From IMG/VR virus record IMGVR_UViG_3300032163_000032, positions 1 to 42,916 of that record: 42,916 bases of DNA. The stretch is one strand, 5' to 3'. The stretch's first letter is position 1. Each line of letters starts with the position of its first letter. The position numbers were made by a program, and so were the translations under genes. Source of the stretch: a virus. Shown in pieces: positions 1 to 42,916 of this stretch. The notes beneath the pieces were generated by a model, which did no database searches, had not been told where the DNA came from, and was given only the letters and a program-made list of their open reading frames with translations.

Positions 1-171
1 ATTCAATCGGGTATATAAAAATTAAAAGACGAGTTATTTTACAGAGATATGACCAATAAATAGCGAGGCGAGGTAAGCACCGATAGCCGTCACAATACCA
101 CCAGCCGCCCCCCATCTGGCAGCTTTTATTTCCAGCTTATCGGTTTTATCGTCGAGACTTTTGCAGACCTT
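1..171. repeat. Left copy of 171-bp terminal redundancy
   Basis: Bases 1-171 recur at 42746-42916 in the same orientation. The only difference I find is T at 127 versus C at 42872. The repeat falls inside a gene (34-258, minus) and the right copy is cut off mid-gene, as expected when a circular or terminally redundant genome is written as a linear contig. It could be an assembly overlap or a true short terminal repeat; the sequence alone does not decide. Confidence 0.95.
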
Positions 172-258
172 GACTGATTCAACGGTATAGTCAAATAGGA
201 TGTTTAGTTTTGAATCAACATCCATCTGTGCAAATGTGTCTCTTGAAATTCCGTTCAT
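34..258 (-). CDS. Small single-pass membrane protein, last gene of the late operon
   Basis: 74 aa. The start at 258 is chosen because GGGGAGA lies 5-6 bases upstream; the longer reading frame would run into the upstream lectin-like gene. The N-terminal two thirds is charged and probably helical; the last 25 residues contain a hydrophobic stretch (AAGGIVTAIGAYLASLFIG) followed by a short tail. The layout of soluble helix followed by a C-terminal membrane segment resembles XhlA-like or accessory holin proteins, which is inference from shape only. It lies 13 bp downstream of the lectin-like gene and ends the morphogenesis transcript. A second, truncated copy of this gene begins in the right terminal repeat, where the mismatch changes an Ile codon (ATA) to Met (ATG). 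Confidence 0.75.
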   Translation of the reverse strand: MNGISRDTFAQMDVDSKLNILFDYTVESVKVCKSLDDKTDKLEIKAARWGAAGGIVTAIGAYLASLFIGHISVK

Positions 259-271
259 GTTGGTCTCCCCC

Positions 272-874
272 TTAAAATAATTGAAAAAAATCACTCGTAC
301 TTCCAGTAGGTGGCGGGTATTGGGCAACCACAATATTGTCAATATATACCTTTGTACCATCATTTGCGCCCTGTTGAAAATGCCAAACATTATTATAGGT
401 GTTTAGGGTCCTCATGGCTGCTCCGGCCTTAGCGATAGAACCATCTACATAAATATCGAATGTTCCCGCGGTCCAACTAAGATTATTGACCTCTAATAAG
501 TGCCAGGCATCTAACGAATAAGTTCCAATTTCATGGGCCGAAGAATCGTAATAATATAATTTACCATCCTTATTCCAATAAATCTGAATTATCTTTGTAC
601 CGTTCCCATGCATTATTACATTTGTCAGGCCCGCAGGTGTGCTTACCATGAGCATCCAGCATGATAGGGAATAGTCTGTGCCCGCAGTTACCGGAAAATG
701 TATATTAGCCGCGACAGCATTATTAACAAATGACATACTTCTCGATCCAGCATAATGTTGGGCCGTAGCAATTTGCACCACTCCATTATCTTTCGTCCAC
801 GTTATTCCCCCACCACTATTAACTATGGAATCGCCGTCGTTTCCCCATTCAAAATTATCAGATTGTGGTGTCAT
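272..874 (-). CDS. Concanavalin A/LamG-like beta-sandwich protein, probable tail-fibre accessory
   Basis: 200 aa. The pattern of alternating strands, with YSLSCWMLMV in the middle, W-H-L-L-E-V near residue 125 and FDIYVDGS-I-A followed by a VYIDNIVVAQ strand, is that of a LamG/concanavalin A-like carbohydrate-binding jelly roll. The family identity is my reading of the fold pattern, not a search. The start has AGAGG about 9 bases upstream. It follows the 598-aa tail fibre by 5 bp, so it is likely a receptor-binding or adhesin subunit attached to the tail tip. The C-terminus is proline-rich (YPPPTGSTSDFF), suggesting a flexible end. Confidence 0.65.
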   Translation of the reverse strand: MTPQSDNFEWGNDGDSIVNSGGGITWTKDNGVVQIATAQHYAGSRSMSFVNNAVAANIHFPVTAGTDYSLSCWMLMVSTPAGLTNVIMHGNGTKIIQIYWNKDGKLYYYDSSAHEIGTYSLDAWHLLEVNNLSWTAGTFDIYVDGSIAKAGAAMRTLNTYNNVWHFQQGANDGTKVYIDNIVVAQYPPPTGSTSDFFQLF

Positions 875-879
875 TATTT

Positions 880-2676
880 TTATGCCTCTTGAGCCGAAGC
901 TACACAGCCCCAGACAGAAGTCACGGTATTATAAATAAACCCGACAGTTAAAAGTTTACTAATAACGGTGGTGGTCGGCAATGCCACGCCCCTTGCTATA
1001 AAACTTGCCCCCCAAGATATTGCCCTTGCCGTACCATCATCCTTTATTCTTACGATTAATTTCTGAAAATTAGTCGGGGTCCCCGACAGATTGGTCGTCA
1101 TTGATGTGATCGCTTCCGCTAAGGCCGTGATCGTAACTGCATCACAGTTATCCGTATTGATCGTGGGTGTCGCGTGTGAGGTTATCGTTGTAATGCGTGC
1201 CGTGATTCTTTTATTCGTCAGGGTGTCCGTGGTCGCCCGGCCAACATAGGTATCCGTTCCCTGGAATGTTATTGTCGCATTATCTGTGCCAAAGGCAAGG
1301 GTGGCCGCTGTGGTAGGAGCAGTTACAGCCATTTTGTTTATGCTGGTCATGGCAGCCACACCCAGGATCGGCGTTACCAGGGTTGGGGAGGTATCCACCA
1401 CAAACTTTGTGCCAGTACCCGTTTGAGAAGCAATCGAAGTGGCAAGACCCACAGAGGTTATTACCCCACTTAGATTACCGGCAGCGTGAGAATGAAGTGT
1501 GGTTGCACCAGCATCCGTAAGATCGGTCCAATTAGAGGCAAAGCTCGCTCGGCTGGTTGCATCTGAAGCCAATAGATAAGCCGCATGGTCGTCATCCGCA
1601 AGACCTGTCAATGCACCGTGATCGGTAACGCCCGCAGCCACGGCGGCCCATGTGGTAATACCCGTTCCATCTGTTTGCAAGAAATACCCATTCGTACCCC
1701 CGGTAATGGGTAGGGTAAAGGTCCAAAGACCAGCTATATTTGCGGGTTGGATTATGATTTTTCCAGAAGTATTACCAGCCAAGGAAAGAACACCTTTGGT
1801 TGTGCCATCCTTACCAAGAGATAGGAGTTCTCCGGGAGCTAAAGTACCGGTGGCAATACCAACATTGCCATTTCCTAAAACGGTTATCTTATTCCTAAAA
1901 GTTGTTCCGTCGTATGAATTAATAGTAAGACGACCCTGGTCTGTTGTGCCATAGGCAAAATTTATAGCAAATTCATAAATATTTCCCATTGAATCAACAC
2001 CAAAACCAGACCTATTTCCAACACCACCGTTATAGACGTATTGTTTGAACCCGCCCCCACTACCCAAATCCAAGGTCGCCATCGGCGTGGTTGTTCCAAT
2101 GCCTAATAGGTAATTTACTTCATCATAAACAGAATTACCACCGAAATAGATTTTACCCTTAGTGGCGAAAGAAGTCGATGATAGTATTAGGTCATTGCTC
2201 GCAACGGTTCCCCCATAAATTGTTTGTCCACCAGTGCGGCCAGTAAGAAGAGCGTATTGAAGATGATCGTCAGCCGCGAGACCAGTTAATGCACCATGGG
2301 CCACAACCCCGCTTTCGCTACCAGCCCCGATAGCTGCATTTAGCTGCTGCGCTATCATGGTCAGCCTGTCCAACGCATTTTCATGGGTCTCTGCAGTGAA
2401 GGGGTCTCCCTCCACGTAATCGGTTAGTTGGGTCAAGGGAAGTATGCGAACAATAAGTATGGTCGTAAGATTAGCCGGAGGTAATGTAAAAACAACGCTT
2501 CCGCCCGTCATCGGAGGAGTGCCGGGAATGGTATAATCTATGTTCAATATTTTTAAGACACCCGAAACGTAAACGTATAGATCGGTTGCTTCAAAAAATT
2601 TAAAAGTGAAAGCAAAGGTGGTGTTCAAACCATCCCCGGTATAACTAACCTGATTATTTAAAGACGATACAGTCAT
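880..2676 (-). CDS. Tail fibre protein with T7-fibre-like N-terminal anchor
   Basis: 598 aa. Residues 1-117 resemble the N-terminal tail-attachment domain of T7-type fibres (F-F-E-A-T-D-L-Y-V-Y-V, then RILPLTQLTDYVEG and ENALDRLTMIAQQLN). Two copies of an HGALTGLA-DDDH motif (near residues 127 and 353), typical of fibre shafts, and a GIGTTTP repeat near 192 follow. The rest is Thr/Ala/Gly-rich beta-structure. The anchor is nearly the same as in the upstream 838-aa tailspike, so both products should attach to the same tail site or to each other. The start is preceded by AAGGAG. It probably sets host range together with the lectin-like protein just downstream. Confidence 0.9.
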   Translation of the reverse strand: MTVSSLNNQVSYTGDGLNTTFAFTFKFFEATDLYVYVSGVLKILNIDYTIPGTPPMTGGSVVFTLPPANLTTILIVRILPLTQLTDYVEGDPFTAETHENALDRLTMIAQQLNAAIGAGSESGVVAHGALTGLAADDHLQYALLTGRTGGQTIYGGTVASNDLILSSTSFATKGKIYFGGNSVYDEVNYLLGIGTTTPMATLDLGSGGGFKQYVYNGGVGNRSGFGVDSMGNIYEFAINFAYGTTDQGRLTINSYDGTTFRNKITVLGNGNVGIATGTLAPGELLSLGKDGTTKGVLSLAGNTSGKIIIQPANIAGLWTFTLPITGGTNGYFLQTDGTGITTWAAVAAGVTDHGALTGLADDDHAAYLLASDATSRASFASNWTDLTDAGATTLHSHAAGNLSGVITSVGLATSIASQTGTGTKFVVDTSPTLVTPILGVAAMTSINKMAVTAPTTAATLAFGTDNATITFQGTDTYVGRATTDTLTNKRITARITTITSHATPTINTDNCDAVTITALAEAITSMTTNLSGTPTNFQKLIVRIKDDGTARAISWGASFIARGVALPTTTVISKLLTVGFIYNTVTSVWGCVASAQEA

Positions 2677-2687
2677 TGTTATACTCC

Positions 2688-5204
2688 TTAGTTCGGAACC
2701 CTGAGTAATCTATATCCGGTTCCACCAGTATCGGGCGCACCAACCGTAACCTGTTGTAGTGCCCCATTTATAAATAACCATATTGGGTTTGTTGGGTCTG
2801 CATTTGGACTAATATTGAGATATTGTACGGCGGTTGATCCGTTATACCTTGAAACCGAAAGACCATAATCATTTGAATCGTTCTCATTATTCATTATATC
2901 CCAATAACGTACCCCATCTGGTCTTCTTAACCGTATATATGGGCTGGACCCCCTTAGCCATAGGGTTTTTATACCTAATATTTCTCCGGTATCAGTCTGG
3001 CCAGTCACCATCGTTAAGGGAAGGGTATAATTACCCGCATAATCTAATGGTGGTGTGTATTGACTATCGGCAGTATAATAGGGATAGAAAATAAGTGCCG
3101 GGTAAGTAGTGGCGGTCCAGGGATAGGTAGTAACATACTTAACCCCACCTATAATTGGGCTTCCTATGAAAGTTATATTTGCGGGAAAGGCTTCATGCCC
3201 ACTAATCGGTTCTACCTGTACCCCTATTCCGGCTGCTACTCCATCAACCCTATCAAAAAGGGTTCGATTAAAAACAATATGATCTGCATATCCAAGCCGT
3301 AATCCTATCGAAGTTGTATTACCGCTTCTTTGAAAACGACACGAATTAAAGGTCAGTTCAGAAACGTTTAGGCTTCCCGCACCGGCTATATCTAATCCAT
3401 TAGCGGTGCTACCATAAGGACCCTCCATAACAACGTGTGTCCATGTCTGGAATTGGCTTCCTGGACCATACGCTCCGGTGCTATGAATCTTTACCGCATA
3501 TCCTCCCTGCCATTTATAACCGGTTACATTATCAACCTTCAGACGGACACCATAATTCACATCCAGAAGGCAAGATGCTGAATTATTGCCATCGAGAACT
3601 AAATCCTGAATCGAACACCCCTCAACGTCTCCATTGACTTGCAGTAGGGTTCCACCCGATGTTCCCGTCCATTGAAGGACGGTAGCCCCATTATAAGAAC
3701 CAGCACTAACATACGTAGCCCCACCAACACCCTTGAGGGTGATTCCGTTTCTGGTGGATAAACCCGATCCCCCACCATTCCCAATCGTCAGCATTACCCC
3801 AATTCCAGCTACCGGCCCAATTAATTTTACTATTTTCCCTGTGGCTGGAAGGGCATCAAGGGCTGCCTGTATAGCCGTATGGTCGTTGGTTCCGGTACAA
3901 ACTACAACAATGGTTCCCGCTTCACTTGCGATAGTGGTTGCACCCGTGAAATAGGCGGGTTGTCCGGCAACACCAGTACCATATATATTTCCACCGCCAG
4001 TTAAATTAATGTCGGCCCAACTCCAAACCCCGTTCACATTCTTGAGCCATTGGGTTCCAACAGCTTGGATAAGGGGAAGGGTATAAGAAATTGGTACAGA
4101 TTGGGTTGCGCCAGGTACAAAACCCGTTGCGTAACCCAGGGTATTTTTCAAATAAAGTCCATAACTATGCCCCAACAATCCGACGGTTAATATACCCATT
4201 GCATCGGTTGTTCCAGTTAAACTAATACCTTGTCCAGCAGTAGGGCGTATCTCCATATTTCCAGAAGAATCCCCACAAATGAATCCACCGCCAGGAAATC
4301 CCATAACGGGTTTGTTATATGTACCATGATAATAAAATCGAGAGATTTCTTGATTCTTTGAACCTATGATTACCGGAGCATCCGCCTTATTCCAAATATA
4401 AGCATATCCTCCATAAGTTGTGAAAGCCGAGGAGTTCATTCTTAAATAAAACTGATCTGCTGCCGTATCATTTCCCAAACTTATCTGATTGTATGAACCT
4501 GTTCCGGCAGAGATATTTCGCGTAGTCAATGAAACCTTCCCGCCAGTATAGGAACCCAAAATACTTAATTCGTGTTTCGTATAATCATGCGTAAAAATTC
4601 CCGCATCTACACTAAGGATACCACCCGCATTAATCTGAACGTCTTTATCTGTACCACCCACCGTTAAACTATAGGATGGAGTAACCCAACCTGGAATTAA
4701 TTGCCCACCACTATTAATCACCGTTTGAATTTGGCCCAACGTTCCAATGGGTAATCTATCGGTAACGTTACTTATATTCCGATAGATACTGTCTCCAATG
4801 GTGGTCATGGGATCGGACATACCACCAGGAATAATCCCACCGCCCCCACCTATGGCTGTATTGAGTTGCTGCACAATCATGGTAAGACGATCCAACGCAT
4901 TTTCATGGGTCTCTGCAGCAAAAAGCGCACCCTCAACATAATCCGTTAATTGAGTGAGGGGTAATATGCGTTGAATCAATACCGCAGTTCCGGCAGGAGG
5001 ACCAGTTACAAATACAACATTACCGGATGTTAATGGCATGATCCCCGGAACCGTATAATCCATGTTTAAGGTTTGTAATACACCGGCAACGTAAACATAT
5101 AAATCTGCCGCTTCAAAAATCTTAAATGCAAAAGGAAATATTTTATTAAGGGGAGTACCCCCACCAGTATAGGACATTGTATTGGTTGTGGATGCAACAG
5201 TCAT
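2688..5204 (-). CDS. Tailspike with T7-like anchor and pectate-lyase-type beta-helix
   Basis: 838 aa. Residues 1-118 are the same anchor domain as in the neighbouring fibre. A spacer of beta-rich Gly/Thr sequence follows. From about residue 430, a TGTNDHTAIQAALDALPATG motif opens a right-handed parallel beta-helix of the pectate lyase 3 type (turns around 460-690, including C-S-I-Q-D-L-V-L-D-G-N-N). Such domains bind or cleave surface polysaccharide. I cannot name the catalytic residues. It starts 1 bp after the internal virion gene with GAGG upstream. Together with the next two genes it makes a three-part host-recognition set. Confidence 0.88.
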   Translation of the reverse strand: MTVASTTNTMSYTGGGTPLNKIFPFAFKIFEAADLYVYVAGVLQTLNMDYTVPGIMPLTSGNVVFVTGPPAGTAVLIQRILPLTQLTDYVEGALFAAETHENALDRLTMIVQQLNTAIGGGGGIIPGGMSDPMTTIGDSIYRNISNVTDRLPIGTLGQIQTVINSGGQLIPGWVTPSYSLTVGGTDKDVQINAGGILSVDAGIFTHDYTKHELSILGSYTGGKVSLTTRNISAGTGSYNQISLGNDTAADQFYLRMNSSAFTTYGGYAYIWNKADAPVIIGSKNQEISRFYYHGTYNKPVMGFPGGGFICGDSSGNMEIRPTAGQGISLTGTTDAMGILTVGLLGHSYGLYLKNTLGYATGFVPGATQSVPISYTLPLIQAVGTQWLKNVNGVWSWADINLTGGGNIYGTGVAGQPAYFTGATTIASEAGTIVVVCTGTNDHTAIQAALDALPATGKIVKLIGPVAGIGVMLTIGNGGGSGLSTRNGITLKGVGGATYVSAGSYNGATVLQWTGTSGGTLLQVNGDVEGCSIQDLVLDGNNSASCLLDVNYGVRLKVDNVTGYKWQGGYAVKIHSTGAYGPGSQFQTWTHVVMEGPYGSTANGLDIAGAGSLNVSELTFNSCRFQRSGNTTSIGLRLGYADHIVFNRTLFDRVDGVAAGIGVQVEPISGHEAFPANITFIGSPIIGGVKYVTTYPWTATTYPALIFYPYYTADSQYTPPLDYAGNYTLPLTMVTGQTDTGEILGIKTLWLRGSSPYIRLRRPDGVRYWDIMNNENDSNDYGLSVSRYNGSTAVQYLNISPNADPTNPIWLFINGALQQVTVGAPDTGGTGYRLLRVPN

Positions 5205-5205
5205 T

Positions 5206-8200
5206 TTATTTTACCTCTTTGGTTGGTTCCGTAAGTTGTTTTTCAAGGGCCTTAAGATCGACCCCGGTTTCTTCAAGCATTGCCTTTTCTCTTTTAGGCA
5301 TACGATCAAAGAAAATTTTAAAAAATAATTCCGGCTTATCCCCCTCAGTCATACCCTTACCGGCCTGTCTTATTCCGTTCAGCATTTCAGATATAATGTA
5401 TCCCTTCTGTGCATCCCCCATGGCCGTAAAATCTTTCGAGGATACGAGTGGGTCCATCACCTGAGTTGATAATTCCCCCATGTGTTTCTTGATAAGGTTA
5501 TCGGCTTCAGGGTTTCCGGTTGAATGAAATATTTCTGCATATTGAAAACCGAGCCTATCCAATTCTTTCTCGAAAGAATTTTTCGTACTAATAGCAAGTC
5601 CCGTTACCTGTCTTAATACTGGCAATTCCCTTGTCACCGGACCCTCTTTAGTCGGAGAATATAATTCAGGTAACGTTCTATCCAACCATGGCATCTTTTC
5701 TTTTATCGGACCCCAGAACGGATCGCTTCTTTTTTCTCGTACAATGTATTTATCAAAACCAGATATAAATTCCTTAATCTGATTAAATGGTGTTAGGAAT
5801 CCACCCACTAATTCACCGGCCATAGATTTAACCAAATCTGCCGCCTTCTGCGGATCGCCGGTTCGGGATATGGCATTAAAGATTTGATCCATGGCATAAA
5901 GCCCCATTCCGGCCCTCATATTAGAACTAAATACCCCAAGGGCAATATCCTTAGATGTCAGCCTATCAAGGTTCCCATGAATTAATTTATGGGTCACATC
6001 TGCCATAAAGAGATACGATGCGAACGGGTTAAATGGTCTGGTGTCTATTACTTTATCTCCGGCCTGTATCTCATACCATTTCTCGCCAGCATATTCTGAA
6101 TCCCTAAAGAAATAGGCCAGACCCAACATGATGGTTCCCAGGGTAGCCCTGGATAGAACGTGCATATCCCCGTTTGCGATTGCGGTTCTCTCTTGTTTGC
6201 TTAATAGCTTCAGGAACCCGGTTGGATTGTATTCAAAAACAAATTTAGTGCTATTCACAAAAAACCGTGGAAACGGCATAATGAATGAAACACCGGGAAA
6301 ATTATTTACAAATTTAACGAGAGCGTCTCCGACACCACCCTTCTTCGGGGCCTGTGCAAATGTCATCTCTAATGCACGATCTACAGCATATTGAATAGTC
6401 TCTTGTGGGATCGCACCAACCTTATTCTCTTCTATGATTTTAACCAGGTCTCTTCCTTCCGTACTCAATTTCTGTTCAAGGCTTGCCTTAAACACCCCGT
6501 TACGAAAAAGAAATTCCTGAAATCTATTCACCGTATTCAATATGTCAACACCCTTGCCAATAGCATGACCCATCTGGCCGGGCTCAATGTCTGCCATATA
6601 ACTGCCGTAGAGCCTGTCGTATTCTTTAGGGAACAGTTTTAAGACGGTCTCGGTTATCTTCTTGCTGGTACTCCTCCTAATGATATCCACTAATTGCTGA
6701 ACCCCATCCATAGGAGAAGTTGTTACCTCTTTTCCGGTTAACTTCTGTAGACCGGAGTCGATACCTTTTTCAAAAACATCGAGTCCTACCCTACCTAATT
6801 GGGTTTCAAGGTTCCTTGCGGATGTGCTTAACTGCGTGACCAACATACCACGCCGAATCTGATCGAATGATTTCCAAAGACTACGAACCCTATCCCATGG
6901 GGAAGGAATTTTATTAATATCATGTAATTCCCTCATAGCTTCCGCAAATTGTGGATATTTTGTTTCCAATCTTTGAGACTCAAGACCTAATTCTCCTAAT
7001 TTACGACCCCAGGAACTTGCCTCTTCTTTTAATGTCTTGGCAAAATCCTCTACACCCATTCCATACTTTTGCATAATCTCTTGATACCTTGCTGGATCAG
7101 CCATAAACTCTTCTGCCAACTGTTCGCTCATAAGTTTCTTGGGATCACGTACAATACCTCTTTCGAGCATAGATTCGGTTCCGGCCTGAGCCATCTCTTT
7201 TTCTGGACCATACCGGAGTGTCATTTCTAATGGGGATTCTCCGGTAACACCACCACCATCAAACATGGTGTCCCGCATATAGATTTGAAAAAATTTATTC
7301 ACATCAGATTTTGGTATGGTTAAATAATAACTTTCGTCAATACCTGGTTTATATGGACCCTCTTTAAGTAATCCGGCCTTCCATAACGGATCAATAATTT
7401 TATTGTCACCACTGATTTGTACCGTTATTTTATCCCCGGTTGAATGAGTATCTATTGTAATGATTCCATTTTGATTGAGTCCACGAACCAATAATTCTGC
7501 CTCTGGACCCTCATTGCTTTTTATTTCTTGATATACGCTTTCTGGTTCAATAAATTTTTCCGGCAACGACTCCCGCATATTATCTGGTTGCCTACCCTCA
7601 CCTTCACGCAACGCAGAGGTAATCTTATCGCGGGTTAAAAATTCTCCGTTCTTATCCACATATCCATCAATTAGTTTTTCATCATAGGACAATCCGTTTC
7701 GATCTATGGTCTGTGCGTGTATTTCACCGGGTTTGGATTCATACGTTTTACCGTCATACTGAACCGCCTTCCTCAACTCTAAATCCTTAATCATGGTATC
7801 CATTGAATCGGTATTGGAAATATCAAGAATGGTTTGCGCAACCTTATCCGGGTCTAATGACTGTATCTCTTTTACTATTGCATTATCGGCAAGCGATTTT
7901 AACTGAACACGCATAGATGGGGTCTTGGAAGCAAAATAAATATCCATGAGATAATTAAATCCCATTTGACCCAATTCTTTTTTATCAATGGTTCCATCCT
8001 TAATTCCGGTTACGAAATCATCGAAGGTAAACCACTGACCAACACCAGCCCGTATCTTATCCATGACCGCCAATGTGGTAGCGATCCGTAGGGGTTGGGT
8101 GGGAACAGCACCCATCAACGGATAAATAACTCCGGTTAATGTTCCCATTGCGGTTGATTTAAGAATATCCAATCCGTAATTTCCGAAATCAGGATCATCT

Positions 8201-8805
8201 AAAAATGCGGGAATAATACGGGACAGGCCAGAGGCAATACCTAACTGAGCTCCGCCCTGGGTAAGTAATTGCGCCATTCCTTTCAAACCGGATGCGGTAG
8301 GAGTAAGCCTTGAACCTAATAATAATTTGCCGGCTTTAAATGGACCCGCAATGAATCCGGCAAGTTCAGCACCAGCACCGGCTATAACTCCGGGTATGGT
8401 TTGTGGTCGCTCAACCTTACCGCCGAGAAGTTCAGAAATTCCTCCGGTAAGACCAGATAACCCCTGTGCCAATACACGTTGAAACTCCACATCAGTTTCG
8501 TCAGAAGCAATCCTATCGTCAAGCAATACCCCATAATTAGATTCCAATTCTCCCCTCATGGTCGCATCCATTTTTGTAGGGGTTGGCCGTTTCGGGGTTT
8601 CCGAAATACCGAGATAATCCCTTGCCCGTTGCAATAAGGATTTATTTACTTGCGTGTCGGCATAGGTTTGTGTGAATCCAAAATGATCGGCAACCTCACG
8701 ATCAGAAAACCCGGCAGCCCTCAGTTCGGAACCTTGCTTACTAATATGCTGATTGATTTCTGCGTCAGAAAATCCAGCTTGTTGCAATTCTTGGACCGTA
8801 TCCAT
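5206..8805 (-). CDS. Large internal virion protein, T7 gp16-like by position
   Basis: 1199 aa. Size, position (last protein before the fibres) and composition match the largest internal core or ejection protein of podoviruses. The N-terminus carries two related 'GFSD-E--xHF' helical motifs (near residues 12 and 32). A long helical body follows, with an Ala/Gly-rich hydrophobic region near 140-260 and membrane-like stretches in the C-terminal third (for example around ATLGTIMLGLAYFF). I see no lytic transglycosylase motif, unlike T7 gp16. The ATG shares one base with the stop of the preceding gene (TAATG), so the pair is probably translationally coupled. Function in DNA ejection is inferred from synteny. 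Confidence 0.75.
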   Translation of the reverse strand: MDTVQELQQAGFSDAEINQHISKQGSELRAAGFSDREVADHFGFTQTYADTQVNKSLLQRARDYLGISETPKRPTPTKMDATMRGELESNYGVLLDDRIASDETDVEFQRVLAQGLSGLTGGISELLGGKVERPQTIPGVIAGAGAELAGFIAGPFKAGKLLLGSRLTPTASGLKGMAQLLTQGGAQLGIASGLSRIIPAFLDDPDFGNYGLDILKSTAMGTLTGVIYPLMGAVPTQPLRIATTLAVMDKIRAGVGQWFTFDDFVTGIKDGTIDKKELGQMGFNYLMDIYFASKTPSMRVQLKSLADNAIVKEIQSLDPDKVAQTILDISNTDSMDTMIKDLELRKAVQYDGKTYESKPGEIHAQTIDRNGLSYDEKLIDGYVDKNGEFLTRDKITSALREGEGRQPDNMRESLPEKFIEPESVYQEIKSNEGPEAELLVRGLNQNGIITIDTHSTGDKITVQISGDNKIIDPLWKAGLLKEGPYKPGIDESYYLTIPKSDVNKFFQIYMRDTMFDGGGVTGESPLEMTLRYGPEKEMAQAGTESMLERGIVRDPKKLMSEQLAEEFMADPARYQEIMQKYGMGVEDFAKTLKEEASSWGRKLGELGLESQRLETKYPQFAEAMRELHDINKIPSPWDRVRSLWKSFDQIRRGMLVTQLSTSARNLETQLGRVGLDVFEKGIDSGLQKLTGKEVTTSPMDGVQQLVDIIRRSTSKKITETVLKLFPKEYDRLYGSYMADIEPGQMGHAIGKGVDILNTVNRFQEFLFRNGVFKASLEQKLSTEGRDLVKIIEENKVGAIPQETIQYAVDRALEMTFAQAPKKGGVGDALVKFVNNFPGVSFIMPFPRFFVNSTKFVFEYNPTGFLKLLSKQERTAIANGDMHVLSRATLGTIMLGLAYFFRDSEYAGEKWYEIQAGDKVIDTRPFNPFASYLFMADVTHKLIHGNLDRLTSKDIALGVFSSNMRAGMGLYAMDQIFNAISRTGDPQKAADLVKSMAGELVGGFLTPFNQIKEFISGFDKYIVREKRSDPFWGPIKEKMPWLDRTLPELYSPTKEGPVTRELPVLRQVTGLAISTKNSFEKELDRLGFQYAEIFHSTGNPEADNLIKKHMGELSTQVMDPLVSSKDFTAMGDAQKGYIISEMLNGIRQAGKGMTEGDKPELFFKIFFDRMPKREKAMLEETGVDLKALEKQLTEPTKEVK

Positions 8806-10454
8806 TACATCGGACTCCCAGGTGTTGCACCATGGATTCGTTTTAAATAATCCGCCGGAGATTCATCGGGTTTCTTGGGTGGTACTTTCTTGATTTCTTC
8901 TATTAAACCCTTACCCTTCCCGGACAATTCCGTGGCACGTGCCTTACCCTTTTCCGTAAGGGAAAGCTTGTTTGCCGAGGAAATCTCAAATGCCCTATCC
9001 GTAATTTCTTGAGTGGTTAATGGCTTGCCTTTCTTTTTGGCGGCGGAAATCTCTTCATCCATTGTTTGTGTAGCCTTAAAGTAATTCTTGGCTTCTGGTT
9101 CGCTGAACGGCAGGGCCTTGCCAAAAATATCTGTCTTGGGTCCTATTTGACCCTGAATGATTTCATGTCCCCTTTTACGATTTAATTGGGTTGTTTTATC
9201 TTCATCTCGATATAACAAACCAAGTTGGGATATTTTATCTCCACGTGGTTGATTGGACCCAAGTATATTATTTGCTACCTTGTCCAGCTCGACCGACGAT
9301 TCAACACCGTCAATGCGCTTCATCATGTCGTTAAATGCCCACGGATTTCTTGGGACATCGGGTGGGTTCTCTAATTCCCTGATAAGTGCCATACCCTTAC
9401 CCGGATCGAGGCCCTCTTGGGCCACTCGCCTCCTGATTTCTTGGCTGGTCATTCCGTTGAAATTGACAATGGTATCCCTAAAAACCACTTCAGATTTATC
9501 GTGTTTAACCTGGTCTACCCTTAGTTTTTCTTCTGCAAATGCTTGTTCTACCTTGGTTTTAACCTTAATGGGGACATCTCCGAAATTCTGTTTCATGTAA
9601 TCGGAATCCCTTAACCTATCGTAAATAATTGCGTAATCGGTTCCGTAGGTACGATGTAGTTTTTGATACATCAAATCAACCTGTTTATCCTCATTCTCGT
9701 TTTCCATGGCCTTGATTGCCGTTTTAGCCTCTTTTTTGTAATATGGCCTATCCTTTGGGCTCAGATCGGGGTAATCACCCCCCTCAAGGGCCTTAGCTGC
9801 CCCTACAGGGTCGATCAGGATATGATTTTTAACTCCGGCCTCGTCTAACTCCTGCATTTTGGACTTCTCTAATACCTGGGCCTGGGCCTGGTGTATCAAA
9901 TTCCCACTCATGGATCGAATGACCGCCCGCGCCGACTCTTTGTATGATCTGGCATATTCAGGATCAGCCGCTTTTCCGGCGAGGTCCGCAAACATATCTA
10001 CCTGATTCATCTTGCTGGCTATGTTTGTATCTACCCATTTTTGATTAGCTTCTTTCCCCAGGGAATCCAATACCGTGACCTTATGTTCCATCATCATAAT
10101 CTTGAACTTATCCCGGACCCCCGTATCCTTGGTTTGTCTTAGGGATTTTTCTAAAACCTTGTCGTATAGTTCGGAACCCTTTTGATAATAAGTATCAGGA
10201 TCGGGATTGCTTTTATCCCATTCCGCTTTTTGTGTAATCCATTCATTTTCAAAGTTCACCCGGCTTTCCCCTAATTGGGTGGCCTGACTAATTTTCTTTT
10301 TCTCCTGGGCAATATCGTTAAGGGTGTTACTTACGTCAGTTAATCCCTGACTGATACGATTCATCCCTTGTTCGGCCTGGCCCAGAGCCCAACGGGTTGG
10401 CCCCGTACTGGGGGCAGGGGGAACATTTCCTGGTTGATACTGAGGTATTTTCAT
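8805..10454 (-). CDS. Internal virion protein, T7 gp15-like by position
   Basis: 549 aa, almost wholly charged and helical, with no signal peptide or membrane segment. The opening MKIPQYQPGNVPP, then a long coiled-coil-like N-terminus (residues 25-200, rich in K, E, Q), is the usual form of the second internal core protein in podoviruses. It sits between the gp14-like and gp16-like genes, as in T7. The start has AGGA about 9 bases upstream, and the stop overlaps the next ATG. Expected role: part of the ejectosome that crosses the periplasm during DNA entry; this is inferred from order, not from motif. Confidence 0.72.
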   Translation of the reverse strand: MKIPQYQPGNVPPAPSTGPTRWALGQAEQGMNRISQGLTDVSNTLNDIAQEKKKISQATQLGESRVNFENEWITQKAEWDKSNPDPDTYYQKGSELYDKVLEKSLRQTKDTGVRDKFKIMMMEHKVTVLDSLGKEANQKWVDTNIASKMNQVDMFADLAGKAADPEYARSYKESARAVIRSMSGNLIHQAQAQVLEKSKMQELDEAGVKNHILIDPVGAAKALEGGDYPDLSPKDRPYYKKEAKTAIKAMENENEDKQVDLMYQKLHRTYGTDYAIIYDRLRDSDYMKQNFGDVPIKVKTKVEQAFAEEKLRVDQVKHDKSEVVFRDTIVNFNGMTSQEIRRRVAQEGLDPGKGMALIRELENPPDVPRNPWAFNDMMKRIDGVESSVELDKVANNILGSNQPRGDKISQLGLLYRDEDKTTQLNRKRGHEIIQGQIGPKTDIFGKALPFSEPEAKNYFKATQTMDEEISAAKKKGKPLTTQEITDRAFEISSANKLSLTEKGKARATELSGKGKGLIEEIKKVPPKKPDESPADYLKRIHGATPGSPM

Positions 10455-10477
10455 ATTTTATTTATCCTGTTTTACCG

Positions 10478-10927
10478 TTAACCTAAGAGGGACCACGCGC
10501 CCTTACTATTCCAGTTTTCAACTATACCCTTGCCCCCCTTATAACCGCCCGCAAGGCCAGTGAATAATGACCCTAAAGCACCATATCCGCCCGCTTTCTC
10601 GGCCAACTTTCCTGCCTTCCTGATCTCGGAGGCCTGTACCGCATCCATGAGTTTTTTAAACTCTATCTCGCGCTGGCCCTCACGTTGGGTTTGTAACATC
10701 ACATCCATGGGACTTCCTTCGTCAGTACGCACACCGGAGGCCGCATACCTGGTCTTTTGAACACCCCCTAATGTAGCCAGTTCATTTTCCATCCGCCTTG
10801 CTTCTTCGGCGGATTGCACTTCCTTGTAGGTCGCTTCACGTTGAGCCAATTTATTCTGTGCTTTACCGGCCTGATAAGAAGTCATTGCTGAAGAGGCCGA
10901 TCCAAAAGTCCCCATGATTGTGCTCAT
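10478..10927 (-). CDS. Internal virion protein, T7 gp14-like
   Basis: 149 aa. The N-terminus MSTIMGTFGSASSAMTSYQAG, the central helix ending YAASGVRTDEGSPMDVM, and a Gly-rich hydrophobic C-terminus (near 110-135) are characteristic of podovirus internal virion protein B (gp14), which inserts in the outer membrane during ejection. RBS AGGAG lies 9 bases upstream. It follows the gp13-like gene by 2 bp and precedes the gp15-like gene by 23 bp, so the four genes appear in the same order as T7 13-14-15-16. Confidence 0.78.
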   Translation of the reverse strand: MSTIMGTFGSASSAMTSYQAGKAQNKLAQREATYKEVQSAEEARRMENELATLGGVQKTRYAASGVRTDEGSPMDVMLQTQREGQREIEFKKLMDAVQASEIRKAGKLAEKAGGYGALGSLFTGLAGGYKGGKGIVENWNSKGAWSLLG

Positions 10928-10929
10928 GT

Positions 10930-11391
10930 TTATTTACTCCTATATTGGGCGTAAAGAACGTATGTAGTTTTTCCTACGAAACAAGGAAGTTCCGCTTCCT
11001 GAACGTACCCAAGAAATTCCGCAAGGCTCCTGGCTACTACCCAATCCTTCTGAATGGTGGTCTGAATCCGGTTAAGATTCCATATATCAATACAAAAATT
11101 AGTAAGACGACCAATCTGTTTAATTAAAATCTTTTTATATTTATCAACGCAAGAACAGGTTCTTAACCAAGATTCTGCCGTATGTGGCCACAAATAAATA
11201 CCACCAAAACAAGCAACAATATGTGATTCATCGGTGTTTTTATTTACATCCATAAGCGTTAAAGATGGAAATTTCGAATAAAACATGGACAGGTTACGTC
11301 CCTTAGTTATTTCTATTTCTTCCGATGTAATTTCTGGCCGTACTTCCATATAATCTAAATGCCACGGTTTAAAGGGAATGACCTCTACCAT
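10930..11391 (-). CDS. GNAT-fold-like protein at the T7 gene 13 position
   Basis: 153 aa. The order of elements (MVEVIPFKPWHLDYME, then HIVACFGGIYLWP, a W-plus-helix segment, and DWVVARSLAEFLGYVQEAEL near the C-terminus) looks like a reduced GNAT acetyltransferase fold. Many podoviruses carry such a protein between tail tubular B and gp14. The acetyl-CoA loop (Q/R-x-x-G-x-G/A) is not evident, so enzyme activity is doubtful. A role in assembly, as for T7 gp13, is an inference from position. No strong RBS is visible before the ATG; the upstream small gene ends 8 bp away and may deliver ribosomes. Confidence 0.6.
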   Translation of the reverse strand: MVEVIPFKPWHLDYMEVRPEITSEEIEITKGRNLSMFYSKFPSLTLMDVNKNTDESHIVACFGGIYLWPHTAESWLRTCSCVDKYKKILIKQIGRLTNFCIDIWNLNRIQTTIQKDWVVARSLAEFLGYVQEAELPCFVGKTTYVLYAQYRSK

Positions 11392-11398
11392 GTTCTCA

Positions 11399-11503
11399 CT
11401 ATTTCAATATTGTCAATAAAGATATACAAATTATTATTAATCCGATAATAAAAGAAACTGGTCCCAATATGAACAATAATCTACCCTTATTTTTATCTTT
11501 CAT
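11399..11503 (-). CDS. 34-aa single-pass membrane protein
   Basis: A short ORF fills the gap between the tail tubular B and gp13-like genes. It has a strong RBS (GGAGG, 5 bases before ATG). The protein begins MKDKNKGR, then a hydrophobic helix (LLFILGPVSFIIGLIIICIS), and ends LLTILK. It has no recognised family. Its fit into an otherwise empty gap and its RBS make it likely real. It may be a minor membrane protein acting at lysis or entry, which is speculation. Confidence 0.6.
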   Translation of the reverse strand: MKDKNKGRLLFILGPVSFIIGLIIICISLLTILK

Positions 11504-11515
11504 AAAACCTCCATA

Positions 11516-13903
11516 TTAATTAATTTCCAATGTTCCAAAGATAGCGAGTACCGTAGCTGGTAGGGGAAGATTTTGTTCTATCTCAATGGCCCCGTCCGAT
11601 TCCCAACCCAGATTCAGCATTTCCTTATCACCCGTAAATGGAACAATGGCCGTATCCATAAGATCATACGAGGAACGAAACGGTATAACCTCACCATTCA
11701 GGGTAATACCGACCGTATCTACAAGTCTCACGTAAAGTTGTGACCATCTCTTTTTACATGGTTGAATAGTATTTTGCTCGGATTTAATTTCTGGCTTAAG
11801 GGTCTTTAGATATGCGTCGTAATGTAACCCAACCTCGATATTGCTTGCGGGCGGATCGAGTTCAACCTGGCCATTTACATCAACCACCAAGGCCGGATAG
11901 ACGGCATCGTCCCCTACTATATCAACGAGTTCACCGGCTAAATGTTCCAGGCCAGACAACACCGAAACCGGGGTACTAAAACTTGCAGATAATCCGCAAT
12001 CAACGTTTAGGTATGGATCGAGATATTCAATGGTTTTTGTTACGACACTATTTATGGTACGCTCAACTACCGCGTAAACCTCTTCACTTCTTTCGTCAGG
12101 ATTCGGTATCACCGCGAGACTCTCTACCGTACCGAGTGTATCATGCTCGCTCCACGATGCAACCTTTTCACTTCTTCGATATACCAGGGCCAGTAATGTC
12201 CCATCGGTTCTTATGAACCATAATGTAGGACTTATGTCTCCCTGAAAAACCATATCTATAATTCCCTGGCTCACAAGGTCGTCAGCCAGTACCGATAGGT
12301 CTTGCGATTCATAATTATCGGAAGTGTAGTTGTATGTCATTTCTAAAACTTGACACCCGGAACGCTCTATAAAAATAACAGACGGCCCAACCCGGATACC
12401 CTGAATAAAGGATGCTCTCTCGGTTCCTTCGTTTACAAGGTTTACATCCGTTGGGGTTATAGGCGAAGCCGCAGCCCTAAAAAGTCCACCACTTGTTCCA
12501 AACATTAAACCATGTGCCGTGATTAACCAACCTATAAGATTTGATTTTGTAGAACCTATGGTAAAAGAGATCGCGTTGCTATCGGCAATAACTCCATCGT
12601 CCTTAGAAACAGACATATCAAATGGATTGTCCGTTACCGAACCACAGAATGTTTGTGGAGATGCTTCAGAACCGCCGAATACCAATCTTCCTTCGTGAAA
12701 TACAACACTCCTGGGAAATCCCCTTAGTGTTGACCATCTTCCCTCGCGTTGGCTATCGGAGGCAATACCAGAATCATATAGTGGCCAATCCGTTAAAACC
12801 GTAGCTGCACAATGGGTGGAATCCGTAACCGCCGTAATACGAACACAACCCCATCTCCATACAAACTGCCAAACTCCTCCAATGATAATCCATACGTGCC
12901 TCCCTATGCGCCATAATGCGCCAATATGTTTTGATGGTGTATCGGTATTCCAAAGCGGCGAACTTGCTACCAGGGTAATATTTCCAATCATACCGGACGG
13001 AATTATGGTCGGGGTCTTAGCCTCTGCATAATATGGACCATCCTTAAAATATGTGTTATCTATGGTGGTAATAGTCCAAACCGTATCGGATGATCGAGTT
13101 ACTTTGCGGGGCCAGTAATCGGGATGTGTGATATATAAATCATTGGCATCCTGCGCCCATTTTAAATCGGGAAGATCAGCTTCAAGATATGGAGAGACGA
13201 TTTCTACGGGCTCGTATAATTGGCAAACAACATTGTCAACCTTTGCCGGACCATTTGAAATTCGTAAAAACTGAATATATGTGGTTGTTCCCCTGGCAAT
13301 AAAGGTCGCCTGTCTTTGTAGGCCCGGAATAACCAGAACATCATTTAAAATTTCTGTTCCCAGGGCCGCAGTACCAACCCTTAAATGAATGTTTGCCGTT
13401 ATTGCATCGAATCTTAAAAGGTATGTTTTACCGACGACAGTGGTAACGGATCGTCCGCCAGAACCGATTCCGGTTGCTCCACCGTCTAATTCAGCAGCAC
13501 CAACACCATCCCACACGAAGGTTCCTGGGGCTGTCGAGTAATCTGTCCATCCCGTAATATCGGTTGCAAAATCCCCATTGGTCACAAGATTAGGTGCTGA
13601 TTCCAGACGAACCAATGCCCCATCCTTAAAAAACCTCATATATTGATCGCCAACCTCAATCATATAAGCCTGGGTAATACCATACTCAAATGGAATGAGG
13701 CGACAATCCAGGGTATTGTATTTGGGGTAATCTACAAAATGAAATCCGGGCCTTCTTCTTACCCCACCCTGGACCATGGGCAACCAGTTCTGAAGTGTGT
13801 CAACAGCATTGTAATATCTCTGAAGATCAATGCGGCCATGCATCCTCTTCGAAAATACGCCGGAGGTAAAGTTACATTGAATATATTTTGTGGATACTGG
13901 CAT
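11516..13903 (-). CDS. Tail tubular protein B (nozzle)
   Basis: 795 aa, close to T7 gp12 (794 aa). The N-terminus MPVSTKYIQCNFTSGVFSKR then LQRYYNAVDTLQNWLPMVQG and GVRRRPGFHFV is the hallmark of podovirus nozzle proteins. A carbohydrate-binding-like beta-sandwich insertion is visible around residues 105-230 (N-L-V-T-N-G-D-F-A, later W-D-G-V-G-A-A-E-L). The product forms the hexameric tail tip beneath the adaptor ring and carries the fibres. It starts 4 bp after the stop of tail tubular A; the RBS is weak (GTGAG), so coupling from the upstream gene is likely. Confidence 0.92.
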   Translation of the reverse strand: MPVSTKYIQCNFTSGVFSKRMHGRIDLQRYYNAVDTLQNWLPMVQGGVRRRPGFHFVDYPKYNTLDCRLIPFEYGITQAYMIEVGDQYMRFFKDGALVRLESAPNLVTNGDFATDITGWTDYSTAPGTFVWDGVGAAELDGGATGIGSGGRSVTTVVGKTYLLRFDAITANIHLRVGTAALGTEILNDVLVIPGLQRQATFIARGTTTYIQFLRISNGPAKVDNVVCQLYEPVEIVSPYLEADLPDLKWAQDANDLYITHPDYWPRKVTRSSDTVWTITTIDNTYFKDGPYYAEAKTPTIIPSGMIGNITLVASSPLWNTDTPSKHIGALWRIGRHVWIIIGGVWQFVWRWGCVRITAVTDSTHCAATVLTDWPLYDSGIASDSQREGRWSTLRGFPRSVVFHEGRLVFGGSEASPQTFCGSVTDNPFDMSVSKDDGVIADSNAISFTIGSTKSNLIGWLITAHGLMFGTSGGLFRAAASPITPTDVNLVNEGTERASFIQGIRVGPSVIFIERSGCQVLEMTYNYTSDNYESQDLSVLADDLVSQGIIDMVFQGDISPTLWFIRTDGTLLALVYRRSEKVASWSEHDTLGTVESLAVIPNPDERSEEVYAVVERTINSVVTKTIEYLDPYLNVDCGLSASFSTPVSVLSGLEHLAGELVDIVGDDAVYPALVVDVNGQVELDPPASNIEVGLHYDAYLKTLKPEIKSEQNTIQPCKKRWSQLYVRLVDTVGITLNGEVIPFRSSYDLMDTAIVPFTGDKEMLNLGWESDGAIEIEQNLPLPATVLAIFGTLEIN

Positions 13904-13907
13904 CTAT

Positions 13908-14480
13908 TTATCTCACTTCAAGTAAGTCGTCTGAATCGTAGGTATCCAGACTGCCTTCCATGGAATCAATGGATCGGGCTTCCGATAATTTATACGAATA
14001 GAGTTCCAGTAGGACCTTTACCATGGCCGGATTTCCGGTTATGGGATACGCAAGTTGTTGGGCTAATCTCGTAACGATGGTGTCAATAAGCAGGGAATCG
14101 AAATAGCCGGGTTCGGTTATTCTCGCAATATATTTCAGTGTTACGGCAGATTCGTCAGTAACTAATTTTCTACCGATCACTTCCCATAAAATATATTTGT
14201 CATTATTCAGGAGTAATGCCCTTAGACAATATGGATTCACCGGAAGTTGATAGGTATTGGAATAACTGGTTCCCGTAAGAACATCAGTACCGGCCAGTTG
14301 ACTAAGGACTTGCAGCGCAATGGCGCATCTCCATGGATACGCCCTTAAAACAGCATCCCTAACTTGCGGGTAAAACCGATTACAAAGACGCGCCTTTTTA
14401 GTGGCATCGTCAAATGACGTAATCGGGTCCTCACCCAGAAGTCCTAAAGCGTCTGAACAAATTTCAACTTCGGAAGGCAT
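13908..14480 (-). CDS. Tail tubular protein A (head-tail adaptor)
   Basis: 190 aa, the size of T7 gp11 (196 aa). The opening 'SEVEICSDALGLLGEDPITSF', followed by ATKKARLCNRFYPQVRDAVLRAYPW, is diagnostic for the gp11/adaptor family: a helix bundle that forms a dodecameric ring between portal and nozzle. RBS AAGGAGG lies 8 bases before the ATG. It is directly followed by tail tubular B, as in T7. Confidence 0.92.
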   Translation of the reverse strand: MPSEVEICSDALGLLGEDPITSFDDATKKARLCNRFYPQVRDAVLRAYPWRCAIALQVLSQLAGTDVLTGTSYSNTYQLPVNPYCLRALLLNNDKYILWEVIGRKLVTDESAVTLKYIARITEPGYFDSLLIDTIVTRLAQQLAYPITGNPAMVKVLLELYSYKLSEARSIDSMEGSLDTYDSDDLLEVR

Positions 14481-14491
14481 CTAAAACCTCC

Positions 14492-14743
14492 TTAAATTAC
14501 CGCATGAGTTACGGGTGTAGCCGGTGCATGGGGAAGATAGTAATAAAAATCTGTCCCAAGCCCCGTATTGATGAAAACCGGCACAGAATAAATAGATATG
14601 GTTCTCATTCCGGTAGTCAGGGCATCGAGAAGGGCATCGAAATCCTCGTCAACATCAATTCTGACCGGAAGATAACCCGTACTGGTAATAACATGATCTA
14701 TCTGTGTCTTTAATGCCGCAATTAAAGTATTCTCCGTAGCCAT
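14492..14743 (-). CDS. Small protein of the GYLP/TGMRT family (copy 1)
   Basis: 83 aa, no family I recognise. It is a clear paralogue of the product of 15098-15331. Shared features are GYLP near residue 18, a following F-x-A-x-L, the block TGMRTxxxYSVPxFI and a Y-Y-L near the end. The intervening gene separates the two copies. RBS GGAGGGG precedes the ATG by 8 bases. Its place between capsid and tail-adaptor genes suggests a minor head or head-completion protein. The mostly beta second half would suit a decoration or completion role, which is inference. Confidence 0.65.
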   Translation of the reverse strand: MATENTLIAALKTQIDHVITSTGYLPVRIDVDEDFDALLDALTTGMRTISIYSVPVFINTGLGTDFYYYLPHAPATPVTHAVI

Positions 14744-14758
14744 TTTAATTCCCCTCCA

Positions 14759-15085
14759 TTAATCTTGTGTAAAAATGTAAAACGTTATATAACAACTAAG
14801 GGCCGATCCTGCTGCACCCGTAGCTGTAAGAACTACCTTGCCCCCACCAACAATGGGAAATGTGTGGTCGGTCATTAGGGTAGTACCTTCTGCTATGGTA
14901 GCGTGTGTAAAAACGACTCCCTCGGAATCGTAAACATCCATGGTGAATGTTATCGCTCCACCGGCAAAGTTCGCCATAACCAACTTAACGAGCTTACAAA
15001 TTCCCTGTCCGTGTCCGGGCGGGAAATCTTTCGTAATCGTTGTGTCGGCTGATGCAAAATCAAAACCTAATTTCATTACGTGCAT
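14759..15085 (-). CDS. Small beta-rich putative head protein
   Basis: 108 aa. After a short N-terminus (MHVMKLGFDFASADTTITKD) it is a run of beta strands with alternating hydrophobics (AITFTMDVYDSEGVVFTHATI, then KVVLTATGAAGSALSCYITF). It has no signal or membrane segment. RBS AAGGAGG lies 7 bases upstream. It sits between the two GYLP/TGMRT paralogues in the head-gene block. A decoration or stabilising protein is likely by position; I do not recognise a family. Confidence 0.6.
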   Translation of the reverse strand: MHVMKLGFDFASADTTITKDFPPGHGQGICKLVKLVMANFAGGAITFTMDVYDSEGVVFTHATIAEGTTLMTDHTFPIVGGGKVVLTATGAAGSALSCYITFYIFTQD

Positions 15086-15097
15086 CTTAATTCCTCC

Positions 15098-15331
15098 TTA
15101 GACTCCACCAATGGGGTCTACCGTTTCATTATCCAAATAATATTCCACCCCATCGGGGTCTAATGCCTTATCAATAAAACATGGAACAGAATAAACAGCC
15201 ACTGTCCTCATTCCTGTATTCATGGCCGCAAGGTGGGCGTGAAAACCAGACCCAATAGTCATTTTTGCGGGTAAGTAACCACGATAATCGCTATAAATAA
15301 TTACCTGATCTATGAGATCGTTAACGAGCAT
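15098..15331 (-). CDS. Small protein of the GYLP/TGMRT family (copy 2)
   Basis: 77 aa from the ATG at 15331; GTG codons at 15340 and 15337 would add up to three residues. No strong RBS is visible, but a strong hairpin ends 18 bp upstream and may leave a processed 5' end. The protein has the same GYLP, TGMRT, YSVP-F-I and Y-Y-L blocks as copy 1 but differs elsewhere, so the duplication is old. Expected to act with copy 1 in the virion head or neck. Confidence 0.6.
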   Translation of the reverse strand: MLVNDLIDQVIIYSDYRGYLPAKMTIGSGFHAHLAAMNTGMRTVAVYSVPCFIDKALDPDGVEYYLDNETVDPIGGV

Positions 15332-15348
15332 GAACACCACAAAATATG

Positions 15349-15370
15349 GGCGGAGGCCGAAGCCCCCGCC
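15349..15370 (-). terminator. 9-bp hairpin with UUCG loop in the late operon
   Basis: Read on the minus strand, GGCGGGGGC and GCCTCCGCC close a TTCG tetraloop. The one non-Watson-Crick pair is G-U only in minus-strand RNA, so the structure is built for leftward transcripts. The following bases CATATTTTG are moderately U-rich. It lies in the 39-bp gap between two head genes. It may be a partial terminator or a processing/stability hairpin that makes the capsid part of the message more abundant than the tail part. Confidence 0.7.
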
Positions 15371-15379
15371 GTTAAATTG

Positions 15380-16135
15380 TTATTCAAGCTGTAACATGAT
15401 GTTTGCATCGTCATCTGACGAATTGCAGGCGATCAAAACACCGGCCCTTTGAATACCAGCCGTATAGATGATAAGGGTTCCATTTGTATGGAAACCAACA
15501 TCACGTTTACTGGCCGTGGTAATCGCAGCATTAGGTGTTACCCAACAAACACCCCTTGTCTGGCCCCAGAAAAAGTAACCTGAAGTTACGAGTATTTCTG
15601 GAATGACAACAACGGAAGCGTTGGTGCTAACACTCGCTGGCGCGCCCACATTCATAAATGGGCTTGGGCTGATATCAACAGGCACATTAACCATATCCTC
15701 ATGGAGAGGGGGATCAATGTAAAACCTGAAGGCTACCGTGGTGAGCCCAATATCATTACCGATTATTCGGTGCTGAAAAATCTCGATACCGGCTGCCGGA
15801 TAAATCACCATATTGCCATCGGCAAACTCGTCGAGGGTATGGGTATGGGAGTGACCAGGTGTCACATCAACCCAATGTTCACCCTTGGTTCCATTAACAA
15901 CCGTATCGTCTGATCCTAAGCCGTATGTGGCATTAGAACCAGTCCACGGAGGGGTTGCTAAGTTCGGGCAACCACGTTTTCCAGGGGTTAGGGCTGCTGC
16001 TGCGCGAGCATATCGAAAACGTTTCCCATAAGCCTCGTAAATTGTGCCGATAGGATAAATCTGAATCTCACTCTCTTCATTTACTGCTTGATATGGTCTG
16101 CCCTTGCAGATACCATCTAAACTCTTATCTCTCAT
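15380..16135 (-). CDS. Virion structural protein next to capsid, probable decoration protein
   Basis: 251 aa. The N-terminus contains EIQIYPIGTIYEAYGKRFRYARA, a pattern I associate with structural proteins encoded just after the capsid gene in environmental phages. The rest is beta-rich with a His-rich turn (VTPGHSHTHTLDEF near residue 92) that could bind metal. There is no signal peptide. AAGGAGA lies upstream of the ATG. It follows the capsid gene by 57 bp, that gap holding a small GC hairpin. Function as capsid cement or fibre is inferred from position. Confidence 0.65.
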   Translation of the reverse strand: MRDKSLDGICKGRPYQAVNEESEIQIYPIGTIYEAYGKRFRYARAAAALTPGKRGCPNLATPPWTGSNATYGLGSDDTVVNGTKGEHWVDVTPGHSHTHTLDEFADGNMVIYPAAGIEIFQHRIIGNDIGLTTVAFRFYIDPPLHEDMVNVPVDISPSPFMNVGAPASVSTNASVVVIPEILVTSGYFFWGQTRGVCWVTPNAAITTASKRDVGFHTNGTLIIYTAGIQRAGVLIACNSSDDDANIMLQLE

Positions 16136-16159
16136 AGCAATTCTCCTTTTAGTTTTGCT

Positions 16160-16174
16160 CCGCCGGACAGGCGG
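16160..16174. repeat. 5-bp GC hairpin just downstream of capsid gene
   Basis: CCGCC (16160-16164) and GGCGG (16170-16174) form a short perfect inverted repeat 19 bp after the capsid stop, without a U-tract. It may protect the 3' end of the capsid message rather than terminate it. Confidence 0.5.
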
Positions 16175-16192
16175 GCTGAGGGTTAACTAATA

Positions 16193-17065
16193 TTAATCAG
16201 CCGCTAAACACTCAATCTCAACGACCTTTGCTTCCTCAACACGGGTTGCCCCGATATCCATTGAAAGATAGACCTGAATGGAATAACTTTTGTCTGCTCG
16301 TTCAGTGATTCTTGTTTTCACATCTTGAGCAACACCAAGACCCATTCCACCCTTTGCCCATGCGTATGCAGCCCGGTAGGTTCCATTGGATGCAATCGGA
16401 AGCCTATTGGACTTCTTAAACTGGAAACCAACGAATGTGTCGATCTCGCCCTGCACCAGAGCTTTTACCGTGTTGTAATCAGCCGATGTTACCGTGCTAT
16501 CAGATAAAAGGTTGTCAACGGCGGAAGGAGAAGTAACGATATATCTTGGTTCGTCCTTATCAACGTCGCCTTTTTCTAATAGGAGTTTTGCGGCCCGTAA
16601 TTTGCCCACGGTCAAAGAAACTGCCCCTGCTGCCACAACATTGGCATCGGGAAATACAACGGATGTTGCACCATCTTCGCCAGCGTAGGATGTTCCGGCA
16701 AATGCAGCGATAATTTCATCGTCTTTTGCTCGACCCATGGCCCATGCAGCGTTCATGGCGTACTTACTCTCCGGGTTAATCAACATTCTGTGCTGATCCA
16801 CTTCGTCAACGAGGTCTGCCCATTCGTAAGGAACGAGTGTGGCCCTGCGTCTGCTGTGTGGGGTGTTAACGAGAGGGGTATCACCGTGTCGGTTGGTCTT
16901 TTTAACCGCAGAAGTAGCCCCGATTCTCTCAAAAAACTTATACTTTCCCTGCACATTGGTATCAATCTGTACCGTTCCTTCCAGTACGGAACCCTTCTGC
17001 TGAGAAAGCATAATCACGTTGTCGGTGTATTGCTTAACGAAAGCAACTGTGATTTCGATACTCAT
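16193..17065 (-). CDS. Major capsid protein (Phage_capsid_2 family, HK97 fold)
   Basis: 290 aa. The sequence AFVKQYTDNVIMLSQQKGS, then FFERIGA, 'TNRHGDTPLVNTPHSRRRAT', YEWADLVDEVDQHRMLINP and AMGRAKDDEIIAAF is the typical pattern of the podovirus/siphovirus capsid family PF19821. The protein forms the icosahedral shell on the scaffold encoded upstream. RBS GGAGAA lies 6-7 bases before the ATG and is the arm of a 10-bp inverted repeat (17068-17131), so its translation may be controlled by RNA folding. Zinc-ribbon and HNH genes separate it from the scaffold gene. Confidence 0.93.
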   Translation of the reverse strand: MSIEITVAFVKQYTDNVIMLSQQKGSVLEGTVQIDTNVQGKYKFFERIGATSAVKKTNRHGDTPLVNTPHSRRRATLVPYEWADLVDEVDQHRMLINPESKYAMNAAWAMGRAKDDEIIAAFAGTSYAGEDGATSVVFPDANVVAAGAVSLTVGKLRAAKLLLEKGDVDKDEPRYIVTSPSAVDNLLSDSTVTSADYNTVKALVQGEIDTFVGFQFKKSNRLPIASNGTYRAAYAWAKGGMGLGVAQDVKTRITERADKSYSIQVYLSMDIGATRVEEAKVVEIECLAAD

Positions 17066-17067
17066 AA

Positions 17068-17131
17068 TAGTTCTCCGTTTCTGTCAATGTATTGTATTGA
17101 CAGTGAAAAAGAATCTTGTTTCGGAGAACTA
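17068..17131 (-). promoter_or_regulatory. Nested inverted repeat sequestering the capsid ribosome binding site
   Basis: An outer perfect 10-bp repeat (TAGTTCTCCG at 17068-17077, CGGAGAACTA at 17122-17131) encloses an inner perfect 8-bp repeat (CTGTCAAT at 17081-17088, ATTGACAG at 17096-17103). In the leftward message the outer stem contains the capsid Shine-Dalgarno. This could be an on/off switch for capsid translation or an RNase III-type processing site. The pairing is seen directly; the role is inferred. Confidence 0.6.
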
Positions 17132-17227
17132 CCTGGAATATCCAGATTCCCCTGCGCTTTGCGTATCAGCCGGACCTATCGGCTACCCGGCATACCGAAA
17201 TGGGTGTGATAACTAATTTCACCCAAT
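17132..17227. other. Non-coding upstream part of the capsid leader
   Basis: No convincing gene. It holds a 5-bp hairpin (AGCCG 17168-17172 with CGGCT 17180-17184) and two copies of GGGTGTGA (starting near 17203 and 17231) with a complementary CACCC between them, so the whole gap between the zinc-ribbon gene and the capsid gene can fold. I see no sigma-70 promoter here. Confidence 0.5.
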
Positions 17228-17419
17228 TCAGGGTGTGACGATCCTGGATTGCGTCTCTTCGACATCCATGTTCATCGGGTATGCCCTACCCTTACACTTA
17301 GGGCAATGTAATGTTTCATTATTTTCAAAAGCAAAAATCTTCCCGCATTTATCACACCGCCATGCTGAATGGAGTTTCCCGCTAACTTCAACTGGAAACA
17401 TATAATAAAATCCCGGCAT
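17228..17419 (-). CDS. Zinc-ribbon protein
   Basis: 63 aa with two CxxC knuckles 16 residues apart (CDKCGKIF and CPKCKGRAY), the pattern of a rubredoxin-like zinc ribbon. No other domain. It lies 4 bp after the HNH gene, between scaffold and capsid. It may act on nucleic acid with the HNH product or be a cargo gene that came with it. RBS GGAG sits 7 bases upstream of the ATG. Confidence 0.6.
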   Translation of the reverse strand: MPGFYYMFPVEVSGKLHSAWRCDKCGKIFAFENNETLHCPKCKGRAYPMNMDVEETQSRIVTP

Positions 17420-17423
17420 GGTA

Positions 17424-17798
17424 TTACTCCTTTTTATAAATCTTATCCCTTTCCTTAAATTGACAATTCATGCAGAGGGTTCTATAACCCTCTGGTAAAC
17501 CATGTTTTATTAACCATAGGTAGAAATGAAATCCGCCTCGCCCCTTAGAGCCAAGAGACTTTCTATGCTGATGACCACCACCATTAATATGATCTAATGA
17601 CAAACATCTAATGTCTTCTTCACCACAAAGAACGCAAGACATTTTACCATTGCCATAATAAGTTAATGCCGTAGTTTTTAATTTTATGCGGTACGCCTGA
17701 TGATATTTACCATGATATTTTATTTTATATTGACGTACCTTGTCTGGATTCTCCCTACACCACTGACGGTTATATTCAACCCTTGTCATTCCTGGCAT
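17424..17798 (-). CDS. HNH-type (His-Me) endonuclease, probable free-standing homing enzyme
   Basis: 124 aa. The N-terminus is a basic helix of the RQWCRENPDKVRQYKIKYH kind often seen before HNH domains. Then come CVLCGEED, the core LSLDHINGGGHQHRK, and a distal LCMNCQFKE, giving C-x2-C...DH...H...C-x2-C. This is a complete zinc-stapled HNH finger. It sits between scaffold (2 bp upstream) and capsid, two conserved genes that are normally adjacent, which suggests insertion by homing. The downstream zinc-ribbon gene may have come with it. It may nick the equivalent locus in related phages. Confidence 0.82.
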   Translation of the reverse strand: MPGMTRVEYNRQWCRENPDKVRQYKIKYHGKYHQAYRIKLKTTALTYYGNGKMSCVLCGEEDIRCLSLDHINGGGHQHRKSLGSKGRGGFHFYLWLIKHGLPEGYRTLCMNCQFKERDKIYKKE

Positions 17799-17800
17799 AA

Positions 17801-18616
17801 TTACACCGCCCGGTAAGCCTGGTCATACCAACCCTGGACTTCGATAACGCGCTCATTATGGCCCGGTTGACCGGCAAATTTCGCATGGTATAGGTCCTTG
17901 GGGTCTGCCAAAACTGCGGCGATTTTCGATTTGGCTTCATCCGAGTTCATTCCTACCGTTTCACCCGGTCCACCAAGATAATCGCCCTCTTCAAGATCAG
18001 AAGCCATTTTAGCCAGCATCTCAATAAGAACAGGGTTATTCCCAAGCGGATCATCCGCAAAAAACTTCTTGGCTTCTTCACCGCCATATAAATCCCTCGC
18101 TCTTTTCGCTAAGGCCATGTTTCGGTCAAACGCCCCACCCCATTTGGTTTTTAGGGCGGTTGTAGCCTCTTCAAACGATCTCTTCCTACCCTGAAACTCG
18201 TCCGCGTAGGCTTTTCCGTACCAGTCCAATGCGGTCTGAACCTGCTTAGGGGTAAATCCGGCCTTGTGAGCTTGATTGGCGAAATCGGTCAGTCTTTCCT
18301 TGTTCCAATCAATGTATTCAGGATACGGAAGCGTATATTGGTATCCGTCGGCCTTTTCCGGCCTACCAAGTTTGTTAAAAAATGCTTCGATCTCTTCCGG
18401 TTTCGCATCTTCCCTGGGAATACGAATCGAGCCCCCGATCATTTTCTGCGATTCCACGTAAGACTTAGCGATTACCGGAAATACTTCGTTGACATCCTTT
18501 CCCTTAAAAACATCAAGGGACTTCTCTGCACGTAAATCCTCTGGTAATGCACCCTTCCACGCTGATCCGGCCTGATCTTCTGCTCCGCCCTGATTGCCAG
18601 CTACTTCGTCTGCCAT
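17801..18616 (-). CDS. Scaffolding protein
   Basis: 271 aa, acidic, no cysteine. The N-terminus is Gly/Ala/Glu-rich with W-K-G-A-L-P-E-D-L-R. A middle block GRPEKADGYQYTLP, then helices ending GGAFDRNMALAKRA, and a C-terminal LADPKDLYHAKFAGQPGHNERV are typical for scaffold proteins of this capsid family. It guides procapsid assembly and is lost before packaging. It lies between the Bbp19-like gene and the HNH gene, with GGAGG before the ATG. Confidence 0.88.
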   Translation of the reverse strand: MADEVAGNQGGAEDQAGSAWKGALPEDLRAEKSLDVFKGKDVNEVFPVIAKSYVESQKMIGGSIRIPREDAKPEEIEAFFNKLGRPEKADGYQYTLPYPEYIDWNKERLTDFANQAHKAGFTPKQVQTALDWYGKAYADEFQGRKRSFEEATTALKTKWGGAFDRNMALAKRARDLYGGEEAKKFFADDPLGNNPVLIEMLAKMASDLEEGDYLGGPGETVGMNSDEAKSKIAAVLADPKDLYHAKFAGQPGHNERVIEVQGWYDQAYRAV

Positions 18617-18627
18617 AAAACCTCCAT

Positions 18628-18891
18628 TTATTCTTCAAATTCGACATCGGGAACTTCAAATATTTCCGGATGTTTAGATGATTTCAATGCAGATAGAATC
18701 TCAAACACCACGGAACGTTGACCTTCCCGAAACGCCGTCTGGTCTGGATCGCCAGGAACATAGGACTGACGATCATAATAAATACTGCGCATATCCTTAA
18801 GCACGGCCATACCCGGTTCACTTGAAAACGTTTCAAAATAATACAGAACCCGTTTATATTCTTTATTGTCCGGTTGTTCCTTGCGCCGCAC
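18628..18891 (-). CDS. Bbp19-like small phage protein
   Basis: 87 aa from the GTG at 18891, chosen because GGGAGG lies 5 bases upstream; the longer frame from 18975 would overlap the portal by 113 bp. The sequence YYFETFSSEPGMAVLKDMRS followed by DPDQTAFREGQRSVVFEIL matches the conserved core of the Bbp19 family, commonly encoded beside the portal. Function is unknown; a head-completion or assembly role is usually assumed from context. The start overlaps the end of the portal gene by 29 bp. Confidence 0.75.
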   Translation of the reverse strand: MRRKEQPDNKEYKRVLYYFETFSSEPGMAVLKDMRSIYYDRQSYVPGDPDQTAFREGQRSVVFEILSALKSSKHPEIFEVPDVEFEE

Positions 18892-20536
18892 CAATACCTC
18901 CCGATGATCCCATGTCCTGCGGACCCGTAACAGATTGACCCATTCCACCCGGAATTGCATTGGGAGGAATGACACCAGCCTTTAATGCCGGGGTTAATTT
19001 CCTAATCACTTCCGCAACCATCATGGAATCCTGTTTGCTCTGTCCGGCCTGTCCCTCTGCCGCGCGTTGTTTGCGAATCTCGGCAACGGTGTCAATGTCT
19101 TTAAGTAACTTTTTGGGAACACCGCGAACGTCCGTAAGCCAATGAACCATTGCATCAAGGTCTATCCAATCAAAAACCTCTGGTGACATTTGGGCAACCA
19201 TACCAAGAATCTGTAAAACATCGGTAAGGGCATTAACTTCCTGGCTACGTTGCGCCTTGGCCATTGTACCTTCGTATTCAATATCTATCTCATTCTCATG
19301 CCCAAAGAGTTGATCCGGCATCGGCTTAAAAAGACCGGCCCGAAACATAATTCCAAATTGCCTTCTAATTAACGGATTTAAAAATTCCCGTTCTTCCCTT
19401 CCAAGGGTGGGTCCCAATATCCTCTGCATGAGCTCATAACGAATATAGGACTCAGCAGCCGTCATTTGCGGACCTTCCTGTAATTGAAGTTGGTCACTAT
19501 AGAAAACCTGCCGAATAGATTTTTTGAGATCGTCAGCCTTAACCTGTGTCGTATTAAAATCAACCCTGAATTGCATGGCCTCAAAAACAGCATTGGGGCG
19601 GACAGTGGTTATTCCACCTGGTTGCATCTTGGGTACGCCTATCACACCGTTATCACTCACCTTGATTGGAGGATTAATCATCTTGGCTAATGCTTTAAGT
19701 TCAAGCTCAACTGCCTTATTTAATGTCTTAACATCGGGCATGGCCACAAAACCGGGACCCCGACCATTCTCTTCGCCGGAGGTCTTGCCCCATCTTGGAA
19801 CAAGGTACGGAAATTCACGATATATCCTGGGGCGTTCGGGCATGGTCTTACCCTCAAGCCCAACGTAATACCCCTGATACAACGTCTCGTTTAATGGAGT
19901 GACCATGTGCAGAAAATTAAAATATTGCTCCGGGTTTTTATCCATAGATTTAATAATTTTCTCACCCGCGTTTTTACCCCACCGTTGAAATGCTGCCCTG
20001 GCCGTAATTTGTATTTTGCGAATCAGTGTATCAACAACTTCATCAGTATTTTCTTCAATACAATAATCACCTATTGAAATAGTATGAAACCTAAAACCAT
20101 TAAACGGAACCGTCTCTTCCGAATACATGGCCCCCATTCCAAAACCACCAAGGTCAAGATCGAGTTCGTGTGCCTCTGAATCAAAATTACTTTGATGAAA
20201 ACCTAAGAATATCTTTCTTGCGCAATCTTCAAGCCACTCCATAACCTCCGTATCTTGCATTAATTCATCATTTCTTATTCTCAGGGAAAACCATTGAAGG
20301 TTTGCCGGAGTGATAGCCTGTTTCATTGATGCCGCCAAAAGTTCATTTGCATGAATAGCGGTCGAATCGTATAATTTCGTGGTCTGCTTCGTACCCGTAG
20401 TATTCTTGGTTAAAATGTTTGATCGTTTAGGAATAATGTAATCCGCTACGTCTTGCCAAAGTGACCGCCAGTTGGCATCCCTATTGTAAAGCCGTTCATA
20501 CTTCTTGATTATTGCCTGTGCATCCCATTTCGCCAT
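18863..20536 (-). CDS. Portal (head-tail connector) protein
   Basis: 557 aa, T7 gp8-like family (Head-tail_con). Start at 20536 (MAKWDAQ) because AGAAGGA lies 7-10 bases upstream; a TTG at 20557 is less likely. Landmarks: WQDVADYIIPKRS near 30, YDSTAIHANELLAASMKQ near 60, a DLDLGGFGMGAMY segment near 125, and the QMTAAESYIR helix near 355. The C-terminus is a Gly/Gln-rich tail. It forms the dodecameric ring at the packaging vertex through which DNA enters and leaves. Confidence 0.95.
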   Translation of the reverse strand: MAKWDAQAIIKKYERLYNRDANWRSLWQDVADYIIPKRSNILTKNTTGTKQTTKLYDSTAIHANELLAASMKQAITPANLQWFSLRIRNDELMQDTEVMEWLEDCARKIFLGFHQSNFDSEAHELDLDLGGFGMGAMYSEETVPFNGFRFHTISIGDYCIEENTDEVVDTLIRKIQITARAAFQRWGKNAGEKIIKSMDKNPEQYFNFLHMVTPLNETLYQGYYVGLEGKTMPERPRIYREFPYLVPRWGKTSGEENGRGPGFVAMPDVKTLNKAVELELKALAKMINPPIKVSDNGVIGVPKMQPGGITTVRPNAVFEAMQFRVDFNTTQVKADDLKKSIRQVFYSDQLQLQEGPQMTAAESYIRYELMQRILGPTLGREEREFLNPLIRRQFGIMFRAGLFKPMPDQLFGHENEIDIEYEGTMAKAQRSQEVNALTDVLQILGMVAQMSPEVFDWIDLDAMVHWLTDVRGVPKKLLKDIDTVAEIRKQRAAEGQAGQSKQDSMMVAEVIRKLTPALKAGVIPPNAIPGGMGQSVTGPQDMGSSGGIGAAQGTTGQ

Positions 20537-20582
20537 TGGATAATTCCTTCTATACAATCGTGCAATTTAAATGCAAAAAAAC

Positions 20583-20864
20583 TTATCCACCCAGAAGGGT
20601 TTTCTTTACCCCGGACTGATTGGCCCCTAAATACTCTGTCATCGGAGCAGCCCCCGCACCGTATCTCGCTTTCTTTTTCCGGTCTTCTTCTAGTTTAGCC
20701 TCTTCGTCAAGTTGCTGTCTCTTTTTAGCGGCCTCTAATGCCTGTGCGGTTCTCTGTCTTTTGGCTTCTTCGTTACCAGCCTTCTTGCCCTGTGCAACCG
20801 AAGTGGTTGTCCCAACCAAACTAACAGCAGCACTCGCTAACGTTCCAATTAATACTTCTGACAT
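20583..20864 (-). CDS. Small protein with N-terminal hydrophobic helix and charged coiled coil
   Basis: 93 aa. The start at 20864 has AAAGGAG 6 bases upstream; the longer frame to 21035 runs across the leader and into the neighbouring gene. Residues 3-22 are hydrophobic (VLIGTLASAAVSLVGTTTS). The middle is rich in K, E, Q and A, and the end is VKKTLLGG. Proteins of this form are common just before the portal in podoviruses, but I do not recognise a function. A structured leader fills the 115 bp upstream. Confidence 0.65.
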   Translation of the reverse strand: MSEVLIGTLASAAVSLVGTTTSVAQGKKAGNEEAKRQRTAQALEAAKKRQQLDEEAKLEEDRKKKARYGAGAAPMTEYLGANQSGVKKTLLGG

Positions 20865-20879
20865 AACTTTCTCCTTTAA

Positions 20880-20977
20880 GTGGGGTCGGACAGGCACGTT
20901 TATCCTTTCAAATAAATTCGGACATATCCGTTGTTGCCATCTGTTTTCAACCGTATGGTTTCCACCACCGACTCCAC
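20880..20977. promoter_or_regulatory. Structured leader closed by a 10-bp inverted repeat
   Basis: GTGGGGTCGG (20880-20889) and CCGACTCCAC (20968-20977) pair at 9 of 10 positions on the minus strand (one A-C mismatch) and 10 of 10 on the plus strand counting one G-U. Inside are a TGGT-GGAA-ACCA hairpin with a GNRA loop and CGGA-TATG-TCCG. The element starts 3 bp from the stop of the upstream gene and ends next to the Shine-Dalgarno of the next. Confidence 0.5.
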
Positions 20978-20979
20978 AC

Positions 20980-21300
20980 CTATTTAATATTAAGATTCCT
21001 TTTAAGCCAATTCTTCGTTGGCTTAACACCACCAATTAGAATTTCTTTTTCTTTCGGCTTAAATTCTTCCTTATCCCTCAATACGACATATTCGTTTTCA
21101 CATCGGGCATCCATAATTATCGAAATACCGTCAATCTCGCAAAGTAAGTATGCCACTCTTTTATCACGACTCTCTATAAATTCGTTCTGTAATCCAACCT
21201 GAATATTTCCGATATGGATAGATGTGATCCTACTATACGGATCATTCGACCTTTCGTGTGATACGAGTGTATTTAAAAAACCCAATGTTTGACCGTTCAT
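20980..21300 (-). CDS. Hypothetical protein in the terminase-portal interval
   Basis: 106 aa, soluble. It contains a beta-rich middle (SIHIGNIQVGLQNEFI, then VAYLLCEIDGISIIMDAR) and a basic C-terminus ending LKRNLNIK. I recognise no family. The ATG shares one base with the stop of the DUF6496 gene (TAATG), so it is probably translationally coupled to it. Context: between large terminase and portal, a place often occupied by small accessory proteins. Confidence 0.6.
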   Translation of the reverse strand: MNGQTLGFLNTLVSHERSNDPYSRITSIHIGNIQVGLQNEFIESRDKRVAYLLCEIDGISIIMDARCENEYVVLRDKEEFKPKEKEILIGGVKPTKNWLKRNLNIK

Positions 21301-21485
21301 TACTTTTTACCCATCAAGGAATGTCTGGATTTTTTCTTGCTCATTCCAGCCTCAGACATTGCAATAGCAATCGCCTGCTTACGGTCTGTAACAACGGGAC
21401 CACCACTGGAACCCGAATGTAACATTCCATGTTTAAATTTGTGCATCTCTTGTTTAACTCCGGCTTGTCCCTTCTTTACTGGCAT
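21300..21485 (-). CDS. DUF6496-like small basic protein
   Basis: 61 aa, strongly basic. Starting at 21485 (MPVKKGQAG) it shares one base with the terL stop. The core HKFKHGMLHSGSSGGPVV-DRKQAIAIAMSEAG-SKKK is the conserved motif of DUF6496. Members are found widely in phages and bacteria; no activity is known to me. The basic composition suggests binding of nucleic acid. RBS GAGAGGG lies 7 bases upstream. Confidence 0.8.
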   Translation of the reverse strand: MPVKKGQAGVKQEMHKFKHGMLHSGSSGGPVVTDRKQAIAIAMSEAGMSKKKSRHSLMGKK

Positions 21486-22900
21486 TACATTACCCTCTCT
21501 TCGTCGAATGGATTCCATTCTGTCAGTTTTGGTTCCGGTGCATAAAGTCTCGGTCTGTCTTCCACGAATGGATCATACACCGTATCGTATCTTTCTGTTC
21601 TCGGCCTGTCTTTATTCCCTGTCGGATTAAGAATAAGAGCCAACCCATGAGATAGCGCGTCTCCGGGGTGAGAATAGATATCCTTTACTGGCCTATCACC
21701 GATAACACCCGATGGGCTCTTTGGATAATGCCATCCACCACCGAGGGTCTCAATCATAATTTCATCGTCAGAAGAAATAAGAATCTTGGGATTGGTCCCA
21801 TCTACGGTAGCAATAAAAACTTGCTTTAGGGCCTCCCTTCTTCCCATTTCCCATTTCATTTCACCATCTTCAAAATAAGTTTTAAATTCACTTTCAATGA
21901 TACCGGCAGCACTCTTGGATGAATCCGATTGATCTGGATCACGCAAATGAAGATCGCCTATATCTCTCCATTCTGTAATTTTAAAATACTTCGTAGCCAT
22001 TAATGGTTTCACGTAAGCATCAACCAACTGTTTCATTCCAATGTTTTCGCCGCGAAGCGTTTGTAGTACCTGAATTTGTCCAAGTGAGCTTATCTGCACA
22101 AAAACACAGGTTGGGTTTTGCCCGCCATCCCAAAAACGAAAACCCAAAACATCCGGCATTGGTTTTAATGGATTTCTGGAAACATGACGTAGCTCAGAAA
22201 ATTCCGGCACTACATCTTCCCCTATATGAATACTTGCAAATTCCCCCCTAACATATCTGGCTAAAAATTCTGGATTATCTTTATATGCCTCTAAGGTTCT
22301 ATCTCTCTGACCCTCCGGTAAATGTGGATTCTCACCGTATGGAATCCGTATCACTTCCATATCTGGTTTGGGGTTCAATATAAATTTTCTATGTGTCCAA
22401 TGTTTTTTACTGGCGGGGTTCATGGTTACAAGGATTTTTGAAATAATTCCTTTCTTCCTGGCCCCACGGCTATAACAAATATCAAAAACCTCTTCCCGTA
22501 TTCCCACAGAACCAACATCAAAATATGGGGCGGGCTCTTCAATCCAAACAATCGCATATTGCGAGCCCTGTAATCTATTAATATCGGCTAAGTCATCCAC
22601 CCCAAATAAATCAAACTCAGCACCCGGAATCCTCATTAAATGTCCATCATCATGGAAGGTAGTAACCTCTCCCGCAACTTCCATAATTGAAGGAATGGTA
22701 TTTGTTTTTATACTCGTAAAACGATCACGAATAATAGCACCGCGTATGGGGGAAGTAACCCCCTGCAAATAATGAAAAATGGCCGCAACCGCACCGAAGG
22801 ACTTTCCCTCCCCCTGTGGTCCGATCAAGACTATAACGGGTTTGTCGGATAGGGCCATTCTCTGTTGACTTGGGCTTAGAATTATTCGTCTCTCTGACAT
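21485..22900 (-). CDS. Terminase large subunit
   Basis: 471 aa. ATPase domain: Walker A GPQGEGKS at 27-34, Walker B YAIVWIEE at 115-122, coupling motif near LVTMNPAS (157-164). Nuclease domain: RNase H-like, first acid D258 in FRFWDGG, further acids near WRDIGD (311-316) and in the SHPGDALSHG segment near the C-terminus. It powers DNA packaging and cuts the concatemer. The ATG has no strong Shine-Dalgarno and lies 10 bp beyond a long inverted-repeat leader. The nearest small-terminase candidate is at 24790-25197, with the lysis genes between, unlike the usual adjacency. Confidence 0.95.
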   Translation of the reverse strand: MSERRIILSPSQQRMALSDKPVIVLIGPQGEGKSFGAVAAIFHYLQGVTSPIRGAIIRDRFTSIKTNTIPSIMEVAGEVTTFHDDGHLMRIPGAEFDLFGVDDLADINRLQGSQYAIVWIEEPAPYFDVGSVGIREEVFDICYSRGARKKGIISKILVTMNPASKKHWTHRKFILNPKPDMEVIRIPYGENPHLPEGQRDRTLEAYKDNPEFLARYVRGEFASIHIGEDVVPEFSELRHVSRNPLKPMPDVLGFRFWDGGQNPTCVFVQISSLGQIQVLQTLRGENIGMKQLVDAYVKPLMATKYFKITEWRDIGDLHLRDPDQSDSSKSAAGIIESEFKTYFEDGEMKWEMGRREALKQVFIATVDGTNPKILISSDDEIMIETLGGGWHYPKSPSGVIGDRPVKDIYSHPGDALSHGLALILNPTGNKDRPRTERYDTVYDPFVEDRPRLYAPEPKLTEWNPFDEERVM

Positions 22901-22910
22901 ATTATGTAAA

Positions 22911-23002
22911 TCGGGGGACCAGGTTGATCCCTGTCCTGCGTCCAGTTAGGTTGACTCCGGCAGCTAACCATCCTGGCCAACCAAGGCCCTCGTTGCCCCC
23001 GA
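22911..23002 (-). promoter_or_regulatory. Structured leader of terL closed by a 7-bp inverted repeat
   Basis: TCGGGGG (22911-22917) pairs with CCCCCGA (22996-23002). In the leftward RNA there are also GGTTAG/CTAACT and GGA-CAGG/CCTG-TCC stems and a GGCC/GGCC stem, so most of the 92 nt can pair. It exactly fills the gap between the stop of the 54-aa gene and the terL start. I see no promoter or ORF in it. It may be a translational control or processing element. Confidence 0.5.
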
Positions 23003-23006
23003 ATCC

Positions 23007-23171
23007 TTATTTCTCTGTATCAATCTTGGCCTGAAGTAAAGCATTCTGATTGGTTAATTCATCCCAACTTGGAATGGGTACTTCTCCCTCAACCCTTCCC
23101 ACCGAAGAATAAATCTGAAACGCTATACCTAATAGCCCATTAATAAGGGCCAATGTTTCTGCTACGCCCAT
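23007..23171 (-). CDS. 54-aa small protein downstream of the lipoprotein gene
   Basis: RBS AAGGAGG lies 9 bases before the ATG. It begins MGVAETLALINGLLGIAFQIY, a hydrophobic helix, then VPIPSWDELTNQNALLQAKI and a short acidic end, so a membrane or amphipathic helix plus a short coiled coil. Small proteins of this shape occur in phage lysis clusters. I assign no function. It lies 14 bp after the lipoprotein gene. Confidence 0.65.
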   Translation of the reverse strand: MGVAETLALINGLLGIAFQIYSSVGRVEGEVPIPSWDELTNQNALLQAKIDTEK

Positions 23172-23185
23172 CTTATACTACCTCC

Positions 23186-23554
23186 TTATGGTTTAATCGC
23201 TCCTAATTGAATAAGTAAATTAAGTACGTTCGTCACCTGGGCCTGAACCTGAGAATAAACAAGTTCCGGGGTAATGGGTTTTGTCTTACCGATAACAATA
23301 ACCGATGCCAGGGCTTTATTAGCCACATCAAAGGCGGGAACTATCTCTGATTTCCACCGAGGGAGAAGTTCTGGCTTGGTTGCTATAAAAGCCCTTCCCT
23401 GGTCGAAAGCATTGGTAAGTTGACCCTGAAGATCGCTAATGACAATGCGAGCCTTCTCGTCGGGGGTCAAAACATTCCATTTTGCCTGAATCCCTGCACA
23501 AGCAACCAGGCTCAAAATCAATAATACTGGAATAGTAAATTTTAAAAATCTCAT
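23186..23554 (-). CDS. Phage lipoprotein of the lysis cassette, possible outer-membrane spanin
   Basis: 122 aa. The signal peptide MRFLKFTIPVLLILSLVAC ends in a lipobox (L-V-A-C, lipid on Cys19). The mature part is soluble, helical and has no transmembrane segment: IQAKWNVLTPDEKARI and a repeated V-x-x-Q pattern near the end. Placement next to a holin-like and a SleB-like gene suggests a spanin-type role, but it is longer and less Pro-rich than classical o-spanins and no i-spanin partner is obvious. The start has GGAGG upstream and shares one base with the preceding stop. Confidence 0.7.
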   Translation of the reverse strand: MRFLKFTIPVLLILSLVACAGIQAKWNVLTPDEKARIVISDLQGQLTNAFDQGRAFIATKPELLPRWKSEIVPAFDVANKALASVIVIGKTKPITPELVYSQVQAQVTNVLNLLIQLGAIKP

Positions 23555-23754
23555 TACTTACCTCCTGTGACCCCAATAGGCGGGGGCGTTTGTTTGATAT
23601 ACATAAAAAAACTGATGATCGTCGGAATCAAACAGATCATCCCTAATTCCAATAGGGTAGTCTTTCCCGGAACGATAGCCGTTGTTCCAAGGCCTGTGAT
23701 AACCCCTGTTGCAATCGCACTAATAAGACCCTGTAGCCATGCACTCCAATTCAC
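23554..23754 (-). CDS. Holin-like membrane protein
   Basis: 66 aa from a GTG start with GGGGGTG 6 bases upstream. Two hydrophobic segments (near residues 8-25 and 34-53, the second LELGMICLIPTIISFFMYIK) are joined by a short loop with a lysine, and the tail is KQTPPPIGVTGGK. Size, two membrane helices and position between the endolysin and lipoprotein genes support a class II holin. The sequence alone does not prove pore formation. Confidence 0.7.
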   Translation of the reverse strand: MNWSAWLQGLISAIATGVITGLGTTAIVPGKTTLLELGMICLIPTIISFFMYIKQTPPPIGVTGGK

Positions 23755-23767
23755 TTAAATCACCCCC

Positions 23768-24169
23768 TTAATTATTTAATTTTAAAAAGGTATGCCTTCC
23801 GATTCTTGCGGTTACTTTCTTTTCATCAAACCAACCCGGAAGGGTCCCGCCCCTTATTCTTTTTGTGATTTCTTCATTCAAATAATGGGTTGCCCCTTTG
23901 GTTGGATCGGGAACTAATTTAAAAAATGCGGCTGAGGCAGCCTTGCAGCTTTCCATGAGGACCTCGTTTGGAATGGTGTCAATATTGAGTCGTGTGGGGG
24001 ATTCAGTATTCCAACATGAAAATTGATAACCCCTAAGAACGGTATCAATAATGGAACCACCCCGGTTCATAACGACATAAGCAATTCCAAGTTTTCCTTC
24101 AAACGGTTCACCGCCAGCCTCTTGAACAACCGTAAAGACTAAAAAATAAATTTCATCCCTGAAGTCCAT
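23768..24169 (-). CDS. SleB-type cell wall hydrolase (endolysin)
   Basis: 133 aa, Hydrolase_2 (PF07486) pattern: VVQEAGGEPFEGKLGIAYV with putative catalytic Glu17, MNR, the YQFSCWN motif near 48, GATHYLN near 112, and a C-terminal IGRHTFLKL. It is expected to cut peptidoglycan glycan strands, as SleB/CwlJ enzymes do. There is no signal peptide, so export would need the holin encoded next to it. The ATG is 6 bp beyond the stop of a 40-aa membrane protein gene; no strong RBS is visible. Confidence 0.88.
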   Translation of the reverse strand: MDFRDEIYFLVFTVVQEAGGEPFEGKLGIAYVVMNRGGSIIDTVLRGYQFSCWNTESPTRLNIDTIPNEVLMESCKAASAAFFKLVPDPTKGATHYLNEEITKRIRGGTLPGWFDEKKVTARIGRHTFLKLNN

Positions 24170-24175
24170 AGTCAG

Positions 24176-24298
24176 TCACTTAACACTATCGGAACATTGC
24201 CCCGCGGTATTGCAGGATATATGGATGGTTTGGTAGTGATATGTGGCAAAAAACAAAAGAATAATGATAAATCCAATAAATACTAAATATTTAACCAT
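24176..24298 (-). CDS. 40-aa single-pass membrane protein in the lysis cassette
   Basis: A short frame fills the gap between the YiiX-like and SleB-like genes. The start ATG overlaps the upstream stop by 8 bp (ATGGTTAA). It begins MVKYLVFIGFIIILLFFATY, one membrane helix, then a short, likely periplasmic tail with two cysteines (HISCNTAGQCSDSVK). It may be an antiholin, pinholin or i-spanin-like factor; this is open. Confidence 0.6.
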   Translation of the reverse strand: MVKYLVFIGFIIILLFFATYHYQTIHISCNTAGQCSDSVK

Positions 24299-24797
24299 AG
24301 ACTTCTTCTTTAATTTCCAGTAATGGAGAAATATAAAGTAACTCTGGGCTCACAAATGCATGATCTATTCTTTCCTGAAGTTCCCTTGGAGCTTTTAGAT
24401 ATGCTGCAAAAACGAGTTCCGAACAGAACCATTTGTTTTCGTTCTGCACATCCTTGTCAATGAGAAAATCAGAAAGTCCAAAATAGTCATATCCTTTACC
24501 AATCGCTGAAAAGCAAAAATCGAGAACATTTTTTAACTCTTCGGGCCAAAGGAAAAACCTGAGTTTCAGGGAAAGGATCGCGTACTTAATCCATTCTTCT
24601 GGATAGACATCTCTGCAAATAACAAAAGGGGAATCCGCCGAAATCACTTCTATCCCACTGGTTTGAAATGGTTTCCTGTTGGTATCCACCCTGGTTATGA
24701 TCTGCACATGGCTCAACTTTGAATGGGTAATGGACCTAATCACACCCGAAATGGGGGATTGCCCTGTGGTAAAAAACAAATCACCAGGTTCAATCAC
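24291..24797 (-). CDS. YiiX/YebB-like permuted papain-fold (NlpC/P60 superfamily) hydrolase
   Basis: 168 aa from a GTG start. The pattern IEPGDLFFTTGQSPISGVIR, then THSKLSHVQI with putative catalytic His30, a GKGYDY motif near 101, and WFCSELVFAAY with putative catalytic Cys125, is that of the permuted cysteine peptidases such as YiiX. These act on peptide or amide bonds, often of peptidoglycan. It overlaps the small-terminase-like gene by 8 bp (GTGATTGA). It could be a second lysis enzyme or a virion-associated peptidase. Confidence 0.8.
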   Translation of the reverse strand: MIEPGDLFFTTGQSPISGVIRSITHSKLSHVQIITRVDTNRKPFQTSGIEVISADSPFVICRDVYPEEWIKYAILSLKLRFFLWPEELKNVLDFCFSAIGKGYDYFGLSDFLIDKDVQNENKWFCSELVFAAYLKAPRELQERIDHAFVSPELLYISPLLEIKEEVYG

Positions 24798-25197
24798 CAG
24801 CTACCTCAGCATCTACTACAGCTTCGACCGCTTCAAGGGTCTCTTTCTTTCCATCCCCGAAGACAAAGATCACGGATCGACGCTCCACTTCGAGCTCAGT
24901 CTTTTTGGGGAACAGGGTAGGAAGAACCCGGTAGCAAAATTCAAGGAAGCGTTTATCAGCAATGGCGGCCCTTTCTCGCGATTCCTTTGTTTTCCCCTGT
25001 TTCTTTTCCTCGATCAATCGAACGAGTCTGGGGAGCCCCCCTGCCATCAGGAACGCCCGGAAGTATGATTCCTTTACATCCGCAGACTTAGAGACCAGCT
25101 CCCCGGTCTTACCCGAACGAACCTTAGCAAGTTTATCCTTTTTCTCGTCCGGGACCCGGATGGGGGTTTCTTCTTTGATTTTAGGTACATTGGTCAT
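24790..25197 (-). CDS. Probable terminase small subunit
   Basis: 135 aa, charged and helical. The helix AFLMAGGLPRLVRLIEEKK, then RAAIADKRFLEFCYRVLPTLFPKK and a V-I-F-V-F-G-D-G segment near residue 110, resembles the C-terminal half of TerS-like proteins that recruit the large subunit. The classical N-terminal HTH is not clear. The assignment rests on these weak features and on its place at the head of the packaging-lysis-head block. It overlaps the upstream gene by 4 bp (ATGA) and the downstream gene by 8 bp. Confidence 0.5.
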   Translation of the reverse strand: MTNVPKIKEETPIRVPDEKKDKLAKVRSGKTGELVSKSADVKESYFRAFLMAGGLPRLVRLIEEKKQGKTKESRERAAIADKRFLEFCYRVLPTLFPKKTELEVERRSVIFVFGDGKKETLEAVEAVVDAEVAGD

Positions 25198-25388
25198 AAG
25201 GATAGGTCTGCGTCCACAAACTCTTTATAACATTCCTTACAAAGAACGGTATCCACTACATCATCGTCTAACATTACCCGACAACCCTTGAGATCGCAGA
25301 TACCACATTTAGTGTCTTCCTCGTCAATGTAGCCACGCTCAACGGCCTTTTTAACCGACAGGATGCCGTATCCGCATATTGTCTTCAC
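25194..25388 (-). CDS. Small four-cysteine zinc-finger protein
   Basis: 64 aa from GTG at 25388, chosen because the frame further upstream lies within the HTH gene; no strong RBS is seen, so the start is uncertain. Contains CGICDLKGC and, 15 residues on, VLCKECYKEF, a treble-clef-like zinc finger. The stop overlaps the next ATG by 4 bp, supporting expression. Unknown function; position between an HTH protein and the small terminase suggests DNA binding. Confidence 0.5.
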   Translation of the reverse strand: MKTICGYGILSVKKAVERGYIDEEDTKCGICDLKGCRVMLDDDVVDTVLCKECYKEFVDADLSL

Positions 25389-25407
25389 ACTTTTAGGAGA
25401 AATAAGC

Positions 25408-25734
25408 CTATTTTTTGATTTTCTTGCGAATCCTGTTGATACGTTTTTGGAGGGCATTAGTTGTAATATTAAGTAGTTGGCAGATTTCCTTGCGTGAATA
25501 TCCTGTGGACAAAAGTGAGCCCACTGCAATTTCTCCTGGGCTTAACTGAGAATATGACCGCCTTAACCGTTCCCTGGCCTCGTCCGTCTTCAAAATGGTT
25601 GGCCAGGGTTTCCCGTATGTGGGGTCCCCGATTGTAAGCTCCTGTAGGTATTTCCAGTCCTGACTTGCATATTCCTCCGCCTCTTCGCACAACTCGGTAC
25701 ATGAGTTTTTCTTTAAACATTCGTTACATAGCAT
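25408..25734 (-). CDS. HTH protein of LuxR/sigma-70 region 4 type with N-terminal Cys cluster
   Basis: 108 aa. N-terminal cysteines (MLCNECLKKNSCTELC) probably bind zinc. The C-terminal half, LSPGEIAVGSLLSTGYSRKEI then LLNITTNALQKRINRIRKKI, is a typical four-helix LuxR/region-4 DNA-binding unit. Such proteins at the start of phage packaging genes act as late-gene activators or recognise packaging sites; which applies here is unknown. AAAGGA lies 13 bases before the ATG. Confidence 0.7.
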   Translation of the reverse strand: MLCNECLKKNSCTELCEEAEEYASQDWKYLQELTIGDPTYGKPWPTILKTDEARERLRRSYSQLSPGEIAVGSLLSTGYSRKEICQLLNITTNALQKRINRIRKKIKK

Positions 25735-25766
25735 GACAGTAATTTATCCTTTCGTGTAAATTTGGG

Positions 25767-26288
25767 TTAAATTTTTTCTGGCATATCAGTGCAATGCCGG
25801 ATCCTGTGGCAAATTGCACACAAGAGAATACACTTGTCCAATTCTAATGCGATTACCGGAAATGGTACTCCACGATTAATAAGTTTCTGTATTTTCTTAC
25901 TGCTACCCGGTATAACGTGGTGAAAATCAAAAGCAATCTGAGGTTCGGTTAGTCCACAATCAACACATTTTCCACCAAGATATTGAATTGCCCTTTTTCT
26001 TATAATAAAATTTGGCAGACTATCGGGATATCTCTTGGAACTGGCATTACGGGAAAATCCACCGTGTGATATTGAATACTTATAATTATAATCTTTTTTA
26101 TATCCGGGATGTCTTACCTCCCAGGCTCGATTTCGTGCATAAATTTCTTCCCGGTGATTCCCTATATATACCGCCTGAACCTCTTGAATATGCTGCTTAT
26201 TATCTTCCCAGTACCTATGTCTGCGTTCTTTTTCGTCAGCCATTATTTTTTGTTCTATTTTCCGGGACAAGAATTTCACGTAAGCCAT
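25767..26288 (-). CDS. HNH endonuclease, second copy
   Basis: 173 aa. A basic helical N-terminus (IEQKIMADEKERRHRYW) is followed by GGKCVDCGLTEPQIAFDFHH, a K-L helix and CILLCAICHRIRH, giving C-x2-C...HH...C-x2-C-H: a zinc-stapled HNH nuclease. It lies between the palindrome-rich non-coding region and the HTH/terminase block, with no Shine-Dalgarno at either candidate ATG. Podovirus HNH proteins near terminase genes can help large-terminase cleavage, so either that role or homing is possible. Confidence 0.82.
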   Translation of the reverse strand: MAYVKFLSRKIEQKIMADEKERRHRYWEDNKQHIQEVQAVYIGNHREEIYARNRAWEVRHPGYKKDYNYKYSISHGGFSRNASSKRYPDSLPNFIIRKRAIQYLGGKCVDCGLTEPQIAFDFHHVIPGSSKKIQKLINRGVPFPVIALELDKCILLCAICHRIRHCTDMPEKI

Positions 26289-26421
26289 TGTATTTTAAAA
26301 AATTTGCCGACCCTTAGATCGCCACGCCTCCGTCGCCAAGATTTTGGGGTATCCCCCCTCGAAACCGGTAAGGAATCCATTTTTTCGCTGGTACACTTGA
26401 TTGCAGACCAAGTGCACTGAC

Positions 26422-26476
26422 CAATGATATCAATGGGTTAGCTTGTGAGTTAGATAAATAGTTAGACAATGATATC
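26422..26476. repeat. Pair of CAATGATATC direct repeats
   Basis: Two identical 10-mers start 45 bp apart (26422 and 26467). The first lies in CCAATGATATCAATGG, which is palindromic at 14 of 16 positions. Such spacing and symmetry suit binding sites of a dimeric protein. Confidence 0.55.
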
Positions 26477-26496
26477 CAATCCATGTATTTCCTACT

Positions 26497-26510
26497 ATTC
26501 CCATGGGAAT
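26497..26510. repeat. Perfect 14-bp palindrome
   Basis: ATTCCCATGGGAAT reads the same on both strands and is followed after 2 bp by TATTAATA. No spacer is left for an RNA hairpin loop, so it is more likely a DNA-binding site than an RNA element. Confidence 0.6.
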
Positions 26511-26722
26511 TGTATTAATAGTATGCGTTCACGTTAACGCAATCCGCAGCACTACACCTTGTTTGCGACACATATTTACGACATACACTACATCTTGTGG
26601 TTTGGTACATTGTGCACCATATCACAAGCGTGGCGCACTGGTATTCGTTCGTTGAATCAATCCGCATTATAGATTGACTTAGATTATTCATACTCATTCT
26701 CAATGGTTTGATCTTGACTTAA

Positions 26723-26750
26723 GCTCCCTGCAGTACACACGTAAGGGAGC
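26723..26750. repeat. 7-bp inverted repeat, hairpin-forming
   Basis: GCTCCCT (26723-26729) and AGGGAGC (26744-26750) flank 14 bases. There is no U-run on the 3' side in either direction, so it is not a classical terminator. It may be a protein-binding site or part of an origin. Confidence 0.5.
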
Positions 26751-26833
26751 GATAAAAGACTTGGGTTATTTGTTTTGTTTTTCATTGGTTTTATTAGTAG
26801 GTATGTTTTAATTCACTTAACTCTTAAAACTTA

Positions 26834-26846
26834 TGCCAAGTTGGCA
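26834..26846. promoter_or_regulatory. 13-bp palindrome TGCCAAGTTGGCA
   Basis: Perfect dyad around a single base, preceded by TA, just downstream of the winged-helix gene. The half-site TATGCCAA recurs at 29887, 30829 and 30849, with CATGCCAA at 29768 and 29898. Candidate operator of a phage regulator; it could also form a weak 5-bp hairpin in leftward RNA. Confidence 0.45.
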
Positions 26847-26851
26847 CTACC

Positions 26852-27160
26852 TTATTGGGGTCCAGTCACCCGATAGTAATTGCGCCTTGTTACTTGACCA
26901 TACTGGTTAGATATGGCCTTGGTCTCGATTTGGATAAACCCGCCCGCAGCCAACTGTCTCAATGCCCTTTGGGTAGTCCGGTATGACAATCCCGTATTAT
27001 TGGCTATTGTCTTAATCCATAGCTTACCAGTGTCGATATACTTCCAAAACAAGAGATATTGGTAAACTAACTTAGAATGTGATTTTAGATGCTTGGATTG
27101 CATTACACAAACTGGTAATTTATAATAGAATACGTTCTTCATATTCATATTATAACACAT
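26852..27160 (-). CDS. Winged-helix (HTH_36-like) DNA-binding protein
   Basis: 102 aa from the ATG at 27160; ATGs at 27148 and 27142 are alternatives and none has a Shine-Dalgarno. The sequence HSKLVYQYLLFWKYID, then GKLWIKTIANNTGLSYRTTQ and RALRQLAAGGFIQIE, is a winged-helix unit like those in replication initiators and small phage regulators. It stands alone between an intrinsic terminator upstream and the palindrome-rich region downstream. It could bind the nearby palindromes as initiator or regulator, which is inference from adjacency. Confidence 0.72.
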   Translation of the reverse strand: MCYNMNMKNVFYYKLPVCVMQSKHLKSHSKLVYQYLLFWKYIDTGKLWIKTIANNTGLSYRTTQRALRQLAAGGFIQIETKAISNQYGQVTRRNYYRVTGPQ

Positions 27161-27183
27161 TTAAATAGATTTTTTACGGGTAT

Positions 27184-27211
27184 TTTATATAATTAGGTAA
27201 GGGTAAGACAA
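27184..27211 (-). promoter_or_regulatory. Possible leftward promoter for the winged-helix gene
   Basis: On the minus strand TTGTCT (27206-27211) and TATAAA (27184-27189) are 16 bp apart. It lies just past the terminator and 24 bp before the first ATG. Both boxes are only fair matches to sigma-70 consensus. Confidence 0.4.
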
Positions 27212-27221
27212 GGGGTAGGCA

Positions 27222-27263
27222 ATAAAAAGGGGTTTAAACCCCATTGGAAGCGATTTAAACCCC
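27222..27263 (-). terminator. Intrinsic terminator ending the early leftward operon
   Basis: In leftward RNA GGGGTTTAAA (27263-27254) can pair with TTTAAACCCC (27238-27229), directly followed by TTTTTATT. The 3' arm is also part of a perfect 14-bp palindrome (27229-27242), so two alternative stems exist. It lies 20 bp after the stop of the 42-aa gene. Confidence 0.85.
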
Positions 27264-27283
27264 ATACATGAGGGATGCGGAAC

Positions 27284-27412
27284 TCAGTTTGAGCTAACTG
27301 CGGTCACTTCATATCCCAATTCAAACCAATTTCGAGCTATTTCAGCGCTGCGGGTATCAAACAGCCAGTTCGCTCCGTCTTCTGTTTTGGTATGTATGCT
27401 GTAAATTATCAT
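27284..27412 (-). CDS. 42-aa hypothetical protein, last gene before the terminator
   Basis: Begins MIIYSIHTKTEDGANWLFDT and continues with a helix (AEIARNWFELGYEVTAVSSN). AGGTGG lies 9 bases upstream of the ATG. The pattern, a beta strand then a short alpha-beta unit, is soluble and plausible. No family recognised. Its stop is 20 bp before the hairpin that ends the transcript, which supports it as a real terminal gene. Confidence 0.6.
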   Translation of the reverse strand: MIIYSIHTKTEDGANWLFDTRSAEIARNWFELGYEVTAVSSN

Positions 27413-27456
27413 CTTTTATCACCACCTTTATATAAACGTGTAAATTACGGATAAAA

Positions 27457-28359
27457 CTAATCAACGCGGCCCACTCCAACACTCAAAACATGGTTCGATT
27501 CGATTGCCATAAACCATTGCCTAGATTTCCCGTTTAGGGACAACCTAAGCATCCGATGATCTCCGTTCGTATGGCGTACGGTTCCCCTTACCAATTCGGG
27601 ATAGCCCAAATTAAACCCGTATTCAGTAGCGTAATGATGGGGTTGAAGTTCCTTATTTCGATTTCTGAGAAATTCGACAGGAGCTAATCTCTGCTTTTCT
27701 GGTTTGTCTTCGTATAATTTGGTTTCATTATTCCATATACGAATATATTTGGTTTCTTTTTCCATTCCCTTTTGAATACTGCTTTTTATCGGTTTGCTAT
27801 CGACTGGAATAAAAAACCATTCACCTTGTCTTAGGTAGTCGATACCTTCGACTTTGTTTAGGCATATGGTTGGTTTAAGGGAATCAAACGCTTGTTCGAT
27901 TTTCCATGCAGGTTCTGGCAATTCGCTTGCAAAATAGTTGTTGTTATCCATTGAAGCTAAATAGCACTTTCCGTTGTCAGGGTTAGCCATGACTAAGGAT
28001 GCGGGCCTTCGTTCTTCGATAGTTTTAACCTCACCATCTTTGTCTTTATATTCCCTTGTTTCCCAAACCTCTTTAGCCTGATCTATGATCTTTACAGTTC
28101 CATGATCAAGGCGAAGACTTCGAAGGATGCTGAATGGGATTAGAAAATTGGCATGGCGGGAGCATATAGATTGATGATGCGATGTTGTCATACTGTAATG
28201 GTCAGCGTTCATCAAAAAACCATCCGGTCTCCTGACCAATAAGGGGAAGTGATACCCAAAGTCATAAAGAATATTCCCCTCAATAAACATGCGACACGCT
28301 TTTCCCTTTGTGGCTCCCTTAACAAACTTCTCAATTATCTTGCCATTGCTCATACTCAT
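27457..28359 (-). CDS. Conserved-looking hypothetical protein, 300 aa
   Basis: AGGGGG lies 9 bases before the ATG. The protein has a YDFGYHFPLLVRRPDGFLMN segment, then DHYSMTTSHHQSICSRHA, a histidine-rich block near residues 53-69. A V-K-I-I-D/W-E-T-R-E-Y segment follows, and the C-terminus has LVRGTVRHTNGDHRMLRLSL and WFMAIESNHVLSVGV. The H-Y-S-x-T-T-S-x-H-Q-S motif recalls uncharacterised proteins of phages and plasmids, but I know no function. It has no membrane segment. It lies downstream of a row of small zinc-finger-like genes in the early operon. Confidence 0.65.
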   Translation of the reverse strand: MSMSNGKIIEKFVKGATKGKACRMFIEGNILYDFGYHFPLLVRRPDGFLMNADHYSMTTSHHQSICSRHANFLIPFSILRSLRLDHGTVKIIDQAKEVWETREYKDKDGEVKTIEERRPASLVMANPDNGKCYLASMDNNNYFASELPEPAWKIEQAFDSLKPTICLNKVEGIDYLRQGEWFFIPVDSKPIKSSIQKGMEKETKYIRIWNNETKLYEDKPEKQRLAPVEFLRNRNKELQPHHYATEYGFNLGYPELVRGTVRHTNGDHRMLRLSLNGKSRQWFMAIESNHVLSVGVGRVD

Positions 28360-28372
28360 GGTTTTTGACCCC

Positions 28373-28525
28373 CTATTTTGTTATTTGGAGTTTAGAAAAA
28401 AACTTAAAACAATATTTGCAATATCTTTTTCTATTGCCATGTATATTTATTGCACTCTTAATTGCCTTGTTACCACATGAACAAAAACAACATTTAACTC
28501 CCCTTATCAAATATAGGTATTTCAT
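28373..28525 (-). CDS. 50-aa cysteine-rich zinc-finger-like protein
   Basis: AGGGG lies 5 bases before the ATG, embedded in the end of the preceding gene (gap of 2 bp). It contains VKCCFCSCGNKAIKS and, after a basic stretch, RYCKYCFKFF, so two cysteine knuckles as in treble-clef or HNH-like zinc fingers. Basic overall. No family recognised. The strong RBS and close fit with both neighbours support it. Confidence 0.65.
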   Translation of the reverse strand: MKYLYLIRGVKCCFCSCGNKAIKSAINIHGNRKRYCKYCFKFFSKLQITK

Positions 28526-28527
28526 AC

Positions 28528-28731
28528 TTACCCCTCTGTTTTATTTAATCTTTTAATAACCTCTTCTGCACCACACCTATAAAGACATACACAAACCAAT
28601 TCGTTTCGTTCGTAAACCGCAAATGTCGGTTTAGTGGTGTTGTAAAAATGGTCAAGTGTGAAACGTCCGATTGTTACGGGTAACTTAGGTCGTTTGTGTT
28701 TAAGCGTTTTTATGGATGTGAAAGTTATCAT
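28528..28731 (-). CDS. 67-aa hypothetical protein
   Basis: Soluble, basic, mostly beta: MITFTSIKTLKHKRPKLPVT, then TFAVYERNELVCVCLYRCGA and a short helix EEVIKRLNKTEG. Its ATG overlaps the preceding stop by 4 bp (ATGA). Three cysteines lie close together (V-C-V-C-L-Y-R-C). The amphipathic beta-strand followed by a helix is common in small phage anti-host proteins. No family recognised. Confidence 0.6.
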   Translation of the reverse strand: MITFTSIKTLKHKRPKLPVTIGRFTLDHFYNTTKPTFAVYERNELVCVCLYRCGAEEVIKRLNKTEG

Positions 28732-28967
28732 TCTACCACTCCTATAATATACGGTATCTCTCTCTCTGTTGGCTGATACCTATCAGGGTTAATCCAAATC
28801 CGGGTATTGCAAGCATCCATAATCTCTTTATCCATGCGTGTCTGAATCGCTAACCACTCCTCATGTGTGATGGTAAATACTTCCGTTTGCTCCACTTCGT
28901 TTATATCTTCCGGTTCGATGGAGCCATACTTATTGATATTTTGAAAAAGATTGGTTTCAATATTCAT
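28728..28967 (-). CDS. 79-aa acidic hypothetical protein
   Basis: Start at 28967 (MNIETN) is chosen because AAAGGA lies upstream and the ATG overlaps the preceding stop by 4 bp; the longer frame to 29048 would lie inside that gene. Acidic: SIEPEDINEVEQTEVFTITH, then EEWLAIQTRMDKEIMDAC and a C-terminal IPYIIGVVE. It overlaps the following gene by 4 bp. No known family recognised; an early-expressed acidic protein could bind a host factor, which is speculation. Confidence 0.6.
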   Translation of the reverse strand: MNIETNLFQNINKYGSIEPEDINEVEQTEVFTITHEEWLAIQTRMDKEIMDACNTRIWINPDRYQPTEREIPYIIGVVE

Positions 28968-29146
28968 AGGGCTAATTCCTTTCCATGGCATAATCCCGCT
29001 TCGATCAACGCTGTAGCTATACGGCCATAATGACCCTGTAATACCCATACTGCCCCATCGTTTATTAACTCTTGAAAAAGGATAACGATCTCCTCTTGGT
29101 TTAACTCCCCATCTTCATACAGCATAATTTTAGTTACGTTTATCAT
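28964..29146 (-). CDS. DUF7417-like small phage protein
   Basis: 60 aa. The pattern MLYEDGELNQEEIVILFQEL followed by GAVWVLQGHYGRIA and ALIEAGLC is that of the DUF7417 family, found in many phages ('YEDGEL...LFQ.L.....W.LQG.YGR.A..LI..G'). Function unknown. The N-terminus overlaps the upstream gene by 17 bp and the stop overlaps the downstream ATG by 4 bp. Confidence 0.8.
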   Translation of the reverse strand: MINVTKIMLYEDGELNQEEIVILFQELINDGAVWVLQGHYGRIATALIEAGLCHGKELAL

Positions 29147-29309
29147 TTAATCTACACTTATGACTATCAGGGTTAACCTGAATTAATTTTTTACATCCCA
29201 ATTTGATACAGACCAACACATTAATTTTAGGTTTACTCTTGCGCTTATTACAAATTAAATACTGACTACCGATGACGTACTCTGTAATGTTATTCATTTG
29301 TGTTTGCAT
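29130..29309 (-). CDS. 59-aa small basic cysteine-containing protein
   Basis: Starts MQTQMNNITEYVIGSQYLIC, then a basic stretch NKRKSKPKINVLVCIKLGCK and ends with NPDSHKCRLNDKRN. Four cysteines (C-x16-C-x4-C-x11-C) could hold one zinc. RBS is weak (AGGAT). It overlaps the DUF7417 gene by 17 bp. No family recognised. Confidence 0.5.
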   Translation of the reverse strand: MQTQMNNITEYVIGSQYLICNKRKSKPKINVLVCIKLGCKKLIQVNPDSHKCRLNDKRN

Positions 29310-29355
29310 TTTTATATATCCTATCTATTCGGATAAATTAAGGTTAAAAAAATAA

Positions 29356-29505
29356 TTAGTCTTTTTGCAACTTTTCTAAAACCTGACTTAAACTAAAATG
29401 TTGTTCGCAAACCGGACAAATAATTTCAATATTACCATCTGAAAACATTTTGATATAAATCTTATTTTCTGAACAGTCACATTGAAAAGTAATCGGTTCA
29501 TTCAT
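29356..29505 (-). CDS. 49-aa zinc-ribbon-like protein
   Basis: Two cysteine pairs, FQCDCSENK and IICPVCEQHF, 22 residues apart, with a beta hairpin between (IYIKMFSDGNIEI): a minimal zinc ribbon. Its ATG overlaps the stop of the lipoprotein gene by 4 bp (ATGA). No strong RBS of its own, so expression is likely by coupling. It may modulate host RNA polymerase or another nucleic-acid enzyme; this is inference. Confidence 0.6.
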   Translation of the reverse strand: MNEPITFQCDCSENKIYIKMFSDGNIEIICPVCEQHFSLSQVLEKLQKD

Positions 29506-29711
29506 TTTATATATCCCTTCCTTTCCATGCACTTCTTAGCGATAACATATTGAGTAATAGAGAGAGTCCATGCTCCACGGTTACATGATTGATAGTCTTT
29601 TTGAAATTGCTCTTGTTCGATGGGCTGCCCATCTTGTCTAACCCACCCCTTATTACTCATACAGCCACCCAGGAATAACCCCACCATAATAATGACTAAC
29701 ATTTTTTTCAT
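29502..29711 (-). CDS. Small lipoprotein
   Basis: 69 aa from the ATG at 29711, preceded by GGAGG; the longer frame to 29759 lacks an RBS. The signal peptide MKKMLVIIMVGLFLGGC has a clear lipobox (L-G-G-C). The mature part is SNKGWVRQDGQPIEQEQFQK followed by DYQSCNRGAWTLS and ends KCMERKGYIK; three further cysteines may form disulfides. Small phage lipoproteins expressed outside the lysis block often act in superinfection exclusion, which is a possibility here. Confidence 0.75.
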   Translation of the reverse strand: MKKMLVIIMVGLFLGGCMSNKGWVRQDGQPIEQEQFQKDYQSCNRGAWTLSITQYVIAKKCMERKGYIK

Positions 29712-29909
29712 TTTCTTGACCTCCATTTTAAATTTTGTGTTCATACTATTAATAAGCACGGAAGAATCATGCCAAGTTTTTTGTTACAATCGTAAAAATT
29801 ATCCATTCGTATAATATAATTGAGAAAAATATTTATGGCATACCTTTTGATTTCACAATTAGATTAGAATTTTCTAATCAGATATGTATGCCAAAATCAT
29901 GCCAAACCA

Positions 29910-29940
29910 TTGACAAATAAAATTGGATGTTGCATATATA
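29910..29940 (+). promoter_or_regulatory. Possible rightward promoter within the leftward operon
   Basis: TTGACA (29910-29915) is a perfect -35 box. The -10 is poor: CATATA at 17 bp or TATATA at 19 bp. Transcription would start close to the ATG at 29945 and run against the leftward early genes. A CATGCCAA site ends 4 bp before the -35. Confidence 0.4.
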
Positions 29941-29944
29941 TAAT

Positions 29945-30076
29945 ATGCGAATCATAGCTTGGATATTCATTGTCTGTTTTGGATTCGGTCTGATCTTGCT
30001 TTACGGAGAGCTATTGACGGCAGGGTTTAAATGGTTCAATTCATATCGGAATGGTAGGAAATCGGTCGGGAAGTAA
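29945..30076 (+). CDS. Possible 43-aa single-pass membrane protein, opposite strand
   Basis: Starts MRIIAWIFIVCFGFGLILLY, one strongly hydrophobic helix, then GELLTAGFKWFNSYRNGRKS, a basic tail. No Shine-Dalgarno; the ATG would be at or near the transcript start of the putative promoter at 29910, so leaderless expression would be needed. The composition is what a real small membrane protein would have, but it is the only rightward gene here, so confidence is low. Confidence 0.35.
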   Translation: MRIIAWIFIVCFGFGLILLYGELLTAGFKWFNSYRNGRKSVGK

Positions 30077-30135
30077 TCATATCGAAAAGGTAGGATTTAC
30101 GCATTGGGTACACGCTCATACGTACGTGCGCCCGC

Positions 30136-30166
30136 TTTCACTGGGATTTCAACTTTCACTGGGATT
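30136..30166. repeat. Tandem 13-bp repeat across a stop codon
   Basis: TTTCACTGGGATT occurs at 30136-30148 and 30154-30166 (18-bp period). On the minus strand this is in frame: the first unit encodes NPSES then TGA, and the second unit repeats NPSES beyond the stop of the 74-aa gene. It looks like a recent small duplication. Confidence 0.75.
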
Positions 30167-30373
30167 ACGTTTTTCAGCAGTTGGTGAAAACTCAACATAG
30201 TCCGGTTTTGTTCGGCAAATATACCTGATCGCTCGCTTGGCCCCAGGCGATAACTCCCTAAATCTTTGAAGCTGCGTAATAGACCAATGCTCAGATCGGC
30301 GCACTTTCACTGTTATCGGGGGCTCGTATTGCAAATGGTGTTTCTGCCATATTGGTCGTTTCTGTTTTTTCAT
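30149..30373 (-). CDS. 74-aa basic phage protein
   Basis: MKKQKRPIWQKHHLQYEPPI, then VKVRRSEHWSITQLQRFREL and SPGAKRAIRYICRTKPDYVE. The sequence 'EHWSITQLQRF' before a basic helix recalls a conserved family of small phage proteins, but I cannot name it. The first 83 bp overlap the end of the previous gene in another frame; no strong RBS is seen. The stop lies in a tandem repeat. Confidence 0.55.
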   Translation of the reverse strand: MKKQKRPIWQKHHLQYEPPITVKVRRSEHWSITQLQRFRELSPGAKRAIRYICRTKPDYVEFSPTAEKRNPSES

Positions 30374-30644
30374 GTATTCTGCTCATTTCCCAATGTTCAT
30401 CACAATAATAATGGATTTCTTTATTTGGTCCCGTAATAAACATAGTGGCTGGCGAGCTGCACCCCCACATCTCGCACCGTCTTGGCTGACCATCGAAATC
30501 AACGGGCTCACCGCGTGCCGTAGCCTTTTTCTTGGTTGGCTTTTTTGTTCGTTGCTTTTCTACCGGCTTCATCTCCGGCCACAACCACATTTGATTCTTG
30601 CGTTCAAGGTCTATTAACTTCCTGATTTCTAAATATTTATTCAT
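30291..30644 (-). CDS. 117-aa protein with four-residue zinc-binding motif
   Basis: N-terminal helix MNKYLEIRKLIDLERKNQMW, a lysine-rich linker (KPTKKKATARG), then RRCEMWGCSSPATMF and HYYCDEHWEM: C-x4-C...C-x2-H, a small zinc finger like those in phage endonuclease-associated proteins. It overlaps the previous gene by 8 bp (ATGAATAA); GGAGGGGG lies 10 bases upstream. Function not recognised. Its end overlaps the next gene by 83 bp in another frame, so one C-terminus may be shorter than it appears. Confidence 0.6.
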   Translation of the reverse strand: MNKYLEIRKLIDLERKNQMWLWPEMKPVEKQRTKKPTKKKATARGEPVDFDGQPRRCEMWGCSSPATMFITGPNKEIHYYCDEHWEMSRIHEKTETTNMAETPFAIRAPDNSESAPI

Positions 30645-30816
30645 TGGATGCGAACCCCCTCCAGGTCCTACTCATATATTCTCCAAATTTATCGTATCGT
30701 TCTTGTTTCTTGATTCTCGCTTTCAACTCATAGCTACGAACTATGGTTTTCTCGAACTTGTGTTCGATACCCCTGGTCCCAATGAGTCGTAAATTCATAT
30801 TAGCCAATGGCTGCAT
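30637..30816 (-). CDS. 59-aa basic helical protein
   Basis: AAGGAGG lies 6 bases before the ATG. The product is MQPLANMNLRLIGTRGIEHK followed by FEKTIVRSYELKARIKKQER and ends GEYMSRTWRGFASNE. Strongly basic and helical, likely nucleic-acid binding. It overlaps the next gene by 8 bp. A TATGCCAA motif (30829-30836) directly precedes its ribosome binding site. Confidence 0.6.
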   Translation of the reverse strand: MQPLANMNLRLIGTRGIEHKFEKTIVRSYELKARIKKQERYDKFGEYMSRTWRGFASNE

Positions 30817-30843
30817 TAGATACCTCCTTATGCCAATCCCCCA

Positions 30844-31134
30844 TTATCTATGCCAACGATACATGGGCAACATAAATTTAGTACCGTGAATTTCAATGTG
30901 ATCCAATGTCCAAATAATTTCGCGTGACGGTAAATACCATTCACCCTGCATAATGTAGTATTGAAATCTTTCATGGATCACTTTTTCCACCTCATAACTG
31001 CCGGGCCATATACCCAATGTTTTGATCGGCCAGGGTAGATGCTTTTCAAATTCAGATATTCTTTTTGACGCATCCTTGGCGCACCCTATCTTGATTGGTC
31101 CATTAGGTATTTCTATTTGAAAGGCATAAATCAT
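30844..31134 (-). CDS. GIY-YIG-like (T5orf172/Mug113-type) protein
   Basis: 96 aa. The pattern MIYAFQIEIPNGPIKIGCAK, then DASKRISEFEKHLPWPIKTLG, W-P-G-S-Y-E-V-E-K-V-I-H-E-R-F and GEWYLPSREI is the compact GIY-YIG fold of the T5orf172/Mug113 type: Y-A-F for GIY, I-K-I-G for YIG, then Arg, H-E-R-F and E-W. It may nick or bind DNA branches. The ATG overlaps the primase stop by 4 bp. It could be a repair nuclease or homing-derived. Confidence 0.75.
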   Translation of the reverse strand: MIYAFQIEIPNGPIKIGCAKDASKRISEFEKHLPWPIKTLGIWPGSYEVEKVIHERFQYYIMQGEWYLPSREIIWTLDHIEIHGTKFMLPMYRWHR

Positions 31135-32723
31135 TTAATATCTCCCTCCCATGGGATACTCCAATCCGATTCGGGTTTAAAATTACATCCCTGGACGATC
31201 TTAAATTCCCTGCTCAATCTATTGGGGTTTGTTTCACTGGCCCAATTTTTACATTTAACTATTTTTATCTTTCCGTGATCCATTGCCATGTAGAGCCTGG
31301 GCTTTTCCAGGGTTCCCTCTCCACCTTTGGCAACATCCCGGCTTGTTGGTTTTTGGAGAGCAATGAGACACATCCCGGTATTTAATTTGCGGAAGATTTC
31401 ATTGATCCAGCCGCCCACCCGCCAGAAATCTTCGTGGATTTCCATAAAATCAATGATATTGATTTCATCCGGTCTGATAGCATCGGCGTAATCACCAGAT
31501 AGCGGTATCCAGTTTATTTTGAGCCATTCACTAAAATCTATGTCGAACTTGCCCAACCTGAGCTGCAGTTCATCCTCCCCCATCTCCGAGGAGAAGTAAT
31601 TTACTTTGAATATATTTCTATTAAGCATGGCGAAGTTCATACAGAAGGCGGACTTCCCTACATCCGGGCTCCCGGCGATCACCACAATGTTTTTGGAATA
31701 GCAATGGTATAGGTTCTGAATATCGAATGGCCACAGGAGATCGAGTGGTTTTTTCCTTGGCTTGGTCAGGTCCATCATTGGAAAATCGGTTTCGATTCGC
31801 CTGAAATAACCATTCTTATTGCGGTGTCGCTCCAAGACACCCTTTTCTGTCAGTTGATGCGTAACCTGGCGAATTAAGTCTTTTTCTTTCTTATTCACAG
31901 CAATTAACGCCTTTTCACAATCAAAAAGAGAAAAATATCCATTTGTTGAATTAATCCAGGCTCTTATATCTTCCGATAATACACCAGTTCTTGTCGTATC
32001 CCTTTTGAGAGCAGATTGGATTTTTGCTTCAAGCTCTTTGGCCGGGAATGGTGGTTCGCATTGGTTCGCGAAGATCATCAGGTGTTCCCGGACCTCCTCC
32101 ACGGAGGCCCCGCCCCGGAATAGCCGGTTGGCCAGGTGGAAGAGCCTTTCGTCCCTCTGACCCTCTGGGATAAACGTTTCACCCCCACTAATTGTTGCGT
32201 TTGGAATTTTGGGCTGATACGAAACACCAGCATTTTTTATATATTGCAGGTATTTTGTCGGTAATTCCGGGGGCTCGACCTCGAAGATGCTTTGGCCAGG
32301 AAGCCATTCATAGGCTACCACGTAGCCGCCCTCACCCCGAAAATCACACCCAGGGACCACACCTGTATTATTAGGGTACACTCCTGCTTGTGGATACCCA
32401 AAATACAGATGGAGGCCCCTGGATGTCTTGGAGGTAGGGATAATTGCGGGATCGGGGAGTAACCCCCATATTTCTTGTGTGTTTGGGTCGTCAATGTCAA
32501 TTACACAGATACCGGAGATTTTCCCGGTTACGATTCCAACCAGCGCGTCCGGCCACTTAGCCCACCATTTGGTGATTTCATGTTCAAGTGATCTACGCTC
32601 TTGAAATTCGGCCCATAGAATGTAAGGGACCTTTGAACCATCCGGTTTTACCGGAATGACCGAAAAGCCACGTTTCCAGTATTGCATGGCCAGGTCCCGC
32701 ATTTGAGTGGTTTTTTCACGCAT
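31131..32723 (-). CDS. Bifunctional primase-polymerase (Prim-Pol) fused to RecA-like ATPase
   Basis: 530 aa from the ATG at 32723, with GGAG 9 bases upstream and 8-bp overlap with the preceding gene. Residues about 5-150: archaeo-eukaryotic Prim-Pol domain (PF09250 type) with D-x-D at D76/D78 in CVIDIDDP, GLHLYF with His105, and FRGEGGYVVAY near 128-138. Residues about 240-310 look like a winged helix. C-terminal ATPase: Walker A GSPDVGKS (351-358), acid-rich INIIDFMEI near 421-429, later CLIALQKPT (sensor-like). It should prime and unwind at the phage origin; no other polymerase is visible in the genome. Confidence 0.88.
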   Translation of the reverse strand: MREKTTQMRDLAMQYWKRGFSVIPVKPDGSKVPYILWAEFQERRSLEHEITKWWAKWPDALVGIVTGKISGICVIDIDDPNTQEIWGLLPDPAIIPTSKTSRGLHLYFGYPQAGVYPNNTGVVPGCDFRGEGGYVVAYEWLPGQSIFEVEPPELPTKYLQYIKNAGVSYQPKIPNATISGGETFIPEGQRDERLFHLANRLFRGGASVEEVREHLMIFANQCEPPFPAKELEAKIQSALKRDTTRTGVLSEDIRAWINSTNGYFSLFDCEKALIAVNKKEKDLIRQVTHQLTEKGVLERHRNKNGYFRRIETDFPMMDLTKPRKKPLDLLWPFDIQNLYHCYSKNIVVIAGSPDVGKSAFCMNFAMLNRNIFKVNYFSSEMGEDELQLRLGKFDIDFSEWLKINWIPLSGDYADAIRPDEINIIDFMEIHEDFWRVGGWINEIFRKLNTGMCLIALQKPTSRDVAKGGEGTLEKPRLYMAMDHGKIKIVKCKNWASETNPNRLSREFKIVQGCNFKPESDWSIPWEGDIK

Positions 32724-33096
32724 TATAATATTCTCCAAGGTCTTTTAAGACCCTTCTATCATTCTTAATATGCCTCAACGCCAGGTCAATAATCCGCGCT
32801 ACCGTTGGTATCGTAACACCGTACATCTCTTTGATTTCATGTAGGGTTAATTCCCGATTCAACCGTAGCATGCAGTTGAAAAAACTTCTTGACACGGGTG
32901 TTTCGTTCGGGATAAGATGATTGAGTTGTCCATTAAAGTGATTCGAGGGATGCTCGAATACATCCTCAAAAAACACATGATGTTTACATTTGGTATTCTG
33001 GCATGAGTTTACAGCACTTATATCTGAACCTACGTTTATTTTAGTCGAATGAGCATTTTTTTCTTGACAAGATAATGCAATTGTTTTATTATTCAA
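32716..33096 (-). CDS. Sigma-70 region 4-like DNA-binding protein, first gene of the leftward operon
   Basis: 126 aa from a TTG start with GGGGG 6 bases upstream. The N-terminus is Ser/Asn-rich with C-Q-N-T-K-C-K-H-H-V-F-F-E, a cysteine-histidine cluster. The C-terminal half, FFNCMLRLNRELTLHEIKEM then YGVTIPTVARIIDLALRHIK, is an HTH like sigma region 4, as in phage proteins that read 'CP-x-HLFxE' before a region-4 domain. It may redirect transcription or regulate the early operon. It is directly controlled by the promoter at 33132-33160. Confidence 0.72.
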   Translation of the reverse strand: MNNKTIALSCQEKNAHSTKINVGSDISAVNSCQNTKCKHHVFFEDVFEHPSNHFNGQLNHLIPNETPVSRSFFNCMLRLNRELTLHEIKEMYGVTIPTVARIIDLALRHIKNDRRVLKDLGEYYNA

Positions 33097-33131
33097 ATGA
33101 GACCCCCAAGTGGTTTTAAAGCGTCAAGAGC

Positions 33132-33160
33132 ATGATAACACACTTGTGTATTTTTTTCAA
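33132..33160 (-). promoter_or_regulatory. Strong leftward early promoter
   Basis: On the minus strand TTGAAA (33155-33160) and TATCAT (33132-33137) are exactly 17 bp apart; each box matches five of six consensus bases. It is placed 36 bp before the first gene of the leftward operon and back to back with the repressor gene. This is probably the phage's PL-like lytic promoter. Confidence 0.75.
33138..33149. promoter_or_regulatory. Operator-like palindrome ACACA-CT-TGTGT
   Basis: Perfect 5-bp arms around CT lie wholly within the spacer of the leftward promoter, so a bound dimer would block RNA polymerase. The divergent XRE repressor gene begins 50 bp away and is the obvious binder. I see no second exact copy nearby. 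Confidence 0.6.
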
Positions 33161-33199
33161 CCCCTTGCTGCACAAATGTATAAAGGGAGGGAATATTAA

Positions 33200-33550
33200 A
33201 TGAAACGAATGAGAGATTCAGTCGGTAGACCATCAATGGAACACAGGATTTCTTACCCAGAGATCGCAGAAAGAATACAGGGGCTTATGTCGAAACGGGG
33301 GCTCAGCCGCCGGGATATGGTTCGTGCATTGGGTTGTACCGATGCGACATTCGGCAATTATTATAATGGCTGGCGTTGGCCCGGTAAATATGCCGGTAAA
33401 ATAGCGGATATGTTAGGAATCACCGTGGATTACCTGCTGTATGGTAAGGGCGCGGCCCCCAATATTATAGAGGTTATTAAGAGTCCCCTCGATTCGCATG
33501 AGATCGAAACGCTCCAATACCTTCTAGATAAACTCCGATCCACCCCATGA
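33200..33550 (+). CDS. XRE-family HTH transcriptional repressor (CI/Cro-like)
   Basis: 116 aa. AAAGGGAGGG precedes the ATG. Residues 18-70: ISYPEIAERIQGLMSKRGLS, RRDMVRALGCTDATFGNYYN and KIADMLGITVDYLLYGKG, a full XRE helix-turn-helix. The C-terminus is short, with a leucine-rich helix (HEIETLQYLLDKLRS) fit for dimerisation, and there is no LexA-like protease domain, so induction by RecA self-cleavage is not expected. It is divergent from the lytic operon, with the operator between. It probably keeps the prophage silent. Confidence 0.85.
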   Translation: MKRMRDSVGRPSMEHRISYPEIAERIQGLMSKRGLSRRDMVRALGCTDATFGNYYNGWRWPGKYAGKIADMLGITVDYLLYGKGAAPNIIEVIKSPLDSHEIETLQYLLDKLRSTP

Positions 33551-33634
33551 TCTAATCCTTATTTTTTTACCCTCAGATTACCCAATCGTAAAAAGGTAGT
33601 GAATTTAATTATTCAATCAGGCATAATCTTTTTG

Positions 33635-33826
33635 ATGATAATACTTCAAGAATCCGCCGAAATTCTTTATGGCCAATTAAAAGATGAACTTCATCTTTAC
33701 GGTATGACCGAACTTACAAAAATACTGATAAGTGAGGTTCCGGTTAAATTGGTTCCCGAATATTTGGGTCTTTTAACGATTCTTGAATGGACATCAAAAC
33801 ACATTCCCGTACAAGAGGAGAAATAA
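33635..33826 (+). CDS. 63-aa hypothetical protein
   Basis: The frame is open from a GTG at 33599; the ATG at 33635 is the first ATG, and neither start has a good RBS. From 33635: MIILQESAEILYGQLKDELH, then LYGMTELTKILISEVPVKLV and an acidic end (VQEEK). Helical, soluble. It ends just before the next gene, and its last codons form that gene's Shine-Dalgarno (GAGGAG). No family recognised. Confidence 0.5.
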   Translation: MIILQESAEILYGQLKDELHLYGMTELTKILISEVPVKLVPEYLGLLTILEWTSKHIPVQEEK

Positions 33827-33827
33827 C

Positions 33828-34394
33828 ATGGCTGGTCCAAACATGGAAAAATTATTTATACGGAAGCAGGAACTTATTGAAAAAATCTCTGGTGAGAAGA
33901 ACCTTGGGATTCAATTCAGTAATGCGCTCAATAACGCCGTAGCCGTATGGTCAGTATTGGAAGCACATGGACTCTGCAATGAAGATGAAGCTACTAAAGC
34001 GGCAAAAGACCTTATAGCATGGGTAAGGTTCTTCTTAACATTAAAGGATGAAGTGAGACCCGAAGAATCAGGCATCGGCGCGCCCGGCGAGGTGATGAAT
34101 CAATTTAAAGAGGGTTTTAAGCAGGGTGTGGGTATGACGGCAGAACAGGCCGTAAAGGAAACGGAAAGGATTTTTACCCCGGAAGGTCCAAAACCAGAAG
34201 TTCCATTATGTTCCGAGCCCCAGACCAAAAAGATTTGGGTGGAGCTGCATCGTCTCGGATATAAGGACGAGGATCATTTAGGTGTAATCATAAAAATATT
34301 GGGGTTGTCAAGTCTTCGGTCTATAAAAGACCTTCTTAAAATTGAGGCATCCAGGGTTATCGAGAAATTAATAAAGACGGAGGCGAAGAAATGA
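33828..34394 (+). CDS. 188-aa hypothetical protein in the rightward operon
   Basis: The start at 33828 (MAGPNMEKLF) has GAGGAG 7 bases upstream. N-terminal part (residues 1-90): helices with NLGIQFSNALNNAVAVWSVL. A Gly/Pro linker near 78-85 and an acidic segment follow. The C-terminal 55 residues, TKKIWVELHRLGYKDEDHLG then VIIKILGLSSLRSIKDLLKIE, look like a small helical domain of the kind found in C-termini of phage recombination proteins. I assign no function. It overlaps the next gene by 4 bp. Confidence 0.6.
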   Translation: MAGPNMEKLFIRKQELIEKISGEKNLGIQFSNALNNAVAVWSVLEAHGLCNEDEATKAAKDLIAWVRFFLTLKDEVRPEESGIGAPGEVMNQFKEGFKQGVGMTAEQAVKETERIFTPEGPKPEVPLCSEPQTKKIWVELHRLGYKDEDHLGVIIKILGLSSLRSIKDLLKIEASRVIEKLIKTEAKK

Positions 34395-34657
34395 GTAAAA
34401 AGAAAACCCCTTACGATTACCTGATGGATGATTTTGTTGAATACGTCAACAAGGTACGAAATGCAGAAAACCATGAGATGTGGTTATATTCAAAAAAAGA
34501 TTTGGATAGGGCGGTTGGATGGGACCTAAGGGCCCTATGGGAAAGGGTTTCCTCTGCGGAGGTTTGTGGATTCGAAACAATTCTAAAAGCAACGGAAGCT
34601 GGCATCCATGTATATTTCAGGAAACAGTCTCCGCCAAGGCCATGGAGGGTATACTAA
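34391..34657 (+). CDS. 88-aa hypothetical protein
   Basis: Begins MSKKKTPYDYLMDDFVEYVN and continues AENHEMWLYSKKDLDRAVGW, then a C-terminal beta part ending in HVYFRKQSPPRPWRVY. Soluble, mixed alpha-beta. Start overlaps the upstream stop by 4 bp (ATGA); its own stop shares one base with the next ATG (TAATG). No family recognised; the tight coupling with the nuclease gene suggests they work in one pathway. Confidence 0.6.
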   Translation: MSKKKTPYDYLMDDFVEYVNKVRNAENHEMWLYSKKDLDRAVGWDLRALWERVSSAEVCGFETILKATEAGIHVYFRKQSPPRPWRVY

Positions 34658-35541
34658 TGATCTTAACTAATAAATTTAATTTACCACCCGTAATTATCGG
34701 AGCCATTGGCCCATCATGGCCCCCGGCTATTGGTAGGGTAGCGGTAACGGCCCTGATCGACAGCCCATTAATCCGGTATCTCAAAATAAAATATTGGGAT
34801 GAATTAACCGAAGATGCCAGTGATCGGTTATGGGCATTGCTCGGCACGGCTGCTCATACTGTTGTTCAGCGCGGTAGGCCCCACGATGCGAAGGCCGAGC
34901 AATACATGAAGATGACCGTTAATGGGATGGATGTTACCGGTAGATCGGACTTGATAATCGGAAATGAGCTAATTGATCTCAAGGTGACATCAGTCTATTC
35001 ATTTTTACTCGGAGAAAAAGAAACATGGGTGAAGCAACTAAATGTTTATAATTACCTGGCTTATTTTTACGGGATGAAGGTTGAATGTGCCAAAATATAC
35101 GGTATACTCCGAGATTGGTCCGAGATGAAACAATACGGAAATCCCGATTATCCACTCATACCGTTCTTTGAACAGGAAATCAAACTATGGTCGTTGGATC
35201 ATACACAAAAATATATTGAGGCTATGGTTTCCTTGCATAAGGCGGCGGATTTATGGTTGACACAGGAAAATGTGAATGACCATGGATTACCATCTATGTT
35301 ATATTGCACCGCCGCTGACCGTTGGCTGCGCCCTACTACATACGCCGTAATGAAAGGTAAGAACGTGAAGGCGACCAGGGTCCTCGATACATTCGATGAA
35401 GCGAATCAATGGATGATTGATAACGGAAAAACCGAGAAGGAATTTTATATAGCCGAGCGTCCCGGCCAGGCGGTACGATGCGAGAGGTATTGTGTTTGTA
35501 AACCAGTATGTCCAATGATGCAAAGGGAGGTAAAAGAATGA
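34657..35541 (+). CDS. PD-(D/E)XK nuclease, Cas4/RecB-like, with C-terminal cysteine cluster
   Basis: 294 aa from 34657 (GGAGGG upstream). RecB-type motifs: GTAAHTVVQRG with His67, VTGRSDLI with Asp98, IDLK with Asp107 and Lys109, then VKQLNVYNYLAYFYGM (the QxxxY-like motif). Near the end CERYCVCKPVC gives four cysteines that could bind an iron-sulfur cluster or zinc, as in Cas4 and AddB-like nucleases. It probably trims DNA ends in phage replication or recombination. No Erf/RecT-type annealing partner is recognised nearby. Confidence 0.85.
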   Translation: MILTNKFNLPPVIIGAIGPSWPPAIGRVAVTALIDSPLIRYLKIKYWDELTEDASDRLWALLGTAAHTVVQRGRPHDAKAEQYMKMTVNGMDVTGRSDLIIGNELIDLKVTSVYSFLLGEKETWVKQLNVYNYLAYFYGMKVECAKIYGILRDWSEMKQYGNPDYPLIPFFEQEIKLWSLDHTQKYIEAMVSLHKAADLWLTQENVNDHGLPSMLYCTAADRWLRPTTYAVMKGKNVKATRVLDTFDEANQWMIDNGKTEKEFYIAERPGQAVRCERYCVCKPVCPMMQREVKE

Positions 35542-35714
35542 TACCAGATGAACCCTATACGATTAGGATTACTAATCCGAACGGAGATAGAATCGGCCTT
35601 ACCCTTCCCTGGGATGCAGATATCGAAGGATGGATCGAGAAATTAAGGGTAATTTTAACCTGGGCTACATTTGATCCAGAAACAATAAGAGAATATTTGA
35701 AGGAGGAAGAATGA
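35538..35714 (+). CDS. 58-aa hypothetical protein (paralogue of the 47-aa gene at 37754)
   Basis: GGGAGG lies 7 bases before the ATG, which overlaps the nuclease stop by 4 bp. Sequence: MIPDEPYTIRITNPNGDRIG, then LTLPWDADIEGWIEKLRVIL and an acidic helix. The core LTL...D...W-I-E-K-L-R-V-I-L-T-W-x-x-F matches the small protein at 37754-37897 (LTL...D...LLEHLRIIFTA-DF). A small beta-alpha protein of unknown function. Confidence 0.6.
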   Translation: MIPDEPYTIRITNPNGDRIGLTLPWDADIEGWIEKLRVILTWATFDPETIREYLKEEE

Positions 35715-36202
35715 AAATTAAACGATCACAATTATTTCGGATTCAGGAAGTTATTCAGGGGTTGGGTAAATCGAACACATTTAAATTCGGTTATGCCTGT
35801 GCCAAGAATCTGCGTCTCGTAAAGCGCGAAATCGAAGATATGCAGAAGGCCCTTGAGCCCGACGAACAGGTCGGGGAGTTTGAGAAGGAACGCATACTTC
35901 TGTGTCAAAAATTCTCCAAAAAAGAGGGTGAGAACCCCATTATTACCGGCAATAGGTTTGAGATTGACGAAACAAAAATGGATGAATTTAATGCCGAGAT
36001 CAGGGAATTAAGGGGGAAATATAAGGAAACCCTAATGCTTAACGATCAAAAGATGGAAGCCTATAATAAAGCATTAAGGGAAGAAATTGATATCAATTTC
36101 CATCTCGTCAAACTTGAGGACGTACCCCCGGAAATGAAACCGGATGAATTAGAAGTCATACTTGATTGGATTATTCCAAGCGAGACACAATTACCATCAT
36201 AG
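35711..36202 (+). CDS. Coiled-coil protein, 163 aa
   Basis: GAAGGAGG precedes the ATG, which overlaps the upstream stop by 4 bp. N-terminus MKIKRSQLFRIQEVIQGLGK, then a long helix from about residue 30 to 130 (KREIEDMQKALEPDEQVGEF; EIRELRGKYKETLMLNDQKM), and an acidic C-terminus ending DWIIPSETQLPS. It resembles helical phage proteins of the DUF1617 type in layout, but this is weak. No catalytic motif visible. Confidence 0.6.
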   Translation: MKIKRSQLFRIQEVIQGLGKSNTFKFGYACAKNLRLVKREIEDMQKALEPDEQVGEFEKERILLCQKFSKKEGENPIITGNRFEIDETKMDEFNAEIRELRGKYKETLMLNDQKMEAYNKALREEIDINFHLVKLEDVPPEMKPDELEVILDWIIPSETQLPS

Positions 36203-36208
36203 GGGTGA

Positions 36209-36237
36209 TTGACTTTTTTATACAAATATGTTATATT
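36209..36237 (+). promoter_or_regulatory. Promoter overlapping the excisionase-like start (integrase promoter)
   Basis: TTGACT (36209-36214) and TATATT (36232-36237) are exactly 17 bp apart and each matches five of six consensus bases. The ATG of the HTH/Xis-like gene (36228) lies in the spacer. RNA from this promoter would begin near 36244, lack the Xis start codon, and still carry the integrase RBS and start (36355). Confidence 0.65.
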
Positions 36238-36575
36238 TAAATCTGAATGAAGCTGCACAGTATATCAAAAAACCCCGGTCATGGCTTTATAAACGTGCCT
36301 CCGAGTTTGGTGTAAAATGGGGTCGTTGTTGGCTGTTTACCCAGGAGTGGTTTGATGTCCGTATGGAAATACAAAGATCATTGGTATTGTCAGGTAATGC
36401 ACCTGGGGAAATACTACCGGGGCGGCAAGGGATACGACAAAAAAGAAGAAGCCATGGAAGCCCAAGCCCAGATCAAATACAAGTTAAAAATAACAAGGAC
36501 ATTATCGAAAACCCACGTTACTTCTCAAGACAACTCGTTCGAGCCACTATGGAAAAGGTATCTAATTCATTGTGA
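36228..36575 (+). CDS. Excisionase-like HTH protein (MerR/HTH_17 type)
   Basis: The first 45 residues, MLYLNLNEAAQYIKKPRSWL then YKRASEFGVKWGRCWLFTQE and W-F-D-V, are a typical excisionase/HTH_17 winged helix. The frame stays open to 115 aa, but residues about 45-115 overlap the integrase gene by 221 bp in another frame and have low-complexity, out-of-frame-like composition, so the functional part is probably the N-terminal domain. No Shine-Dalgarno at the ATG. Expected role: directing excision by bending attachment-site DNA. Confidence 0.7.
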   Translation: MLYLNLNEAAQYIKKPRSWLYKRASEFGVKWGRCWLFTQEWFDVRMEIQRSLVLSGNAPGEILPGRQGIRQKRRSHGSPSPDQIQVKNNKDIIENPRYFSRQLVRATMEKVSNSL

Positions 36576-37359
36576 AGCCTATAATTCTAAGGCATGGTTT
36601 GATGCAAAAAGATACATCGGTTCCAAATACTTTCGGAAATGGTTTAACGAAGATATTACCCAGATTATGCCTGCTGATATTGAAGCGCATTTGGTGGAAC
36701 GTAAGGGTTTGTCTGCTCGGTCTGCAAATCTGGATTTTGAAATCCTCCGTAATTTTTATAGGTGGTGTGTGGAAATGGGGTTCTTGGATAAATCACCAAT
36801 GTTATATCTCAGAAAATTTCCTCTTGCTAAAAAAATTCGAGTTATCCCGACAAGAGAAGATGTTGAAACTCTTATCTCTACTAACAAAGGAACAGATAGG
36901 TTGCTTATACTCTTACTTGTTTATACGATGGGACGAATCTCGGAGATCAGGGGGTTACAATGGAAAGACGTAGACCTGAACAAAAAAGTGCTTTATCTGA
37001 GAACCAGAAAGACAGGGGACGGCAGCGAGTCGATAAGGGAAATTCCGATCAATGGAACACTATTGCAATACTTCCTATCCAATCCGGTAAACCAGACCGA
37101 AGGGTTTGTCTTGTCTTCCAATGCAAACGGGGGTCCGTACAAAGACTTACGAAAGAAGTTAAAAAAATGCTTGGAAATGGCCGGTATCCAGACATTCGGT
37201 TTCCATGCATTTAGACATTACGGAATCAGCCGATTGATTGAAGCTGGCGTGGACCCGGCCACTGTTCGCGATATCGCCGGTCACGCAACCCTGGAAATGA
37301 CGAGTCATTATTCTCATTCATCTACGGAAAACAAACGAAGGGCCATGGAGATGATGTGA
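36355..37359 (+). CDS. int: Tyrosine recombinase integrase
   Basis: 334 aa; AGGAG lies 7 bases before the ATG at 36355, inside the Xis-like gene. Domains: N-terminal arm-binding AP2-like strand region (VWKYKDHWYCQVMHLGKYY, residues 3-45), SAM-like core-binding domain (about 60-150), catalytic domain (165-334). Catalytic residues seen: Arg194 (TMGRISEIRG), Lys219 (RKTGD), His284-x-x-Arg287 (HAFRH), His310 (AGHATLEMTS) and the nucleophile Tyr319 (HYSH). It should recombine the attP at 37904-37945 with a host tRNA-Pro gene. Confidence 0.96.
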   Translation: MSVWKYKDHWYCQVMHLGKYYRGGKGYDKKEEAMEAQAQIKYKLKITRTLSKTHVTSQDNSFEPLWKRYLIHCEAYNSKAWFDAKRYIGSKYFRKWFNEDITQIMPADIEAHLVERKGLSARSANLDFEILRNFYRWCVEMGFLDKSPMLYLRKFPLAKKIRVIPTREDVETLISTNKGTDRLLILLLVYTMGRISEIRGLQWKDVDLNKKVLYLRTRKTGDGSESIREIPINGTLLQYFLSNPVNQTEGFVLSSNANGGPYKDLRKKLKKCLEMAGIQTFGFHAFRHYGISRLIEAGVDPATVRDIAGHATLEMTSHYSHSSTENKRRAMEMM

Positions 37360-37577
37360 ACGGAGAAGGAAGTTCCAAAGAAGAATACATGGCAGACCTA
37401 GAACAGAGAATTATTGATACGGAACTTGAATGTGTGAATCTTAGGCGCATGGTCGAGCGTATCGGTAAGGAAAAACGAACTTGTGCGGTCCCGGAAAAGA
37501 CCGGATGGGTAATGTATCTACTGGTATTACTGGTGATGATTGATATGGGGTTGGCCCTGATTGCACTTATAAAATGA
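37356..37577 (+). CDS. 73-aa coiled-coil plus C-terminal membrane anchor
   Basis: GTG start at 37356 overlaps the integrase stop by 4 bp and has GGAG 5 bases upstream; ATG at 37389 is the alternative. N-terminal charged helix (MADLEQRIIDTELECVNLRR), then a C-terminal hydrophobic helix (WVMYLLVLLVMIDMGLALIALIK). Tail-anchored layout as in small holin-like or superinfection proteins. Unknown function. Confidence 0.6.
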   Translation: MNGEGSSKEEYMADLEQRIIDTELECVNLRRMVERIGKEKRTCAVPEKTGWVMYLLVLLVMIDMGLALIALIK

Positions 37578-37587
37578 GGCAATAAAT

Positions 37588-37710
37588 ATGTCAGATAAAT
37601 ATGCCGAAGCAATGATTGAATTAAATGACTTTCTTAATCGAATTATGGAAGAAGGTATATTAGACAAAACAGATATTATCAATGAGGTTGAGAACGTTTG
37701 GCATCAGTAA
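37588..37710 (+). CDS. 40-aa acidic helical protein
   Basis: MSDKYAEAMIELNDFLNRIM then EEGILDKTDIINEVENVWHQ. ATGAGG lies 9-10 bases before the ATG. Wholly helical and acidic. No family recognised. Placed between integrase and attP, hence moved to the prophage end opposite the late genes on integration. Confidence 0.5.
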   Translation: MSDKYAEAMIELNDFLNRIMEEGILDKTDIINEVENVWHQ

Positions 37711-37722
37711 TTAGTTAGATAA
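37711..37722. repeat. Candidate integrase arm site, TTAGTTAGATAA (P side)
   Basis: The same 12-mer occurs at 38031-38042 on the other side of the attP core. The inner TTAGATAA has a third copy at 38022-38029. Repeats flanking the core on both sides are what arm-type integrase sites look like. Confidence 0.5.
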
Positions 37723-37753
37723 TATTCGATAAAAGATCGGAGAATGGTGGAAA

Positions 37754-37897
37754 ATGACAGGTAAATATGATAATTTAGAACTTATGGTTCTGTTTGGTGG
37801 GTGTGAACTATTAACCCTTCATCCCAATGATTATAATAACCTAGATGCGTTACTTGAGCATCTTCGTATTATTTTTACGGCATGGGATTTTAAATAA
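37754..37897 (+). CDS. 47-aa protein, paralogue of the gene at 35538
   Basis: GGTGG lies 4 bases before the ATG. Sequence MTGKYDNLELMVLFGGCELL, then TLHPNDYNNLDALLEHLRII and FTAWDFK. The LTL...D...L-L-E-H-L-R-I-I-F-T-A pattern aligns with the 58-aa protein at 35538-35714 (LTL...D...WIEKLRVILTWA). It ends 6 bp before the tRNA-like attP core. Function unknown. Confidence 0.5.
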   Translation: MTGKYDNLELMVLFGGCELLTLHPNDYNNLDALLEHLRIIFTAWDFK

Positions 37898-37903
37898 AGT
37901 TGG

Positions 37904-37945
37904 TTCGGGACCAAGAGGTCGGGAGTTCAAATCTCCTCTCCCCGA
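37904..37945. other. attP: attP core: 3' half of tRNA-Pro(CGG)
   Basis: Reads as anticodon loop TTCGGGA (anticodon CGG), 3' anticodon stem CCAAG, variable AGGTC, T-stem GGGAG, T-loop TTCAAAT, T-stem CTCCT, acceptor strand CTCCCCG and discriminator A. This matches bacterial tRNA-Pro, whose 3' half in E. coli has the same layout. The 5' half is absent, so it is not a gene but the identity segment that restores the host tRNA after integration. TTGG before the loop completes part of the anticodon stem. Confidence 0.87.
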
Positions 37946-37955
37946 TTATAACTCA

Positions 37956-37985
37956 TTGAATTTAGTGATTTTTTTTAATTTTAAT
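37956..37985 (+). promoter_or_regulatory. Weak possible promoter beyond attP
   Basis: TTGAAT (37956-37961), 18-bp spacer, TTTAAT (37980-37985). It could drive the structured RNA and the small-gene cassette at 38149-39030 in the prophage. Boxes match four and five of six bases, in an AT-rich stretch, so chance is possible. Confidence 0.3.
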
Positions 37986-38021
37986 TTATCTGAATGCGTA
38001 AAATGGTGTATCAAACGTATA

Positions 38022-38042
38022 TTAGATAATTTAGTTAGATAA
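38022..38042. repeat. Candidate integrase arm sites, tandem TTAGATAA (P' side)
   Basis: TTAGATAA at 38022-38029 and again at 38035-38042, the second as TTAGTTAGATAA identical to 37711-37722. The 13-bp tandem spacing and the location 77 bp beyond the attP core suit paired arm-type sites. Confidence 0.5.
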
Positions 38043-38046
38043 AATA

Positions 38047-38133
38047 GGCCAATGGTGGCGAGTAGGAACAACTTGTCAGGGTAGTAGAGTAGTATACAAA
38101 GCGGAGCAGGGTGGGGAATCCTGCCCATTGGCC
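38047..38133 (+). ncRNA. Structured RNA or leader closed by a perfect 9-bp stem
   Basis: GGCCAATGG (38047-38055) pairs with CCATTGGCC (38125-38133). Immediately inside the 3' arm is a GCAGG (38106-38110)/CCTGC (38120-38124) hairpin, stacked on the main stem. The enclosed part has several stop codons in a row (GGGTAGTAGAGTAG), so it is not coding. A Shine-Dalgarno (AAGGAGG) follows 4 bp after the stem. No known RNA family is recognised. Confidence 0.55.
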
Positions 38134-38148
38134 GTCAAGGAGGATGAG

Positions 38149-38358
38149 ATGGATGAGAAAGAAAGGGATGAGAAGGAGTTTGAAAAATTCATGAGAGAAA
38201 AGTATCCCCTTTTCTATACTTATCCATATAATCATTATTATGAAATTATGGAACATATCACATTAATGAAAGAATCTTTTCTTGCCTCCCGTAGATTGCT
38301 GAGGGAACAATTAGGGAAATGGCATGATGTAGAAGAATTTTATAAGGAGGAGGAATGA
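38149..38358 (+). CDS. 69-aa charged protein after the structured leader
   Basis: Start at 38149 (AAGGAGG 4-5 bases upstream); a TTG at 38128 lies in the leader stem. Sequence MDEKERDEKEFEKFMREKYP, then LFYTYPYNHYYEIMEHITLM and a helix ending in FYKEEE. Very charged at both ends, with an aromatic centre. It overlaps the next gene by 4 bp. No family recognised. Confidence 0.65.
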   Translation: MDEKERDEKEFEKFMREKYPLFYTYPYNHYYEIMEHITLMKESFLASRRLLREQLGKWHDVEEFYKEEE

Positions 38359-38555
38359 GGGAGAAGGAGTTTAGCATTGGTGATTTAGTAGAGACTGGTG
38401 TTTATATCTTTGGTGAGAGGATACCAATGAGTAAGGGAAGAATAACCTCAATTCATTCCGGTTACTGCAAGGTAGATATTATGTCTCTTCATGGAGGAGC
38501 ACCCTGGATAGTTGATGAAAATATTTGGAGTCTAAAGAAGGTCGTAGAACACTGA
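38355..38555 (+). CDS. 66-aa small beta-barrel-like protein
   Basis: MREKEFSIGDLVETGVYIFG, then ERIPMSKGRITSIHSGYCKV and DIMSLHGGAPWIVDENIW. The pattern F-S-I-G-D-L-V...G-R-I-T-S-I...C-K-V-D is that of a small SH3-like barrel as in many nucleic-acid or protein-binding domains. The ATG overlaps the preceding stop by 4 bp; GGAGGAGG lies upstream. Function unknown. Confidence 0.65.
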   Translation: MREKEFSIGDLVETGVYIFGERIPMSKGRITSIHSGYCKVDIMSLHGGAPWIVDENIWSLKKVVEH

Positions 38556-38573
38556 GGGAGAAGGAGGGGAAGG

Positions 38574-38948
38574 ATGGAGGAGATAAAAGAGATTAAGAAG
38601 AGATTAGCCTTTGAATGCCACACCGTTGAATACCATATAGAGGCAATTGGTGATACCCCTATCATAAATTGGGGACAAGCACTGCAAGATATTAACCATC
38701 TTCTCTCCCACCTCAAACAGTGGGAGCAGTTGATTGAGGAATATAAAACTTCTCTTTCTGCAGCAAGGGTGAAAGAGTTGGAGGAAAAGCTTAATGGAAT
38801 AAATGGGGTATTAGGCGAACATGCAATAGAAATGACTATTATTAAGCTAAGGGCAAGAATCAAGGAGTTGGAGGAGGCCCGAACATTAGAGGCACAAAGA
38901 GGAGATTATTGGATTGAAAAATATAAGAAGTTGGAAGGGGGAGATTGA
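38574..38948 (+). CDS. 124-aa coiled-coil protein
   Basis: MEEIKEIKKRLAFECHTVEY, a middle segment INWGQALQDINHLLSHLKQW and two later coiled-coil stretches (AARVKELEEKLNGINGVLGE; KLRARIKELEEARTLEAQRG). Purine-rich coding strand unlike the structural genes, in common with the two genes before it, which suggests that the cassette has a different origin. AAGGAGGGG lies just upstream. Confidence 0.65.
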   Translation: MEEIKEIKKRLAFECHTVEYHIEAIGDTPIINWGQALQDINHLLSHLKQWEQLIEEYKTSLSAARVKELEEKLNGINGVLGEHAIEMTIIKLRARIKELEEARTLEAQRGDYWIEKYKKLEGGD

Positions 38949-39030
38949 GACGATCATAAAGCAATATCCCCTGGGAATGGACTTTAGAATTATGGAACTG
39001 GAACTTAATAAACTGGTGGGGAAGGATTGA
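38914..39030 (+). CDS. Possible 38-aa protein ending the rightward operon
   Basis: A frame overlapping the end of the previous gene reads, in its last part, IETIIKQYPLGMDFRIMELE then LNKLVGKD and stop at 39030. The amphipathic sequence looks real, but the start is unclear: TTG at 38914 (GAGGAG 9 bases upstream) or ATG at 38977. It ends 1 bp before the stop of the convergent gene. Confidence 0.4.
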   Translation: MKNIRSWKGEIETIIKQYPLGMDFRIMELELNKLVGKD

Positions 39031-39031
39031 T

Positions 39032-39370
39032 TTATGCGGTACTCACCGGAAACTTCTTTCTATAGGTTCTTTTTATGGTCCCATTAATATCATATTTTGC
39101 CTTATTTTTGTTTTTAGGTTTTATCTTTCGACTCGCCACTATATAATCTCCGATAGAATCCCCAATTACGGTTGATACCATAATCGCAATATTCCAATCC
39201 GAAAGTTTTCCAATGATAAAAAGAATGGACCATCCGGCGATCCCGGTAGCCAGGGAATACTTAACGGCTCTCTGCGGCTTGCGCGAGATAATGCTGACGT
39301 TGACCCAATTAGCCAGGACGGAATGTATGATTTCCAGGAAGAAACATAGGATACAATAGAGGATGGTCAT
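39032..39370 (-). CDS. Three-helix membrane protein
   Basis: 112 aa. Hydrophobic segments near residues 3-22 (ILYCILCFFLEIIHSVLANW), 41-57 (ATGIAGWSILFIIGKLS) and 60-78 (IAIMVSTVIGDSIGDYIVAS), then a very basic tail (KIKPKNKNKAKYD). It resembles small integral proteins of the DUF5698/DUF2179 kind in layout only. It is the last gene of the operon starting at 42688 and is convergent with the rightward cassette, with a gap of 1 bp and no clear terminator. Confidence 0.65.
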   Translation of the reverse strand: MTILYCILCFFLEIIHSVLANWVNVSIISRKPQRAVKYSLATGIAGWSILFIIGKLSDWNIAIMVSTVIGDSIGDYIVASRKIKPKNKNKAKYDINGTIKRTYRKKFPVSTA

Positions 39371-39376
39371 GGTTTT

Positions 39377-39586
39377 TCATGTTCTAAGGTATCTGTGGCA
39401 CTCACACGTACACGCTTCATACCCATTCTCATGGTGGTCTTTCATGCAATTTTCGCAGAACGATACCGTTTTTTTACATTCTGGTTGCATACACGAATGA
39501 AGATCATCCCATATAGCGTATTCATTTCCATCTTTTGATGGTTTAAAATTATCACATGGTTGATGTCCTACGGTAAACCTTTTCAT
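39377..39586 (-). CDS. 69-aa cysteine/histidine-rich protein
   Basis: MKRFTVGHQPCDNFKPSKDG, then SCMQPECKKTVSFCENCMKD and HHENGYEACTCECHRYLRT. Eight cysteines and four histidines suggest two zinc sites. Its ATG overlaps the stop of the preceding 53-aa gene by 4 bases (ATGA shifted), so it is likely coupled. No family recognised. Confidence 0.6.
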   Translation of the reverse strand: MKRFTVGHQPCDNFKPSKDGNEYAIWDDLHSCMQPECKKTVSFCENCMKDHHENGYEACTCECHRYLRT

Positions 39587-39744
39587 GCGTGTCCGATCTT
39601 TGATTCTTGCGCTGCCACGTGAAGAATTAATAGGTTAATTGTTTTGGTCAGGGTTTGTATGGCCTGAGCCAGTTCAATGAAAGACTCGGCCATATTAATT
39701 AATAATTTATCCCGTTCTTCAGGTGATAGATTTTGGGTAGTCAT
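39583..39744 (-). CDS. 53-aa helical protein
   Basis: MTTQNLSPEERDKLLINMAE, then SFIELAQAIQTLTKTINLLI and a short end LHVAAQESKIGHA. Entirely amphipathic helix, probably an oligomer. The ATG shares one base with the preceding stop (TAATG), and the stop overlaps the next ATG. No family recognised. Confidence 0.55.
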   Translation of the reverse strand: MTTQNLSPEERDKLLINMAESFIELAQAIQTLTKTINLLILHVAAQESKIGHA

Positions 39745-39938
39745 TACCAATTCCATTCGTCAAGTCGATCCGATAACGGTGTATCTTCCCGATCCGTGAT
39801 CTCAGTTACCCGAAGGATGGGCCATTGATTTCCGGTAAATGTAAGGGTTGCTATCGAAAAACCCAAGAAACTCCAATAGGCTTCCCCCTCTTTTGGACAT
39901 CTAACCTCCCCCGTTTCTTCCACCAACCATTTTCTCAT
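39744..39938 (-). CDS. 64-aa hypothetical protein
   Basis: GGGGAG lies 8 bases before the ATG. MRKWLVEETGEVRCPKEGEA, then YWSFLGFSIATLTFTGNQWP and VTEITDREDTPLSDRLDEWN. A small beta-sheet with an acidic C-terminus. The opening 'RKWLVEETGEVRCPKEGEAYW' recalls short phage proteins that carry one strand-turn repeat, but no function is known to me. Confidence 0.6.
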   Translation of the reverse strand: MRKWLVEETGEVRCPKEGEAYWSFLGFSIATLTFTGNQWPILRVTEITDREDTPLSDRLDEWNW

Positions 39939-39950
39939 TATTTTTCTCCC

Positions 39951-40424
39951 CTAAAATGGTATGTCGTCTTTTTTGCTTTCCCTGTATAGAATCAATCCCA
40001 GGATCGCGTAAACCGCCATGTCTCTAAAAACATCCTCTACCGATTCATCCTTAACTTCATATTGTTCTTTTTTCACAAAGGTTTTTAATCGAGAATACTT
40101 ATCGGATAGGCGGATAGCAACCCCCTTCCATGCCGGAATCCCCATATCCTCCGTTTCCTTGAGATTGGATAACGGATCATTCCCGGCGTAATCCTGATTC
40201 TTCTTTGAATGAAGCTCTTTGAGTTCATCGAGAATCTTGTAAAAGTCCGGGTGTCCATGGAATTTGGGTTTAGTTATTTCTTTATCCTTCATAAATTCGG
40301 GGACCAATGATAAATACGGGGGATTAACGTTTTTCGATTCTTCTTTTTCCTCAACCTCATATCTACATTCAAAACAGGATGTTTCAAGACAATTAAAATC
40401 GGCTGGTGCTATACAGGTTTTCAT
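39951..40424 (-). CDS. DUF1599 / nucleotide-modification-associated (MazG-like) protein
   Basis: 157 aa. An N-terminal cysteine cluster (C3, C12, C17, C20) is followed from about residue 60 by FYKILDELKELHSKKNQDYA, NDPLSNLKETEDMGIPAWKG, IRLSDKYSRLKTFVKKEQ and DESVEDVFRDMAVYAILGLI. This is the all-helical DUF1599 pattern, related to MazG-type nucleotide pyrophosphatases (E/D-rich helices binding Mg-NTP). It may modify or hydrolyse nucleotides with the neighbouring deoxyribosyltransferase-like protein. It overlaps the preceding gene by 4 bp. Confidence 0.78.
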   Translation of the reverse strand: MKTCIAPADFNCLETSCFECRYEVEEKEESKNVNPPYLSLVPEFMKDKEITKPKFHGHPDFYKILDELKELHSKKNQDYAGNDPLSNLKETEDMGIPAWKGVAIRLSDKYSRLKTFVKKEQYEVKDESVEDVFRDMAVYAILGLILYRESKKDDIPF

Positions 40425-40687
40425 TTCACATCTCCATTTTGTTGAATTTTTTCGTCCTCGTAAGGAGCAACAACCTGTCTGTAAAATTCTTTTCCAACCG
40501 AATCAAGGATGCCCAATAAGATTGCAAAGGCCACAAAGTGATTGGTATTCATATCCATAAATAATTTATAAATACAATATGTAATTACCCCTGGCCTATC
40601 TTGCGTTGGGGTACACATAACCTTATCAAATAAATCAGATAACGGTTCTTCAACTACTTCACGATATTCTTGCTTGATGTACGGCAT
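40421..40687 (-). CDS. DUF6899-like small protein
   Basis: 88 aa. MPYIKQEYREVVEEPLSDLF, then DRPGVITYCIYKLFMDM, and FYRQVVAPYEDEKIQQNGDV at the end, which is the signature of the DUF6899 family in phages ('MPYI.QE.R', 'DR.GVL.Y.I..L', 'EFYRRVVAPYED.KI..NGDV'). Often beside DUF1599 and nucleotide genes, as here. Function unknown. It overlaps the upstream gene by 29 bp. Confidence 0.82.
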   Translation of the reverse strand: MPYIKQEYREVVEEPLSDLFDKVMCTPTQDRPGVITYCIYKLFMDMNTNHFVAFAILLGILDSVGKEFYRQVVAPYEDEKIQQNGDVK

Positions 40688-41144
40688 CTTTAAGCTCCTT
40701 CATGGATTGATAAATTAGAATATCATTCTTTATTGCAATTTTAATTTCTGCCTTTGTCCCTCCCGAATATATCCAACCAGGTAATAACAATACCGCGTCA
40801 CAGACGAGAAGCCAGTCTATACTGTATCTTTTAATCATCTCCTCGGAGATTTCTTCCCCTTCCCGTAGTTGGAGAAAAAAATTATAGTCAATACCGGGAA
40901 CGAATGGGGACAACCCCATTAAAAGTAATTCCTTCCCTGCTTCGATCATATTCCTAACGTTTAGAAGATAGTCTATTGCCAAATGTTTAGTATTTAGTCC
41001 CTTAGGAGAAAGTGGTCCGGCTACATAGACACGGATAATTTGTTTCTTGGGTTGTTGAGTCCCAGGTCTTTGACACTCTTCGTAATCTACATCATCACAC
41101 CCTATGTCATTGTCTTTGCAATATTGACGAAGATCGTAACTCAT
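40659..41144 (-). CDS. DUF4406 / nucleoside 2-deoxyribosyltransferase-like protein
   Basis: 161 aa. After a 35-residue N-terminal extension with C-x-x-x-D-x-x-C spacing, it reads IIRVYVAGPLSPKGLNTKHL, V-R-N-M-I-E-A-G-K-E-L, GLSPFVPGIDYNFF and DWLLVCDAVLLLPGWIYSGG-TKAEI: the Rossmann-like nucleoside deoxyribosyltransferase fold of the DUF4406 group. It may salvage or exchange nucleobases. The start overlaps the metallophosphoesterase stop by 4 bp. Confidence 0.8.
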   Translation of the reverse strand: MSYDLRQYCKDNDIGCDDVDYEECQRPGTQQPKKQIIRVYVAGPLSPKGLNTKHLAIDYLLNVRNMIEAGKELLLMGLSPFVPGIDYNFFLQLREGEEISEEMIKRYSIDWLLVCDAVLLLPGWIYSGGTKAEIKIAIKNDILIYQSMKELKDAVHQARIS

Positions 41145-41869
41145 TTATACCTCCTCCCAAGTGCCCAGAATTTATTATGCACAACATAGACCTGGGTTTC
41201 GGAGAACTCTTCGGTTTTATCGTCAACATAGGCGTAGTTAAATCCATTCACCCATCGGTTAGGTTTGTTTTTCATGTAGGATGGATTTAGGGTACATAGG
41301 CATCCACAGGATGCGCCCGTAAAAAATTGTTCAACATCAACCGGGGAAATATCCGTGTACCTCTGGATATCATGGCTGTGGCCATAAAGAACCGTCTTGT
41401 GAACAGCGTGTACGGTCTGGAAGGCATGGTATTTAGTCGTGTAAAGTCCATGTAAGTAACAGAGGCGTTCATTAATATGGTATGCTTGGTTCTGTGGAAC
41501 GATCTGAATACCTGCGGGAAGGTTCTTTTCAAGCTCCCAATATCCTCGTCCATTTGGATTAATCTGGCTCGCTTTTCTGAGCCAATCTTCGTGATTACCC
41601 ACTATATAAATTTGTTTAGCCTTGGGTACGGCCTTCGATAACGGTTTGAGGAGTCTCTGATGAAGTTGTTCGTAATTTTCCATTATCGTTCCACCATCTA
41701 AGGCCCTACTTTGATCCGCGATCCATAGACTAACCGCCGTCCAGTCGTGCATATCGCCGCCCAAGATTACGGTATCCGGTTTGAAGTCCTGGGCAAATTC
41801 AAAGACAGGATCGAGATTAATATTGAATGGGATATGGGTGTCAAATAAAGCGAGAATTTTCTTTATCAT
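41141..41869 (-). CDS. Calcineurin-like metallophosphoesterase
   Basis: 242 aa. All the metal motifs are present: DTH (Asp10, His12), GGDMHD (Asp39), GNHED (91-95), a lone His in YLHGLY (near 138), and GHSHD. The two-metal phosphoesterase may act on nucleotides or DNA ends; phage homologues include DNA-repair and nucleotide phosphatases. It starts with a 4-bp overlap with a 22-aa ORF that has the better Shine-Dalgarno, so translation is probably coupled to it. Confidence 0.88.
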   Translation of the reverse strand: MIKKILALFDTHIPFNINLDPVFEFAQDFKPDTVILGGDMHDWTAVSLWIADQSRALDGGTIMENYEQLHQRLLKPLSKAVPKAKQIYIVGNHEDWLRKASQINPNGRGYWELEKNLPAGIQIVPQNQAYHINERLCYLHGLYTTKYHAFQTVHAVHKTVLYGHSHDIQRYTDISPVDVEQFFTGASCGCLCTLNPSYMKNKPNRWVNGFNYAYVDDKTEEFSETQVYVVHNKFWALGRRYK

Positions 41870-41934
41870 ATTTTTAAAAGCGGGCCAGGCAAGTTAGTTT
41901 TTCTATCCCCTGTTTCCCTGTCCCCCCTGGCCAT
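41866..41934 (-). CDS. 22-aa leader ORF coupled to the metallophosphoesterase gene
   Basis: CGGAGA lies 5 bases before the ATG, the best RBS in the interval. The peptide is MARGDRETGDRKTNLPGPLL then KI. Its stop overlaps the next ATG (ATGA). It lacks any fold and is probably a leader that delivers ribosomes. An inverted repeat (GGCCAGG 41883-41889, CCTGGCC 41926-41932) spans most of it. Confidence 0.5.
   Translation of the reverse strand: MARGDRETGDRKTNLPGPLLKI
41883..41932. repeat. 7-bp inverted repeat across the leader ORF
   Basis: GGCCAGG and CCTGGCC, 36 bp apart, perfect. In leftward RNA the upstream arm is at the leader start codon, so pairing could hide it, and translation of the leader would open the stem near the metallophosphoesterase start. 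Confidence 0.5.
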
Positions 41935-41979
41935 TTTTTTCTCCGGGTTTGTTATCATGGGGTCCCGTTTGGGGTTGTC

Positions 41980-42180
41980 TTATTTGAATCTTCTCCGTCC
42001 ATGTCTCCATACGACTCGGTATCCGCATTGACTTAGAAAATCCACACAGCCGAGTTTTCTGATTCCCAATGACCCGCTATCAATAAACAGAACATCATCG
42101 TCCGGTACTGTGCCAATTTTGTTTAATTCAAATAAACACTTGGATTTAATTCTATCGGTTTCTTCCTTGGATAAATTCAT
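41980..42180 (-). CDS. 66-aa hypothetical protein
   Basis: MNLSKEETDRIKSKCLFELN, then KIGTVPDDDVLFIDSGSLGI and RKLGCVDFLSQCGYRVVWRH with a basic tail GRRRFK. Helix then alternating beta-alpha; soluble. The ATG shares one base with the preceding stop (TAATG). No family recognised. Confidence 0.6.
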   Translation of the reverse strand: MNLSKEETDRIKSKCLFELNKIGTVPDDDVLFIDSGSLGIRKLGCVDFLSQCGYRVVWRHGRRRFK

Positions 42181-42281
42181 TATTGGGCCTCCATCATCAT
42201 CTTTAAAAGCCCTCTTGCATCTTCAATGGTGTTTACCCCTACATACCTGACACTCGATACCATGTCTCCGAATTTAAACAT
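42180..42281 (-). CDS. 33-aa small protein
   Basis: MFKFGDMVSSVRYVGVNTIE then DARGLLKMMMEAQ. GGGGG lies 11 bases before the ATG. It opens with an SH3-like strand (FGDMVSSVRYVG) and closes with a helix. The stop overlaps the next ATG by one base. Short but in a tight operon position. Confidence 0.5.
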   Translation of the reverse strand: MFKFGDMVSSVRYVGVNTIEDARGLLKMMMEAQ

Positions 42282-42295
42282 TGTTCGATTACCCC

Positions 42296-42688
42296 CTACA
42301 TTTTAATTCCCCCCTTAAAGTACGGTAAAACCAATCTGGCAACCGCACGGGCCTCTTCTTCCGTAATAATTCGGGAACTTATGATGTCGTCACCCCTTGC
42401 AAAAGCCTGTTCATAAATATTATCGTTTTCCCTATAAATGGTAATAATGGCTTGCTCCCCCCTAAAGATAACTATTCCAATGGTGCATACAGAGGGAAAA
42501 TACCCGATAACTAATTGAAGTTGACTACCATTTTTTGTGATATGCCTTTCTAATATATAGTCTCCGTTTTTGTCGGATACGGTCCCCAGAGCTATTCCCT
42601 TAATTTCCATAAATGGATTATCCTGGGCAAATACCAAACCCATGGTTACAAAAAGAACTACCGCCGCAATAACTACTAAATGTTTCAT
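42296..42688 (-). CDS. Secreted protein, first gene of the 42.7-39.0 kb operon
   Basis: 130 aa from the ATG at 42688 (AAAGGA 6 bases upstream). The signal peptide MKHLVVIAAVVLFVTMGLVF ends AQ before D-N-P-F-M-E-I, with no lipobox, so it should be released to the periplasm. The mature part is a beta-rich fold (GIALGTVSDKNGDYILERHI; QLVIGYFPSVCTIGIVIFRG) and a helical end. No family recognised. A periplasmic product made from its own promoter could act in superinfection exclusion or as a lysogenic conversion factor, which is inference. Confidence 0.7.
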   Translation of the reverse strand: MKHLVVIAAVVLFVTMGLVFAQDNPFMEIKGIALGTVSDKNGDYILERHITKNGSQLQLVIGYFPSVCTIGIVIFRGEQAIITIYRENDNIYEQAFARGDDIISSRIITEEEARAVARLVLPYFKGGIKM

Positions 42689-42709
42689 GTGATTTCCTTT
42701 CTTGTTTGA

Positions 42710-42738
42710 ATTATACCTGATCGGATAAATAATTTCAC
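42710..42738 (-). promoter_or_regulatory. Leftward sigma-70 promoter
   Basis: On the minus strand GTGAAA (42733-42738) and a perfect TATAAT (42710-42715) are 17 bp apart, with start near 42703 and the ATG at 42688. It should drive the operon down to 39032 and is active with host polymerase alone, so possibly also in the prophage. Confidence 0.75.
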
Positions 42739-42745
42739 TACTTTT

Positions 42746-42916
42746 ATTCAATCGGGTATATAAAAATTAAAAGACGAGTTATTTTACAGAGATATGACCA
42801 ATAAATAGCGAGGCGAGGTAAGCACCGATAGCCGTCACAATACCACCAGCCGCCCCCCATCTGGCAGCTTTCATTTCCAGCTTATCGGTTTTATCGTCGA
42901 GACTTTTGCAGACCTT
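42746..42916. repeat. Right copy of the 171-bp terminal redundancy
   Basis: Repeats bases 1-171 with C at 42872 in place of T at 127. It holds the 3' part of the membrane-protein gene at 34-258. With this copy removed the circular genome is 42745 bp, and the late operon's last gene lies next to the promoter at 42710-42738. Confidence 0.95.

Follow-up and report, generated by a model that had tools for sequence, protein, structure and literature searches.

A half gene of tRNA-Pro(CGG) as the putative attP core of an uncultured temperate phage

Many tyrosine integrases use the 3' end of tRNA genes as their target, a principle long established, and rhizobiophage 16-3 has been described as using tRNA-Pro(CGG). 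The same gene is the target of prophage 3LM21 of Sinorhizobium sp. LM21, which integrates with a 57-nt repeat and leaves the tRNA gene reconstituted (PMC5537653). In Islander, anticodon-centred tDNA sites are among the common classes, with 2083 islands, while T-loop and junction sites are pooled in another class; an integrated element is classically recognised by a tDNA at attL together with a displaced fragment, one at each end (PMC4383910). Here we describe a locus of this kind in the viral record IMGVR_UViG_3300032163_000032, the whole of which (42,916 nt) is referred to below as the window.

A tRNA half gene downstream of the integrase

The window encodes at 36355-37359, on the + strand, a tyrosine integrase of 334 aa (PF00589, E 1.4e-24; PHROG integrase, E 4.8e-54) with a complete catalytic set of six residues (R194, K219, H284, R287, H310 and Y319) and an N-terminus resembling an arm-binding region. 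None of 50,697 phage records holds a close relative of it; the best matches listed are less than 30% identical, and the integrase of rhizobiophage 16-3 is not among them. On the same strand, starting 540 bp downstream of the integrase end (37359), positions 37900-37945 correspond to the 3' part, the last 60%, of a tRNA-Pro(CGG) gene (tRNA positions 28-73) and read TTGG TTCGGGA CCAAG AGGTC GGGAG TTCAAAT CTCCT CTCCCCG A, with the anticodon CGG at 37906-37908. The segment is identical to complete tRNA-Pro(CGG) genes at 46 of 46 bp, from TTGG, the 5' side of the anticodon stem, to the discriminator base A73, and is bounded by a G at 37899, where the host gene has C27, and by TTA on the 3' side, where the host has CCA. 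The 5' half of the tRNA is missing: ARAGORN, run on both the window and the local stretch, calls no tRNA there, and the Rfam tRNA model scores 19.1 bits, below the cutoff of 29, as expected of a half gene, the match being carried by the 3' part. The stretch 37904-37945 occurs once in the window and is absent from shuffled windows, even with three mismatches allowed. An earlier note on this DNA had presented these 42 bp as the att core, a 3' half of tRNA-Pro(CGG) with no 5' half, 545 bp after the integrase. The letters are as it described them and the distance holds from 37904, but the length needs correction, as the real identity covers 46 bp and starts 4 bp earlier. We conclude that 37900-37945 is almost certainly the attP core of a temperate short-tailed phage, recombined by the integrase with the tRNA-Pro(CGG) gene of the host.

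The morphological part of this description is suggested by a head-to-tail connector of the P22/T7 type (PF12236) and a terminase large subunit (PF04466), both within 18863-22900, and by weakly matching T7-like tail fibre N-termini elsewhere in the window. ARAGORN also calls a tRNA-Thr(TGT) at 18235-18323, which we weighed as a further att-related gene but reject as a probable false positive; it is 89 nt long, has a mismatched acceptor stem, lies inside an ORF on the other strand (17801-18616) and is not called in the related contig G001 described below.

Bacterial counterparts of the core were found by an exact scan for GTTCGGG...CCCCGACCA across ~85,000 species genomes. It matched five (G002-G006), all MAGs titled Deltaproteobacteria, Syntrophaceae or proteobacterium, which all carry a complete tRNA-Pro(CGG) with full identity and all belong to one order, represented by 17 genomes in our comparison. 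The complete tRNA-Pro(CGG) of one IMG/VR contig likewise shares 46/46 bp. With at most three mismatches the segment is present in 16 of 23 genomes of the class, and a compensated stem, TTGC/GCAA, is found in some others. Judged from the tRNA allele alone, this order of Deltaproteobacteria is the probable host order. An integrated copy of the window phage itself was not found in the collections searched. In the 17 genomes the integrases nearest to that of the window are only 32-34% identical, or 30-34% when the more distant ones at L011 and L027 are taken together, and have other tRNA genes nearby, tRNA-Pro(TGG) and tRNA-Arg(CCG), so this line of integrases may have moved from one tRNA target to another.

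Viral counterparts are few. Among 2.9 million viral contigs the core segment, even in degenerate form, is confined to G001 and one further contig, which holds an intact tRNA-Pro gene and a recombinase-like gene of another element. Neither the att region nor the core retrieved a related attP from named phages by blastn; the top matches reach 78-80%, and many of them are annotated phage tRNA-Pro genes. Searches of viral contigs with the integrase, both as a single sequence and as a two-sequence alignment, returned G001 (IMGVR_UViG_3300018018_000017, 39,947 bp) as the sole close relative, its integrase being 71% identical over the full length. With its integrase oriented onto the + strand, as for all G001 coordinates given here, the contig begins with a flank of ~37-39 bp, followed by a complete tRNA-Pro(CGG) at 40-116 and then by phage DNA; past the integrase comes a second copy, TTGG...CCCCGACCA (49 bp, 39765-39813), and 134 bp of flank. 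G001 is an integrated prophage, bounded by an intact tRNA-Pro(CGG) on one side and a displaced 3' copy on the other. The only close relative found thus sits at tRNA-Pro(CGG), with the integrase at one end, as the earlier note would have led one to expect, rather than at a different locus. Since neither flank of G001 (37 and 134 bp) could be matched convincingly to any locus compared, the exact attB of its own host was not found. The window core matches both att sites of G001 at 45 of 46 positions, the allele being AAGAAGTC in G001 and AAGAGGTC in the window.

Predicted strand exchange and the restored tRNA

The two strands of the anticodon stem, TTGG and CCAA, are inverted repeats separated by 7 nt (TTGG-TTCGGGA-CCAA, 37900-37914, + strand), and an inverted repeat with a 7-nt overlap is the shape expected of a tyrosine-recombinase core. 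As identity with the host also starts exactly at the anticodon stem (37900), the anticodon loop is the likeliest place for strand exchange, with the crossover predicted within its seven nucleotides, 37904-37910. The integrase would accordingly recombine the attP core with its exact match in the host tRNA-Pro(CGG), exchanging strands between the predicted core-type sites TTGG and CCAA; the 5' half of the host gene would be joined to the phage-borne 3' part, by which a working tRNA-Pro(CGG) would be remade, and the host's own 3' part would end up at the opposite prophage end, beside the integrase. With attB unchanged, strands might instead be exchanged at the T-loop or at the junction of the T-stem and the acceptor, and the Islander class pooling such sites, with 1836 islands, is nearly equal to the anticodon class (PMC4383910). 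We consider such a crossover unlikely, because the identity, followed upstream, ends in both the window and G001 right at the 5' side of the anticodon stem, as it should if this stem is a core-type site, and identity so far upstream is more than a T-loop crossover would require.

The earlier note made two further claims, that the exact integration site was predicted and that the host tRNA would be restored. The target gene was rightly named, G001 being integrated in it; identity alone does not place the crossover, since 46 bases are the same. Restoration is borne out as far as structure goes, as ARAGORN calls a tRNA-Pro(CGG) when the 5' flank of the host is joined in silico to the 3' flank of the window and none in attP alone, but the encoded CCA tail would be lost. 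CCA is encoded by every host gene compared, as well as at the attR of G001, and is lacking in the window core, so that the restored tRNA of a lysogen would need post-transcriptional addition of CCA by a CCA-adding enzyme. Nucleotidyltransferases of PF01743, a family that includes CCA-adding enzymes and also poly(A) polymerases, are present in 5 of 5 host-order genomes. It is conceivable, if rather doubtful, that integration swaps the CCA-encoding 3' end and makes lysogens dependent on the CCA-adding enzyme, and that the core may also rewrite the tRNA allele of the host; the alleles GAGGTC and GAAGTC, both seen in genomes of the host order, agree with the two phage cores, and AAGAAGTC is carried by two genomes of the order (G016, G017).

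The state of the window and the candidate accessory elements

The genomes of G001 and the window are collinear, with 64-84% nucleotide identity in aligned blocks, and circularly shifted relative to each other. To the right of the core, window positions 39969-42772 align to G001 709-3525, at the end with the intact tRNA; to the left, 34656-37577 and 37711-37754 align to G001 36762-39619, at the end with the integrase and the displaced half. Because the two sides of the core thus correspond to opposite ends of the G001 prophage, the window holds an unintegrated attP and represents a free form of the phage genome, either circular or packaged. A half tRNA gene after an integrase is also typical of attR, as in G001 itself, and the window might be read as a prophage fragment in which 37900-37945 is the displaced half and the DNA to its right is bacterial chromosome. 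This is very improbable: the alignment of 39969-42772 to the G001 end beside the intact tRNA keeps both order and orientation, the DNA right of the core encodes a phage protein of the metallophosphoesterase family, and the CCA found at the attR of G001 and in the host genes does not follow the window core. That the segment should be a decayed or captured tRNA fragment with no role in integration is hardly credible, for although such relics do occur in phages and genomes, this one shows complete identity over 46 bp, lies behind an integrase and in G001 occupies the position that marks true prophage ends.

Candidates for two further elements of the recombination system are found nearby. A small helix-turn-helix protein encoded at 36228-36575 (+ strand) is a candidate excisionase (RDF), on account of the match of its G001 counterpart to HTH_17 (PF12728, E 2.1e-7; only 0.013 for the window protein). 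Over 221 nt the 3' part of its gene is shared, in a different frame, with the beginning of the integrase gene. Changes between the window and G001 are spread flatly over the codon positions in the overlap (11/14/16), as against 25/13/51 just after it, and the overlapped parts of the two proteins are both 73% identical, so both frames look protein-coding; this dual-coding stretch of 73 codons contains the presumed arm-binding region of the integrase.

Candidate arm-type sites of the integrase are provided by repeats of the motif TTAGAYAA, all on the + strand and in the same orientation: direct repeats left of the core (TTAGACAAAA at 37660 and TTAGATAATA at 37715, together spanning 37660-37724) and a pair right of it (TTAGATAA at 38022 and TTAGATAAAA at 38035, 38022-38044). 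Four copies lie within 37601-38100, against 0.09 expected, and none of 5000 first-order shuffles reaches four. As the motif was chosen after viewing the window, G001 is the fairer test; there it occurs on both sides around the att sites (39580 and 39590, and 167), its left arm being in part simply homologous to that of the window. Far from att, a conserved pair, TTAGATAAATAGTTAGACAA, at 26450-26470 (28968-28988 in G001) resembles the candidate arm motif and is possibly a regulatory site. Among small ORFs near attP there are predicted hairpins (-25 to -34 kcal/mol) with GGCCAA...TTGGCC as the closing stem, at 38047-38133 in the window and at 37654-37718 and 39494-39568 in G001, with differing interiors.

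Comparison with known systems

The arrangement is well documented and ordinary, and phages that insert at the 3' part of tRNA-Pro(CGG) and rebuild the gene are already known. Prophage 3LM21 shares with the window phage the tRNA-Pro(CGG) target and the remaking of the gene, a likeness at the level of the att site; it is an alphaproteobacterial phage, whereas Deltaproteobacteria are the probable hosts here. The anticodon-centred islands of Islander, whose attP carries a 3' tDNA fragment that rebuilds the target, show no difference of principle from the crossover predicted for the window phage. A prophage-like element in PEUO01000134.1 and IMGVR_UViG_3300025868_000944 (L005, L002) likewise has a tyrosine-recombinase-like gene beside a tRNA-Pro(CGG) of the same allele, but its gene stands at the side of the intact tRNA and is convergent with it; with the window integrase, tblastn gave no match in L002 and L018 at E 1e-3, and a weak match (E 3e-9) in another search.

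The closest counterpart is G001, which has the tRNA-Pro(CGG) target, the integrase at the displaced-half end and candidate arm repeats at matching positions in common with the window phage, and the latter would be expected to behave as this relative does. Their cores differ in extent, that of G001 having 49 bp including CCA and that of the window 46 bp without it. From sequence alone, the integration site and probable host order of an uncultured temperate podovirus-like phage can thus be fixed, and, as G001 is integrated and not free, the two genomes make a matched pair of an unintegrated attP and an integrated relative.
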